Positions 1-64,000 of a DNA stretch of 64,000 bases are shown here, piece after piece (position 1 is the stretch's first letter; each line of letters opens with the position of its first letter). The DNA comes from Xestospongia bergquistia (taxonomy: Eukaryota > Porifera > Demospongiae > Haplosclerida > Petrosiidae): contig OZ014425.1 in NCBI GenBank assembly GCA_963965975.1, positions 4,291,501 through 4,355,500 on the forward strand, in the 5' to 3' direction. Made by a program: the position numbers and the translations under genes. Under the pieces are notes generated by a model, which searched no databases, had not been told where the DNA came from, and saw only the letters and a list, made by a program, of their open reading frames with translations.

Positions 1-586
1 AAGGACTTTCCGAGCTTGTCCAGACCTCTCAGAAGGGGTCTGAGTGGTTTCATCTAAAATAACTGTCTCTTGATTAGTAGGTGTGCCTTCATCCTCTTCA
101 GTGAGATCAACAATCACAACATCAGAACTAAATGAGTTGAAATTACAAAAAATGACTCAAACACCACTATTGCATTATAAAGTATACTCAAGTACATATG
201 AAGTTATTGGTAACAGACCTTTCGTTTGATGAGGAGCTGTTCACTCTACTATTTGACATCGTATCATGTGAGGTCACCGGAATGTCATGTGATGTATCAT
301 GTGTCATTGATGAAATTAGACTTTGTTGGAGTTCCAGTCGTCTAATACGTTCTAATTCTTCAGTTTGTGCTGATAGAGCTTCTGGATTTAAATCTTCAAT
401 GGTATCATATTTGGTTTTGATGTTACGCCTGTGCCCTGGTGGCTTGTGCTTTCTCTTTCTCTTTGCTTTATTAGAGCTCTGAGGCTTTGTTTCATCTTTA
501 ACTGTCTCTTCTTCTTCTTCGTATTCTTCCTCCTCTTCCTCATCACTAGAACTGCTTGAGTACTCTGCTGTTTGTTTGTCATCCAT
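1..586 (-). CDS. RAD54L2: RAD54L2/ARIP4-type SNF2 remodeller, N-terminal part (partial)
   Basis: Exons 586..219 and 127..1 (continues off the window); 165 residues visible. The start MDDKQ lies in good context (GGGAAAAATGG); an in-frame upstream ATG near 676 is less likely. Seen: an acidic Ser/Glu stretch (residues about 8-28), a basic KRKRKHK patch, then KPPGHRRNIK and EELERIRRLELQQ, which match from memory the N-terminus of human ARIP4 (KPSHMRRNIR, EELERRKRLEQQ). Exon 2 encodes VVIVDLTEEDE, a classic SUMO-interaction motif (hydrophobic core plus acids), also found early in ARIP4. Family knowledge: a nuclear SNF2 ATPase and androgen-receptor/SUMO-linked chromatin factor. The ATPase domain would lie to the left of the window, so the assignment rests on the N-terminus alone. 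Intron 128..218, phase 2. Head-to-head with the gene starting at 710. Confidence 0.68.
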
Positions 587-709
587 TTTTCCCGCTGGCG
601 GCAACCACCATGCATGTGGGCAGTGCATGTAATCGAAATACAGTATTTGAAGACGCGTAGTAATGCGCATGCTCATAATTACCGAGAACGCCGATTCGCA
701 AACATAAAC
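587..709. promoter_or_regulatory. compact bidirectional promoter with NRF1-like site
   Basis: Only 123 bp separate the start codons of the RAD54L2-like gene (-) and the secreted acidic protein gene (+). It contains TGCGCATGCTCA at 664-675, close to the NRF1 consensus TGCGCATGCGCA. The same 12-mer occurs in reverse orientation at 26951-26962, upstream of the paralogous gene. Shared promoter function is inferred. Confidence 0.55.
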
Positions 710-2453
710 ATGGCTGTCATTACGAAGATTTACTTTATTTCGATATTTGTGATATTATTTTCTCTGCATTTTACAAATAGCGAGAGCGTAAATGATAGTA
801 AGTTGTATACAATTATTTCTCAATGACTGATTTGTTATTGTTGTTATAGATGTCATTTCGTGCAGTGACACACTTCCATGTCCTGACAGTTATAAATGCT
901 CCAAGGAAGGTGTTTGTATTCTTGAAGAAGATGATATGTTAACAACTCCAGAAAGAACTTATAAACCTGATGACACCACATTGTATGAAGATGATATTGC
1001 TAGCAATGATCTTGATGTAGGAAGCGATCCATTGGAAGAAGACGATGATGCTGACAGCAGATATACAAGAAGTTTAAAATATCCTGACAATAATTATTAT
1101 GATGACAATGAAGAAGAAGATGATGATGATGATGATAGCAATCCATCTGATGAATTGGATAATAACTCTGAAGAAGAAACTGAGTCTAAACAACTTCTCC
1201 AAGAAATTGAGAAAGATGAAAACTTACTTGACTCAAAGCAATTGCAAGATGATAAAGATGAAGAAGAAGAAGAGCAAGAAGATCAAGAAGAAGACAAAAT
1301 CAACAATGACACCGATGATCAGGAATACAAAGAAAGCAAGGATGATGACGTTTATAGTAAGATAGAGGAAGAATATTCAAATGTACAAGATGATGAACCA
1401 GAAGTTCGAAAACACAAGTTTGAACAAGTTCGCAAGATGGTGGAGTCATACATCCATATCAGCAAGCACCCTTTAGACGTCCTACATTACTTGTACCAGT
1501 TTGAAGAAGGGGACAAAAAAGCTTTAAAGCAACTTCGCTTAATGGTGGAGACACGAGACCTGATACTTGATGCTAAAAGGGATAACTATGAAGAACTTGA
1601 TCGACCTAAAGTTGTTTTACAAAACCTTAAAAATGCTTTTTCCGACATTACTGACTATGGTTTGACCTCCTTTTTAAACAAGTATTACAAAGGTGATGAG
1701 ACTACCCTAAAACTATATCGTAAAATTTCCACCGATGATGAAGATGAAATAACGAAAAGATCACTCTCTGATAAAGACTGCAAGTCAAGTCTCTCTTCAA
1801 AAAAAAAATTGAAAATGAATAAACCAACAAAGACGATTCATAAGAATGTGTCAAAACAGCATAACAAAAAAAATACTCCAAAGAAACCCAAGCATCTGCT
1901 AAAGCCAAAAGTTAAACCAAACCATCATTTTAAGAAACCATTGGCCTCAAAAATGAGCAAAACATTGCATATAAAAAAGCAAAAACAACTCCTAACAAAC
2001 AAACCAAGAAAGAATCAAAATGTTCATAAGATTAATAATGGAAGACCTAAACACTTTAGAAAGCACAACCATAAAGCAATGGCATTTGCCAAGTCAAAAT
2101 TGACAACAGTCTTAAAAGAAGCAAATACAGCATTAGACATGCTCAATCAGGCAAAAATACGTAGAAGACGACATGTGAATGAAGGTCTGGAAAATATACT
2201 CTCAACATATCAGGGGTTTCAACCATCTTTGTCAAAGCCACAAGAGGAGCACTTAAGACCCAAAAGTAAACGTAACATTGGGAGTATTCTTGCTGTTATG
2301 GATGGTGCAAACAAGGTGAATCGGTTGGGAAACAAGGCTACAGAAACCGTCGACGATATGGTCTCCAGTGGAGCCATGTCATCAAGTAGAGCTACCATTA
2401 TAGCAGTTATTACATTATTGCTGTTCTCCCTAACTGTCTTTATTGTTTCATGA
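710..2453 (+). CDS. secreted/membrane acidic-basic polyampholyte protein, paralogue of gene at 21680-26830
   Basis: Exons 710..797 and 850..2453, phase-1 intron; 563 aa. No known family recognised. Layout: signal peptide (residues 1-24); short Cys motif CSDTLPCPDSYKC...GVC (about 33-52); Asp/Glu-rich region (about 60-210); an uncharacterised domain (about 222-322); Lys/His-rich basic region (about 330-440); module KLTTVLKEANTALDMLNQA ending in RRRRH, a possible furin site (about 467); C-terminal hydrophobic helix ending at the last residue (about 545-563), suggesting a tail anchor or GPI signal. The same order of signal peptide, phase-1 intron, CSDT-x-PCPD motif, acid, domain, base and cleavage module is seen in the gene ending at 21680. 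The charge pattern resembles matrix or mineral-associated proteins, but that role is only a guess. Confidence 0.8.
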
Positions 2454-2528
2454 CTATTGTACTATCACAAAGTCCCTGTAGTTTAGTTACTTAGATATGA
2501 AAACATAAATATTATTACTATTATAGAA

Positions 2529-2558
2529 AATAAATTATTATTATTAATGAATCTTAAT
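2529..2558 (+). terminator. poly(A) signals for the 710-2453 gene
   Basis: AATAAA at 2529-2534 and 2553-2558, 76-105 bp after the stop codon. The second copy lies only 13 bp short of the stop codon of the convergent SAMTOR gene, so the two 3' UTRs probably touch or overlap. Confidence 0.45.
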
Positions 2559-2570
2559 AAAAAAAGTTCT

Positions 2571-3758
2571 TTAACTGTCAAATGGAAGCTCATTGAACCC
2601 TAATACTGCATGATCACTATTAATGGAATCTTCAGTGTTAGTTCCAGCATCTTTTGATAAGTAAACATGACTATCTTGTGGAATATACAAGTTGGCATGA
2701 AGCTTAGATTTGATAGATAGATAATCCAGAATAGTTCTAGTTTTTCTGAAAGCCATGCAATGAAGGTGAGTGTCCTTAACATACTTCCATCTATGGAATC
2801 CAATATTCTCTATAGCAAATGTCCATGACTTCATCATATCTACATGTCTATTTTGATGAGAACTGTCAGCAGTTATTACAAGGAGAATGCCATGATGACA
2901 CAAAACCTTATGAGCATTAATACAACATTGCATTCGTTGTTCAGTAGATGGAAAGTAAGAAAGAAGAAGAGAAAATACAACAACATCAAAGCTTTCTTTA
3001 GTCAGACTTTGTAGAACAATTGAGTTATCAGAGTCATAAGAATTTAAGGGTACAATTTTAATTTCACTCTTTAAGATTATAGGAACTTGAAGAAAATCAC
3101 ACTGGAACACATTCTAAGATAGAAGAGAACTATATTATTGCCATTCTATGTGACTAAGTGACTACATTGACTCTACAAAAAGTCAAGTAAACAAAACATA
3201 CTTTTGTAGCAGGAGCAATGTCAATAGCAGTAACACAAAACTCTTCATAAACTTCAAAAGGATTATAACAACTGCCAACATCCAATAAAGAAAGTTGTCT
3301 ATATTGAAATGACTTGACAATCCTCTCTACATCTTCCTCGTGTTGAGGTAATAAACCTATTTCTAATTGGGTTGGATTGCCATGAGCCAGACGCCGTAAA
3401 TCTTTCTTCAATAAATTCTCTAAAGTTCCATGTAGAAAGTATTCTTTGCATGCATCTACACACCATTGTATCCGCCCGTGTCCATGTTTCATCCAGGGAC
3501 CTGTTGCCAAAGAATACATGGCTGCTGCATAATGATGTAATTTAGTTGTGTCACTGAGATGATTAGACCACACTATTTCTTTAGGAATACCTAATGATGA
3601 GAACAGTAGTTATTAAACTTACTTAAAGCACTTTCCTCACCCTCTGCTAATTGAGCTCTAAGATGTGAATGAACACCCTTCACTATTGAGGAGAGAGAGT
3701 CTTGTTTTAGTTTATCATCGACATCATTATTAGTAGGCTTCGATTTGGCAACAGCCAT
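2571..3758 (-). CDS. SAMTOR: SAMTOR / BMT2-family S-adenosylmethionine sensor
   Basis: Exons 3758..3623, 3590..3202, 3113..2571 (introns 32 and 88 bp, phases 1 and 0); 355 aa against about 405 in human. Family features recalled and seen: GRIQWCVDACKEYF; SAM-binding motif I LLDVGSCYNPFEVYEEF followed by TAIDIAPA; VVVFSLLLSYFPSTEQR; LLVITADSSHQNRHVDMMKSW; HCMAFRKT; LYIPQDS; and terminal GFNELP. In vertebrates the protein binds SAM and restrains mTORC1 through GATOR1-KICSTOR; the yeast relative Bmt2 methylates 25S rRNA. The glycine-rich pocket is intact, so SAM binding is likely; whether it acts as sensor or enzyme here is unknown. The first intron, 32 bp, is unusually short but both ends are canonical. 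Tail-to-tail with the gene at 710-2453 (117 bp gap). Confidence 0.9.
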
Positions 3759-4520
3759 TAGGTTCACATCAAGATAGTGTTAAGTGAAATCAAAATAGCA
3801 TCATTCTCAATGGATAAATTGTGTAAGGACGTGTCAATAGAAATCAAATCTAGTCACGTGCTGACAATTAAAGGAAAGCCCTGCTGTAAAAAGTGCTGGC
3901 TCATTGGCTGCTAAGACTTCGTCATTCTTTGTCTTTATCTCACGCAGTTCTAAATACATATACCAGTCTAATTTCTACTTTAAGTAAGTTGTTATCTTAC
4001 AAAAGAAGAGAAGTGGAAATAAGCTTAGTACTCTCATATCAAAAATGAGGTTATAATTGTGTTAAAATGTTTGAAGATCTAGTTCATAGTTTGTTATTAA
4101 TATCTACAATGGCTACCATAATAATAAATGTATATATAGTGTTGTTGAATGAATTGGTATATAGCAAGTACTGAAGTAGTCATTGCAATCCATAGTGGGT
4201 TGGGCTAGTACACTCAGCAAAAGCATAAATATTGTTGTTTACATAAGTGTTTACAGCATATAACCATATTCACTGAGAGGAGTGAATTCATCATCATGTA
4301 AACACTCGTATGTCATAGCAAAAATGTTCTTATCCAAAAGTGGTTCCAAGACCACATTTAGCTGATCCCCAGACCAATTTCGTCTGCTAAAATGGTCCCA
4401 TGTTGTCATAAATGGTCCCCCAGACCACTTACCAGGATTATCACGATAGATATATCATTTAAACCAATAGAAATACTAATAAAGGTTGTGTTATCACTCT
4501 CTCTCTCTCTCTCTTTAGCG
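3759..4520. promoter_or_regulatory. intergenic region between SAMTOR and glutaredoxin; probable 5' UTR intron
   Basis: 762 bp between divergent starts. A strong donor GTAAGTT at 3984 and a (CT)n-TTTAG acceptor ending at 4518, two bases before the glutaredoxin ATG at 4521, suggest a non-coding first exon ending at 3983 and a 535-bp UTR intron. A trans-splice acceptor at 4518 is an alternative. No coding signal seen. Confidence 0.4.
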
Positions 4521-6681
<2,161 letters not shown>

Positions 6682-7724
6682 TACTAATGAACTAATCAAC
6701 TATTGTTTTTAACTACATTGGTAGTGTGTCCTTAGAGAGATATACTAAATTTTCAATACTATATAATTATCTAATTTTATATAGTATAAATAAAATCAAA
6801 GAGTGCTATATCAGTTTGCGATTATTGGGTCATGCTTGAAAGCACCCAATTGCATAACAATGTCTAGCAGTTGTAGTACTACCTATCTTTATGCTTTGAT
6901 GTGGCTTTGACATGCAGCAAAAATGTGACTTGTAATGTATACGTCCGTAATTCTCCGTAATCTGTTTGTTGAAGTGTATTCATAATGAAGGCAGGGCGTT
7001 GCATGTGGTGCATGGAAGCTGTGTTGTTGTTCTTTATTATTATAATATAGTGTGTATTGCTGTATACACATAATAAAGGCGCTTGCGTTTATCAATGAAT
7101 CTATAAAAAGACACCATATTTAGCACCAAACAACAGGTGCCCAGTTATCGAGTTTGCTGTTGTAGAAAGTGATAGTCTTCGTGCTCTCTAGACTGAAAGG
7201 CTAGCAAAGATCCTGAACTGTAGACTTTTGTAGAGATCATGTAAGTTTGTCTATTTAGAAAGAAGCAATATGATTGTATCAATGATTGTTACTTTTAATA
7301 CGTTTGCGATAGTATTGTAGATTCTTTATCTAATACCTAATCAAGGTAGCATTGTTTATCTTTGAATAAACAACCTGCGCAGCGCTTTGGCTATTTGCAG
7401 ATATTCAGGTTTGCACTTTGCACGGGTGCTAATTATCTATAACCCTCATAGTGGAGACCTTCCTTGCACTTGCATGGCCTATCAGCTGGTTTGCCATCAT
7501 GTTTATCTCTCCAATATTTGTCTATGAACCAATTTCTCCATAAGCCTCAGAAATTTAACCTATCTATAAAATATAGTATTATTGAGTCTCCCATTTTGTT
7601 TAAAGAGAGCATACAAATATGTCTAATATACATTTAGTTACCTATGATTGACCACAGCCATGTTCGTCACTCTAATTACCTTTAATCAGTTTCTTTTTCT
7701 TTGCAATCCACAGCTTGACAGAGC
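6682..7724 (+). other. glutaredoxin-FoxP intergenic region with probable FoxP 5' UTR exon
   Basis: Holds the glutaredoxin poly(A) signal AATAAA at 6789-6794. A strong donor CAT|GTAAGT at 7240/7241 and an acceptor ATCCACAG ending at 7713, 11 bp before the FoxP ATG, suggest a non-coding exon ending at 7240 and a 473-bp UTR intron. No further coding signal. Confidence 0.4.
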
Positions 7725-10700
7725 ATGGTCAGTGAAATGGCTATGAATGCAGTCATTCAAAAACATCCCAACATATCAGGTAGTAGCTCTATTACATTGA
7801 CAACCAAAAACACACCCCAACAAATCATAATCCCTCGAGGATCTGAGGGTATTCAAGTAGCGTCAGCTATGGCCGCTGGGACTCCAAACTATATTACAGT
7901 AAACCAGCTTGCAACAACACAAGCTGGTTCAAGTGGAACAGTGCCGCTTCTTGCCACAGGAGGTCAGGTGATACAGGGTACGCCGTTTGCATTCTCCCAA
8001 CTGCAAGCTAGTGATTTTTCACAAGCAGGTAATGCAGAACATGGAATTATTTTTATACATTCTAAACTTTTATATGAGACATTGAAATTTGGTTCTTTCA
8101 GCACGTTGCGTGCTTATATATTAACATCTTACTCTTAATGTAGTACCGAATAGTAAGGTATTAAAAAGTCAGTTAGGCATACATCGTATGAAATACATGC
8201 AGGACAGAACTTATTTTCTAGTCTTGTTGTTATTGATGGAAATTTGTTGATAGTTCTACTGTTTTTGTTAAGAGTATTTACTCTGATGTGTTGTTGTTCT
8301 TGTGGTGACTTTTGCTATTGCTCTGTGAATTATTAACAGTCTACATGTAAATAATTACTGGAAGCAAGAACTTAGCTATATAATAATAAGTATTAAATTT
8401 AATATTTTTGACAGAAGACTTAGTATTATTATTATAATCTCTTTGTTGCATGTTTTACTTGTAAGAATTTAAAGTTCTTTTATCATTTGCCAATGTATGA
8501 CTAAAAGGCAGCCAACATTCAACCTACACAACAATGGCTTGCTCAAAGAAAGGAAGTTTTGTCTGCACTCTAATACATTTAACTTAGTTTTCAGAATGAA
8601 TACAAAGCAAATATCTCTCCTTCTCCCCCCCCCCTCTTTCTATCTCTCTCCTAGTTAAAAGAAACAAAATTTGTTTAAGAACTTAGCATACAAGTATTCT
8701 CTTCTTTCTTACTAGGTTCTGTTGTTCAGTTGACACCCACACCAGTAGGCTATGCTACCCAGGTCAACACACCCCACAATGCTGTCTCAGTTGCAATGAC
8801 CAGTCAAAATGAGGGTGCTCTAAATCTTCAACAAGCACCTCAATTTCTTGGAAGGTAAGGAGAAACAGAAAAAATAAGTATTATATTTTTTATATTGAGC
8901 TATACATAATCATCACTCCACTCTCTTATAACTGTGTTAGTATGTCATCAATATTATAAAACATTTTGTCCGATCATTACATTTCTGTTTGCTCTTGTCT
9001 TGCTTATTCGCTATAAACTTAAAAACAATGTTGTCGACACACTATTCAACATGATTGGTTTTAGTTTGCAACAACAGACGACTCACAAACTGTTAACCAT
9101 GTTGTCTGACAGACTGGTTTTGTTGTCGTATCCGTTGTATGCTCTCTCAATTGTTGTCTAATATGTTTTATTGGCACCACACATCCTATCCTATAAGATT
9201 AATCAGAATTGCTATGTACTGTGTATTTAGCCTGTGATCTCTTTTGATTTGTGGTTGTGCATCTTTGATCTGACTCCTCCAATTATAAATGAATCTTTTA
9301 AGTTAATGAAGTTCCATAACAGTTTGTTAGTTAAGAATAATTGACTTTATAGTATTAGTTGGTATTTGATAACTGATAGGATTGTGCGTTACTGAAATGA
9401 ATAATTGGATTAGACTGTTGTTGTTTCAACATAAAAACTTGATATGTGTTTCTGAAATTACAAGCATGGGGGTAGAGTTGTGAGTTAGTCAACAAGCAAC
9501 TTGAAAGAGTAATATCACACAAGGTATTGCCATCTCTTAGTCTTAGTCAATAACTGTGTACTTAGAAAATATTATATTAAAAAAATAGCGGAGGAAGACA
9601 AATTTGCAAGTCTGCAATTTTGTCTGTGTCTGTTTGTTTATGAGTGTTTTTAAAGCTACGTGTTATTTGTGTTTGGTGTTTAGATTTGTTAATTGTAAAC
9701 CAATAGACAGATATATATTACAATAGATAAATTATTATTGATGAATGGATGGACAACGAGTGGATAGATGGACATATAGATGATCAATAGATTGACAATG
9801 GATGGATGAAAGTTTTTTTCTTTATGACTACTATCCATCTAATTATGTATGAATCTATTTTATTAACACAACTGCCGCTACTACAGCCAACATGATGTTT
9901 AGAGAACACAAAATTATTTATAGTGTATTTGTGTGTATATGCATGATGTGATTTCACATCAGAAATCTCCCTAGTAACAAGGGTGACTTCCTATTATCCT
10001 TACCATATCATCATTTTATCTTTAAAATCTTGCCACCTGGTTCCTTCTCAAATTCCATTCACACCTGTATAGTATGATGTATTGTTGTATTCAGTTAGTG
10101 TTGTTAGTGATTATTAGTTGTGTTCACACTTAAGACAGTTCTCAAACTAACTGAAGTGTTATATTCCCTGCTGTGAATGCATGAATATAGACTCAATACA
10201 TTTATGTACATTTAATTGGTACAAGGGAATACTTGATGTTTTTCTTTGTGTACAGAAATAGTTGTTAATATAACATTTGTGTTTTCTCATTTTTCCTGAC
10301 AAAAGAACATTAGCCTTCTTTTTGTCTCATAATGTACTTCTCAAGTCATAAGCTAGCAGTTATTACTTGTTCTTATATCTTAGACCTAGTACATGTACTT
10401 GTTTGAACAAGACACGTTACTGTTGAGCATGTGTGACAAGATTTGTTGAGCAAATGCATTTGTGTTGAAGGTTTAAAGATCCATACAATATGACATTTAC
10501 ATTCATTGTGCCACAGATATGTGAAAGAAATCAACATACAGAACAGTCCAATAAAATGGATTGAATAATGGTCCACCTGGTAATTTCTTGTGGTTGATTT
10601 CTATCCAGCAAAATCTCTAAAGCAGGCATCATTCTACTTCTTATCAGCAGTCATCTCTCAATATACACAGATGAGATAACAAATAACAAGTTGATGCCTA

Positions 10701-12483
10701 CGTATAACATAAAGGAATTGACATTAATTCTTTAAGAAGGTTGAGATCATCAAGTTTAAGATGATACCACACTAGCGCTTCTCAAGCAAATGATCACTTT
10801 CTTTCTAAGAATCATTCTGACTATCAATACAATGTAAAATTGATTACTAAAACTACAAAAGCTAATAGCCTATCAAATGAATGACTACATTATAATGGAA
10901 TGAACACTTATTGCACAATTGTGCTTGTATTTACACAATAATAGAGTGAGATAGTTGTGATATATGTTTGTGTTTAGGTAACTCCTACACTTCAGACAAG
11001 GAGTAGTATTACCCATCTAAGCAGTGCTCACACACGCACTCTGCAAGAGAGAGTTATTATTACCTGATGCATTATCTTGTATTGTATGTATCCAGATACA
11101 ACCCCGCAGAAATAACATTACTACTGCGTTTATTGTTTAGATTCTTTGTTCTCCACCTGCAATTTAATAAGTTGTTCTTTCTTTAAATGGACTGATTGGA
11201 AAATTCATAGATTGCTAACACTTCCATTTCAACATTCACCCTCTCTTGTTGCTAATGTCTTTTGACCTTATAAAACTTACTTCAATTAAAGATATGTTTC
11301 CTTGTTGCTTCAAAGTGTGTATATCTGTTTATGAAATATGGATTAAACCAGTAATGGTACTATTATAATCATGACTTATACAATTAATGCATATACTATA
11401 TTTGTAGATAATATGTGCCTTATACAGACTGTAGTACTGAAATGGTATTAGATGTACTTCTCATGTCCATATTTGTGACACTTAGATGGCAATGAGAATT
11501 AGCATGTATACTGTGTAAATGGATATGGTTTCAGAACACATAGAAGATGAATTCATGAATGCCTGAACAGACTAGAATTAATAATACATGACCACTCTCT
11601 ACCTGGTACATACTTAATGTTTAGTACAGACCTTATAGAAATAGAATTTACGTCAACTTACTATTGTAGTGTATTGTTGCTCATTCACTCAACCATCCAA
11701 TTATCAATTATGTATCAATATGACATTATCATGTATTAAAACATTATTTACATTAAATAGTACTGTAATTTATTAATACATTTCATAAAAATATAAACTT
11801 AACAACTCGTTACACAGCTGGCATCTTGTTCATCTGAATGTATTCAAGTTTAGTCTCCTTTAAATGTTTTATTGCTGTTGACAACATTGACAACATGTCC
11901 TCCTTTTCAATAGTCCAAGTCATCATTACATACTACATCCTTTTATAAAAATAATAAGCTACACTGTATGCCTACATGTGTATGCAATGTGTTGATTGGT
12001 CTATTCATGTGCTAATTATGTTTTGTACAGAGCTGGCATCTTTTTTTGTAGAAGTACTTGTGTTATGCTGTGTATGAAATAGCCAATATTTTGTTTGCCA
12101 TTTTTGAAATTAGTGTTGGATTTTAGTAGGAATTGACAAACAACCTGTGATCTGATAAAATTACTGATTTAGTCTCTTAATCCAAAATTATGGACTTACC
12201 CTAGCTCATATATGTAATGCCATAACATTGAGATGAAAGTGAATATGACTTCAAGTATTTGGTGGTATCCAAGTTTACTTGAGAGTTGATGATAATTGGT
12301 AGCCATTTAAAGCCTACAAACTGGTCTGATGAGGTGATAGGTGTAATAGGATATCTTTGAAGGAAATATCAAAAGTGCTTATTTCTGAACTCAAGGCCTT
12401 TATAGTTGATGGACCATCTGTTTCTTAATACACCACATCCACATGTGATGTTTAGTGTGAGGTTTCTGTAATGCAAATACTCA

Positions 12484-12551
<68 letters not shown>

Positions 12552-14728
12552 CCTCTCCACAGTATGCTAGTGCCAACAGCTGCTCACAGCAATTCTATCA
12601 CTATCCCCACTCACACAGGTATGTCTTCTAATGAAATAGTTTGTTTTGTTGTGGCCTTGCTGTTTATTTTTTTGTTTTGTGGCTATGTTTGGGGGGGACA
12701 AGATAGAGTGTGGGATTGGCTTAGACTATGTATTATTGATCATCTACAAAGTATGTTATTGTCACAGTACACTTTGTAGTCTAATATACTGTCTTCACCA
12801 TGCATGAGTAAGGTTGCCCATAGTGTTGTTAGTATTTACTCCACTAACTGTGTAAGATCACTATATCATGTAATCCCAGCCTACTCCCTTATCTGTTTGT
12901 GTAGTGGACATGCCTACAGCCCTTATGATCAGGCCTTGAGGTCGCTGTGATCATATTCATTGATTTGTGTTGCTTTTAATTATCACTTGTGGCATCTAGA
13001 ACTATCTGTTTACTTGAGTATACTCACTCTGTTGTTTACTGTCATCACAACCAATGGGAGTAGACAGATAACACAAGCTACCATATAGTGAAGCTTATAA
13101 TGCAGCTGCTTTACAATAGAATTTGTAGTTAGCTTTTAATACATATTTGTTTATTAGTCAAAGCAATGTGTTTATGTCTATGGTACATATTATTTACACC
13201 ACAACATGCATAGCTATGGCAATTATCATGCAAATGATAGTGTGATAGTGACATTATATAAACTACTATGGAGTTAGTTCTATTAAGAGCATGGATGTAA
13301 TTCGATCATTCGCTATGCATTTCTCTGGGTAGATTTTATTGCTTTAGTAGACAAATTGTCGCAATCACATCTGTTGGAGACTTAGAGTATAAATTTTTTT
13401 GACTTCTATTGCTTTTAAAAGATTTACCACTACAAACATATTCCTAGAGATAAAGTACACACAATAACATATTGGTAATATTATCCTTGTGTCTACTATA
13501 GTTCACCAATGAGACTGTTTTGGTAATAATCCTATATTAATACATTCAGAATGGTAATATACCCCTTTATTAGGTATTGGTATTATTCCTCATACATGCG
13601 GTAATGTTCTCACTGATAGGCTATTTAAGGTAGTGACAAGAAAACAAAACTGACATAGTAGCCCATTTCCTACTTGTTGTTTTGTCAGACACTTGTCGCA
13701 AGTCACTTATAGCCACAAATGCATGTGCTTTCAGACTACTTTCAGACTACTTTCTTACAGTATCTATGTTGTGTCTTGTCTTCCTGGTTGCCTAGGGCCA
13801 GTCATTGTCCAATTAGTCTTGCCCTTAACTTGATTATATCCTCAACAAACTGGCCAGTTGTTAGAGAGCACACTTTGAACTCTGTATGCATAGAGTAATC
13901 ATATGGCCCTGAAGCCAAAAACTGTTTCTTAGCAAACAACAAGATGGGATGTCAGGATTTTTTCTGTTTTGCTTTCTTGCAATTGCACATGTTCATACAT
14001 GAAATATTTTGTAGACCTGTTAAAAGTAGGAGGGAATGATAGCTATGTTAGGGGTGGGTTAAAGAAGTGGAACCTGTACACACCTTGTCTTTTGTTTACC
14101 ATTTTTGACAGGCTTCTAGCATGCCTTAGGGGAGACTTTTGTCAGTTACAAAACCACTGTATTAAATTTGGGACATTGTCCAACGCCAACAAACAACATT
14201 GGTTTGGCTCTTTTGTTATATACATTGCACTTCAATCAGTCATCATAGACATGAGAAATCTATCTGACAGTGTACAGTCATAAGAGACTGGTAATAAATC
14301 TATTGGCAATAGTAATGGTTTCTTTACTCACATTGCCCTAATGTTATGGGATGTAATTTGTGTAATGTGTATTAAGGCTATAATCAGGCATCATAATAAC
14401 TGTTGTATACAATGATTGATATGTCTAAAATTGTCTTGTTTATTGTTGTGGTGTTGTTGTTTACATCTCTGTTTACTGTTGTCTTCATTGTTTATCAAAT
14501 CACTCTTAATCATAGTTTTGACCATATTTGGGCAAAAGCCCACCATCTAATTTTGATTACTTGTGCATTTAGCCCACAAATACATGTAATAACTATTAAT
14601 AACCACTTGTAGCCTCGATAGAGTGCTATAACACGTTTGCCTGTATATCAGGTGGTAAGCTATCTGAAGAAGCTCTTTGTTCTTTATATAGCTGTAATAT
14701 TTTAAGTATCATAAATAACTGGTGTGTG

Positions 14729-14797
<69 letters not shown>

Positions 14798-15688
14798 TGA
14801 GTAATAAGATATAAAAGTTTAAACATGTAAAGTATATCAAATAAAACATATTAATCTACAAGTCTTCATGTTGTCTCTTTCTCTCACGCACACATGCAGA
14901 AAATCTAAAAGTTTTATGGGATGGATCAGTTTGTAGGTGGCCAGAGTGCTCAGCCAATATGAAGTCTCAAGAAGAATTAGTCATGTAAGCAACAGTTTAT
15001 AATATTACCTGATTGACTAACAAAACTTATTATAAACTATTTACAACACAAACCATTAAGATAGCTATTCTAAGTATTGTGAACTACACTTATACCTAAC
15101 TGTTTTGTTTCACATGAATATACTTAGTCTCACAGTTATTTTGGATTGAGGCAGAGTTGAATGTGAAACAGAAGTTATAATGATTCTATTGATTGTTTTA
15201 TTACATAAAATATTATAGTCATTAAATTTATTTGGAGGGACTTTACCATCTCTTAATTATTAACAGTTGCTTAATCCTTCTGGGAAGTTAAGTCAGATAG
15301 TGTATTATTATATAAAAGAACAGAACGCAACTTTCATGTTATCTGTAGTGCCAGCCTACACTGACTTCTATTCTATGTACTTGTAGACACACTGTGTGGG
15401 TTGTGGAATGACTTTTCATTGAATACACCACTAATTATATTATTTGTTGTTCCATTATTATGATATCCTCCAGGTGTGTTGCATCTAATACACACACCTA
15501 GTATGAAAGATGTTTTTTAACTGAAGCTTATATTGTGATTCATGGACCAATTATGTTAGTCTTAATGAGACCACACACAGTAACAATTTTGCTATTGTTG
15601 TATTTGAAACTACGCAATTGTTGTTTTTAATGTGGTTATTGACAGCTGCAATCTCACTAGTTTTGACCATGGATGCCAACTTGTACAT

Positions 15689-15776
<88 letters not shown>

Positions 15777-18700
15777 GTCATTTAAGTACAGAGCATGTAC
15801 TAAACAGCAAAACTCAAATGCAAGTAAAAATGCAATCAATGATGGTTGAACAGATAGAAAAACTGGTAAGCTAAATACTCCTATTAACTTAACCTGTCAA
15901 ACATAGTTACCATGACAATAGTGATATCAACACTGTTATTGGTATTGTTATTACATCTCACAATAATGTTGTATTCTAACAGTAAACACTCCCTCAATGC
16001 TACTCTACAAGGCATAAAATAACATAATAGTAATGACCATAGTTTGTTGGGTCATTTCTTTCTTCTGACACCTGGCAGCTGTGACTGTCTACCTCTGTTA
16101 TGACAACAGTAGTATACTCTTACTCCACAACAAAAGAAATCTCTGAATTTTATTCCTTTAACATTTTTTTCTTGTTGGACATGAGAGCAATTGGTTTGTG
16201 CCCACAGTGTCTGTAACAGACCTTGTCTTAGTTCATTTGTGGCTAACAAACTATAATTCTCTTTGTCTGTGTCTGCTAACATATCATTTGATTCCATTAT
16301 ATATATGGATTCATCGTCATCTTACCTAATATGGTTCCTTTGTGACATGTATTATTATACTTTTGATACTAGCCCACATGGATTATGAAACAGAGCGTAT
16401 TTCTGGCTGCTTCTCAGTGCTATGATATAATATTATATAACTACTTTGTAACCCATTAACTTTGTAAGGCATTACAAAGTACTTTGTACCATTAACCATT
16501 TATCTGTATTCACTCTCTCTTCCACCTCAATTCCTAGAAGTGTAAATATAATGCAAGGATTGTAATGATATCTAACACCAACACTTAGTAATTAGGGGAC
16601 TTTGATAACCATGACGAGTATAGTGATAAGTTAAATATATGCCTTTTATGGTGCCTTACATTGTCTATAGATATACATGTGTGGTGGTGGCGTGATTGAT
16701 ATTCATGTTAAGTAGTATTACTTCTTTATTGTCATTGTTGTTGTACATTGCCAATTGGCTTTACCTAATATGTAACATCATAGACATCTGGTAATTAAAT
16801 AGATATAATTAACTCTTCAATATGGACTCATAAAGGAGAGTAGAAGTCATGCGGTGACCAAATTTTGTACTTTGAGTTTGAACTCTTGTACTACAGTGGT
16901 TAATTTAGTGACCTAGGATAGATAGAGTTCATAGTAGTTATAAAGCAACAAATTGTAGCTGTTACAAATATCTGATGTCTGTTGCTAGCTGTATGGAGTC
17001 AAAAACTAACCCACCATTACATAATTACATGTTGAACTGCAGATAGTGTGGCATGAGATACAGTAATTCTTGTTTTTATAGAGATATATCAGCAAACATC
17101 AGTAAATAAGAAATATGAAAATATGTCCATGTAATGTTAAAGTGTATTATTAAATGCAATGATTTGTTTAGTATAACGGACATTGCTGGAAGTGATAGCA
17201 CCACAAGGATAAATGTTAGTATTTTGCCTCAAGTGTCTTCTCTTTTTATCCTTCCAAAGTGTCTAGACTGTTTCCTTTTCCAGGAAAGAAACATCACCTT
17301 AAAAGGCCAAACTCTAGCTTTATTGTGTGTTCTAAAAGCCTATGGGTCGGTAAAATCTTACCACATGAAACAATCTTTCTTTTAATTTGCTAGTAATACT
17401 TGAACAGGCAAGGCTTCCTTGAGGTCTTTTGTTTATTGTCTTGTGATTGTTTGGCTTTGATAGAATGTTACTCCTTTGGGAAGCACAACTGACAGCATAA
17501 ACCACAACAAACATTCCCAAAAGAAGCTGTTGTTTTTTTTGTTAGTGGTCAATTTCTGGTGAACTAATGGTTTTGGTATTGTATCAGTATTATCTCCAAG
17601 GTGGGTTCCTTGCATGCCACAACATTGTGTTGTGTGTCTTCACTTTCATCTTTCCTCCCTCAACATCTGTTTGAAACATGCTTTAACTGAATGTAGTGCT
17701 TGTTTGTGGCACACACTAAGTTTATATAACTCACCACAATGGCTGTTGTCATATACAGAACAATTGTATTTATCTGATTTCCACCCACTACAGCTATTGA
17801 ATGAGAAGCAAAAATTACAAGCAATGAAAAAACACTTAAACATTTCGTCAAGTGACCAAGACGATCTCATCTACAAATCTGAACTCTCATCAGTTAATGT
17901 GACTACTCCGCCCACTCCTTCCTCCTCTTCTTCGTCTTCGTCTGCCTTCCAAGTAGCCAGCTTAGGTAAGCCCCTCCCACTTCAAAGCAATATACTTACA
18001 AATACAACTGATTATGCCATTTGTTCTCATAGGTTCTAAATCTCAACCAGCCACTCCCATTGGTGCCACTCCCAGTACAGGACCTGTCTTTCAAGCTGTG
18101 TATACAGACACGAGTGGACAACCAGTTTACATTGTAAACCCTCAACCTACTCTGATACCATTGCAGCTACAACAGTCACCATTACCAGTGGCTCAACCAA
18201 CAACACCACAGGTATTTTATGTCAACATGTACAGATTCATTAGAACATATCTATTGTTTATCAAATAGTTATATAACTATAATAATGTAACTGTTTTACT
18301 TATTACTAACCAGTATGATAATATAATTTGTGATGAAATAGGACCAGCTGCTCAACTATGAGCTACTATTACAACACAAACTTGTCTTTACTCTAGGCTA
18401 CGCCCACTACTTTAAAATTAGATTCATCAGGAACAGTCATGTCATCTTTGTACACGCCCACTAATCAAGGCTCAAGGAGCATTGCTGTTGCACAAACATA
18501 CAATCCTCCCAAACTGGATGGTCTTCTTCAACCAGCTACCAGTATGAAACTGCCGCTAGGAAATGGCGGCACTCAGCCAAGTGAAGTTGGTCCTATTAGA
18601 CACAGACAGAGCAGACCAGCTAGTGAGAGACCATCACCTGTTGCTTTTGATGGTAATCATTTGAAGCTTTCTTTAATGTTAATATGTATATAGGCACATT

Positions 18701-19314
18701 GAAGTTAGTGATTAAAGCTTTTGGTTCATCTAAATGAATTTTTCATCGTTTCTCTTAGTTGACATTACCTCTTTATCAATTTCTAGAGACACAAGAAGCA
18801 TTGCGTAAAGCAATACCAAGATACTCAAAGATTGATCAAAGACCTCCGTTTACTTACGCTAGTCTCATTCGTCAGGCTATTTTAGAATCACCTGATCAAT
18901 GTTTAACTTTGTGTGAAATCTATGCTTGGTTCATGAAGAATTTTATCTACTTTAAAGAGAATAATCCCACATGGAAGGTACAATATGTTATACCATCACT
19001 GAGAATTTTGCTTGGATAATAACTACCTTAATAATAAGAGTATTAATTAGTGGAATCTTTATGGTTATCATTTTCAAGTTAAACTAAGCAACTTATTTCA
19101 ATCCTGTCATTTCGTTGCATGTGATGTTTGAAGTGAAGACTTGTGTAATTTTTTCTTATAACTTAGCAGCTGTTTATTATAGTATTGTCAAACTGAATGT
19201 GACGTGTACATGTACTTTCATGTCATGTGATTTGAAAGTGTACATTAATGTAGGTTATGTAGTAAATACAACATTTGTGGTTACATGGTTAATACAATAA
19301 TGATGTCACATATG

Positions 19315-19402
<88 letters not shown>

Positions 19403-20703
19403 ATTTGATCTCACCTTTGATTTGTCTTCTCTTTATTTAGAATGCTATTCGACACAATCTCTCCTTACACAAATGTTTTGTTCGTGTTGAGCTGAACAAG
19501 AGTCGTGGAGCTGTGTGGACTGTTGACGATACTCTCTATAAGAAAAAGAGACACATGAAATTGTAAGAACATCAAGAATGATAACTTGGAGAGAGAGAGA
19601 GAGAGAGAGAGAGAGCTTTTATGTCATGCTTTTATAAAAAATAATTCTATTGTAATGTTAATAGTATAGTTATTAACTTTATATTATTATTTTAAGATAT
19701 TTGACTTAAACATTTCCTCTTTTTTTTCATTTTCCAGAGTCACTGCCGAAGGTGAACCATCAGTTCATTTTGATTCCAATGGTTTAACTCCTGATGGTGA
19801 CATGAGTAAGTAAAAGTACATGTATCACATGACTCTTATACATGTATCACATGACTTCTGAATTACAAAATTTACCTTTTGTCATTAGCAATTGGTGAAG
19901 AAGATAACATTAAACTTTTGAGTTCCATTGACGAAAGAGGAGATGGAACTTCAATGATTCCAACACTTCAAACATTACCTCCAGATGATGACATGAGTGA
20001 CCATACGCCCCATAACAGACTCAATGAAGGAGAGGAAATTTATGTGGATGAAGATGAAGAGGAAGATGAGGATGATGAGGACGATGATGAGGAAACAAAT
20101 AGTTATGACAACAGACACAACAGGTATGCGTTACAACTATGATGTAGTTAAAGCAGGACAGACTATTTAAGAGCATTCTGAAATCTGATTGGTTGCCCTT
20201 AAACATTCTGTAATCTGATTGGCTGCTTAGTAAGTTTGAAGCATACTGTAGTCTGATTGGTTGTTTTGAAATATTCTGTAATCTGATTGGCTGCTTGGTA
20301 GTTTGAAGCACAGTGTAATTTGATTGGCTACTTATGAACAAAATATTCACTGATATGCCAGATCCATTGAGAGTCTGCCTCTGTCTGACCAATCAGATTG
20401 CTCTAATATGTTATTTGAGCTATCAATGCAACTATTGACTGAATTGTCAACACTAATGTTAACCATTTAAACTAGAGCTCAAAGAAATATATAGTACTAG
20501 TTTATTTATTAATGAACTCGATTATCAATTGTTATTCTTTTAGATCTGTTAGTCCTCATGATTTGATGATAAGAGCTGATGTCTCATCTCCTGGCAATGG
20601 TAGCAGTCGATCAGATTCAACTCTTGGCTACGGAAACAATTATTCGTCCATTCCATCTCAAGGTGCTTATACTGTGTCCATCAACTACCCTCGGACTGAC
20701 TAA
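7725..20703 (+). CDS. FoxP: forkhead transcription factor of the FoxP class
   Basis: Thirteen coding exons: 7725..8028, 8716..8854, 12563..12618, 14900..14984, 15778..15865, 17794..17965, 18033..18211, 18397..18652, 18787..18977, 19441..19562, 19738..19805, 19889..20123, 20544..20703; all phases agree; 684 aa (human FOXP2 about 715). Order: Ser/Thr/Gln-rich N-terminus; C2H2 zinc finger C-x4-C-x12-H-x4-H (about 178-202, CRWPEC...HLSTEH); leucine zipper (about 205-240, with [21 protein letters not shown]), the FoxP dimerisation unit; Pro/Gln-rich linker; forkhead (about 445-530, [14 protein letters not shown]...[17 protein letters not shown]...GAVWTVDD); acidic tail (about 605-625). Finger plus zipper plus forkhead is diagnostic of FoxP. 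The hinge reads F-I-Y-F where FOXP2 has F-A-Y-F and most other Fox proteins have Pro. The wing carries two extra residues (NKSRG). Nuclear DNA-binding regulator. Confidence 0.95.
8855..12562 (+). other. largest FoxP intron
   Basis: 3.7 kb, AT-rich, with no coding exon that fits the frame. Contains short degenerate GGAT-type repeats near 9740-9815 and ends in a (CT)n tract (about 12483-12560) that serves as the acceptor's pyrimidine tract. FoxP intron 1 (8029-8715) holds nothing recognisable. Confidence 0.6.
12619..14899 (+). other. FoxP intron 3
   Basis: 2.3 kb without supported exons. A (TG)n microsatellite lies at about 14721-14794, roughly 105 bp before the zinc-finger exon. Open frames seen here are short, lack domain signal and have no splice context. 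Confidence 0.6.
15691..15777 (+). repeat. (CT)n microsatellite forming a FoxP 3' splice site
   Basis: About 85 bp of CT dinucleotides run straight into TAG|TCATTTAAG, the acceptor of the exon encoding the second half of the zinc finger. It acts as the pyrimidine tract of this intron (14985-15777). Confidence 0.8.
15866..17793 (+). other. FoxP intron inside the leucine zipper
   Basis: 1.9 kb phase-0 intron between EQIEKL and LNEKQKL. Alignment from memory to vertebrate FOXP zippers leaves no missing residues, so no exon is expected. Nothing else recognised. Confidence 0.6.
19320..19401 (+). repeat. (TG)n microsatellite in FoxP forkhead intron
   Basis: About 82 bp of GT dinucleotides in the intron (18978-19440) that splits the forkhead domain between TWK and NAIRHN, about 40 bp before the acceptor. 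A short (GA)n run at 19591-19614 follows the next donor. Confidence 0.85.
20185..20396. repeat. cluster of six CCAAT-box-like motifs in the last FoxP intron
   Basis: CTGATTGG at 20185, 20215, 20253 and 20283; TTGATTGG at 20320; the reverse form CCAATCAG at 20389. The motifs sit in a degenerate repeat of about 30-40 bp (ATTCTGTAATCTGATTGGCTGC). CTGATTGG is the reverse complement of CCAATCAG, the NF-Y box. Whether this is an enhancer or a decayed minisatellite cannot be told from sequence. Confidence 0.55.
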
Positions 20704-21679
20704 AAGTATTATTAATATGGGAGGTGGGTGTAGTTTAGTGGGTATTAGCTATTTGGTTGTTTCCATAGTAGCAAAATAATACTGCCTTGTTGATTTTTAT
20801 TTCAAATTTGAAAAGTCCCTCTCTTCTTTCTTTAGGTCACTTACATTAGCTAATAAGACTATTAGGATTTGGAACAAAACTAATCATTTTAAAGACGACC
20901 TTTAGCGATATTATCGAGTGTTCGTGCACTTTATTATTATAAAAAATCAAAGACATTATTTTCTAGACTATAATAATCAATAATAAATTAATATGTCTCT
21001 CTTGGAAGGTATATGTATAATGTACAGTACTTACAATGATATTTAGTGTGTTGTATATTTTTGTTGATTTCCTCTACTGCCAATAATGAATTATTATCTT
21101 TTCCAGTTAAAAATGCTAATTTTTGGTTTGTATTATCTGTAATACAGTCTTTTCCTCTTCTTTGAAATACTTCCATTCAATTTTCTATCTACTAATTATA
21201 ACATTTGATATTAAATTTACTTTCTCAAAATTAAATTGTTGCAGTTATAATAATAGGTTATCATTAAAAGTACATGCTAATTAAATTATTGTATCAGTCC
21301 AGAACCTATTAGTATGAAACCCATAACCTTAGAGCTGTTAATACTTCTAACAGAAAGTATTAATAATGAAGCCAAACATATTGATAATGAACTTAAGCAT
21401 TATTGTTTATTATTGTCAATCCTCATTTTAATAATTTATATTTTTATTTTTTACGTATAATTGGAAAGAAACACCAGAAGCCTTTGATACAGCTAAAATT
21501 TTTATAATTATTAATATTATCATCTTTTAATAAAAGTATAATAGTTATAATTGTACATCTATACATGTACTAATTACATGTAATAGAGAATCCATACTAA
21601 CTAATTACATGTAATAGAATGTTATTACTATAATTAAGTACATGTACTAATTACATGTACTTATACTAACAATTAGTGT
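20704..21679. other. convergent intergenic region, FoxP and RECK-like 3' ends
   Basis: 976 bp, very AT-rich. A candidate FoxP poly(A) signal AATAAA is at 20982-20987. TTTATT (AATAAA on the minus strand) occurs near 21407 and 21447 for the opposite gene. TACATGTAATTA-type short repeats lie at 21560-21665. No coding signal. Confidence 0.5.
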
Positions 21680-24600
21680 TCAATAGTTTATAAGAACTGC
21701 CACTACAGATAGCACAATAATTATATTGGTTATTACAGGAGCAAGAACGAGAGAGCCACTATTGACATCTTCATTCAATGTTTCGTCTCCATTTATTGAT
21801 GTAGTGTTACTAGCACTAGTGTTAACATTATTTGACACATTCTTCTGAACTGATTTTTTTCCTGCAGGTCCTAAGTTCTTTGTTATGGTATCTGTCTCTA
21901 GAGCTTTCGGAGGATTGTTAATCAATTCCACTAATTCCTTGCTTGCAGCAATACATTGAGTGTCATGTGCACCACCGACAGCTTCCAGTACAATAGAAAG
22001 GTCACCTTTGTCAGTCATTGTTGTAGTCAAGTGACAATTCTTGCTGGCAGACTCTGGGACAAGTTTACGTATGAAATTTTCCACCACGTACATGTGATTG
22101 GATTCTTTCATATCAGCTAATCCTTTAGCATTTGGATGTATACTAACAGCTGCACCTATTGTAATAAGTAATAATAATAATACTGTACTAAGAAAATGCA
22201 TATATGAAGGTTCTTACCACATACAGGACAACATGAGTCTTCTGGTATAACAGTGTTTTTACACTTAAGTTGAGCACATCGCTTGGCTTTTCTTACTTCT
22301 TCACAAGACTTCTCTCGTGAGAGGCTGATAGATGGATAGATAAATGGATCGATAAATGGATAGATGGATGGATGGATAGATGGATGGATGGATGGATGGG
22401 GTCAGCTTACTCATCAGCAAAACATTTTCCATAGTAGTCAATTCGTACAGAGTGAGTTTTTGCATGACAGCTAGATTTATATGTAACCCCTGTACTTCCA
22501 CACACTTCTCCTTTACACTGATCAGGTCGACAGGGTCCAGTGTAGGCCAACTTCACTTTTGCTTTATGAAGATAGCAAGGAGAGGGATAGGTTTCCCCAT
22601 CACTCCCACAGACTTCAGCATTGTTAGTTTTTGGACAATTCTTTGTAGCAACTATAGATGAATTGAAGAAATAAAATAACATGGCATTCATTTGTAATCT
22701 TACTGCACATAAATTGTTCACAAGGTACTTTCTTTCCTGCAGTGTTGTACAAAGCAAAACATGGACCATTTGTTGTAGGTACACATGTTTCATCTTTTCC
22801 ACAATTGTTGAGTTTACATGGATCCTAACATTCACAATAATTATCTTTAATATGTATTAATTAATTTTGTCTTTACCTTCTTTTCACAGGGTCCCATTGT
22901 GATATCCGTCTCCTTAAGGCCAGCACAATTTACAGCATGACAAAGAGAGTTATAGGTCTTACCATTAGCTCCACATACCTCTTCTCCTTTCTTCTTTTCA
23001 CATCTGCAACAAAGAATTATAAGACACCATATATAAAATGCCTTATGTCATGTGCTATTCACTCTCTCACCTGCTGCATGGATCAAGATTAGTTGGAAGT
23101 TGAGTTGGAGAAGATTTATCTGTTTTATCACCAGAATCTGTTGATGAAAGAATAATAATGTCCATCTGGTTATTGTGTTATATAAAATTACCATTTATAT
23201 TAGCAGGAGCATTGTCAGTGCATTTGAATTGTGTACACTCAAGACGACCATTCCTACATTCACATGTGTTACATTTGATTTTGATTTTATCTCCTGGTTG
23301 AACTATACTACCATCTGGACTGGTACATGATTTATCTAATAAAACAAAGTTAACTGATGTTATTGATCTGAGATAATACCTTGGATTGTTTGTGTTGGTT
23401 CTGTCACCATTGGTTCACTAGTTGAAGGAAAAGGAGATGTGATTAGGTGTGAAGGAGGAAGAGGAGGTGTAGTTGGGGGAGAGTGTGGTCGATAATACTT
23501 TCGTCGTGGAGGCACTGGAGGAGAAGGAGGTGTATTTGGGGGAGAGTGTGGTCGGTAATACTTTCGTCGTGGAGGAGGAGTTGAAATCAAAGGACGACGA
23601 TTCTTGGGCCTGTATGTGGGACGATATCTTTGTGGTGGAGTTGTGGTTGGAGGAGAAGTTGTAGTCGGTGATGTAGCAGTAGTTGCTCCAGATTTTAGGA
23701 AGTTGTAGTGGGCAACTGCATTGGAATTTCCAGAGTAATAGAGTTGCAAGAACTTGTGGTAATTTTTTCTCTCTCTCTCAGGCTCCTTTTCCTTTATTAG
23801 CTGAACAACCTCCCTTGGGTTATCTCTTCCAGCATAACCTGTCTTCATACTATTGTCAATAGCTTTGGAAGCTCGTACAATAAACTTATACTCCCTGCTT
23901 TTTTGTCGGTCCCGAAGTAGGTTGTTTACAAAATTTTCAATATTAAACTCTAATCCTGTCAACTGTGAGTACTTCTTGAGTACAATTCTGTGATAATGCC
24001 ATCGATCCTTTCGATTCTGACTTCCTCGATTGTAATTTCCCTTTTGACTTCCCCGATTTCTGTTATGATATGAACTGGTAGGTCTGCGATAACTATTTCG
24101 TGAGCCATATCCTGAAAACAGATAACAAAGTTAAAAAATATAATACCAGTAACAAATCACTCACGTCTGTAAGCACGTTTCATTCTCATTTTGTATTCTT
24201 CAACAAATAGATCTTCTAGAGCATGTTTAGCTTCCTCCTCACTCATTATTGGGTCCATATCATCATCATCATTCTTGTCATCAATTTCTTGGTTCATATT
24301 CTCTTGCTTATCTTCAAAAGTATGGTGTGAGTTTCGCTTGAAACTGTTTGATTTTACATTGGGTTGATCCAATGAGTCCACTGTTTGCTTTTTATCACTT
24401 GAACTTTCAAAATCAGCTAGAACTTGTTCATGACTTGTATGACCTCTGTTAGGGAGATTTGTGCTTGGATTGGGTACACCTTGAGAATGGTCCCAATTGA
24501 CTTCTCTTTTAAAAGTATGAGAGTTGATGACAGCATTATGTTGTTGATTAGTATTGAGATCATCCCATTGACTTGGACCTGGTGCCATACCAAAAGACAA

Positions 24601-26830
24601 TTTTAAAAACTCATGTGCTATGTCTCTTTTCTGTCTTGTTCCAGCTTTATTAAGGGCATCAAGAGCAGCACTAGCTTCTTTAACTACTGTATTGAGTTTC
24701 TCTTTTGTTGTTGACATAATTTGACTGGTTGGTGTTTTATGTGTAGTTTTCGTTTCATGCTTCATATTTGGTTCAGGTTTTGGAGTTGAGGTTTGAATGA
24801 GATGCTGTATCTTTTGTTCATGATTAACTAAGGGTTGTGAATGTTGCTTAACAGGTTTGCTTCTTATTTTATTATGGACTAGTGGTTTCTTTAAATGGTT
24901 ACCATGGTGCTTTCTAAAGAAATGTTTTTGAGAATTAGCTTTTTTTCTTTGTTCAGGTTTCTGTTTTGTCGATGGTGGTGAACAACAGCCTTTAGTGCTT
25001 GCTTTAGTATTAGTGATACGTGCTTTGAAAAGTTGGTATTTTCTTTTAGTATATCTTTGACCATTGTAGTAATTGTACAAGAACTTGAAAATGAAGTTAT
25101 CACTATTGCGAGGCGAAGCCTTCTTCAGAACCTCTACAATTGTTTCTGGTTTGTCACTTCCCTTGAATCCTGTTTTTTCTGCTTTGAGAATAGCATCTCG
25201 TGTTTTTGTTAATTGTTCCACTTCTCTAATAGTCTTGATATTTCCCCTTCTGTATTGATTAAGATAGTGAGCAACATCTAGTTTGTAGTGGTATTTAGTG
25301 AGATGCATGAATGATTTTAAGATCCTTCGAACAGTAGGCAAGTCCTTTTTCTTTATAGCTACCTTGTTAACACGGCCATGATTCCTGTAAGGATGTCTGT
25401 GATGTCCTCTTCTTCCATTAAATCTGTGACGATAGCGATATCGGCCTCTCCTAGGTACTCGTTTAAGACCACGAACTGATCTTGTTGTTACTTTTAATTC
25501 CTCCATATCATTATCTTCAATGTTAGCCATAGAGTTTTCATTGGTTTCCTCATCAATCTTTTCTTCAGTATAAATGTTATCATCATCTTTAGGTTCATTT
25601 TCAGGTTTTATCTTCTCTTCTACTTCACCAACTTCAGATTCACTGTTAGCCATGGAGTTTTCATTGGTTTCCTCATCAATCTTTTCTTCATTCTCATCAG
25701 TATAAATATTACCATCATCTTTAGGTTCATTTTCAGGTTTTGTCTTCTCTTCTAATTCACCAACTTCAGATTCACTGTTAGCCATGGAGTTTTGATTGAT
25801 TTCCTCATCAATCTTTTCTTCATTCTCATCAGTATAAATATTATTGTCATCTTTAGGTTCATTTTCAGGTTTTGTCTTCTCTTCTACTTCATCACCTTCA
25901 GACTCATCTTTGGTTGTCATATCATCTTCTATTACTTGTACATCATCATTTTCTGTCACAACATTTGTTTCTGCATCTTCAAAATCATCAATAGCAGGTC
26001 CTTCATCTTCATTAACATTTCTGGTAATCCGGTCAGTGGTGTCTAAATCTTTGTCATCATCTTGGTCTTCTTCGTATTCCTCTTTGTCATCTTCCTCTTC
26101 ATTAAGCTCCTCCTCTTCTTGATCATTTTCTTCCTTATCATTCTCAATAATTTCTTCATCTGGTTCATCTAAGTCGTCTATTGGTTCCACTCTACCCTCC
26201 TCTTCTTCATCATCTTCTTGCTTCTCCATTTGTTTCTCCTTTTTATCATCTTCCTCTTCCTCTTGTTCTTGCTCCTCCCTCTCCTTTTCTTCTTGCTTTT
26301 TGTCCAATTCATTTTCATCTTCTTTTTCATCTTTTTTCTCTTCTCTTTCTCCCTTATCTTGTCTCTCTTCAATGTCATTTTCCTCTTCCTCTTCAGAGTT
26401 TTCATCTTTAAGTCCTTGGAATTCCTTTTCTGTTAGAGGAAGAAAGGGCCCTATAGGTGCAGGTTCATCCTTTCCTGTGTCATCACTCTCTAGGAGTCTG
26501 TTAGTTTCATCATCAGTATGTAACATTTTGTCATTCGATTTAGTGTTCTCCACAAGACATATCCCTTCCTCACGAAAGTAAGTAGCACAGTAGTATCCAT
26601 CAGGACAAGGTTCTGTATCGCTGCATTGTATAACATCTATAACAAGGTAACATGCATTTAATAAATACCCTATGTATATAATATTATATATATACAACTG
26701 ATTCCCTATAGAAAAAATAAATAAACTTACTGCTAACTCTATCGAAGTCTTCCGAGACTACACAATGCAAAGACAGCAACAAAATCATTCCATAAGAACA
26801 TAAAATTCGTTGAAAACTAGGAGTCATCAT
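21680..26830 (-). CDS. polyampholyte multi-Kazal RECK-like surface protein with two copies of a novel domain
   Basis: Ten exons: 26830..26731, 26636..24165, 24111..23380, 23335..23192, 23137..23071, 23003..22877, 22824..22704, 22651..22411, 22324..22218, 22155..21680; phases agree; 1528 aa. Order: signal peptide (start MMTPSFQ chosen; an in-frame ATG lies at 26893); [13 protein letters not shown]...GIC motif; Glu/Asp-rich region with three repeats of about 40 aa (plus-strand 25505-25880); novel domain copy 1 (about 466-570); Lys/His-rich region and cleavage-like RQKR (about 700); RMKRAYRR; novel domain copy 2 (about 890-995); Pro/Thr-rich linker; pacifastin/VWC-like Cys unit (1102-1149); Kazal; follistatin-like unit; two Kazals; VWC-like CCPVC; C-terminal domain and hydrophobic tail. 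The tail domain (C[12 protein letters not shown]) recalls the end of RECK, a GPI-anchored metalloprotease regulator. A role in pericellular protease control is inferred. Confidence 0.8.
22326..22400. repeat. (GGAT)n-type repeat in an intron of the RECK-like gene
   Basis: Degenerate GATGGATGGATA repeat filling most of the intron between the third Kazal exon and the VWC-like exon. Similar short GGAT repeats occur at 34344-34440 and 55940-56015. Confidence 0.7.
25505..25880 (-). repeat. in-frame tandem repeat coding for three acidic units of about 40 residues
   Basis: Inside exon 2 of the RECK-like gene. Units share KPENEPKDD-x-[11 protein letters not shown] and NSMAN; the last unit lacks the DENE step. 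The repeat is roughly 120-126 bp and stays in frame, so it varies protein length without breaking it. Likely a recent local duplication. Confidence 0.8.
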
Positions 26831-27034
26831 TCTCTTCTTCGCAAAAAGTAGACAGCTATGTAATAGTTGCGTCGTAGTGATGCTAATGCGCATGCGCAGA
26901 AAGTAAACATACGTGACCTCAGGGAAACGTAAGCGTACACGAAAAATGACTGAGCATGCGCAATGTTGTTACATAATTTTAATAATTATTAATTGTAATA
27001 GGCTTAGCAAGAGGAGGAACTATCACACAGACTT
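26831..27034. promoter_or_regulatory. bidirectional promoter with two NRF1-like palindromes
   Basis: 204 bp between the start codons of the RECK-like gene (-) and the CaaX-box gene (+). TGCGCATGCGCA (perfect NRF1-type palindrome) at 26887-26898 and TGAGCATGCGCA at 26951-26962. The second is the reverse complement of the 12-mer at 664-675 in the promoter of the paralogous gene. Confidence 0.6.
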
Positions 27035-28685
27035 ATGGATGGTAAGCTTTGATATTGTAGTATCTCTCAACTTAATTCCTAGATAACTACCCTATGTGAT
27101 TTACTATCTATCTAGAAAATATCCTGCCCTCACCAAGTAGTGATCATGAAGATGATACTCTTGGACCAGAAGACCTTAATAAACTAGCTAGTTCACCACG
27201 ATCTTATCTCACAGCCTCAGGTCCAGCTCCCTCACCTACTGGAGGATTTGAATCAGCACTCTCAGATAACAATGGTAGGCCTAGAGATATAAATAATGAA
27301 ATTGTATTTAAAGAGATGGAGCATGTAGACTCTGGTAGTCGTTATTGAGCCTAATGTAGAAAATCACTTTATTTTCCTACTCTATAGATAATTATGCTCC
27401 CAGTCCAACTGAAACAAGTAGTTTTCATACTGCAGATAGTCTTGATAGTCATGATGGTGACCATTCAAGCACAGAGATTGAAGAGGAAGATGTTGATATA
27501 AGTTTACGACGAGTGAGTCAACTTTACACTAAATTGTATACCTGAGATATCTTCATCACTGTAAGTCCAGTGGTGAGTAGCCAGCTCCTCCCTCAAAGAA
27601 AATGGAAAAACATTCTTTTGAAGGAGGGGCTTGTAATGCAGTAATTTGTAAATATTGACGTGTTTATTTAATTACATCACTGATAATTCTTTTACAATGA
27701 AAATAAATTGTGTATATAGCCGTGAACACATACAAGCTCGCAAACCAAATACCATTAGCTTGCTTATTCACATCTTAAAGAGCTACAAACACAGTATATG
27801 AAATAGTCTCGTGGTTTGATTTTTTTTGACCCCAAAATTGAAAGTCACCTTTAAAGCTACTTTTAGAACGAGCTCAAGGAACACTAAAAATGATATTACC
27901 TAAATTTATTAAATTTGACCTTGTGATATCTTCATCACACACACACACATGTACACACAAAAGCCTTTCGACTCTCTTTTGATGCTATAAACCAATAAAC
28001 TAAGTAATAGTGAGGCTGTAGTTCTATAATGCTAAACAAAAAACACACTGCTTGCTTTAAATTAAATTCAGTGATTGTGGTGTGTATCAACATTCAATGC
28101 TTTCAGAGTAATTTTTCATCACATCCAATAGTTGAATACAACAATATAATAAAACAACAAAAACAAACATGGCTGTATCTATTGTCATCTATTGTTAATA
28201 TGTGGCTCAAAATAATGTTAAAACTGCCTGGCATACAAAGAATGCCAGGTGGGAAAAGGTCAAAATTAAAGTGACCAGACTTTAGTTCACAATTGCAAAC
28301 TGATATACTGTTTATTCTCTTTATGTTGCTAGGAAACCCATCATAACTCTAAATCATCTGCTAGTGGTCAAGCTCGTGGTACTAGACCTGTATATCATTT
28401 ACCCCCTGGGTACGAGAATCAACCAAAGCTAGCTGTAGTGGATGACTCAGTACCAGCTCTTAATGAAAAACCACCTTTGCCAGAGGAGAGCCGTAAGTAT
28501 TCATTTATTAACAGCATTGCTAATGTAGCAACTAATCAAGGAATAATTCTAGATGATAAAATGATAAAATATATTTTTATTTGCCTCATTCTCAGATATT
28601 TTCTTTAGTATTCATCAGCAATTTTGTTCATTCCAAGCTTCCAAGCTCTAAATAATACATCCCTCTCTCTCTCTGTCTCTCTCTG

Positions 28686-28783
<98 letters not shown>

Positions 28784-28959
28784 AAGTTGCTGAGCGTATT
28801 AATCGTGTTCAATGTGATTCTAATGAGCCCTATATAAGACGTAGACCATCAATTGATATTCCTAATGAATCAACACCTCTTATTACTCAAAATTCATATA
28901 GATCTGAGGATGGTAGCATAATGGACAAGACAGTTTGTAACTGTTGTATCATACAGTAG
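27035..28959 (+). CDS. uncharacterised acidic protein with C-terminal CaaX-like box
   Basis: Exons 27035..27041, 27116..27274, 27388..27512, 28333..28492, 28787..28959; phases agree; 207 aa. No family recognised. The first coding exon carries only ATG plus four bases. The protein is hydrophilic and low in complexity: Ser/Asp/Pro-rich N-half (LPSPSSDHEDD, APSPT repeats), an acidic EIEEEDVDI stretch, RPVYHLPPGYENQP, IRRRPSIDIP (a possible basophilic kinase site), and the end CNCCIIQ. CIIQ fits a CaaX prenylation box (Gln suggests farnesyl), and the neighbouring cysteines could be palmitoylated, so membrane attachment on the cytosolic side is inferred. No signal peptide or transmembrane segment. 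Poly(A) signals at 28962-28967 and 29050-29055. Exon 5 is preceded by a (CT)n acceptor tract. Confidence 0.72.
27513..28332 (+). other. intron 3 of the CaaX-box gene
   Basis: 820 bp with a short (CA)n run near 27935-27958. No exon fitting the frame is seen. Confidence 0.6.
28661..28786 (+). repeat. (CT)n microsatellite at an acceptor of the CaaX-box gene
   Basis: About 120 bp of CT with scattered GTCT interruptions, running into TTTCAAG|TTGCTGAGCG. It forms the pyrimidine tract of intron 4 (28493-28786). Confidence 0.8.
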
Positions 28960-29769
28960 ATAATAAATATATTTTATATTACATATAATTATATATATAT
29001 ATATAAATATATATATATATAATTATTGATTGTACTGTTTTTTCTTGTAAATAAAGTAATTGTAACAGTACTCAATACTATTAATACTGTTACCATTTTC
29101 TATATTATCAAAATGTCTGTATAATTATGTTTTATACAAATCATTTCAATTTTGTCATAATTGTATTTCACTTAATAGAAAAGTAATTATTTAAACTGTC
29201 TATACTAGTCTACACTGTTGACTGTTGCAGGAAATTGTACATATAATATATAGTATCAATGGAAGTAGTGTCAAAAGTAAAACGTTAAGAACATTGTGTT
29301 CTTAAGAGTTAAGTTTTGCATGTACTGATTGTTGCATCCAATTCCAATGATAAAAATTAATTGTACAAAAACAAGTCTTGTTGTTGTACATGCTTTTATA
29401 AATCAGTTGAGCGAGCTATTGTTATAACTATTCAGAATAACTCAAACATACCAATAGGTAAAAAATTAAAACATACAAATTAAACACATCACATAATTAT
29501 AAAAATCACATAATAGCAAGTAAAACAAACAAAACGACAATAAATTGATAATCATTTCTGCAAAAACTAATACAGTTAATAAAAAATTGACAACAACTAT
29601 TAAATGTTATTAATATTATTGAAATAAAGTGTGATTTTTTCTGCAGCAAATAACTAGAGAACATGTACATGTACACAAAACAGGAATTTACTAATATTAA
29701 CAGGAACATATTCAACAATGGCTTACAGTAGTTCATAAGAGTGGCCAATAGTGCACAAGAATATCCTGA
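28960..29769. other. convergent intergenic region
   Basis: 810 bp between the stop codons of the CaaX-box gene and the SH2-WW gene. AT-rich, with a (TA)n palindrome at 28990-29021. No open frame with coding character. Confidence 0.5.
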
Positions 29770-32700
29770 CTAATCATCCCAATCATCATCCACTTCCTCG
29801 ATATCAGTGTCCTCGTCATCCGATGTTGTCATGGCACTTCGTATGCTAGTCAACCTCTGATCCAAAGCATTTGAAAAAACATCATGCAAACCACCACCTG
29901 ACGACTTAGGGTGAGTAATTTCCTCTTCTTCCTTTCTTTTCAATAAAGTCTTGGCAAGTTGGAGGTCATTAGCTGAGAAAGGGCGCCCCCCTGCTGCCGG
30001 AGGAGGGGTTTCTTTCTGTGGTAATGACACTGTGTTACTACGTCTTGATTGAGAGGGAGAGTGACCATCTGACGGGAGGGCAGGTGGAGGAGGGGGAGGA
30101 GCCGGAATACCTAGAGTTCAAAATATAGTATACCACTTTCATTTGATGTGGTTGTACTATAACAAAACTAATATAAGTTTGCTTGTCTCTGCTATGCACT
30201 CTCAACTGTTCTTTGTTCTTATTGGAAGAGAACGCAATAAACAACTGTTTTACAGTTAATACAAATGATACTGGCTCACTATCTATCCATTAATAGTTGA
30301 TCTATTCATTCAATCACCCATCACTAAATACATTCTTGTCTATTCATTCCTATACTTCATATATTAATCTTACCTCCAGGTGGAATAGGGGGAGGGGGTG
30401 GAGGACCACCTCCAGTGCTAATAACAGGAGGAGGAGGAATCTCCTTTGCAGGTAAAGGAGGAGTGGGTGGAGCTAATTTAATCACAGTATCCATGTATTC
30501 CACAGGACGATTTTTTTTCTTGAGGACTTCAGGAGTTTGAGAAGCATGGCCATTTGCTGTTGGTTCTTTAGGGGGAAGAGGTGGAATAGGATTTTGATCT
30601 TTAGGAGGCAATGGTGGAAAACTATTGGATGTAGGAGGAGGTATGTCATTTTTAGGAGGGAGAGGAGGAATTGAGTTGTTCTCTATCTTTGAAGGTAAAG
30701 GGGGTAGATTTGTAGACGAGAGTTGTTGTGGTTGTTGTGGTTGGTTAGGAAGAGGGAGAGGGATATTGTGACGGTCTGGCTTGGGTGATGGCTGTTTTGA
30801 CGGAAGAGGAGGTAATGGGTTGGGTGTGGTAGAGAGAGGGAAATTGTGACAATCTGGTGTGGGTGATGGCTGCTTTGAAGGGAGAGGAGGTGGAGCTGAA
30901 AAGTCACGATGCTCAAGTCTTGTTGAGCCTTTTTTGGGAAAATTTGGAGAAAGGATTGATTTATCTTTGGAAGGCAAGTCAGGAAGACCACGAGCATTTG
31001 GAAGATGTAATTCTCCTTTTCCAGGCAATTGGGGAAGAGGTCGACTGGAGAGACCAGTATTTTTCTGAGGGAGACCTGGTAGTGGCCGTTGCAACATTGG
31101 TTCTGAGCCTTTACGAGCTGTAGGACCTTTACCAGTAAATGATGTTCCTGAGTCAAAACTGAGGCGTGGATTGGAAGTGACAGTTGCTTCACTTTGAGGA
31201 ATGGAGGGCAAAGGTCGGTTTGTAAAACTTGATTTATTACCAGTTTTAGGACCCATTGTCTGAGATTTAGATATTGGAGGAGGATTAGGTGCTGGTTTGG
31301 GTTTTTCCCATACTGACTCTCCAGTTTGTGTGTTGTAATAATAAGGCCTTTTATGGTGATCGTCAAAGAACTCTTGCCATGGAGGTGGCAGTGCATTAAT
31401 TTGTGACAAAAGACGCTGGATGTCAGTTATGGTTATGGGACGTATCAGAAAGATCTTGGCACCAGTTCGTGCTTTGCTGCGGAGAGGAACAGTTCGATGA
31501 TGGTCCAGAAGTTCTTGAATGCTGGAGAATTTTTTCTTGGGAGTGATAAAGAATTTGCCATCTGTTGGATCAGTGTTGATTTTAAAGTTCAAAATTGATG
31601 ATTCACAGCTGGAGAAGGGAAGTTAAAATAATTCTCCTGACATATCCTAGAATGCACTAACATGTCCTAGAATGCACTGACACATCCTAAAATGCACTGA
31701 CATATACTAGAGTTCACGGGCATATATCTAGGGTACACAGCACATTGTACATGAGACATCATGAGAACATTTTCTAATCACTAACTGTTCAATATACAAA
31801 GGACACAATTATCTCCCCTTGCTATTGTTTGTTGTTAGTAATATTAGCCAAACATAACTAGTCTCATTTGGACTACTTGTGTGCATTAATGAAGCAAAGT
31901 TATTTACTAAGATCTCTGCTTCTGAAACAAGTTTCCTAAGAATACTTGTAATAGTGATTTCCCTATTTCAAATGTATACACATGTTCAATACAATTACAA
32001 ACGAAAGCCTTAAAACTTATCGTTATTATAATTGATGTAGTCCATAATCCAAATAACTAGAGACAAAAGTCTAAAGGTGTGTGGGGTGTTCTCATGTCAG
32101 CAATACACTATAATTTGTATGTGCGTCACATAAAGTGGAGACAAAATTCTACCAGTCTGTCGTCATAATAAATCTTACATCAGCTAAAATAGGGTTTGTC
32201 TAAAGGTGTTATCATTATGGGGAATACCCTAACGTTTGTATGTATTACATATACGTAGAGACAACAGTCTAAAAACGTAATACTTATGAACTACTCATGC
32301 AAATACTCTTACGTCAGTGATATAGTATACTGCCCTTTACTGGAGACACTCGGACGCAGCAAATAGGAGCCATCCTGATCAAGAAAAGCTGACAAGACAA
32401 CTGGCACCTGTAAAGTACACAGAGAGAAAGAGAGATTAGATAGGGCAGTAACCATAGTATTAGATCATGTTACCAAAACAGAGATCAATTATATTAATTA
32501 GCTACTCTACAAATAACTATACAAACAATAGTTAATCAGCTACTCTACAAATAACTATACAAACAATATTTAATTAACTATTCTACAAATAACCATAGAG
32601 ATACCATTGTGTAAATTAAACAAATGTACTCTCAACATTATAACATAAAGTAGTTTTTGTTGAAGTAAAGTCTTTACTTGACACAACACTGATAGGTTGT

Positions 32701-33759
32701 ATCGTAATAACATTAATATTCTACTAAACAAAAGTCATAATATCCTTTAAATTAACACTTATCTTAACAACTACCCTTCATGTAATGTGTTAAGTCACTA
32801 CAATACAATTACTATGGTAGTTATAAATACATCAACACATTTCAAATATGGACTGGGCGTAAACAGAATGGGTAAACTTTGTAACTGGAGTAGCAAAGTT
32901 GAATGCATAGATACTAGAGGTACTAGGAAAAGCCTTGTGAAAACAATGCACCTTCCTCCATTCATAGCAAAGTTGAATGCATAGATACTAGAGGTACTAG
33001 GAAAAGCCTTGTGAAAACAATGCACCTTCCTCCATTCATAGCAAAGTTGAATGCATAGATACTAGAGGTACTAGGAAAAGCCTTGTGAAAACAATGCACC
33101 TTCCTCCATTCATAGCAAAGTTGAATGCATAGATACTAGAGGTACTAGGAAAAGCCTTGTGAAAACAATGCACCTTCCTCCATTCATACTTAATGGACGT
33201 AAACAGAATGGTTGTAATCCAAGTAAGTCTATCTCTATTCATTGTTAAGTACACCAGTGGTAGTGGGTGGATCTTGTATAAACATTAGTAGTGAATTTTA
33301 CATTAACAAACACAACAGGGAAATATTTCAGAGGAGGAGTTTTCACAATCTCTTAAGCAAACATAGTCTAAAGGACAAAATGTTGTCAAAACAGATAAGG
33401 ATTCGAATTATAACTTTTCTACTGTATCAATTGAATAAGCCCGCCCTCTCAAAAAAGGTTTGTTCCGCTTTTCCTTTTTTGTAGAAAATGTATTATCATA
33501 AAAGTTATCAATAAAATCTGGCGGTTTCTTTGACTTAATGCCAATGAACTCATCAAAGAGATTTACATTTTGATAGGAAAGTGTGTCATGATGAGATCAT
33601 ATACCTCACAACTGCAATACTATATTAGTATCAAAGAAATAATAACCAATACATCTTTACATGCCAAGTATTAAGCTAACATTATTTAATCAATATATAT
33701 ATATATATATATATATATGCATATATATACAAATACACATTTATATATATATGTATGTA

Positions 33760-33797
<38 letters not shown>

Positions 33798-36787
33798 TAA
33801 TTATATATATATATATACAAAACCAAAGATAATAAAGGTATAACAAATTATTACATAGGCCTACACACTCCTAACCACATTCACAACATCTAAATACATA
33901 CTAGAATATATCTACAAGTCAAATGTACTCCATTACTATCAGGACACAGGATACTATCAGACCACAGGATGGTGTTAGAATGACAAAGGATGTTATGCCA
34001 GTAGGGATAATTCTAGTCTTAATAACATACATTAAATGTGTGTATGTACAAATTTATGATACAAGTTGTATAACCACAAAAAAATAGTATAATTTCTAGG
34101 TTTGTTAATTTGCTATATATCTGATCATAGATAGTACTAGCCTGAATGGGCTTCCCTCTTTTCCAAAGTAGAATGCTTTTAAAATTTACTTATAAAGTAA
34201 TTTATAAATTCAGGACATAATGGTTGATATGTGAGTGATGGTTGTAATGAGTTGGTTTAATTATGAGATAGAACCAAATGATATAATGAGTATTAAGTCA
34301 TAAAACATGGAATAAAAGTTGATATAAAATAAATATACTGTTAGTGATGGATAGATGGATGAATGGATGGATGGATAGATTGCTGAACGAATGGTTGATG
34401 TGATGGATGGATGGATGGATGGATAGATAGATGGATTAATGGATGAATAATTAATATATCTATTATTCTAACTCTATGGAGAATATAATATACAAATACA
34501 AAAACAATAAATACAATATCTCAATGGGAAGTCTACTATATCTCACGACTTCACAATAGACTTGACAATATCAATAAATTAATCTACAGAAACAAGTCAC
34601 AATGTACCAACATCACTTGACCCTCTGTTTATATAATTAATTACTTTCTGTTTTTATATGATCATATTCTCTACTTACTACATTATCAGCCAATTATGCA
34701 ATATCAATATCTTATATCATATCTATGCTTTGTTTCTACAGTTGTGTAAGTACATGTGGTCAAAGATATGTAAAATGATAGTCCATAACTCATATTACAA
34801 CAGTTATTGTATTAAGTAAAGAAATGCCAACAACACTACAGTATCCTAAGAGAAGCCACTCAATTAACAAGGGACTACACACTGAAACTAAATAAAATAT
34901 TTTTATAAGATAACACTTCTAACTTACATCATTCTTTGATAAATTTAAATGAACTCCAGGCAAATTTGCAAGGTTGTCACATTTAGGTTCACTTCCTCCC
35001 TTTTCTCTTCCTCTCTGAGTGGGTACTCCTCTTTCCCCTCCTCTTGGATTCGACCCCCTTGCTTGAGGTCCTGGTCCATTCGGAGTGGCTCTGCTATTGC
35101 TTGTTGAGGGTTCTGAATTAAATAGAGAACAACATTAGATACATGTAAACCTATCTGTGTCTTTAGATGGTAGAGATGACATGAATGGTAGGATAGATAG
35201 ATGGTTGGAATAACAGACAGAAGGAAGGATGGTTGGAATAACAGACAGAAGGAAGGATGGTTGGAATAACAGACAGACAGATAAACAGAGACATCACCAA
35301 TACACTATTGTGTTCTGTTATGTTGCAGGACTTGTATGTCTTTCTATATCAGTATTATGTATAATTACAGGATATACATTAAGTAGAAGTATTTGATATT
35401 AAAGCTGCTAGAAAAACAGGACATGAGGTTAGGATTACCGTGGGCATGAAAGTTCCAGATATTCAGATGTTGGTCTAGTGTCTCCTTTTAGCTTTAAACA
35501 AAAACGACATAAGGATTAATGTGGGCATTTAAGTTCAAGATTCTCATTATGAAACTGAGTAGCCAGCCTATTGTCTTTCACAAACTTTAAATAAATAGAA
35601 CACAAGGTTCCTCTTAGCCTGGGCAGCTAAGAGATCAAAGGGACACCTATTAACAAATCTAGCCTTTTACTGCATGATATAAGCATTGTCATAGGAAGTT
35701 AACCCTGTGTATCTACATACTCCTTCTAGCTGTTCCAAACATCTAGACATAAGAGTAAGCACCCAATGTCTTCCTTTACTATAGTAATCTTTTTGATCTA
35801 TACCTTGACACTATTATAAAAGCATACTTAATTTTAGATCAAAAAATCTATATCAGTTCTGAAGTTGTAACTATTGCAGGATATAACCACACACACACAT
35901 GTACATGTACATGTACATGTATACACATGGCACTGGTAAAACTCTAACATCATCAACAACAACAACAACAATAGAGTATGACACAGTATTTTCCCAATTA
36001 TAGCCATAATGACTACAGACAGTGGGCATAACTGTAATATGCTGTGTCATCATACTCTGTACTGTCTAGGGTTTTTCTAGTGTAGTAAATCATTGTAAAG
36101 TATAGTAAAATCTCAGATCAACAAACTATGTTAGTTTTGAAGATATAATGCCCTGGAATTTAGAGAATATCTACTAATTAGATTATTGGGCTGTACTACT
36201 GTATAGTATAGTCAACCAGTTCAGCTATTATTAAGCATTTAAGTCTGAGATGTAATAAATAATCCAGCTGCTAACATCATAAAATACAAGAAAACACATT
36301 TGGAATGTATTTTGGAAGTACATAGTCAACCAGCTCAGCTATTAATAAGCATTTAATTATGAGATGTGATTTAGTCCAAAAGAATGGATATCAAATAATC
36401 CAGCTGCTAACATCATCAAACATATCTACTATGAAAACACATTTGGAATGTATTTTGGAAAGTTACGATATTACAAATATTGTATTGTATAGATAATAAC
36501 AATAGATTTGAATACTGTAATGACAAACAGACAGACAGACAATGAGTATTACCTCCGTGACCTGTAGGTGGTACCAACGCTACATATTCACTGTTACTGT
36601 GATCTTGTGGTACAGGATAGAGTAAAAAAGTTTTGACTTGTTCGTTGAGGGGAAACTTTTTATAATATTGTATAAGTGAACTAATGGATGGGAATTTGCT
36701 ATCCCTTATGAAATAGTGACCAGTTGTTGTGTCTCTAAAGAGACGGTAATTCATTAGCTTCTGATTGTTACTATAATGTGTGTGTGG

Positions 36788-36818
<31 letters not shown>

Positions 36819-39800
36819 AAACTATGCTGGCAATAATAACTGGACACACATACCCCACCCACAATAATATACATGTAATTCATGATGTACCAACGTAATA
36901 AGATAACTTTAATTACAAATATTAACTTCTCAATTATTATATAGATTAGTGATTAATATAACTATATCACCTTGAAATATCTACCTAATGAGTTAATAAC
37001 AGAACATAATACAATTATACTTATCAAAGCTCAATACATTGTTGGTACTGAGTTCAGCATTAAAACTAACACCAAATTTGATCATGTTGAAGTGGATGAA
37101 TGTAATCATGCTGAACAGTTATTACATAATAATTATTATTATACAATATTCATTAATATTCAAATTACAATAATTGATGATATATTTTTATATCTAGATA
37201 CAGTAACAAAAATACTAAAGAAAATAACAGTCATTTTTTTATTTCACAACATTATATACTAAATTGCCCAATAAGATGAGTAATGGTTAGCATAGGAAGA
37301 TCTCCCTAGAATCAATGCATTCATTGGTTGTAAACTAACTCAATTACTCTTTTACTAACAAAGCATAATTTAAATACAATTAATAACAAGATCTACGTTA
37401 ATACCATTAGATGACTCCCACTTCAATGTGAATGAATTCAACTAGTAAAACCATACTTAATAATAGAGTATTTAGAGGTTTTCTTTAAACATGTAGGACA
37501 TTGAAAACGTAGTCATATTTCTCTAAGATCTCTTAGAAGTAAGCCATTAAATGAATCGCACACTTAGTCATACTTATGAAAGGAAGTTTATGCCAGTAAA
37601 GTAAAAGCGGGAGAGTCCATGAGAGGATTGTACAATGAGATCATTTCTTCAAAGTCAAGTCATGAAAGGAGAGAAAAGAACAATGACAACTCCCCCGTAC
37701 AGCTTCCATTTCATCCTCCAGGTGGTTAAACTCAAAACTCCATAACAATTTGTTAATTTAATAACAATTAGTTGAAAAGAATTTAATGTAGAACAAAATT
37801 TATGACATACTGGATTAATTTAACATAAGACTACTAATTTTGATGAATAATTGTGGGTCATAAATCTCTGTGACAGAATATTAGGTGAATCCTTATAGAT
37901 ACTATGTTGTCTTTTGGTTGTTACAATCAAATGGCCATTACATTAATAGTAATGACAATATGTTATATGTAAGTGTGTGAAGATTTAGTTGAATAGTAAA
38001 GTATATAAATAGATTGGTAACATCTTTTAAATAGACCAATAATTTTAATAAAACACAAGTGTGTTTGAAGTCTATGACTCTTTCTTCAGGTGGCAGGAGA
38101 GAAGTGAGTGTAAAGATAGTTTGTATATTGTTTAGAAAAATGATTCAAAAAATTAATTACAATTTTAGTTATAGTAATGACAACCAAGTCATATTATTGT
38201 ATTGAATACATTCATTCACTGTAATGGCTGAGTTTTAAGTTAAAATAATAATATTTTTGTTAAAACCAAATTAGTAGTGCAGTCAAAACAAATCATAATA
38301 TACTGTCTGGTACAATCATGTGAGTCTGACCTCACTACTAAATGGTATCGAGTAACCAATTCAATTAAAATTGTGGTAAGAGAAGTCTTTATTATGTCGC
38401 TAAGTAAAGCAAATTATCAGATATCACAGTCTCAAAATTTGAACATAGTTGATTTTTTTCATCAACTTGTTATTAAAGAGGATAAAGTCAGAGTAAGTAA
38501 GTCATATTACTACTTGTGATGTCAGTACACTCACTAATAGTAATATTGTATTATGTCATCAGTTTGTCTTCCTTTATGACATCAATACTCATTTCCGCCC
38601 ACTTGAAATATTTTTATTTAATAAGACAATATTAATGATTGCTTATAAATAATGACATGATGTATGATCTGAGCATACAAGATAGGTAAGTACTTAAAAG
38701 AACTAGATGATACTGGAATCATGATTACCTGACACATATTGTACATACAATACTATATTACATGATACTGGAATCATGATTACCTGACACATATTGTACA
38801 TACAATACTATATTACATGATACTGGAATCATGATTACCTGACACATATTGTACATACAATACTATATTACATGATACTGGAATCATGATTACCTGACAC
38901 ATATTGTACATACAGTACTATTACATGATACTGGAATCATGATTACCTGACACATATTGTACATACAATACTATATTACATGATACTGGAATCATGATTA
39001 CCTGACACATATTGTACATATGGCATCTCCATCAGTTGGTCGTAAAAGATAAAAACCATCAGTAGCTAAATGAGGAGCTATGATCTGTTTGGCCTAATGG
39101 ATGAATGGATGATGGATATAATAGATTAATACATGTTCAGATAGAAGGATTTATGGCAGAAAGAAAGAGAGTCAAAGAATGAATGGATATATTAAGGGAC
39201 AGACAAGCTATAAAATTTATCATATTATTATTATTTTGTAGACATAACAAAACTTAACAACTATATTGCCGTCCCTATCTTTTACTATGATACAGTAATA
39301 ATACCCCTATTACTACAGTACCAATGTCCCTATCACTATAATACTAATGTCTCTATTATTACAGTACTAACGTCCCCAACACTATAGTACTAATACCCCT
39401 ATTACTACAGTACTAATGTCCCCATCACTATAGTACTAATACCCCTATCACTATAGTACTAATGTCCCTATCACTACAGTACTAATATCTCTATTATTAC
39501 AGTACTAACGTCCCCATTACTACAGTACTAATATCTCCATTATTACAGTACTAACGTCCCCATTACTACAGTACTAATATCCCCATTGATACTAACCTTG
39601 TCTTTGGACACAGGAAAGTAGCCAGGAGTGGCTTGCAGTTCAGCTGTGATGAAAGACAATGAAACGAGAGTTAAACAATGATTTCAATATAAGCAAGAGG
39701 ATTCAGAGATAAACAATACTATTTATTTAATTGAAAGACTAATTTAAAATCACTTTATTATCATTCCATTTGTATTGTTGCAAGTTAGTCATAATTGATG

Positions 39801-41139
39801 AACAATTAGATAACGAATAGCATCTAACAAGTATCATGATTTAAAAATTTAAAATATGGAAGGAAACTACATTCCAAAACTGTATGTGGTCAACTGTAGG
39901 TACTTTTACCAGTTATGATAAGATCTTTACATAACAACCTGGTCAGGTAAATGAACTATGAACAAATTAAATTTTACAATTCCACTAAATGGTACCACAA
40001 TAAGATGGTGTCACTGTTAGAATAAAGGAAGATATAACATTAATAAGTGCTGAAATGGCAAATACAGAACTAAGCTACTGCTAAGAAAGCAAGCAAAAAT
40101 CTTTTCAGTGATTAGTAGTCAGTCATTTCTATTGTTATTGACATAGCATAGCACAATAGATCAGAATACACTAGTTTGTAACATCCCTTTGTATACAAAT
40201 AAATATGTCCATACATGAATGTCCTAGTAGTAATGAAGTAAATCATAGAGTAAATACTAGATAATAGTATTGAGGGGAATTTACTAACAATGACTAAGTC
40301 TTCAATAAAATGAAGTAAGTCTAGATTGTGACATTACATCATATATACTGATACTAAATAACATGAGATAACATGTTATCCATCAGTACTATAAAGTGAT
40401 TTAATTATATTATACAGACACAAACACAGACATTGGAAACAGGCTAAAGATTGATTCAATTACATTTACTAGTCACTAGTACAGTGGTTGATATCACATT
40501 TTGAGATCACATCAATCATGCTACACATACATAGTAAAATATGCTGCTGATAGCTAGTTAGGCTTAAATCAATTTTAAAGTGTAGTATGACATGTCAGCA
40601 GTGAGGGCATGATGGTCATGTTTGCAATACAACCATTGTAACTTCATTAATAAAGAATGTTTAGGTGGTATGAAGGGATAGTCCCAGGGAAAATTTGCTT
40701 CCCCGTTTAAATTGTGAACATCTGTTGATCTTCTTATTTAATATGACATAGAAACAAAGGCAACAATTGTGGGTGTGGCAACAAAATTTCACCAAAATTA
40801 ACAAACTAAAATCCTTATCAAAATTCCCATTAACACTGATATTAACAATATTTAGATATGATACAAACAAGATACTGTACATCACACCATTGTTAATAAA
40901 CTCTTATTAAAATTATTAAGGGAAGTCATATACATCCTCTGTTATAACATTCACTTTGCTGTGGATGATCTAGCACGTTATATAACAATATTAAAGTTGT
41001 GTAACATATGTTATTACAAGCTATGCTCTGTTAATGACACTTATTAAAACATATTATATTATTACTATTGTTATTATTATTGTTATTATTATTTTATTAT
41101 TATTATTATTTTATTTTATTTTTTTGACAAATGAAACAA

Positions 41140-41185
<46 letters not shown>

Positions 41186-41246
41186 GCAAAATATGTATAG
41201 ATCCTTTATGATAAGTACATGAATGAGAAAGCAGAAATAAGTAAAA

Positions 41247-41295
<49 letters not shown>

Positions 41296-41570
41296 TATTA
41301 TTAAGAGAAGTCATACTATCATAGCTAGAATATTACTGTCCCAATTAATACAGTAGTTTATTGATCCAATAACAATAACCTACAGTTGCTCTTATTGCCT
41401 AAACCAAGTTATGCTATATCATAAAGGAAACACTTCCTAGTATAACATGATAGATGACATACCACAAATTAAATGTAATAGCAGATTATAAGACTATAGT
41501 GTCTTAAAGCATGTATCTTGTTAAGTTTCTTGTCAGTTATTTGAATAACTGATAAGAATTTACTGAAAAG

Positions 41571-41612
<42 letters not shown>

Positions 41613-42307
41613 TAGTATTATATGTATAGATAGATGAATAGATGGATGGATGGTTGTTTACAAATTACATATTACTCAAAAATTCAAGTTATTATTCAAC
41701 ATGTTATTAAATAAATCACTTAATATGTACAACATATACACATAGAGCAGAATCCTCATATACAGTTTGACCATAAACCACATGAACTAAATATACTATT
41801 ACATGTACTATAATATACTACTGTGTGTACAATGATTATAAGGCTTCGAGTACATTTTAGAAAATTGATTGGGGACTATTAGAGGTAATTTCCAGTACAA
41901 ATCACCTTAATATACTAACACCTGTGAGGGAGGTTGACGTTAGCTAACACTAATATATCTACTCAACACAAAAATAACAAACACAGTCAACACAATAAAG
42001 ATACATTAAGCTAACGACATTGACATAATATAAATGTTGACAAGAGCAGCCATACATTGTAAGTAACATATGTGGAGAGTTTATTCAAAACATTTATGAT
42101 TTACTGTTACTTCACTATGGTCTGTTTAGAAGAAGGTATATATATACAAGGTCTGTTCTAATGTGAGCACATGTTAAGCATGTGAGATTACTATAGATAG
42201 TAGTGGTTAGTAGTAAGTTATTAAAGAAATTGTGTGGATATGATGTTATTGTGACTGTTCTTTTTATATTCTTGTAAAGTAACGTTTATATCATAGGAAA
42301 GTACACA

Positions 42308-42341
<34 letters not shown>

Positions 42342-42681
42342 ACACACACACACACTCACTCACTCACACACACACACACACCTCACACAAACACACATCG
42401 CTAATGAACATAAGAACAACTCCTTCATTCATGTACACAACTATTTCATAAATTACTACAAACATTGGTCCTAATGGACTCTTTAGAGGTCTATAAAACA
42501 ACTTTATAATCAAATATGATGTATCCTAGTCTGTACATTAAGAGATAACATTAAGATCAATTATTAGAAATAGTTGTCATTAAATCTTGAGGGATAACTT
42601 TTGATTTCACACAAGACAAATCAATTTGGCTATTATTTAAGGTATTGAAGGTTAGCACACTACCATAATGTCAACAAATTA

Positions 42682-42725
<44 letters not shown>

Positions 42726-42829
42726 GCTAGCTAGCTAGTCTGTGGTACACACCCACTAGGGCCTCTACAGCGACTAGTGAGAGAGATGTATTTACAAGAA
42801 ATAGCCACACACCTGACATGGTTCTATAT
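29770..42829 (-). CDS. SH2-SH2-WW-polyproline protein with WASP-like C-terminal CA (Arp2/3) region
   Basis: Eight exons: 42829..42823, 39643..39597, 39093..39002, 36770..36553, 35112..34928, 32407..32313, 31608..30374, 30110..29770; phases agree; 739 aa. SH2 no. 1 (about 8-105): [19 protein letters not shown] with the FLVR-type Arg, then [20 protein letters not shown] and LLYPVP. An ITIM-like SEYVAL follows. RG-rich linker. SH2 no. 2 (about 168-268): [46 protein letters not shown] (about 285-316): [11 protein letters not shown]...[15 protein letters not shown]. Polyproline region with three RPLPxxP SH3 ligands and many PPLPxK. C-terminus: [20 protein letters not shown], then acids ending DDDWDD, matching the central-acidic segment of WASP/N-WASP; no clear WH2. 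Inferred role: cytosolic adaptor linking phosphotyrosine to Arp2/3-driven actin. Only 7 coding bases in exon 1. Confidence 0.85.
31609..32312 (-). other. intron inside SH2 no. 2
   Basis: 704 bp phase-2 intron splitting the second SH2 between TISL and CESSIL. It starts near short repeats of TGACATATCCTAGAATGCAC (31639-31700). No exon seen. Confidence 0.6.
32891..33186. repeat. 74-bp tandem repeat, four nearly identical copies
   Basis: Copies start at 32891, 32965, 33039 and 33113 (TAGCAAAGTTGAATGCATAG...), in the 2.5-kb intron 32408-34927 of the SH2-WW gene. The array is bracketed by the direct repeat CGTAAACAGAATGG at about 32858 and 33198. Near-identity suggests recent expansion. Confidence 0.9.
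33693..33815. repeat. (TA)n-rich tract
   Basis: Alternating TATATA with short interruptions in the same intron as the 74-bp array. GGAT repeats follow at 34344-34440. The rest of this intron shows nothing else. Confidence 0.8.
35113..36552 (-). other. intron between the two SH2 domains
   Basis: 1.44 kb. Contains GGAAGGATGGTTGGAATAACAGACAG repeats (about 35205-35280), a TACATG repeat at 35898-35920, and a diverged duplicated segment (about 36180-36300 against 36300-36450: CAACCAGYTCAGCTATTAATAAGCATTTAA). No exon seen. Confidence 0.55.
36771..39001 (-). other. intron 3 of the SH2-WW gene
   Basis: 2.2 kb. Its 5' end is built from the 55-bp donor-copying array described separately. The rest is AT-rich with no exon fitting the frame. 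Confidence 0.55.
36787..36815 (-). repeat. (CT)n tract on the minus strand at the SH2 no. 1 acceptor
   Basis: (GA)n on the plus strand, (CT)n on the coding strand, 16 bp before the acceptor CATTATAG of exon 36770..36553. Confidence 0.75.
38711..39019 (-). repeat. 55-bp tandem array copying the exon 3 end and its splice donor
   Basis: Six units start (TACTGGAATC) at 38711, 38766, 38821, 38876, 38929 and 38984. Each contains ATGATTACCTGACACATATTG, whose reverse strand is the last 19 bases of exon 3 (39002-39020) plus the donor GTAATCAT. The final unit is the real exon-intron border; the others are copies inside the intron. Confidence 0.85.
39290..39597 (-). repeat. 23-bp minisatellite abutting the exon 2 splice donor
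   Basis: About 13 units of roughly 23 bp (for example AGTAC at 39363, 39386, 39409, 39432, 39455, 39478). On the coding strand many units read GTTAGTACTG or ATTAGTACTG, close to the true donor GTTAGTATCA at 39596 where the array stops. Confidence 0.8.
39644..42822 (-). other. first intron of the SH2-WW gene
   Basis: 3.2 kb. Contains (TTA/ATT)n tracts at about 41053-41302, (TA)n at 41573-41610 and 42686-42720, and (CA)n at about 42305-42385. No exon or other gene is supported; the long ATT-based open frames are repeat translations. Confidence 0.6.
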
Positions 42830-43044
42830 CAATATCAGTAGCTCCAGTTGAAGGACGTTCTATATCTTCTGCCTTCTAAGAGAAGCTCCTCTATCACGGA
42901 AGAAATTTTCGAGTGACGTTCAGGGGCGTAACGAGCCCCTCCCCCAAAGGCAAGGAGGGAGTTTCCTTAGGGAGAACACCTAGCTTAGTAGAGGATTATT
43001 TATTGGTAAGTTTTTACTTTTAGTAATCATTAAGTGACTTCAAG
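42830..43044. promoter_or_regulatory. bidirectional promoter of SH2-WW and Ig-receptor genes
   Basis: 215 bp between the divergent start codons, including both 5' UTRs. No NRF1-like site is present, unlike the two other short divergent promoters in the window. Confidence 0.5.
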
Positions 43045-46000
43045 ATGATTCTTCTCCTTCAGAGTATAGCTGTTGTTGCTCTCCTGCTGCAGTTTGATCC
43101 AGTCCACTCTTTTGGTGTTTCTGTAGTGACTAATTCTGCTAATTGTCAATCTTCTTGCATTGAACTTCAATGCGGAAATTTTGGCACCACCATCATCGAC
43201 TGGTTTAAAAATGGCGATAGTTTGAATGTTTCTACCAATAGGTTCAGTGTTTCTGGCAATAGTTTGATCATTAATAATATTACAGTAGATGATGAAGGAT
43301 ATTACAGCTGCATCAATACTAGTAATGCAAAATCAGTAACAGGTAATAATAATATAATAATAATACCACTCACCTTTCTTTATTTTCTATGTATTTAGTT
43401 GATGCACAACTGATACCTCTCAATACTACAATCAACCTTACTGTTTATCCTGGTGAAACATTTGTTGTAAAATGTGGCATCAAGATTGGCAGTGTGTCTC
43501 CAAAAAAAAAAATAATTGTGCTTAAGTTGATGTATAATAAATTTAAGCCATCATTGGAAGATAACCCAAATAATACTAATTGGTTAAATCCAACGTTTAC
43601 ATTGGATTACTCTTCATATAAATATGACGAATTTTTTTGTCTTGTGAGATCATCAAATGGAACATTTTATACTAACAATGACAAATCTCAATCTCAGTAT
43701 GTTGGACCTCACTATCATATTAAATGTGAGTGTTTAAAATCTCTCATCTTAATAATATTACCATTGCACTGATAATAAGAACATTTATTTTTTAAAATAT
43801 CCTAGATGCACCCAAGGTGTCTATACATGAAGCAAGAGAAGGATGCAACATGACATTGATTTGCAGGACAAGTCATCCACTTGTTAACAACAGCAATATA
43901 TCTGTAAGATGGCTAAAGGATGGACAAAACATGGGCTTGAGAGAGCACAACTTAACGATTGTCATTGCTTCGGAACAAGATGCTAACTACACTTGTATAG
44001 CTGAAGTTAGTGGAGTCGAAAACAGTGCATCCATCCAACTAAAAGCAGCCCGTGAGTTTGATTATCAAATATATATTATAATCCATAATCTACTCCTCTA
44101 AACTGACCTATGTTATGAGGAATAAATTATTATACAGTGATATCTATTACTTTATTCTTTCATTGATATTTTAATTAGTAGTACATATTATACTATAACT
44201 CTATAATATAATATAACATCTTTACTATCATTGCTATTACTATATCTATTACTAGTATACTGTAACTCTATAATATAATATAACATCTTTACTATCATTG
44301 CTATTACTATATCTATTACTAGTATACTATAACTCTATAATATAATATAACATCTTTACTATCATTGCTATTACTATATCTATTACTACAGTAGTACTTT
44401 TATTAGACTCATATTGTATGTATACACTATTGTGGTTGTGGTAATACCATAGAGTTTAGTTACTTACTATTCAAATTGACAGCAAATAAAGCTGTTTGCT
44501 GGATCATCAACCAGTTGATTTATTTAAGATTGTGTATCCTTCTTTTTTGTTGTCTTTGCTATTTTAATATTTTGTGTTGATGGTGAGCTTGCAAACTTAG
44601 GATCAACAAAGTATTTGTATCACCCACCAATCATGTCTAGTACATGTATACTGTAACTCTCTACTATAATATAACATCATTGCTTTAACTATATCTATTA
44701 CTACAGTAGTACTTTTTATATTGTATGCATGCACTGTTGTGGTTCTGGTGATACCGTACAGCTTAGTTAATGCTTATTATGCGTATTGACAACAAATAAA
44801 GCTGTTTGCTCAATCATCAACCAGTTGATTCATTTAAGACAGTATGTGCTTCTTTTTTGCTGTCTTTGGAATTTTAATATTTTTGTGTTGACGGTGAGCT
44901 TGCAAACTTAGGATCAACAAAATGCTTGTATCACCCACCAATCATGTCATAGTCAGCTATAAAGTCAATTAGATATAAACTTATTATAAATATTTTATGA
45001 AGCTTCAGTCTACTTCTCCAGTCTAAGTTTCTCAATCTAAGATAATTAAATGATTTATCATAATTAGCTTTAATAATTTTTGCCACATAATAAAACTTGA
45101 TACTTAAATATTTCTATTTTATTAAGAGTTCAGTATCTTGCCGGCTTTGTTATTTAGATTGTTTTGTTCTCAGTGTAACATCAAAGTCTAATTTACTATA
45201 TCATTTTAAGTGTTTTTATTGTTTTGTGGAAAGGAGCCACTCATGTGTACAATTAATTGATTCTTATCAGTAGTAATAATATTCATAGTCATATTGTAAG
45301 CTCTAGCTGGATAGTGTAAATATGATGATTATTAAACTATTAGTAAGTAGAGAGATCCCTTTTACCAATGTGGCTTTATCAGGGGATAGTTACTCAACTT
45401 TTATTTAGTAATAAAAGGTCAACAGGTCATGTAGACACAGGCTTCACATTATATCTGTGCCAAGATGTCATTATATCTTTGTTTGTGGAGAAACAATGGG
45501 AATGCTTTATCACTTACTTTATTGGTCTTTATAGTATTTTAAATATGATATCATTATCAATGAATATTATTATAACTATGAACATAATTCTAACTATGAA
45601 TTATTAACTAGTTGACATCAATTGGTCTAGTTACATCTATGACACAATGCCTTCACAGAGTACTTCAAATGTAATGTACTCTCATTTCAGTTATAAGTTA
45701 CATTCTGTCAGTTGTTTGTCATTGACATACTCAACAATAGCTGTGATCTTTTGACTATTTTAATAGCTATTACTAACTTTGTATAATTGTTGTTGCACCT
45801 TTTGTCCTCTCCATTGGAATTTATGAGTAATAACAGCTGACTGTGTCAGTTGGTCTGTTGCAAACATCTGTTTCGCAGCTAATAGAACAGTGTGTGTAGG
45901 CGTGTGATATTCATGCTAATTGTTTTTATTACATTTTTATTACATGACATAACAAAAGAACAAACCACAAAAATGTGCTGATTTTTAAAATTTACATAAT

Positions 46001-49000
46001 TACTTGTATCTATTTTTACATCCTGTAGCTTGTTTCAATGGAACCATTAAATTAATGGATTGTCATACACTAAATGTTATTGGGGCATATCCACATCATG
46101 TAGTCATTGGTAACATGAATTCTTCAGAGGATGCTACTTTCAACTTCACAATATCGCCTGATGATCGTTACTTGAACATCTCATATAATGTCAGTGGAAT
46201 GCTTGGACCAGTCAAGCAAATTATATTAAGATCCTTTCAAAATTGTAAGTTGTTAAATGAGTGAATTTTAACTTGTTGTTTTACAATTGTTAAGCTATTA
46301 TCTAAAGCTTTACAAATGTTGGCATACGTAGGAGGGATTGTTAACTTGATAAAACTAAGATATAGTACGATAGACTCAAGCATTGATTTAGTGTAGGGGG
46401 AAAGGATACACTGTGGTAAACTCTGTTTCCTCCAGGAGATGGAGGAGTGTGTCTAGTGATAAAAATTCCAGTCTTATCTGTGTTTTAGACGTTGTGTGTG
46501 TAGTAGAGTAAGGACTTATCTTGAGTTGTGATAGACATTGGAATGTAATGTGAAATAGGAAATTTATTTGGACATAAGACACTTTCAGTACCTGTGGCTT
46601 TTGTAAAAATTCAATTGAGTATAGTCATTGTGTAGTAGATAGTGAATCAATGCCTGAGAAGAATGATATGGTTAAGTCCATTCATTCATCTCTCAATCCA
46701 TGAATGCTATATTCATAGTTACTTATAGCCATTACTATATAGCTAATCCTTATATGCTCACTTCCTGTAAGTTCACTAATAACGTAACACACTTACTCAG
46801 CATGAAAAGGCATTAAAATCATCACACCACCAACTATTATACATTTTGCACACTTAAGCAACAGGTCCCTAGGGAAACATTGGGGGTTGCTCAAGGGAAT
46901 TTTTTTCATATAAAACAAACTGCTAATTATGGAAACAATCATAGTACAGAGTACATTGCTACAAATGTACTAATGTTTCCTGCCCCCAAGGTCTGTTTGA
47001 TGTTGCATACTCCTTGGATATGGGCATGACATTTTATGCATTGTTTGCAGGATATAGTTGTATTGAGTTATTGTGCTGAATCGATGCAGTGTTAAATAAT
47101 TAGGATTCTAAAATAGAAAAAGATCGTAACACTATTATAATTTTATAGTTGAGAATACTCCAAACTCGCCTACTCTCAATAACTATCTATTTCAGTCTCA
47201 CCGCAATATATAACCACAAGAATAAACCACATAGCCGCAAGGCCCACAACCAAATTAATTATATTACAAAAAATGCAATAACAACAAATAGGATAACTTA
47301 ATAATGACTTCCTGCAAACTTATTACGCAATTGAAAGTCACCTGATTCACAGTTTATGAAGCCTCTATAACCACCTATATTAGTGCTTTTATTGCTATCT
47401 TGTCTGTTGAATTGTATTATGATTTATTGAGCTATTTGCCCATTCATTTGCCTGGTTCTTCAATCCATCATAAGAAAAGATAAGGTCTCCTTGATCCCTA
47501 AACTATAGAGAGCTTACATATTTTTTGCTTTGGTAAAATTATTGAAACCCTTAACAGATACCTTAGACGAAGTGTATTTGCAAACCAGAAACCTCATAAT
47601 GAACATACATATCTTGAGAGTGTTTTTGTTAAACATAATTGTGAATGACATAATTTATTGGCCTCTGTTTTAATGGTAGAAGCTTCCTTATCAAAACATA
47701 ACCGCATAGTGGTTTCATTTTAATAAGATATGACAAGAACAATTGTGGTTGATGAAACATAGCTAGTTGATCAAATGAATTACTAAATGACAACTATAAA
47801 ATGTTTACTGGATCTCTTGTATGTGTTTAGGAGTTAGGAGTCTTACAATACAAAAGCAACTATTATTCTTTCTTTATTACAGGTACCAGAGAAACAATAT
47901 CATTCATGATCAATATATCAAAAGTCTGTGAAGAGAGTAAGAGAGACAAGGTACACACTCATTAGCAGCATATTGTAAAATTTGTATCATTTTAACTTCC
48001 TATTCAGTAATGAACCAAAAGTATTTAATTCAACATTTAATTCTAACCTCATATCCTACCACTGGTTGACTTTGTGTGGTCATTCCTATGGTTTAAAACC
48101 ACATATAAAACAATGAAAATGAACTGGTGACTAACAAATATATCATTAATATCTACAATAACTATTGAATTATACAGACCATTCTTCCAAACTGATTGGT
48201 TGCCACTTATGACTTGTTAAATTCCCTAGAACTAGTAAAGGAAATTCCCTGGGAGATTCCCCACTCTGTTAAGGGAAAATCCCAAATAATGACCAGCTGT
48301 TTGTGTTTTCAGACATATATATTATATATACAATAGTGATTTAATTGTTTGCAATGTTAATGGTATGCAGTTAACTACTATCAAACTATGTAAATGATAA
48401 ACATGTTATGTTAAGTAGAGATATAGAACTATAAATCTACTCCAAAGGTTAGTTCCAATTTCCCTAAGCCATTTTCCACAGATGCTTTTTGGTAACGTGA
48501 TATTAAGTTATGATAGATCCACAAACCACATAGTCAAGGTAGAGCAGGGCAGTTTATAACATGATAGCAAAATGTGACATAGTATATATTATATAAACTC
48601 TGAGTAACACTTCCTAATATGTACTTATTCGAATTGATACTATCAAGTGATGTCATCAACCAATTAGCTAGTTAGATAGTCTACTATCATACCTATCTGA
48701 TGAAGTAATGCTTTAGTAGCATTCAAAGACCAGCTTGGCATCTAAGATTCATAGAGGGAAATGCATTGGCTGACTTAACCAGCATAAGACTAAAGTTTTG
48801 TCAGTATTACTCACATGAACAGTGCAGCTAATATTGATAGGATATGACTCTCCATAAATTCAATGATATCATTAACTGTTGCTACCATTGTATATTTTAT
48901 GACTATTTGTAATGCCCAATAGTAAAGAAGAATGTGTAATGAAGTAGGAGTTATTTGGTTTGTAAAATGTTTAGTTAAGCAAGCAAAGAGATATGATTTC

Positions 49001-50278
49001 ATACTAGTTATTAGACCTGAAACTGTTAGTAAATGGCTTTGTTATTAACTGTAGTAAATATACAATGACTTTGTATGGCTGCTGTTTTGAATACTCTCTC
49101 TCCTCTCCTAGAATCGTTTAGTGGAAGATTTCTTTCAGAAGTTGGATCATCACTGTAGTGACAAAGTTTGTCCCAAACTCAGATACATCAATGTAGACTT
49201 AAAATGTGATAACTCCTCCACCCACAAAGCTATTTTATCAATGACAGTCATTGGACCTAATTCATTACGTTTCCTCAAAGAGTACTGTGACCAATTGAAT
49301 AGTAGTAATACTACATGCTCTGCAGCACCACTGTCTCCTACTGAAATACCATCTCCAACTCCATCTCCTACTGAAATGAAACCTCACAATGAACGATTTC
49401 CACTTGAACATGTTATTATTGCCATTCCATTGGTTGTTTTATTTATAGCATTTATATTGCTATTCATTATTGTAGTCATCTTTTGTCTTGTCAGAGTTAA
49501 AGGCAGATCAAAGTCGCGAAAAATCAGTACCAGCAACGAAGAACATCAAAGTGAAGTACCTGGAATCCCTCTTGATACTCTTGATGAAGGAAATCCTGTC
49601 ACAAATGTATTGACACATACTACCCCTACTGTTCACGACCAAAAAGACCACTCTCATCCTTCGTCTCTATCTAGTTGTACAATTGACTCATACAATACTA
49701 GTCATCGGTCTATCCAGTCTGGAACAACAAGATCTATTCATAAAAGAAATCCTCATTGTGCTTCACCTCATCATCATCATCATCACCCTCCTGATCACAT
49801 GATGCATGATAAAATATGTAAACAATGTTACCCCCCAACTGTGTCTTACCACAGTTGTAGCTATCATCATTGTTGCCAGTGTTATCCAGTATGTTATTGT
49901 TCCGGACATTATCCCTGTCATGACGAAAGACCAACTGATTTCCATACATTGAGCAGTAGGCATCAAGGAGACCGATACACACACCCAAGTTTGATCGATG
50001 AGTCACAAACGAATCATGATTTAAAAAGTCTGACAGCATCCCATGCTTCTAATGATACTGGTCATGGTACACAATACTCTCACACAACCTTTCACTCTCA
50101 AGTGTCTGAAAAGTGTTCAAAGCAAGTTACCGATCTGTCATCTGGTTACGGTGGTGATAACTATGCGATTAATCCACATAAAAGAGCCACTGATAAGAGG
50201 ATCGAACAATTTAAAAAACATGGTCTAGGATTTCAGGATGACGTTCAACCAGTACAACAACTTTCACATAGTTTTTGA
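43045..50278 (+). CDS. single-pass Ig-domain receptor with Cys/His-rich cytoplasmic tail
   Basis: Exons 43045..43342, 43399..43725, 43806..44051, 46029..46244, 47883..47950, 49112..50278; phases agree (all phase 1 until the last); 773 aa. Signal peptide (1-22); Ig 1 (about 30-99: CIELQC, IDWFKNG, DDEGYYSC); a divergent second Ig-like unit (100-208); Ig 3 (209-290: CNMTLIC, VRWLKDG, EQDANYTC); a Cys-containing juxtamembrane region (291-450) not recognised; Ser/Pro/Thr stalk; transmembrane helix (about 485-510, IAIPLVVLFIAFILLFIIVV) and a basic stop; 260-residue cytoplasmic tail with a His run and a Cys/His/Tyr cluster (about 600-655). Ig exons bounded by phase-1 introns are typical. Many N-glycosylation sequons. 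Adhesion or recognition receptor inferred; ligand unknown. Shares a promoter with the SH2 adaptor. Confidence 0.85.
44198..44393. repeat. 67-bp tandem repeat, three copies
   Basis: Units begin ACTCTATAATATAATATAAC at 44198, 44265 and 44332 and are almost identical. Confidence 0.9.
44341..44955. repeat. diverged tandem duplication, about 311-bp unit
   Basis: Matching landmarks: GTAGTACTTT at 44391 and 44706; AATAAAGCTGTTTGCT near 44484 and 44794; GGATCAACAAA near 44600 and 44911; CACCCACCAATCATGTC in both. Differences are scattered, so it is older than the neighbouring 67-bp array. Confidence 0.85.
46245..49111 (+). other. introns 4 and 5 of the Ig-receptor gene
   Basis: 1.6 kb (46245-47882) and 1.2 kb (47951-49111) around the 68-bp exon 47883..47950. 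AT-rich; no repeats or further exons recognised. Confidence 0.55.
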
Positions 50279-50899
50279 TTTCTCTCTCTACATCTCTGCC
50301 TTTCTATTTCTTAACACTTTTTTCCACATCTGTTTTTATGTTTTTTTTAAAATTATATTAATTAATTAATGTATATTTCTGTTATACATTACTGCCCATA
50401 TATTGGCTAGTTCATTTTGGCATTGCTTAATTGTTAGAGCTTTTTGTCATTTTTTTTAATAATGAATTATGTGCCCTCTGATTGAAGTAGCCATTTGTTA
50501 ATATAATTATATTACATTAAACAAACTGGATGGAATACCTTAGTTATATAGTATTAGTATAATGAGGATTCCTATACATTAGGATATGTCTATATATAGT
50601 AATATTATTTAATGAGACAATGCAATAAGTCAGTGACTAAGCATGTCTTTATTAAAATATTTGTCATAGATTATTTTTAGTCCAGCATCAACAAAATCAT
50701 ACCATTTTATTTTTGCTATAATACAAATTAATTTGTAATCTTTTAAAGTATGAAAGTGATTAGATTGAGGTTCAAATTTAGTAAAAATTTATTATTTCGT
50801 CACAAGTAAAAATACACAAAAGAATAGTGAAAATAAATTTTTATATATCTTGTAAATTAATAAGATGTATGTATTATGCACACACTTAGGTTAGTACTA
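50279..50899. other. convergent intergenic region
   Basis: 621 bp between the stop codons of the Ig receptor and the dermatopontin gene. ATTAAA at 50516-50521 could end the plus-strand transcript. TTTATT at 50788-50793 and 50648-50653 (AATAAA on the minus strand) could end the other. Confidence 0.45.
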
Positions 50900-53800
50900 T
50901 TAAACTGGTAAATATTGAGTGACTTCATCACTTATCATATAATTAGCAGCTGTCGACAAGCCATTATAGCTAATAGCATTGAGTGACAATATGTAATCAT
51001 TTTTGGATGATAATCCTGGCTCAGTTATTACAATTCTAGCTCTATCTGTTTCTTGTATAGGTGAAGACCATCTTCGAATGGATGTACTCCCAAGCTGTGA
51101 ACCAAGGGAGACTTCATAAGTTAGTGGAGAAGGAGAGGTGAAGACATTTGTCCATTCTAATGTTAGTTGGTTAGCTATCCAGGTAGCATTGACACCTATA
51201 TCTGTGTGAATGAAAAGATACATGAATGAATACATAAGCACATGGCTGGCTGGATTGGTGGCAGCTGGATCATGTGAATGGTCAGTGAAGGAGTGTATGG
51301 ATGAAACTTACTATTCCAAGTGGGAGCTAATGGTACTATTGAAAACATTTCAGAGACAGCTTCACTCATGAGACCAAAAACAGCATAAGATCTCACTTCC
51401 ACCATATGTAAAATATTCTTACTGACTGTTACATTTTCCAAAGTTGCTTGTCGGAGTTTGCCAACATTATTCCATCCTTCTTCTTCTCCAAGAATTGTTC
51501 CATTTTCTTTTATTCTTACTTGGTAATACAGAGGGGCACCCGAAACATCCTGAAACCCATTCCAGATAAGTTGAAATGAATACGAGGAAAGGTAACCAGA
51601 CTCAGATTCATACCAAGTCAGAGTGGGGCTGAGGACAGATATTGTTGCTAATTGGTGATTAGGTTTATTAAATAACAGGGTTACACCATCAGATTGAGAG
51701 CCAGAGGTTAGTCCAGCATTATTGAGACACACTACAGTACTGTATACAGTAGTCCCATGAGAGACAAGACTAAACAGATCACTGCTATTGACAGCAGTGG
51801 AGTTAGAGACAGTGAAGGGTTGAAGATCTGTAGCTCCTGGTGATAAACCTAATTGGAATAAACAGATAATAGACATTACTAATATTATTGAAACTACAAT
51901 CATAATGGTAGCATTATATTTTAAGCCTAATACAAATCAATTACTTTTAAAAATCAATAAATGCTCAGACTTTAGTAATTAAAAATAATTTAGTGACTGG
52001 TGAATTGGCAAGACATCATAATACAGCTGTACCTCTTCTACCAACAGTACTAACACAAACTACTGTACAATTCTACAGTTTATATGATCACATACCTAGT
52101 CCCCAGAGGCAATGTTTTATACCACTCTCTTCATCCACAATACCAGACCAATCCAATTGAACAATAGAGGATATTGAATAATCGATATCATCTCCTTCTT
52201 CCTCTAAAACCTCTTTCAGACCTCCATCATAAATCTCTGGAGGTGTGGTGTCAATTCGTATAGGTTCTGAGTAAAACTTTTTAGTAAGTTTAGCATAATT
52301 GGTTGCAATAACAGAAACATAGAGAGAAGTGTTATGTGCAATATTGAAATTGGTAAGGTCAAAGTAGGCAAAATTTTGATCACCATTTGAAGTGTATGGT
52401 AAGATTTGTTGTCCACCTGGTTCAGTACCTAATGCATATTCTAAATTTAATATGCCACTTTGTAAGTCATCAATTGGAAGTGAGAGTGATACTGATGATG
52501 AAGAAAAGGCTTTAGGAGTTTCAGAAGAGTCATCACTGTGTCTTTTGAATCTATTGGTGGTGATAGAGAATGCTTTTGTGCAATATTTCAATGACAAATT
52601 ATCCACAGTTATACTGTCATCACTAGCTGAGATAGTAATGTTCATTGTTGTTGAATTTCTAGTTGTGCATTTAAAGTTTTCAGCTTTCCAACGACAATTA
52701 TCTGTAGAAGCTGGAATAGTAAAGAGATGATCAATACCAGGACACTCCACCCTAAACTTCGTTTCTTTGTTGCTCTGAATTAATATATCAAATGAGAGGT
52801 AATAGTCTGTGTAAGGCATCACATTATCAATCATTTGAGAAATGTAATGTGGTACTTCAAGAGAGAAGCTACCATCAGCAGGCATGACTGCTGAATTATG
52901 ACATTCATTTTGAAGGTAATGAGTACTTTCAATTCTAACGAGTCCATCAATATTAAAATAAGGAACATAAGAGACATTCTTTACAAATTCAGAAGAGTCT
53001 TGACCATCTTCAAAAGACGGGTTCTTGATTAAATTTCCACTAAGATGACAATGTATCAAAGTTGGTGTAGAATTGTCTATAATGTAATCAGTGGACTGTA
53101 CAGCATGTTCACCACCTGCATTATTAAATGCAGTAATATAACTTGTATAGCGTTCACCATCCTCTAAGAGTAGATCAGCCATAGTAAAATGTGTACTTAT
53201 TCCAATATCTCTATAATCTAGAGGAGAAAAAGAGGATTTAGACACAGTCATTTGAAAATTCCTTATTGATGACTCAGGATCATGAAAACCAAGAAGACGA
53301 ACTGAGAAACTAGTTACATCAGACTGGGCTATGCTATCATAGAGGTGACCCCCATTAAATATAACACCTGCTTTAGGTGGAGTTAAGTCCACAAGAAACC
53401 CATCAGAGATAGAGGTGGCCATTATACCTAGAGGATTGGTGGCTCTCACTGAGCTGAAATATTTCCGATTGCCTTTCAGATTTAGATCAGTGAGATCAAG
53501 TGATGTTAGATTGTTGACGGAAATAAAGCTGAGGACATTATCAGAGCCAGGTGTTTCTCCGATTGCAACTTCAAAATTAAGATATTCTCCAGAAACTATT
53601 TTTGAAAAAACATTATTCCATTTGAGATTCAGCTGTGATGTATTTGATATGAAATCAGCATCCATAGGGTCTAAACTTGTGGTCTCTCTTAATCTGAACC
53701 CTTGTGAAATTTGAGGGCTGTAGCTGTCAATGGTGACCCCTTCAGACTCAAAGACAGCAAAATGAGTTGAATTATACCATACTCTAGCATAAAAGACATA

Positions 53801-56800
53801 TGTCTTTCCTTGTTCCAGTGGATGTGTTGGTCCTATATTGAATATCGGTGTAGTATCCAGACCCAATGGGAACCAGATCGGGTCTGAAGATAAGTCAAAA
53901 ACCCCTGTTCCGGGATTTTGACCTTTCTCTCCTACACTCCATTCAATCCATTGGAAACTAGGTGCATCAAACTCAACAAGAGCTGTCAATTTGTCAGTCA
54001 GTGCAGTAAATAGGGGAATTGTAGCATTATTGGGTGTAGCCAGCTGTGAAATAAAGTTGGAAATGGATACTTTCATATTTTCAGGCAAAGAAGTAGACTC
54101 CAGCTCATGACATATTGAGCCATTGACTGTAACATCACAAAGATGTCCTTGTTTGTTGCAAGTACAATGACCTCTGCAGCTGTATATAGGACAATGTTGT
54201 GATCTCAATAGCTTCAAATAACCTGTCTCAGTTGAATTGATATTGAAAAGCACTACCTCAAAGCTGCCCTGAGCAATGATGCTCTGAAGCCCAACACCAT
54301 TAGTTGCCCATAGCCATATTGAAATCACTTCAGATATACTGAGGTATCGAGAAAGTTGTACTGTGGCGACTGAAACAAGAGGGTTTGAAGAATGTTCTTG
54401 GATTATGAGTGGAGATACTGGGTTGTATAAATCTCGGCCACCGTAATAGGACCCTACAGTAGCCCAATATTCTGAGACACCAGAATGAGGGTCTGAGAAT
54501 CCAGTGAAAGTAAGATTAAGTTCAGATGCAGATAATTTGTTATTGTGATACCACACCATGCCATCAGCTATTGACCAAGGTAAACTAGCTGTTGAGTCAG
54601 TAGGCAAAGCAAAGTATCCACTAATAGGTGGACTAGAATCGATCAAGATGTAATCGGTTTTGTTTCTATTGCAGAGACCTATCTGATTACAGGCTATCAC
54701 TACAGCTGCTAATCTAATCCCATCATGAAGGTTTAAATTAGTAAGGGTAGTATGTAATATGTTATAGTCATAAGATGGTGAAACAGGTTGGTATGATGAA
54801 TAGTCTGAAAAAAGAGTCCAAAAATATTGATCAACAGTGGTATAGGTATCAGTGAAATTCCAAGTTAAACGTAAGACAGAGTTGGTATATTGAGTGTTAC
54901 TTATTAATGAACTTGACCATGAAGTATTAATGCTAGCTTTACCTAGCAACTGAGGTGAGGTCTCTGATATGAAAACACCTTTTGACGAGACAAAATGAGA
55001 GAGTCCAGCACGATTATAGGCCTCCAATGTTACATAGATTATTCTGTTGACTGGTAGAAGATCAAGAGAACTAAATGGTGAGTGTGCTACAAAGGAGGTC
55101 ATTGTTGATGGTAGAGTTGTTGGAATAATGTATGACTGATCCCCAGGAGATGTACCTGCATAGTAGATGAAGTGAGATAGACCTGATTCAGAGTCATGGA
55201 AACCAGTCCAGTAGCAGGTTAGTGTATGCCTGAAATAGAAAGGAGAAAACATAAAAGAATGCATGGTGTATTAGTTACTTCATCCATTCCCTTAATATAC
55301 CTGGATGCTTGAAATTGCATTGAAACTCCTGGTGATAAACCATGATGTAATAGTGATGTAATAGGACCAGTGACATCAATGGTAATACCATTAGAGTGTG
55401 CTATAATACACCCAGAATAGTAGCTACATCCTTTAACACTGATATAATATGTATGACTATGTTTATATAGGTATCTTCGAACAGCCTCTGCAGAAGGAGA
55501 GAGAAAGAGAAATCTTTACTATTTTACTTATAATTATAATCACTGTAAAAATATTAAAACAGATTGTTCCTTGTGTAAAACACAGCAATAGAATCAAAAT
55601 TAACAGTTAAATGACAACTTAGACTCCAGGTACATGTACATATACTAACCTCTGAATAATCCTATACTGATAAAAGGCATCACATCAATACAACCTGCAC
55701 AAGACCCTATGGCCCAGTAATATTCAGTGACATGAGTATGAGGATCTGAGAAAGAGTTCCAATGAGCTTGTAAATGGGTGTGGTTTGTTGTATAATCCAG
55801 GTCCCAGTATCCTTGTACAGGTTTGGGTCCATCGAAGACTCGAGAGGAGCATGGAGGTGTGGTGTCATAGATAACCCGATAAGAAGAATGGACAGACAGC
55901 AAACCAGCATTATTTAATGCCTATAGAAATATAAATGGATTAATAGATTGATGGATGGATGACTGGATGGACAGATGATTAGATTGATGGATGAATGGAT
56001 AGATGGATGGATAGACTATTACATACCAGTAGAGAGAAAATCACTGGTTGTCCATCAGGAAATGACATATTCACAATTATAGAAGAAGCTATCCTGTTGA
56101 TTTTTTGCCAAGGAGAAAGATCACTAAGACCAGCTGAAGATCCTAGTGCCCAATATAGTCCTGATATACCACTGTCCTCGTCCATAACAAGATCCCATTT
56201 TGGAGTGAGCTGAGTTGGAGATGTGACTGCAATAGTAGTGGGTGTGTCTATCCATACACGACCAAATGTGGGTGGAGTTAAATCAATGGTAAGACCATGT
56301 GATGTAACGAGGGTTTGTTGCCCAGTATGATCAGTTGCTACATGTAAAATTAATAATGGTATATAAAATGAATTTACTGATCAAAGGAATAAGTTATATC
56401 AACTAGTTCATATTTATTACATAGTGTAAATTACCTCTCACTGTAGCATAATAGGTCAAACCATGTTGCAATGTGAGCCCAGTAACTATAACTTCCTTAA
56501 CCACACCCACATTTGTAAACCTCACAACATCTGGACAACCTTGTGAAGTACCTATTATAAAAACAACAAAAAACAGTTAATAAATTAATTTTAAAATTAG
56601 TGAAATATTATCATACCTATTGAATATTCATAGTATGCCACTCCATATTTATAAGGCCCATTCCCAAACTGTTCTATGTCTTGAAACCAGTCCCACACAA
56701 TGTGCAACTCAGACGTTGAAGCTTGAGATCCAGAACTATTAACACAGCTATGAGAATTATCCAGATTCAAACTCATACCACCATTGTTATCCTCAATCCC

Positions 56801-59800
56801 AGATGATTCTCTTTCACCACTAAATAGTTCAGGTATATCTCCAATCTGCAATGAGGGTACAATCTGAACACACCCTGCTTGAGGTGGTGACAAATCTACC
56901 ACAATACCATCACTACAGACGGTGAGAACTTGAGGAGCAGAAAGACTTGGACTATACAAGTTTTCATGTAATGCTTGAACACAAAAATAATAAATTTCTC
57001 CATCCACTAGCTCCAGACTTGTAGCAGTGATGCCGTTAACAATAGTCGAGCCACAAGATATAGGATAAGGTTCCTGACAGGGCACAAACAAAGCACTAGT
57101 AGAAATGGAATAGTTGTATTGTGTATATCGAAGATTAGGCCAAACAGCTGACAGACTGCTATTGGATTTTGTATAATCCAAGTCTATATAATTGAAGTAA
57201 TGAAATTCTATATTCTTCCAGTCATTGACTGTACTGGGTACTAAGGAAGTGTCAACATCATACACTTGAATAGGTAAAAATTCAGCATGTGATATGACCA
57301 GCTCTGTGGTAATTCTTCCCTCAATTCCTGCCCTATTAACTCCTCTTACAGTAACGAAATGTGTTGAATGAAATGACAGGGGCACACTCAAAACTGTACT
57401 AACATTTGAAATGTCAGGAGTTAGTCTTGTCCAATTGGTTATCAGTTGATTTCCATTTTTACCAGACCCTATACTCCATTCATAATAGTGCATTTCTGGG
57501 TCTGAAAAAGGTGTCCATGAGATTTTGAGTTGGCCTTGGTTGCTGTGGCCTAAAGGATCAATCACATCTGTAGGTGTGTAGAAGGCTGAGAGAGACGAAG
57601 GAGTCGGGGAAGAAGCTAAACGAAAACCATTTGAATAAACTGCTTGGAGACATTTCAATTGAAAACAGGCTTTTACAGCAGATACATATAGAAGACCTGA
57701 CTGAAGACGAACTGAACGTGCTGTATAATTTATTGCACCATTATTAGTATATTGTAACACTATTGTAAGATTGTTGATGTCTTCATTCCGTGCTCGATAC
57801 AATGCCCACTCATAGTGTGAAATATGGCGGGAAATACTACTAGGATAATACCAGTGTGCAGCTGCTAGACTATTAGAGAGTTGATAGTCTTCATCAAAGT
57901 TATCTGACCACCCGTCCCATATAAATGCATCCTCATTGTCTGAAATAATGGAGTGAAGAGCTAAAAAGCCATCAGAAGATACAGTCACTGTGTTAAGCAT
58001 GTTAGCAGCTCGTACTGTACTATAGTAATATGTTCCAGATATCAACATGAGATCAGTGAATGTATGAGTATTGACTCCAGTATTTACAGCTGTAAAATTT
58101 ATTATATTAGATGAACCAGGTTGAGTGCCAAGTGCAACTGAAAAAGTCACATTAAAATGTTCATCAGTTAATCCTCTCCAACCAACAGATACAGCTGTGT
58201 AATTAAATATAATATCTTGATCTTTGGCTTGAATAAAGTAAGTAGAGCCAGGACTATCTTCATATTCAAACACACTCAGACAATTGGTCAGTCGAAAAGG
58301 CATGGTGTAAGGATTTATTGGTACAATGGTTGCTAGGTTACCAGTGTTGATGACTTTTACAGTAACATGGTAATTATTGCCAGGAAGGAAACCAATTGTT
58401 TCAGTATCAATGACAATGCAATGGTGAGCAGAACAAAGGGGAGAGGGAACAGTGGGGATTGGAGTAAAAGGTAATACATCCTCTCCATATTGTGTTCGAC
58501 CTATATATAAATAGAGAACAGGGTTAAAAAACAGCTATTTACATGCTAGCTACTACTAGGGCAATGTTGATAGTGTATCTAATATCATGTTAGTTTAGTA
58601 ACTATTCCTTTTTTCTTTTGACAATCTGATGGGTGGAAGAGGATCTAGAAGCAGGCAGTTATAAAACCTTAAGATCATGCAACACCAGAATTTAATTTTG
58701 AGAATTATGTATGATCATTTAAATGTATTAAATTAAAAATGTTTGTGATAAATCATTTCCTCTACCCATCAGATGTGAAAATAGAGGAGGAACTAACCTG
58801 GAGTATAATATCATGTTTCATTTAGAACATTATACACTCATTACATACTATATAACTTACCAATAGCATACTGATAATGATCTAATGGGAAGACATCCTC
58901 ATGATCAGTAAAGGCATGTTTATCCCATGATACAACCATAATCCCTCCATAAATATCAGTTGCTAGGCTACCATTGATCAAAGGAGAAGATGTATCAATA
59001 ACAATAGGTCCGATAATGGACAAAGACTCATGTAAAGCTAAGTCAATAGCCTTCACAACAACGTAAAACTTGTACCCAGCTATAAATAATGGACTGTGAA
59101 CTGAAAAGTGGGTGTGGCCTGCAGTACTTTGTAGTGGAATGACATCAGGGTCAGTGGTTGCATTGTATGCACTAGCTATACCAATCTGGTAGTCACGGAT
59201 ACCGTTGTTATCGGTAACAGTCCATGTGATATTAAAGACAGTGTCTATTGGTGTATATATAATTGATGTATATGGTAAAAACTGTGTACATAAATTTGAA
59301 TGGATGGTAGCAGGAGCAGATCTATAAATGACACATTAATAATGTACATACAGACAAATAGACAAAATATACTTACCCATTATATCGTATAGGAAACGCT
59401 ACCAATTCTTCCATAGTGATAGATGTGCTGACATTAAGACATAGCTCTGTAGTATCTTTAACATGTGATCTCTCTTGATTACTGTGCACTAACCATACCT
59501 CTCCTAAGACGTTGACAAGTCCTTCCCTAGCCACACCTCCAGGAATAACTATACCCTTGAATACTGGGGGTTCAGTATCGATAACAATGCCATCAGAACA
59601 GAGAGGCTGTGAAGGTTGGTATGCATTGTTGTAAGCTACAACAGTTGTATAATATTTTCCAGCAATAGGAGCTGACCAGTGAACACTGGTGTGATTGGTA
59701 TCAATTGCTGGACTGGTTCCCATGTTGGGGTACTGAAATGAGGATGCTGTGGCACATTCAGTATTGATGATATACTGATAGATTAGAATTCCAGTTTCTC

Positions 59801-62800
59801 GATCAAAGAACCCACTCCACCGAACATTATAATCAAAGTCTTGTGTGTAATCAATGTCCAAAATACCGCTTTCTCCATCTCCTTCAAAAACGGCACCAGA
59901 AAGGGAAGGAGTTAAGTCAACAGTAAACTGACGAGTGACAGACGAAGATAATCGTGCATGATTGTAAGCAGTGATGGTGATATAATAGTCTGTGTCATGT
60001 TTGGCTTCTGAACCAGAGAGAAAGTTAGCTGATGTAAGTGTAATGGAGTGAGGTATCTTGTGACAATGGTCCACAATATCACATGTACAATCTGGATCAA
60101 TAGCACACACATCCTGGAATAATAAGACACCCATTATTATACTATCCATTTCCATTATCCATTCATCCATCTGTCCATTTGCCCATTCATCTATCCATTC
60201 ATTTGTCTACATACCTGATCATAATCTGTAATGACTACTTGTCCACTTGCTATCTCTTGACTATCAGTTTCAATGATCCAGTCAATTTCATACAATCCAC
60301 TGTGTTTATCAAAAGCCTCAAACACAATATCCAAGTCCAGCAAATCCTCAGACCCATACAATGAGACTAATTCCAAGACCCCTTCCTTTTTAAGTCCCAG
60401 ACCCTGCACTACAGGTGGACTGGAGTCAATATGTACTAGAACCTTTTCATAAACAGGAGTATTAGCTTTGAAGTCTCGGGCCTCAAACCAAATACTTACG
60501 GAGTCCCCGTCATTAACAGTTGGAGTAACTTCAACATTAGATAATGCAAGATCAACTGTACTATAGGGAAACGAACCAGGCTGCATTTGACCATCTGCTG
60601 AATTTCCGCCTTGCTGGTCAATAATATATGTATATGACAGTTGAGTGATACCTAAAGCATTAGGTGTACCAGCTCGATCACTATCGTCAAATTGTGATGG
60701 GATTGGAGGGGTGTGGTTAGCAACTGGTGCCAACCAATTTGACGTCTTAAGATTAGTGTTATAAAAATGGCCTTCTCCGCCCACAGTAATTGGTGCAGTT
60801 GTAGAATTATGCCAGTATGCTCCTCCATCAACAAATCCAGAAGTTATTGCTAATGGAATGTCTGGATTTTCTAAGAGCTGACTGGTTACATCATAAATTA
60901 TAATTCTTCTGGCATATTGTTTGTTACCAGCATTATCGGTTGCACTAAGAACAATAGAATAAGGGCCCTCATCAGAGAGACTGAAATCCATTGAGTAACT
61001 TGTCTTTCCCTCATCATTTATCTCAGGTGCATACTCAAATGAAATGTCTTTGTCTAATAAGCGTGAGACTGAATTATAAATGAGTTTGTACACTTCAATT
61101 TTGTACTTCTTCAATCCTGAGGGTGTGTCAGACCAACCACCCCAAACAATAGATAGAGTATTGTGTAAAAGGGTCTCTTCAAGAATTTCTTGGTTAGCTA
61201 GACAGATTTCAGAAATTATTTCTGAACAATGAGTAGGAGGGTGTGTATCAATAACAAAGAGAGAGAATGGAGTGATTGGTGTTCCAGTATAATAATGTGT
61301 AATGGTTTCATTGACATCAAGATCGCTGATGTTTAAATAGCCTCCATTAGATATGTACACTGCTACCTTGAACCTAATTGATGGATTAATGTAAGGATGG
61401 ACAATTAATGTTGTCATCTTACCAATCACCATGAAGGAAAGTATGATTGCTCAAATCACTAGCATTAGCTGAGGTCTCACACATGACTAAATTTGACTTA
61501 GGATTATCAGGGGAAAGATCAACAGTTGTACACAAGTGTCGAGTAACAGTAGCAGGATCACTAGGATCTTTAAAAAGAATAACATGCTAAATCTTATGTT
61601 TAACAGTAATAGGCACTAGTGTTTCAATATAATGCAATAATATTTCAACCAATCAAATAATACAGAACTTACATGAGTCTTGCCTAAAGACACTAGCTTC
61701 AACCCAAGACTGACTAATGCCTACACCATAGCTTTCAACATATGCTGGCTTTACCGGAGCAGGTGAAGGACCCATAAACAAGGCCTCCCATTCTCCCAAG
61801 AGATTAGTAGGCATGAAATTAATGTAATGAGTAGTAGTAACATTAAGAGAACATGTGGTAGTGAGTGTAGAGAGAATGATAGTACAGGACTCAAGATCAG
61901 GTTCGGTATCAACTACATGAGAAGAATGGCAGTATCATGATCATGTACAGTAAGAAAAGTTATCTATCAAATAATGATTACAATATAATGCTGGTTTGTA
62001 CTTACTTTGAAGACAGTCAGAGCCTGAAAAACCTGCAGAACAATTGCAAGTGGAAGGACCAGCTGTACAAACACCAGGATAACAGAAAGCATCCAGCCAA
62101 GAACACAGTGCTATAGAAGTAATAATGCTCAGTACTAACTGTAAAATTTTCACATCATTTAGCTTACGTTCACAGGAAGTATTAAAATTCTCATAGCCTC
62201 TTTCTCCTAGTGCTACTCCATTGTCAGAGGCACATTTATAGCAGTAGTGATCAGTGGGATTAGTACAACGAATATCAGCACAATTCTCTATATTTGTACA
62301 TACTAAACAAAAAAACACAATTATAGGATATACAAGTACTACAGTTGGACTTACATGAGCATATTGGTTGATTTTCACTCCAAAATCCTGTATCTTGACA
62401 GATTCTCTCTCCATTTTCTGGCCCACTGGATTGATAGTATCCATCATTACAAGAAAATAGGACAGTGTCCTCATATAGGAAGCTATCTCCTACTCGCATT
62501 GCATTATCAGGTACACCAGGATCACCGCAAGTCACTGGATGAGAAGAGAAAGAGGTAATGTGATGCTGCTAACTATGTCCTTTTATTAGTTATAATATTT
62601 ATACAAACATGGTATGTTCCTTTTACAAAATGAGTTCAGACTGTGTTAAAAACCACAAGGTTCTTCACCTGTGCTTCCTTACATAACCAGTGGGTTCTGC
62701 CAAATTACTGGCACTGGATGTAAGAGAGCTCTGATATAAATGTACATCATCACTCACACACACACATACAACACCCTCTTACAATATAACCCTTTTATAT

Positions 62801-63836
62801 ACTCTGAAGACACTACTATCAACTTCTTGTGGGTTCAATGCTGTTAACAGTATTCATTACCTTGTAGCTCACACTGTCTAAATCTCCACCTTCGATCCCT
62901 GAAGAGAAACACAAAAAACTATAACTTTTGTGTACATATAGAATATGCTTTCTGCAATAAACTCTAATATATATATCTGTAATTACCTGTTAAAAGAAGA
63001 GAAAAAACTAAATATTCCAGCAAGTATACGATCATTAGATGCTGTCCAATTTAATGGGCCTTCTAGAATATTCTCCCAATTAGAACTCAGTGTGTGGCAA
63101 TTGACTAATGTAGAATTAGGTCTTGTGCAGCAATAAGGTGACCAATATCTGTCTTCATCTGAAGAAGAGTATACAGTAGAAAACCCTGCTATATAACCAT
63201 CATTAGGACAATTGAATGTGATATCATCCCTAATTACATGAACTGCACTCTACAGAAGAACAAAAACAAGGTTGGTCGGGGATGTACGTATTAATAATAT
63301 AATTATTGAAATAAAAATTCTGGCAGTCTGATTTGTTGTACCTGTAGAACACATGTTGAGCTGACGTTGGCTAAGTTCCCTCCACTTGCACACTGAAATT
63401 CCCATCTTCTATCATTGTTTGTGTCACTGGGAAAGAATACACAAACAGTATATAATATCATGAATTGGAGATACGTATTATTATATCATATTAACTGTTG
63501 TGGATAATATACAATCTGTCAACTGGATGCTTCTAAAGTGTAGCTATGCATGAACAATAACACTAATAGAATGTACATTATTGTAACTTGTGTTATTCTG
63601 ATCAAGTCAGTATTAAAATTATATATTACAGCAACACTTCTTAAAACGCCCCTCCATCAAACTTACTCAAACAAACTGGCTACTCCTGTCACAGCAAAGT
63701 CATCTGGACACTTGTAATCAAAAGAGCTCAAAAGTGTATTCACAATTCCACTCCACTGGTATTCTGCAGAGGTCAGCGAGACAAGCACCAAGGCAACGCA
63801 AACAAACAAACACTGGCAGCCACAACTTATCTGCAT
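50900..63836 (-). CDS. giant secreted matrix protein: dermatopontin, Sushi, EGF-like and FN3-like repeats
   Basis: Twenty exons: 63836..63667, 63426..63342, 63249..62987, 62898..62861, 62534..62355, 62302..62168, 62110..62006, 61912..61673, 61567..61423, 61373..60215, 60113..59377, 59321..58861, 58500..56617, 56551..56435, 56337..56027, 55920..55650, 55487..55301, 55229..52096, 51848..51312, 51201..50900; phases agree; 3486 aa. Signal peptide (1-28); dermatopontin domain (about 30-182, three DRxW motifs: NDRRWEF, EDRYWS, RDRRWRF); Sushi (186-245, CGDPGVPDNA); two EGF-like units (246-325); then FN3-like units, at least 15 linkers of the type [IV]D-x-[ST]PP, with D-x-ESG, IGT-x-PG and A-x-N-x-AGL signatures. 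An EGF-like insert lies at about 2507-2535 and a DUF642/CBM4_9-like domain (NPSFEDG...DNLSLKYC) at about 2896-3046. No transmembrane segment. Structural matrix or collagen-associated role inferred. Confidence 0.87.
52575..53045 (-). other. DUF642 / CBM4_9-like jelly-roll segment inside the matrix protein
   Basis: Within exon 55229..52096. Pattern: LIKNPSFEDGQD, a VRIES strand, MPADGSFSLEVP, ISQMIDNV, YYLSFDILI, ITVDNLSLKYC. This matches the outline of galactose-binding-like beta-sandwich domains (N-x-SFE start, DG-x-x-SL, D-x-L end). Family-level call from memory. Confidence 0.55.
62862..63836 (-). other. dermatopontin-coding exons
   Basis: Exons 1-4 of the matrix gene. The three D-R-x-W repeats and paired cysteines (KCPDDF, FQCASG, FNCPNDG, YCCTRP, QCELQG) follow human dermatopontin (SDRQWNY, DREWQFYCC, RDRQWKF). 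One repeat reads EDRYWSPYCC. Each repeat sits close to an intron. Confidence 0.85.
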
Positions 63837-64000
63837 AATTTGTATATGGATTCCAGGAAGTTTTCACAAGGTTGGAAAGAACATAGCAATAATACAGCAA
63901 CACTTTACTTGCAATACTATTAGAAATTAGTTAAAATTTATCACAGTTGATAGTTCAGCCTGCAATAGTGGAATCCGCCTCATTAAAACACCACCTTTCT

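Follow-up and report, generated by a model that had tools for sequence, protein, structure and literature searches.

In vertebrates, phosphotyrosine is relayed to Arp2/3 by a chain of separate proteins, e.g. nephrin, Nck and N-WASP. As presented in extracts of PMC9333988 and PMC4238058, the Nck-N-WASP pathway runs from phosphotyrosine through the SH2/SH3 protein Nck and N-WASP to Arp2/3, the SH2 domain and the C-A segment lying on different proteins that are connected by SH3-proline contacts. Newer WASP-family classes, i.e. WHIMP, WAWH and WAML, carry C-A tails on unusual N-termini; extracts of PMC3298513 and PMC7112243 describe them with WH2 and, for WAWH and WAML, also with GBD or IMD, and the term SH2 is absent from the main texts of both papers. 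No description of an SH2-bearing WASP-like protein was found in the literature searched, where the query 'arp2 3' probably misses the slash spelling.

In this work, we describe a conserved and so far unnamed sponge protein that joins two SH2 domains and a WASP-like tail. It resembles WHIMP, WAWH and WAML in having a C-A tail behind an unusual N-terminus, but none of their WH2, GBD or IMD domains was detected in it (Pfam scan for GBD and IMD), and it differs from the Nck-N-WASP pathway in holding SH2 and C-A on one chain. The window analysed (64,000 nucleotides of Xestospongia bergquistia, contig OZ014425.1, positions 4,291,501 to 4,355,500) encodes it on the minus strand, from 42819 to 29770, as eight GT-AG exons forming one open frame of 739 amino acids, with the domain order SH2-SH2-WW-proline-rich region-conserved block-C-A tail. 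The initial annotation had proposed looking for the same architecture in other sponges, and NCBI gene models hold it whole in Amphimedon queenslandica (P0001) and Halichondria panicea (P0041), while Oscarella lobularis (P0044) has a form with one SH2 domain, a WW domain, polyproline and a C-A-like tail. The features are as follows:

42813..42819, minus strand: coding part of exon 1 (ATGTCAG), donor GTGTGT, in phase; N-terminus as in P0001 and P0041
39597..39643, minus strand: exon 2, start of SH2-1 (gene model)
39002..39093, minus strand: exon 3, SH2-1 with the FLVR-type arginine R36 at 39040-39042 (gene model and Pfam)
36553..36770, minus strand: exon 4, remainder of SH2-1 and SEYVALVP motif, Tyr111 at 36584-36586 (gene model)
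34928..35112, minus strand: exon 5, linker and start of SH2-2 (gene model)
32313..32407, minus strand: exon 6, SH2-2 with the FLVR-type arginine R201 at 32354-32356 (gene model and Pfam)
30374..31608, minus strand: exon 7, remainder of SH2-2 (to about 31428), WW (about 31293-31397) and most of the proline-rich region (from 31292) (gene model and Pfam)
30495..30497, minus strand: codon of Tyr586, conserved EY(E/M/T)(D/E) motif (homologous frames)
29770..30110, minus strand: exon 8, end of the proline-rich region, conserved block, C helix, acidic tail and stop (29770-29772) (gene model)
29926..29991, minus strand: conserved block of 22 residues at the place of WH2 (homologue tails; no WH2 by Pfam or custom profile)
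29827..29907, minus strand: C (connector) helix, 16 residues and flanks (profile, spacing pattern, shuffles)
29773..29826, minus strand: acidic A segment ending in DDDWDD (gene model and tail profile)

The initial annotation had proposed an eight-exon SH2-SH2-WW-polyproline-tail gene spanning 29770 to 42829. All exons were located, the seven introns all have a GT donor and an AG acceptor, and the phases join across every junction; the stop was placed correctly, while the start ATG is at 42819 and not at 42829. The N-terminus obtained from an exon 1 that contributes only ATGTCAG agrees with MADLVSIPGYF in Amphimedon and MAAELERVHGFH in Halichondria. As introns reach about 3.2 kb and the gene was predicted from DNA alone, the SH2 exons and the proline/tail exons might belong to two neighbouring genes fused by the model. 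We consider this artefact extremely improbable and rejected it as largely refuted by the canonical, in-phase junctions and by homologues in which these parts are linked: P0001 and P0041 hold all of them in one predicted protein, P0007 is a single open frame from SH2-2 through WW and the proline-rich region to the tail (apparently with one read-through intron), and the SH2 domains are joined in P0006 and in P0002, the latter also joining WW and the proline-rich region.

Protein searches yielded 57 distinct proteins, among which the named organisms are Amphimedon, Halichondria and Oscarella; in the last search, scoring was limited to the 8000 candidates with the most words in common. P0038-P0040 were discarded as WW proteins of no relation, and P0037 is a doubtful case. 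Public records name the relatives 'serine/arginine repetitive matrix protein 1-like' or 'uncharacterized'. Amphimedon P0001 is 57% identical over 98% of the N-terminal 345 residues of the window protein, with identities of 40/45 in the tail, 138/272 aligned residues in the proline-rich region and 24/62 in linker 1. With Halichondria, 17 of 42 tail residues are identical, compared with 45/96 and 41/102 in the SH2 domains, i.e. the Halichondria tail is conserved no better than the SH2 domains.

Pfam placed both SH2 (5e-22, two stretches) and WW (4.3e-12) above the curated cut-offs, in agreement with the domains first noted, and the FLVR-type arginine is intact in both SH2 domains (R36 and R201). 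It is kept in all 12 SH2 domains whose strand was read (two each in the window protein, P0001, P0041, P0009 and P0006, one each in P0007 and P0044). Compared with Src and Abl, the histidine usual in SH2 strand D reads as asparagine in both demosponge SH2 domains; phosphotyrosine binding by the window SH2 domains is thus a prediction. Two introns interrupt each SH2 domain and, judging from the exon ends and the alignment, their columns and phases coincide between SH2-1 and SH2-2; the two domains therefore look like a tandem duplication. The Pfam scan of the window protein revealed no SH3 domain, which an SH2-SH3 adaptor of the Nck/Grb2 type would have; of known regulatory domains it showed neither GBD nor WH1 nor any other.

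WASP and N-WASP share with this protein a proline-rich region, a C helix with the same spacing of hydrophobic residues and arginine, and an acidic tail with a tryptophan near its end, but the window protein lacks WH1, GBD and detectable WH2 and starts with SH2-SH2-WW. Its proline-rich region, which precedes the tail as in the WASP family, has 28% proline over 344 residues and contains 11 class II SH3 motifs and two six-proline runs. Tyr586 is its sole tyrosine, and the EY(E/M/T)(D/E) motif around it was found in 21 of the 26 homologous frames judged to reach this region.

The tail had been read as a C-helix-like segment followed by acidic residues and DDDWDD. This end was confirmed, and profiles and WASP shuffles support a relation to the WASP C-A. 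The WASP-family C helix is given in an extract of PMC3298513 as three large hydrophobic residues each three residues apart, a basic doublet and a hydrophobic residue. A looser pattern admitting F, W and one basic residue (hydrophobic-x3-hydrophobic-x3-hydrophobic-x2-R/K-x3-hydrophobic) fits 13 of the 14 tails, including that of the window, which has one arginine and not a doublet; Oscarella and the sponge's own WAVE do not fit it. The helix arginine occurs in 13/14 tails (lysine in Oscarella) and a tryptophan near the end of the acidic C-terminus, as in the WASP family, in 14/14. Near-copies of P0025 (P0026, P0027) and of the window protein (P0045, P0046) were left out of every count of tails; alignment A3 was made without P0041 and P0044, and alignment A8 without P0007, P0034 and P0035.

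N-WASP was the best match in three of four tail-based searches of PDB, with marginal E-values. When 177635 PDB sequences were searched with a profile built on 12 tails, five matches resulted, four of them N-WASP including the first (best E 0.018), with the C helix ungapped and the conserved Arg and Ile in register. The Halichondria tail alone gave seven, five of them N-WASP including the top four (best E 0.028), and the Oscarella tail alone three, all N-WASP (best E 0.56); the window tail alone gave two, neither being N-WASP. A tail profile made without P0007, whose helix lacks 4 residues, and without P0044, which served as a target, was further scored on targets whose helix was shuffled and acidic part kept (1000 versions each). 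All 1000 shuffles scored below the C helix from the sponge's own WASP, and likewise below the Oscarella tail; 56/1000 shuffles reached the score of human N-WASP, a match weakly better than shuffles, and 80/1000 that of the sponge's own WAVE, which was unmatched. Part of the tail similarity is therefore due to acidic composition. Here the N-WASP alignment opens a gap of four residues behind the helix Arg, which the ungapped 12-tail alignment does not, so the register past this Arg is not firm.

The N-WASP and WAVE shuffles, the marginal E-values and the failure of the window tail alone to find N-WASP are what one would expect of a plain SH2/WW/polyproline adaptor whose acidic end resembles WASP by composition and is unrelated to Arp2/3. 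We regard such an adaptor as quite unlikely given the result with the sponge's own WASP, the terminal tryptophan of all tails, the helix arginine (or lysine in Oscarella) and the rank of N-WASP in the PDB searches.

A clear WH2 had been reported as absent, and indeed Pfam found none in the window protein at E up to 1 nor in 12/12 tails at E up to 10; the WH2 position itself is not vacant. A block of about 20 residues (GRPF-x3-DL-x3-K-x-LL) occupies it in 13/13 demosponge-type tails read. By eye, we take this block to resemble the WH2 of WIP. It was nevertheless rejected as an established WH2 and kept only as a candidate: its only match among PDB sequences was unrelated (E 0.81), and with a custom WH2 profile, negative on the window protein, eight of ten blocks scored no better than many of their own shuffles. 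Shuffles scoring as high numbered, out of 500 each, 285 (window), 246 (P0005), 206 (P0025), 142 (P0041), 131 (P0007), 128 (P0019), 84 (P0008) and 8 (Amphimedon P0001), and P0028 yielded no score; for Oscarella P0044 they numbered 6, weak evidence for a WH2-like helix at the block position. This test left out P0017, P0021, P0034 and P0035. With no WH2 motif detected, the window protein is not a member of the WASP family when this is strictly defined by WH2-C-A.

The same results would suit a competitor in which C-A binds Arp2/3 without delivering actin, so that recruitment by phosphotyrosine sequesters, restrains or poises Arp2/3. Arpin, an acidic-tail Arp2/3 inhibitor, provides the model. Yet the window protein has a C helix besides A, which acidic-only Arp2/3 inhibitors, to our knowledge, lack; a conserved block fills the WH2 position, polyproline runs lie close by, and the Oscarella and Amphimedon blocks are rarely equalled by shuffles. 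This reading appears rather unlikely to us.

Every activity proposed here is predicted from the gene, its domains, their conservation and the tail similarity. We favour a sponge Arp2/3 regulator that is probably recruited directly by phosphotyrosine, most likely as a nucleation-promoting factor. The tandem SH2 domains, judging from their profile matches and intact FLVR-type arginines, would dock on tyrosine-phosphorylated receptors or scaffolds, and the proline-rich region may gather SH3 proteins and profilin-actin. Arp2/3 binding would fall to the C helix together with the acidic tail and its W, as their similarity to WASP C-A suggests; actin may come from profilin bound to the neighbouring polyproline, from the GRPF block, or from both. 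Tyr586, in its EYE(E/D)-type motif, might be phosphorylated by a kinase and then serve in self-binding by the SH2 domains or in feedback.

More tentatively, these proteins could form a sponge WASP-like class, SH2(-SH2)-WW-Pro-C-A, leading from phosphotyrosine to branched actin in one polypeptide, with the GRPF block as a new actin-delivery element replacing WH2. Oscarella is, we assume, a homoscleromorph; if the proposal holds, the class would predate at least the demosponge/homoscleromorph split. One sponge molecule may then do a job split among separate proteins in vertebrates, and with both ends in one protein it would offer, close to the root of the animals, a minimal switch from phosphotyrosine to actin that can be tested directly. 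Such a single chain would support the Nck-N-WASP link as an ancient functional unit, and a C-A protein without WH2 allows one to ask what supplies actin.

In the X. bergquistia genome, the tail exon matches once, and the SH2-2/WW piece, apart from matching itself, finds one SH2-like/WW paralogue plus two weak hits. The paralogue (L015) shares with the window protein the C-terminal half of an SH2-like region with WW behind it (38% identical). It differs in the frames that precede it, possibly in the same gene, which show coiled-coil-like sequence and weakly match a death domain; none of its SH2 matches exceeds the cut-off, and the frame read carries no C-A tail. The same genome encodes a canonical WASP and contains matches to P34-Arc (ARPC2).

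The candidate gene was modelled as eight minus-strand exons whose GT-AG borders and matching phases give 739 codons, in a genome of 146 Mb distributed over 21 contigs. The Pfam scan detected SH2 in two stretches (5e-22) and one WW copy (4.3e-12), and no WH2, WH1, GBD or SH3 domain. The proline-rich region, i.e. the 344 residues separating WW from the tail, is 28 % proline and contains 11 class II SH3 motifs (PxxPx[KR]), two six-proline runs and a sole tyrosine, Y586. Together with the homologues described below, these data confirmed the SH2-SH2-WW-polyproline-tail order proposed in the initial annotation. The gene and the two tandem repeats within it are as follows:

42819 to 29770, minus strand: SH2-SH2-WW gene, eight exons
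38707-39020, minus strand: 55-base repeat covering the 3' end of exon 3 plus its splice donor
32891-33188: 74-base repeat, four perfect copies, within the intron separating exons 5 and 6

A 25-base stretch at the exon 3 donor is present six times with no mismatch (the genuine copy first, five more in the intron behind), so decoy donors are present.

The first protein search returned five proteins. The best, P0001, is also the closest relative with an organism name, an NCBI prediction of 695 aa from the demosponge Amphimedon queenslandica, recorded as 'serine/arginine repetitive matrix protein 1-like isoform X2'; it shares 57 % identity with the window protein across 98 % of the N-terminal 345 residues and shows the whole architecture. 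Wider searches added P0041 from Halichondria panicea (680 aa, SH2-SH2-WW-Pro-tail), P0044 from Oscarella lobularis (606 aa, SH2-WW-Pro-tail) and many single-exon frames. The architecture, which the initial annotation had proposed to seek in other sponges, thus recurs whole in two of them and in a one-SH2 form in Oscarella. The same annotation had named a division of the SH2 and proline/CA exons between two genes as fatal to its reading. Such a division is very unlikely, because P0001 and P0041 carry the whole architecture and three further homologues join parts of it. P0007 runs in one frame from SH2-2, which seems to contain a read-through intron, through WW and the proline-rich region to the tail; P0006 links both SH2 domains, and P0002 links SH2-1, SH2-2, WW and the proline-rich region.

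The introns of SH2-1 and SH2-2 coincide in both alignment column and phase, the first in phase 0 (SKDK|AKQII and SKND|VPVVL, respectively) and the second in phase 2 (inside S49 and T215). As the window SH2-1 is closer to Halichondria SH2-1 (45/93 identities) than to the window SH2-2 (29/93), the duplication predates the split between these two sponges. The single Oscarella SH2 is nearest to Halichondria SH2-2 (37/94). Provided that the Oscarella model is complete, the pair is most simply explained by tandem duplication in an ancestor with one SH2 domain.

Tails were compared for 13 demosponge-type sequences (window, P0001, P0005, P0007, P0008, P0017, P0019, P0021, P0025, P0028, P0034, P0035 and P0041) and Oscarella P0044, after exclusion of four near-copies (P0026 and P0027 of P0025, P0045 and P0046 of the window). 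Twelve of these tails (A3, omitting P0041 and P0044) were built into a profile, whose search against 177635 PDB sequences gave five matches, four being N-WASP C-A (best E 0.018), with the helix ungapped and the conserved Arg and Ile coinciding with those of N-WASP. N-WASP also accounted for five of the seven matches of the Halichondria tail alone, including the first four (best E 0.028), for all three of the Oscarella tail (best E 0.56) and for neither of the two obtained with the window tail. When the helix was shuffled 1000 times with the acidic part retained, no shuffle scored as high for the sponge's own WASP or for Oscarella, against 56 for human N-WASP and 80 for the sponge's own WAVE. 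In this test the N-WASP alignment opened a gap of four residues behind the Arg, in contrast to the A3 alignment; the profile used contains Halichondria, which is four residues short at that place. Taken together, these scores support a relationship between the tail and WASP-type C-A; the human N-WASP match leans on acidic composition, and its register is not firm past the Arg.

Thirteen of the 14 tails (Oscarella being the exception), N-WASP and the own WASP show the spacing hydrophobic-x3-hydrophobic-x3-hydrophobic-x2-basic-x3-hydrophobic, which the own WAVE does not match. This pattern, defined after the sequences had been inspected and looser than the published one, arose in 36 (window), 68 (P0041) and 89 (P0025) of 20000 shuffled helices. 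According to section 11 of PMC3298513, the published C-helix pattern requires a basic doublet, where the window tail has a single Arg. Conservation of the tail reaches 40/45 identical residues with Amphimedon (proline-rich region, 138/272 aligned) and 17/42 with Halichondria, no better than the SH2 domains (45/96 and 41/102).

The initial annotation had seen no clear WH2, and this held: Pfam matched WH2 in none of 12 tails, as in the window protein, and a custom profile (seven WH2 of the own genome and five human ones) did not prefer eight of ten blocks over their own shuffles, the exceptions being Amphimedon (8/500 shuffles as high) and Oscarella (6/500). The usual WH2 position is occupied in the 13 demosponge-type tails by a common block, with G2, R3, P4, F5, D9, L10, K14, L16 and L17 invariant in A3; among these positions Halichondria differs only by K14 to R and L16 to M. 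Oscarella has there SSLLNEIKSFGGTGGKLRAM, WH2-like by eye and without a Pfam WH2 match. The demosponge block is possibly a remodelled WH2.

The reading as a phosphotyrosine-reading Arp2/3 activator therefore stands in part: the domains, the tail likeness to WASP C-A and the recurrence of the architecture support it, but by strict definition, for want of a WH2, the window protein is outside the WASP family. That it works like a WASP-family member is the best single reading and, in our view, a fairly probable one. The domains, arginines, tail likeness and conservation are the part of the mechanism that the sequences show. The remaining steps we infer: the SH2 domains would dock on phosphotyrosine, the polyproline would collect SH3 proteins and profilin-actin, and C-A would bind Arp2/3, actin being supplied by the block or by profilin. 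Candidate kinase sites, which may serve self-binding or feedback, are the EY(E/M/T)(D/E) motif at Y586, conserved in 21 of the 26 homologous frames judged to extend that far (missing in P0007, P0008, P0012, P0017 and P0044), and EYVALVP after SH2-1, retained in close relatives and missing in Halichondria. The equivalent vertebrate route, as presented in PMC4238058 and PMC9333988, runs from nephrin pTyr through Nck SH2/SH3 to N-WASP. No earlier description of such a protein was found in the literature searched.

The own genome also encodes a canonical WASP on contig C10, where WH1, WH2 and C-A lie near one another. It further has a WAVE-like VCA on C4 (locus L006) and P34-Arc/ARPC2 matches, so that the window protein adds to WASP rather than replacing it. 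Three equal-score WH2 matches lie within about 75 kb on C4 (8772640, 8813208 and 8846630; L006-L008) and are possibly tandem copies, the WAVE-like VCA end being read in L006 only. A second SH2-like/WW frame (L015, C4 around 1334746-1334997; 122-397 and 1351-1890, plus strand), 38 % identical over the SH2-2/WW stretch, is preceded by a weak death-domain match that narrowly misses the cut-off (E 2e-4) and by a coiled-coil-like frame; sponges may reuse SH2-WW as a module.

Other frames in the window were:

43027-50278, plus strand: Ig-domain protein frames (I-set 6e-7, Ig_2 4e-7), head-to-head with the SH2-SH2-WW gene, whose start codon lies about 0.2 kb away, then a likely transmembrane segment and a long tyrosine-containing tail with no kinase match
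50900-62568, minus strand: extended series of frames, probably a large extracellular repeat protein; the one frame scanned (52088-55270) gave fibronectin III and DUF642 matches below cut-offs
831-2453, plus strand, and 24157-26757, minus strand: mutually inverted acidic low-complexity frames with common stretches by eye, including DVISCSDTLPCPD, which look like a diverged duplicate pair
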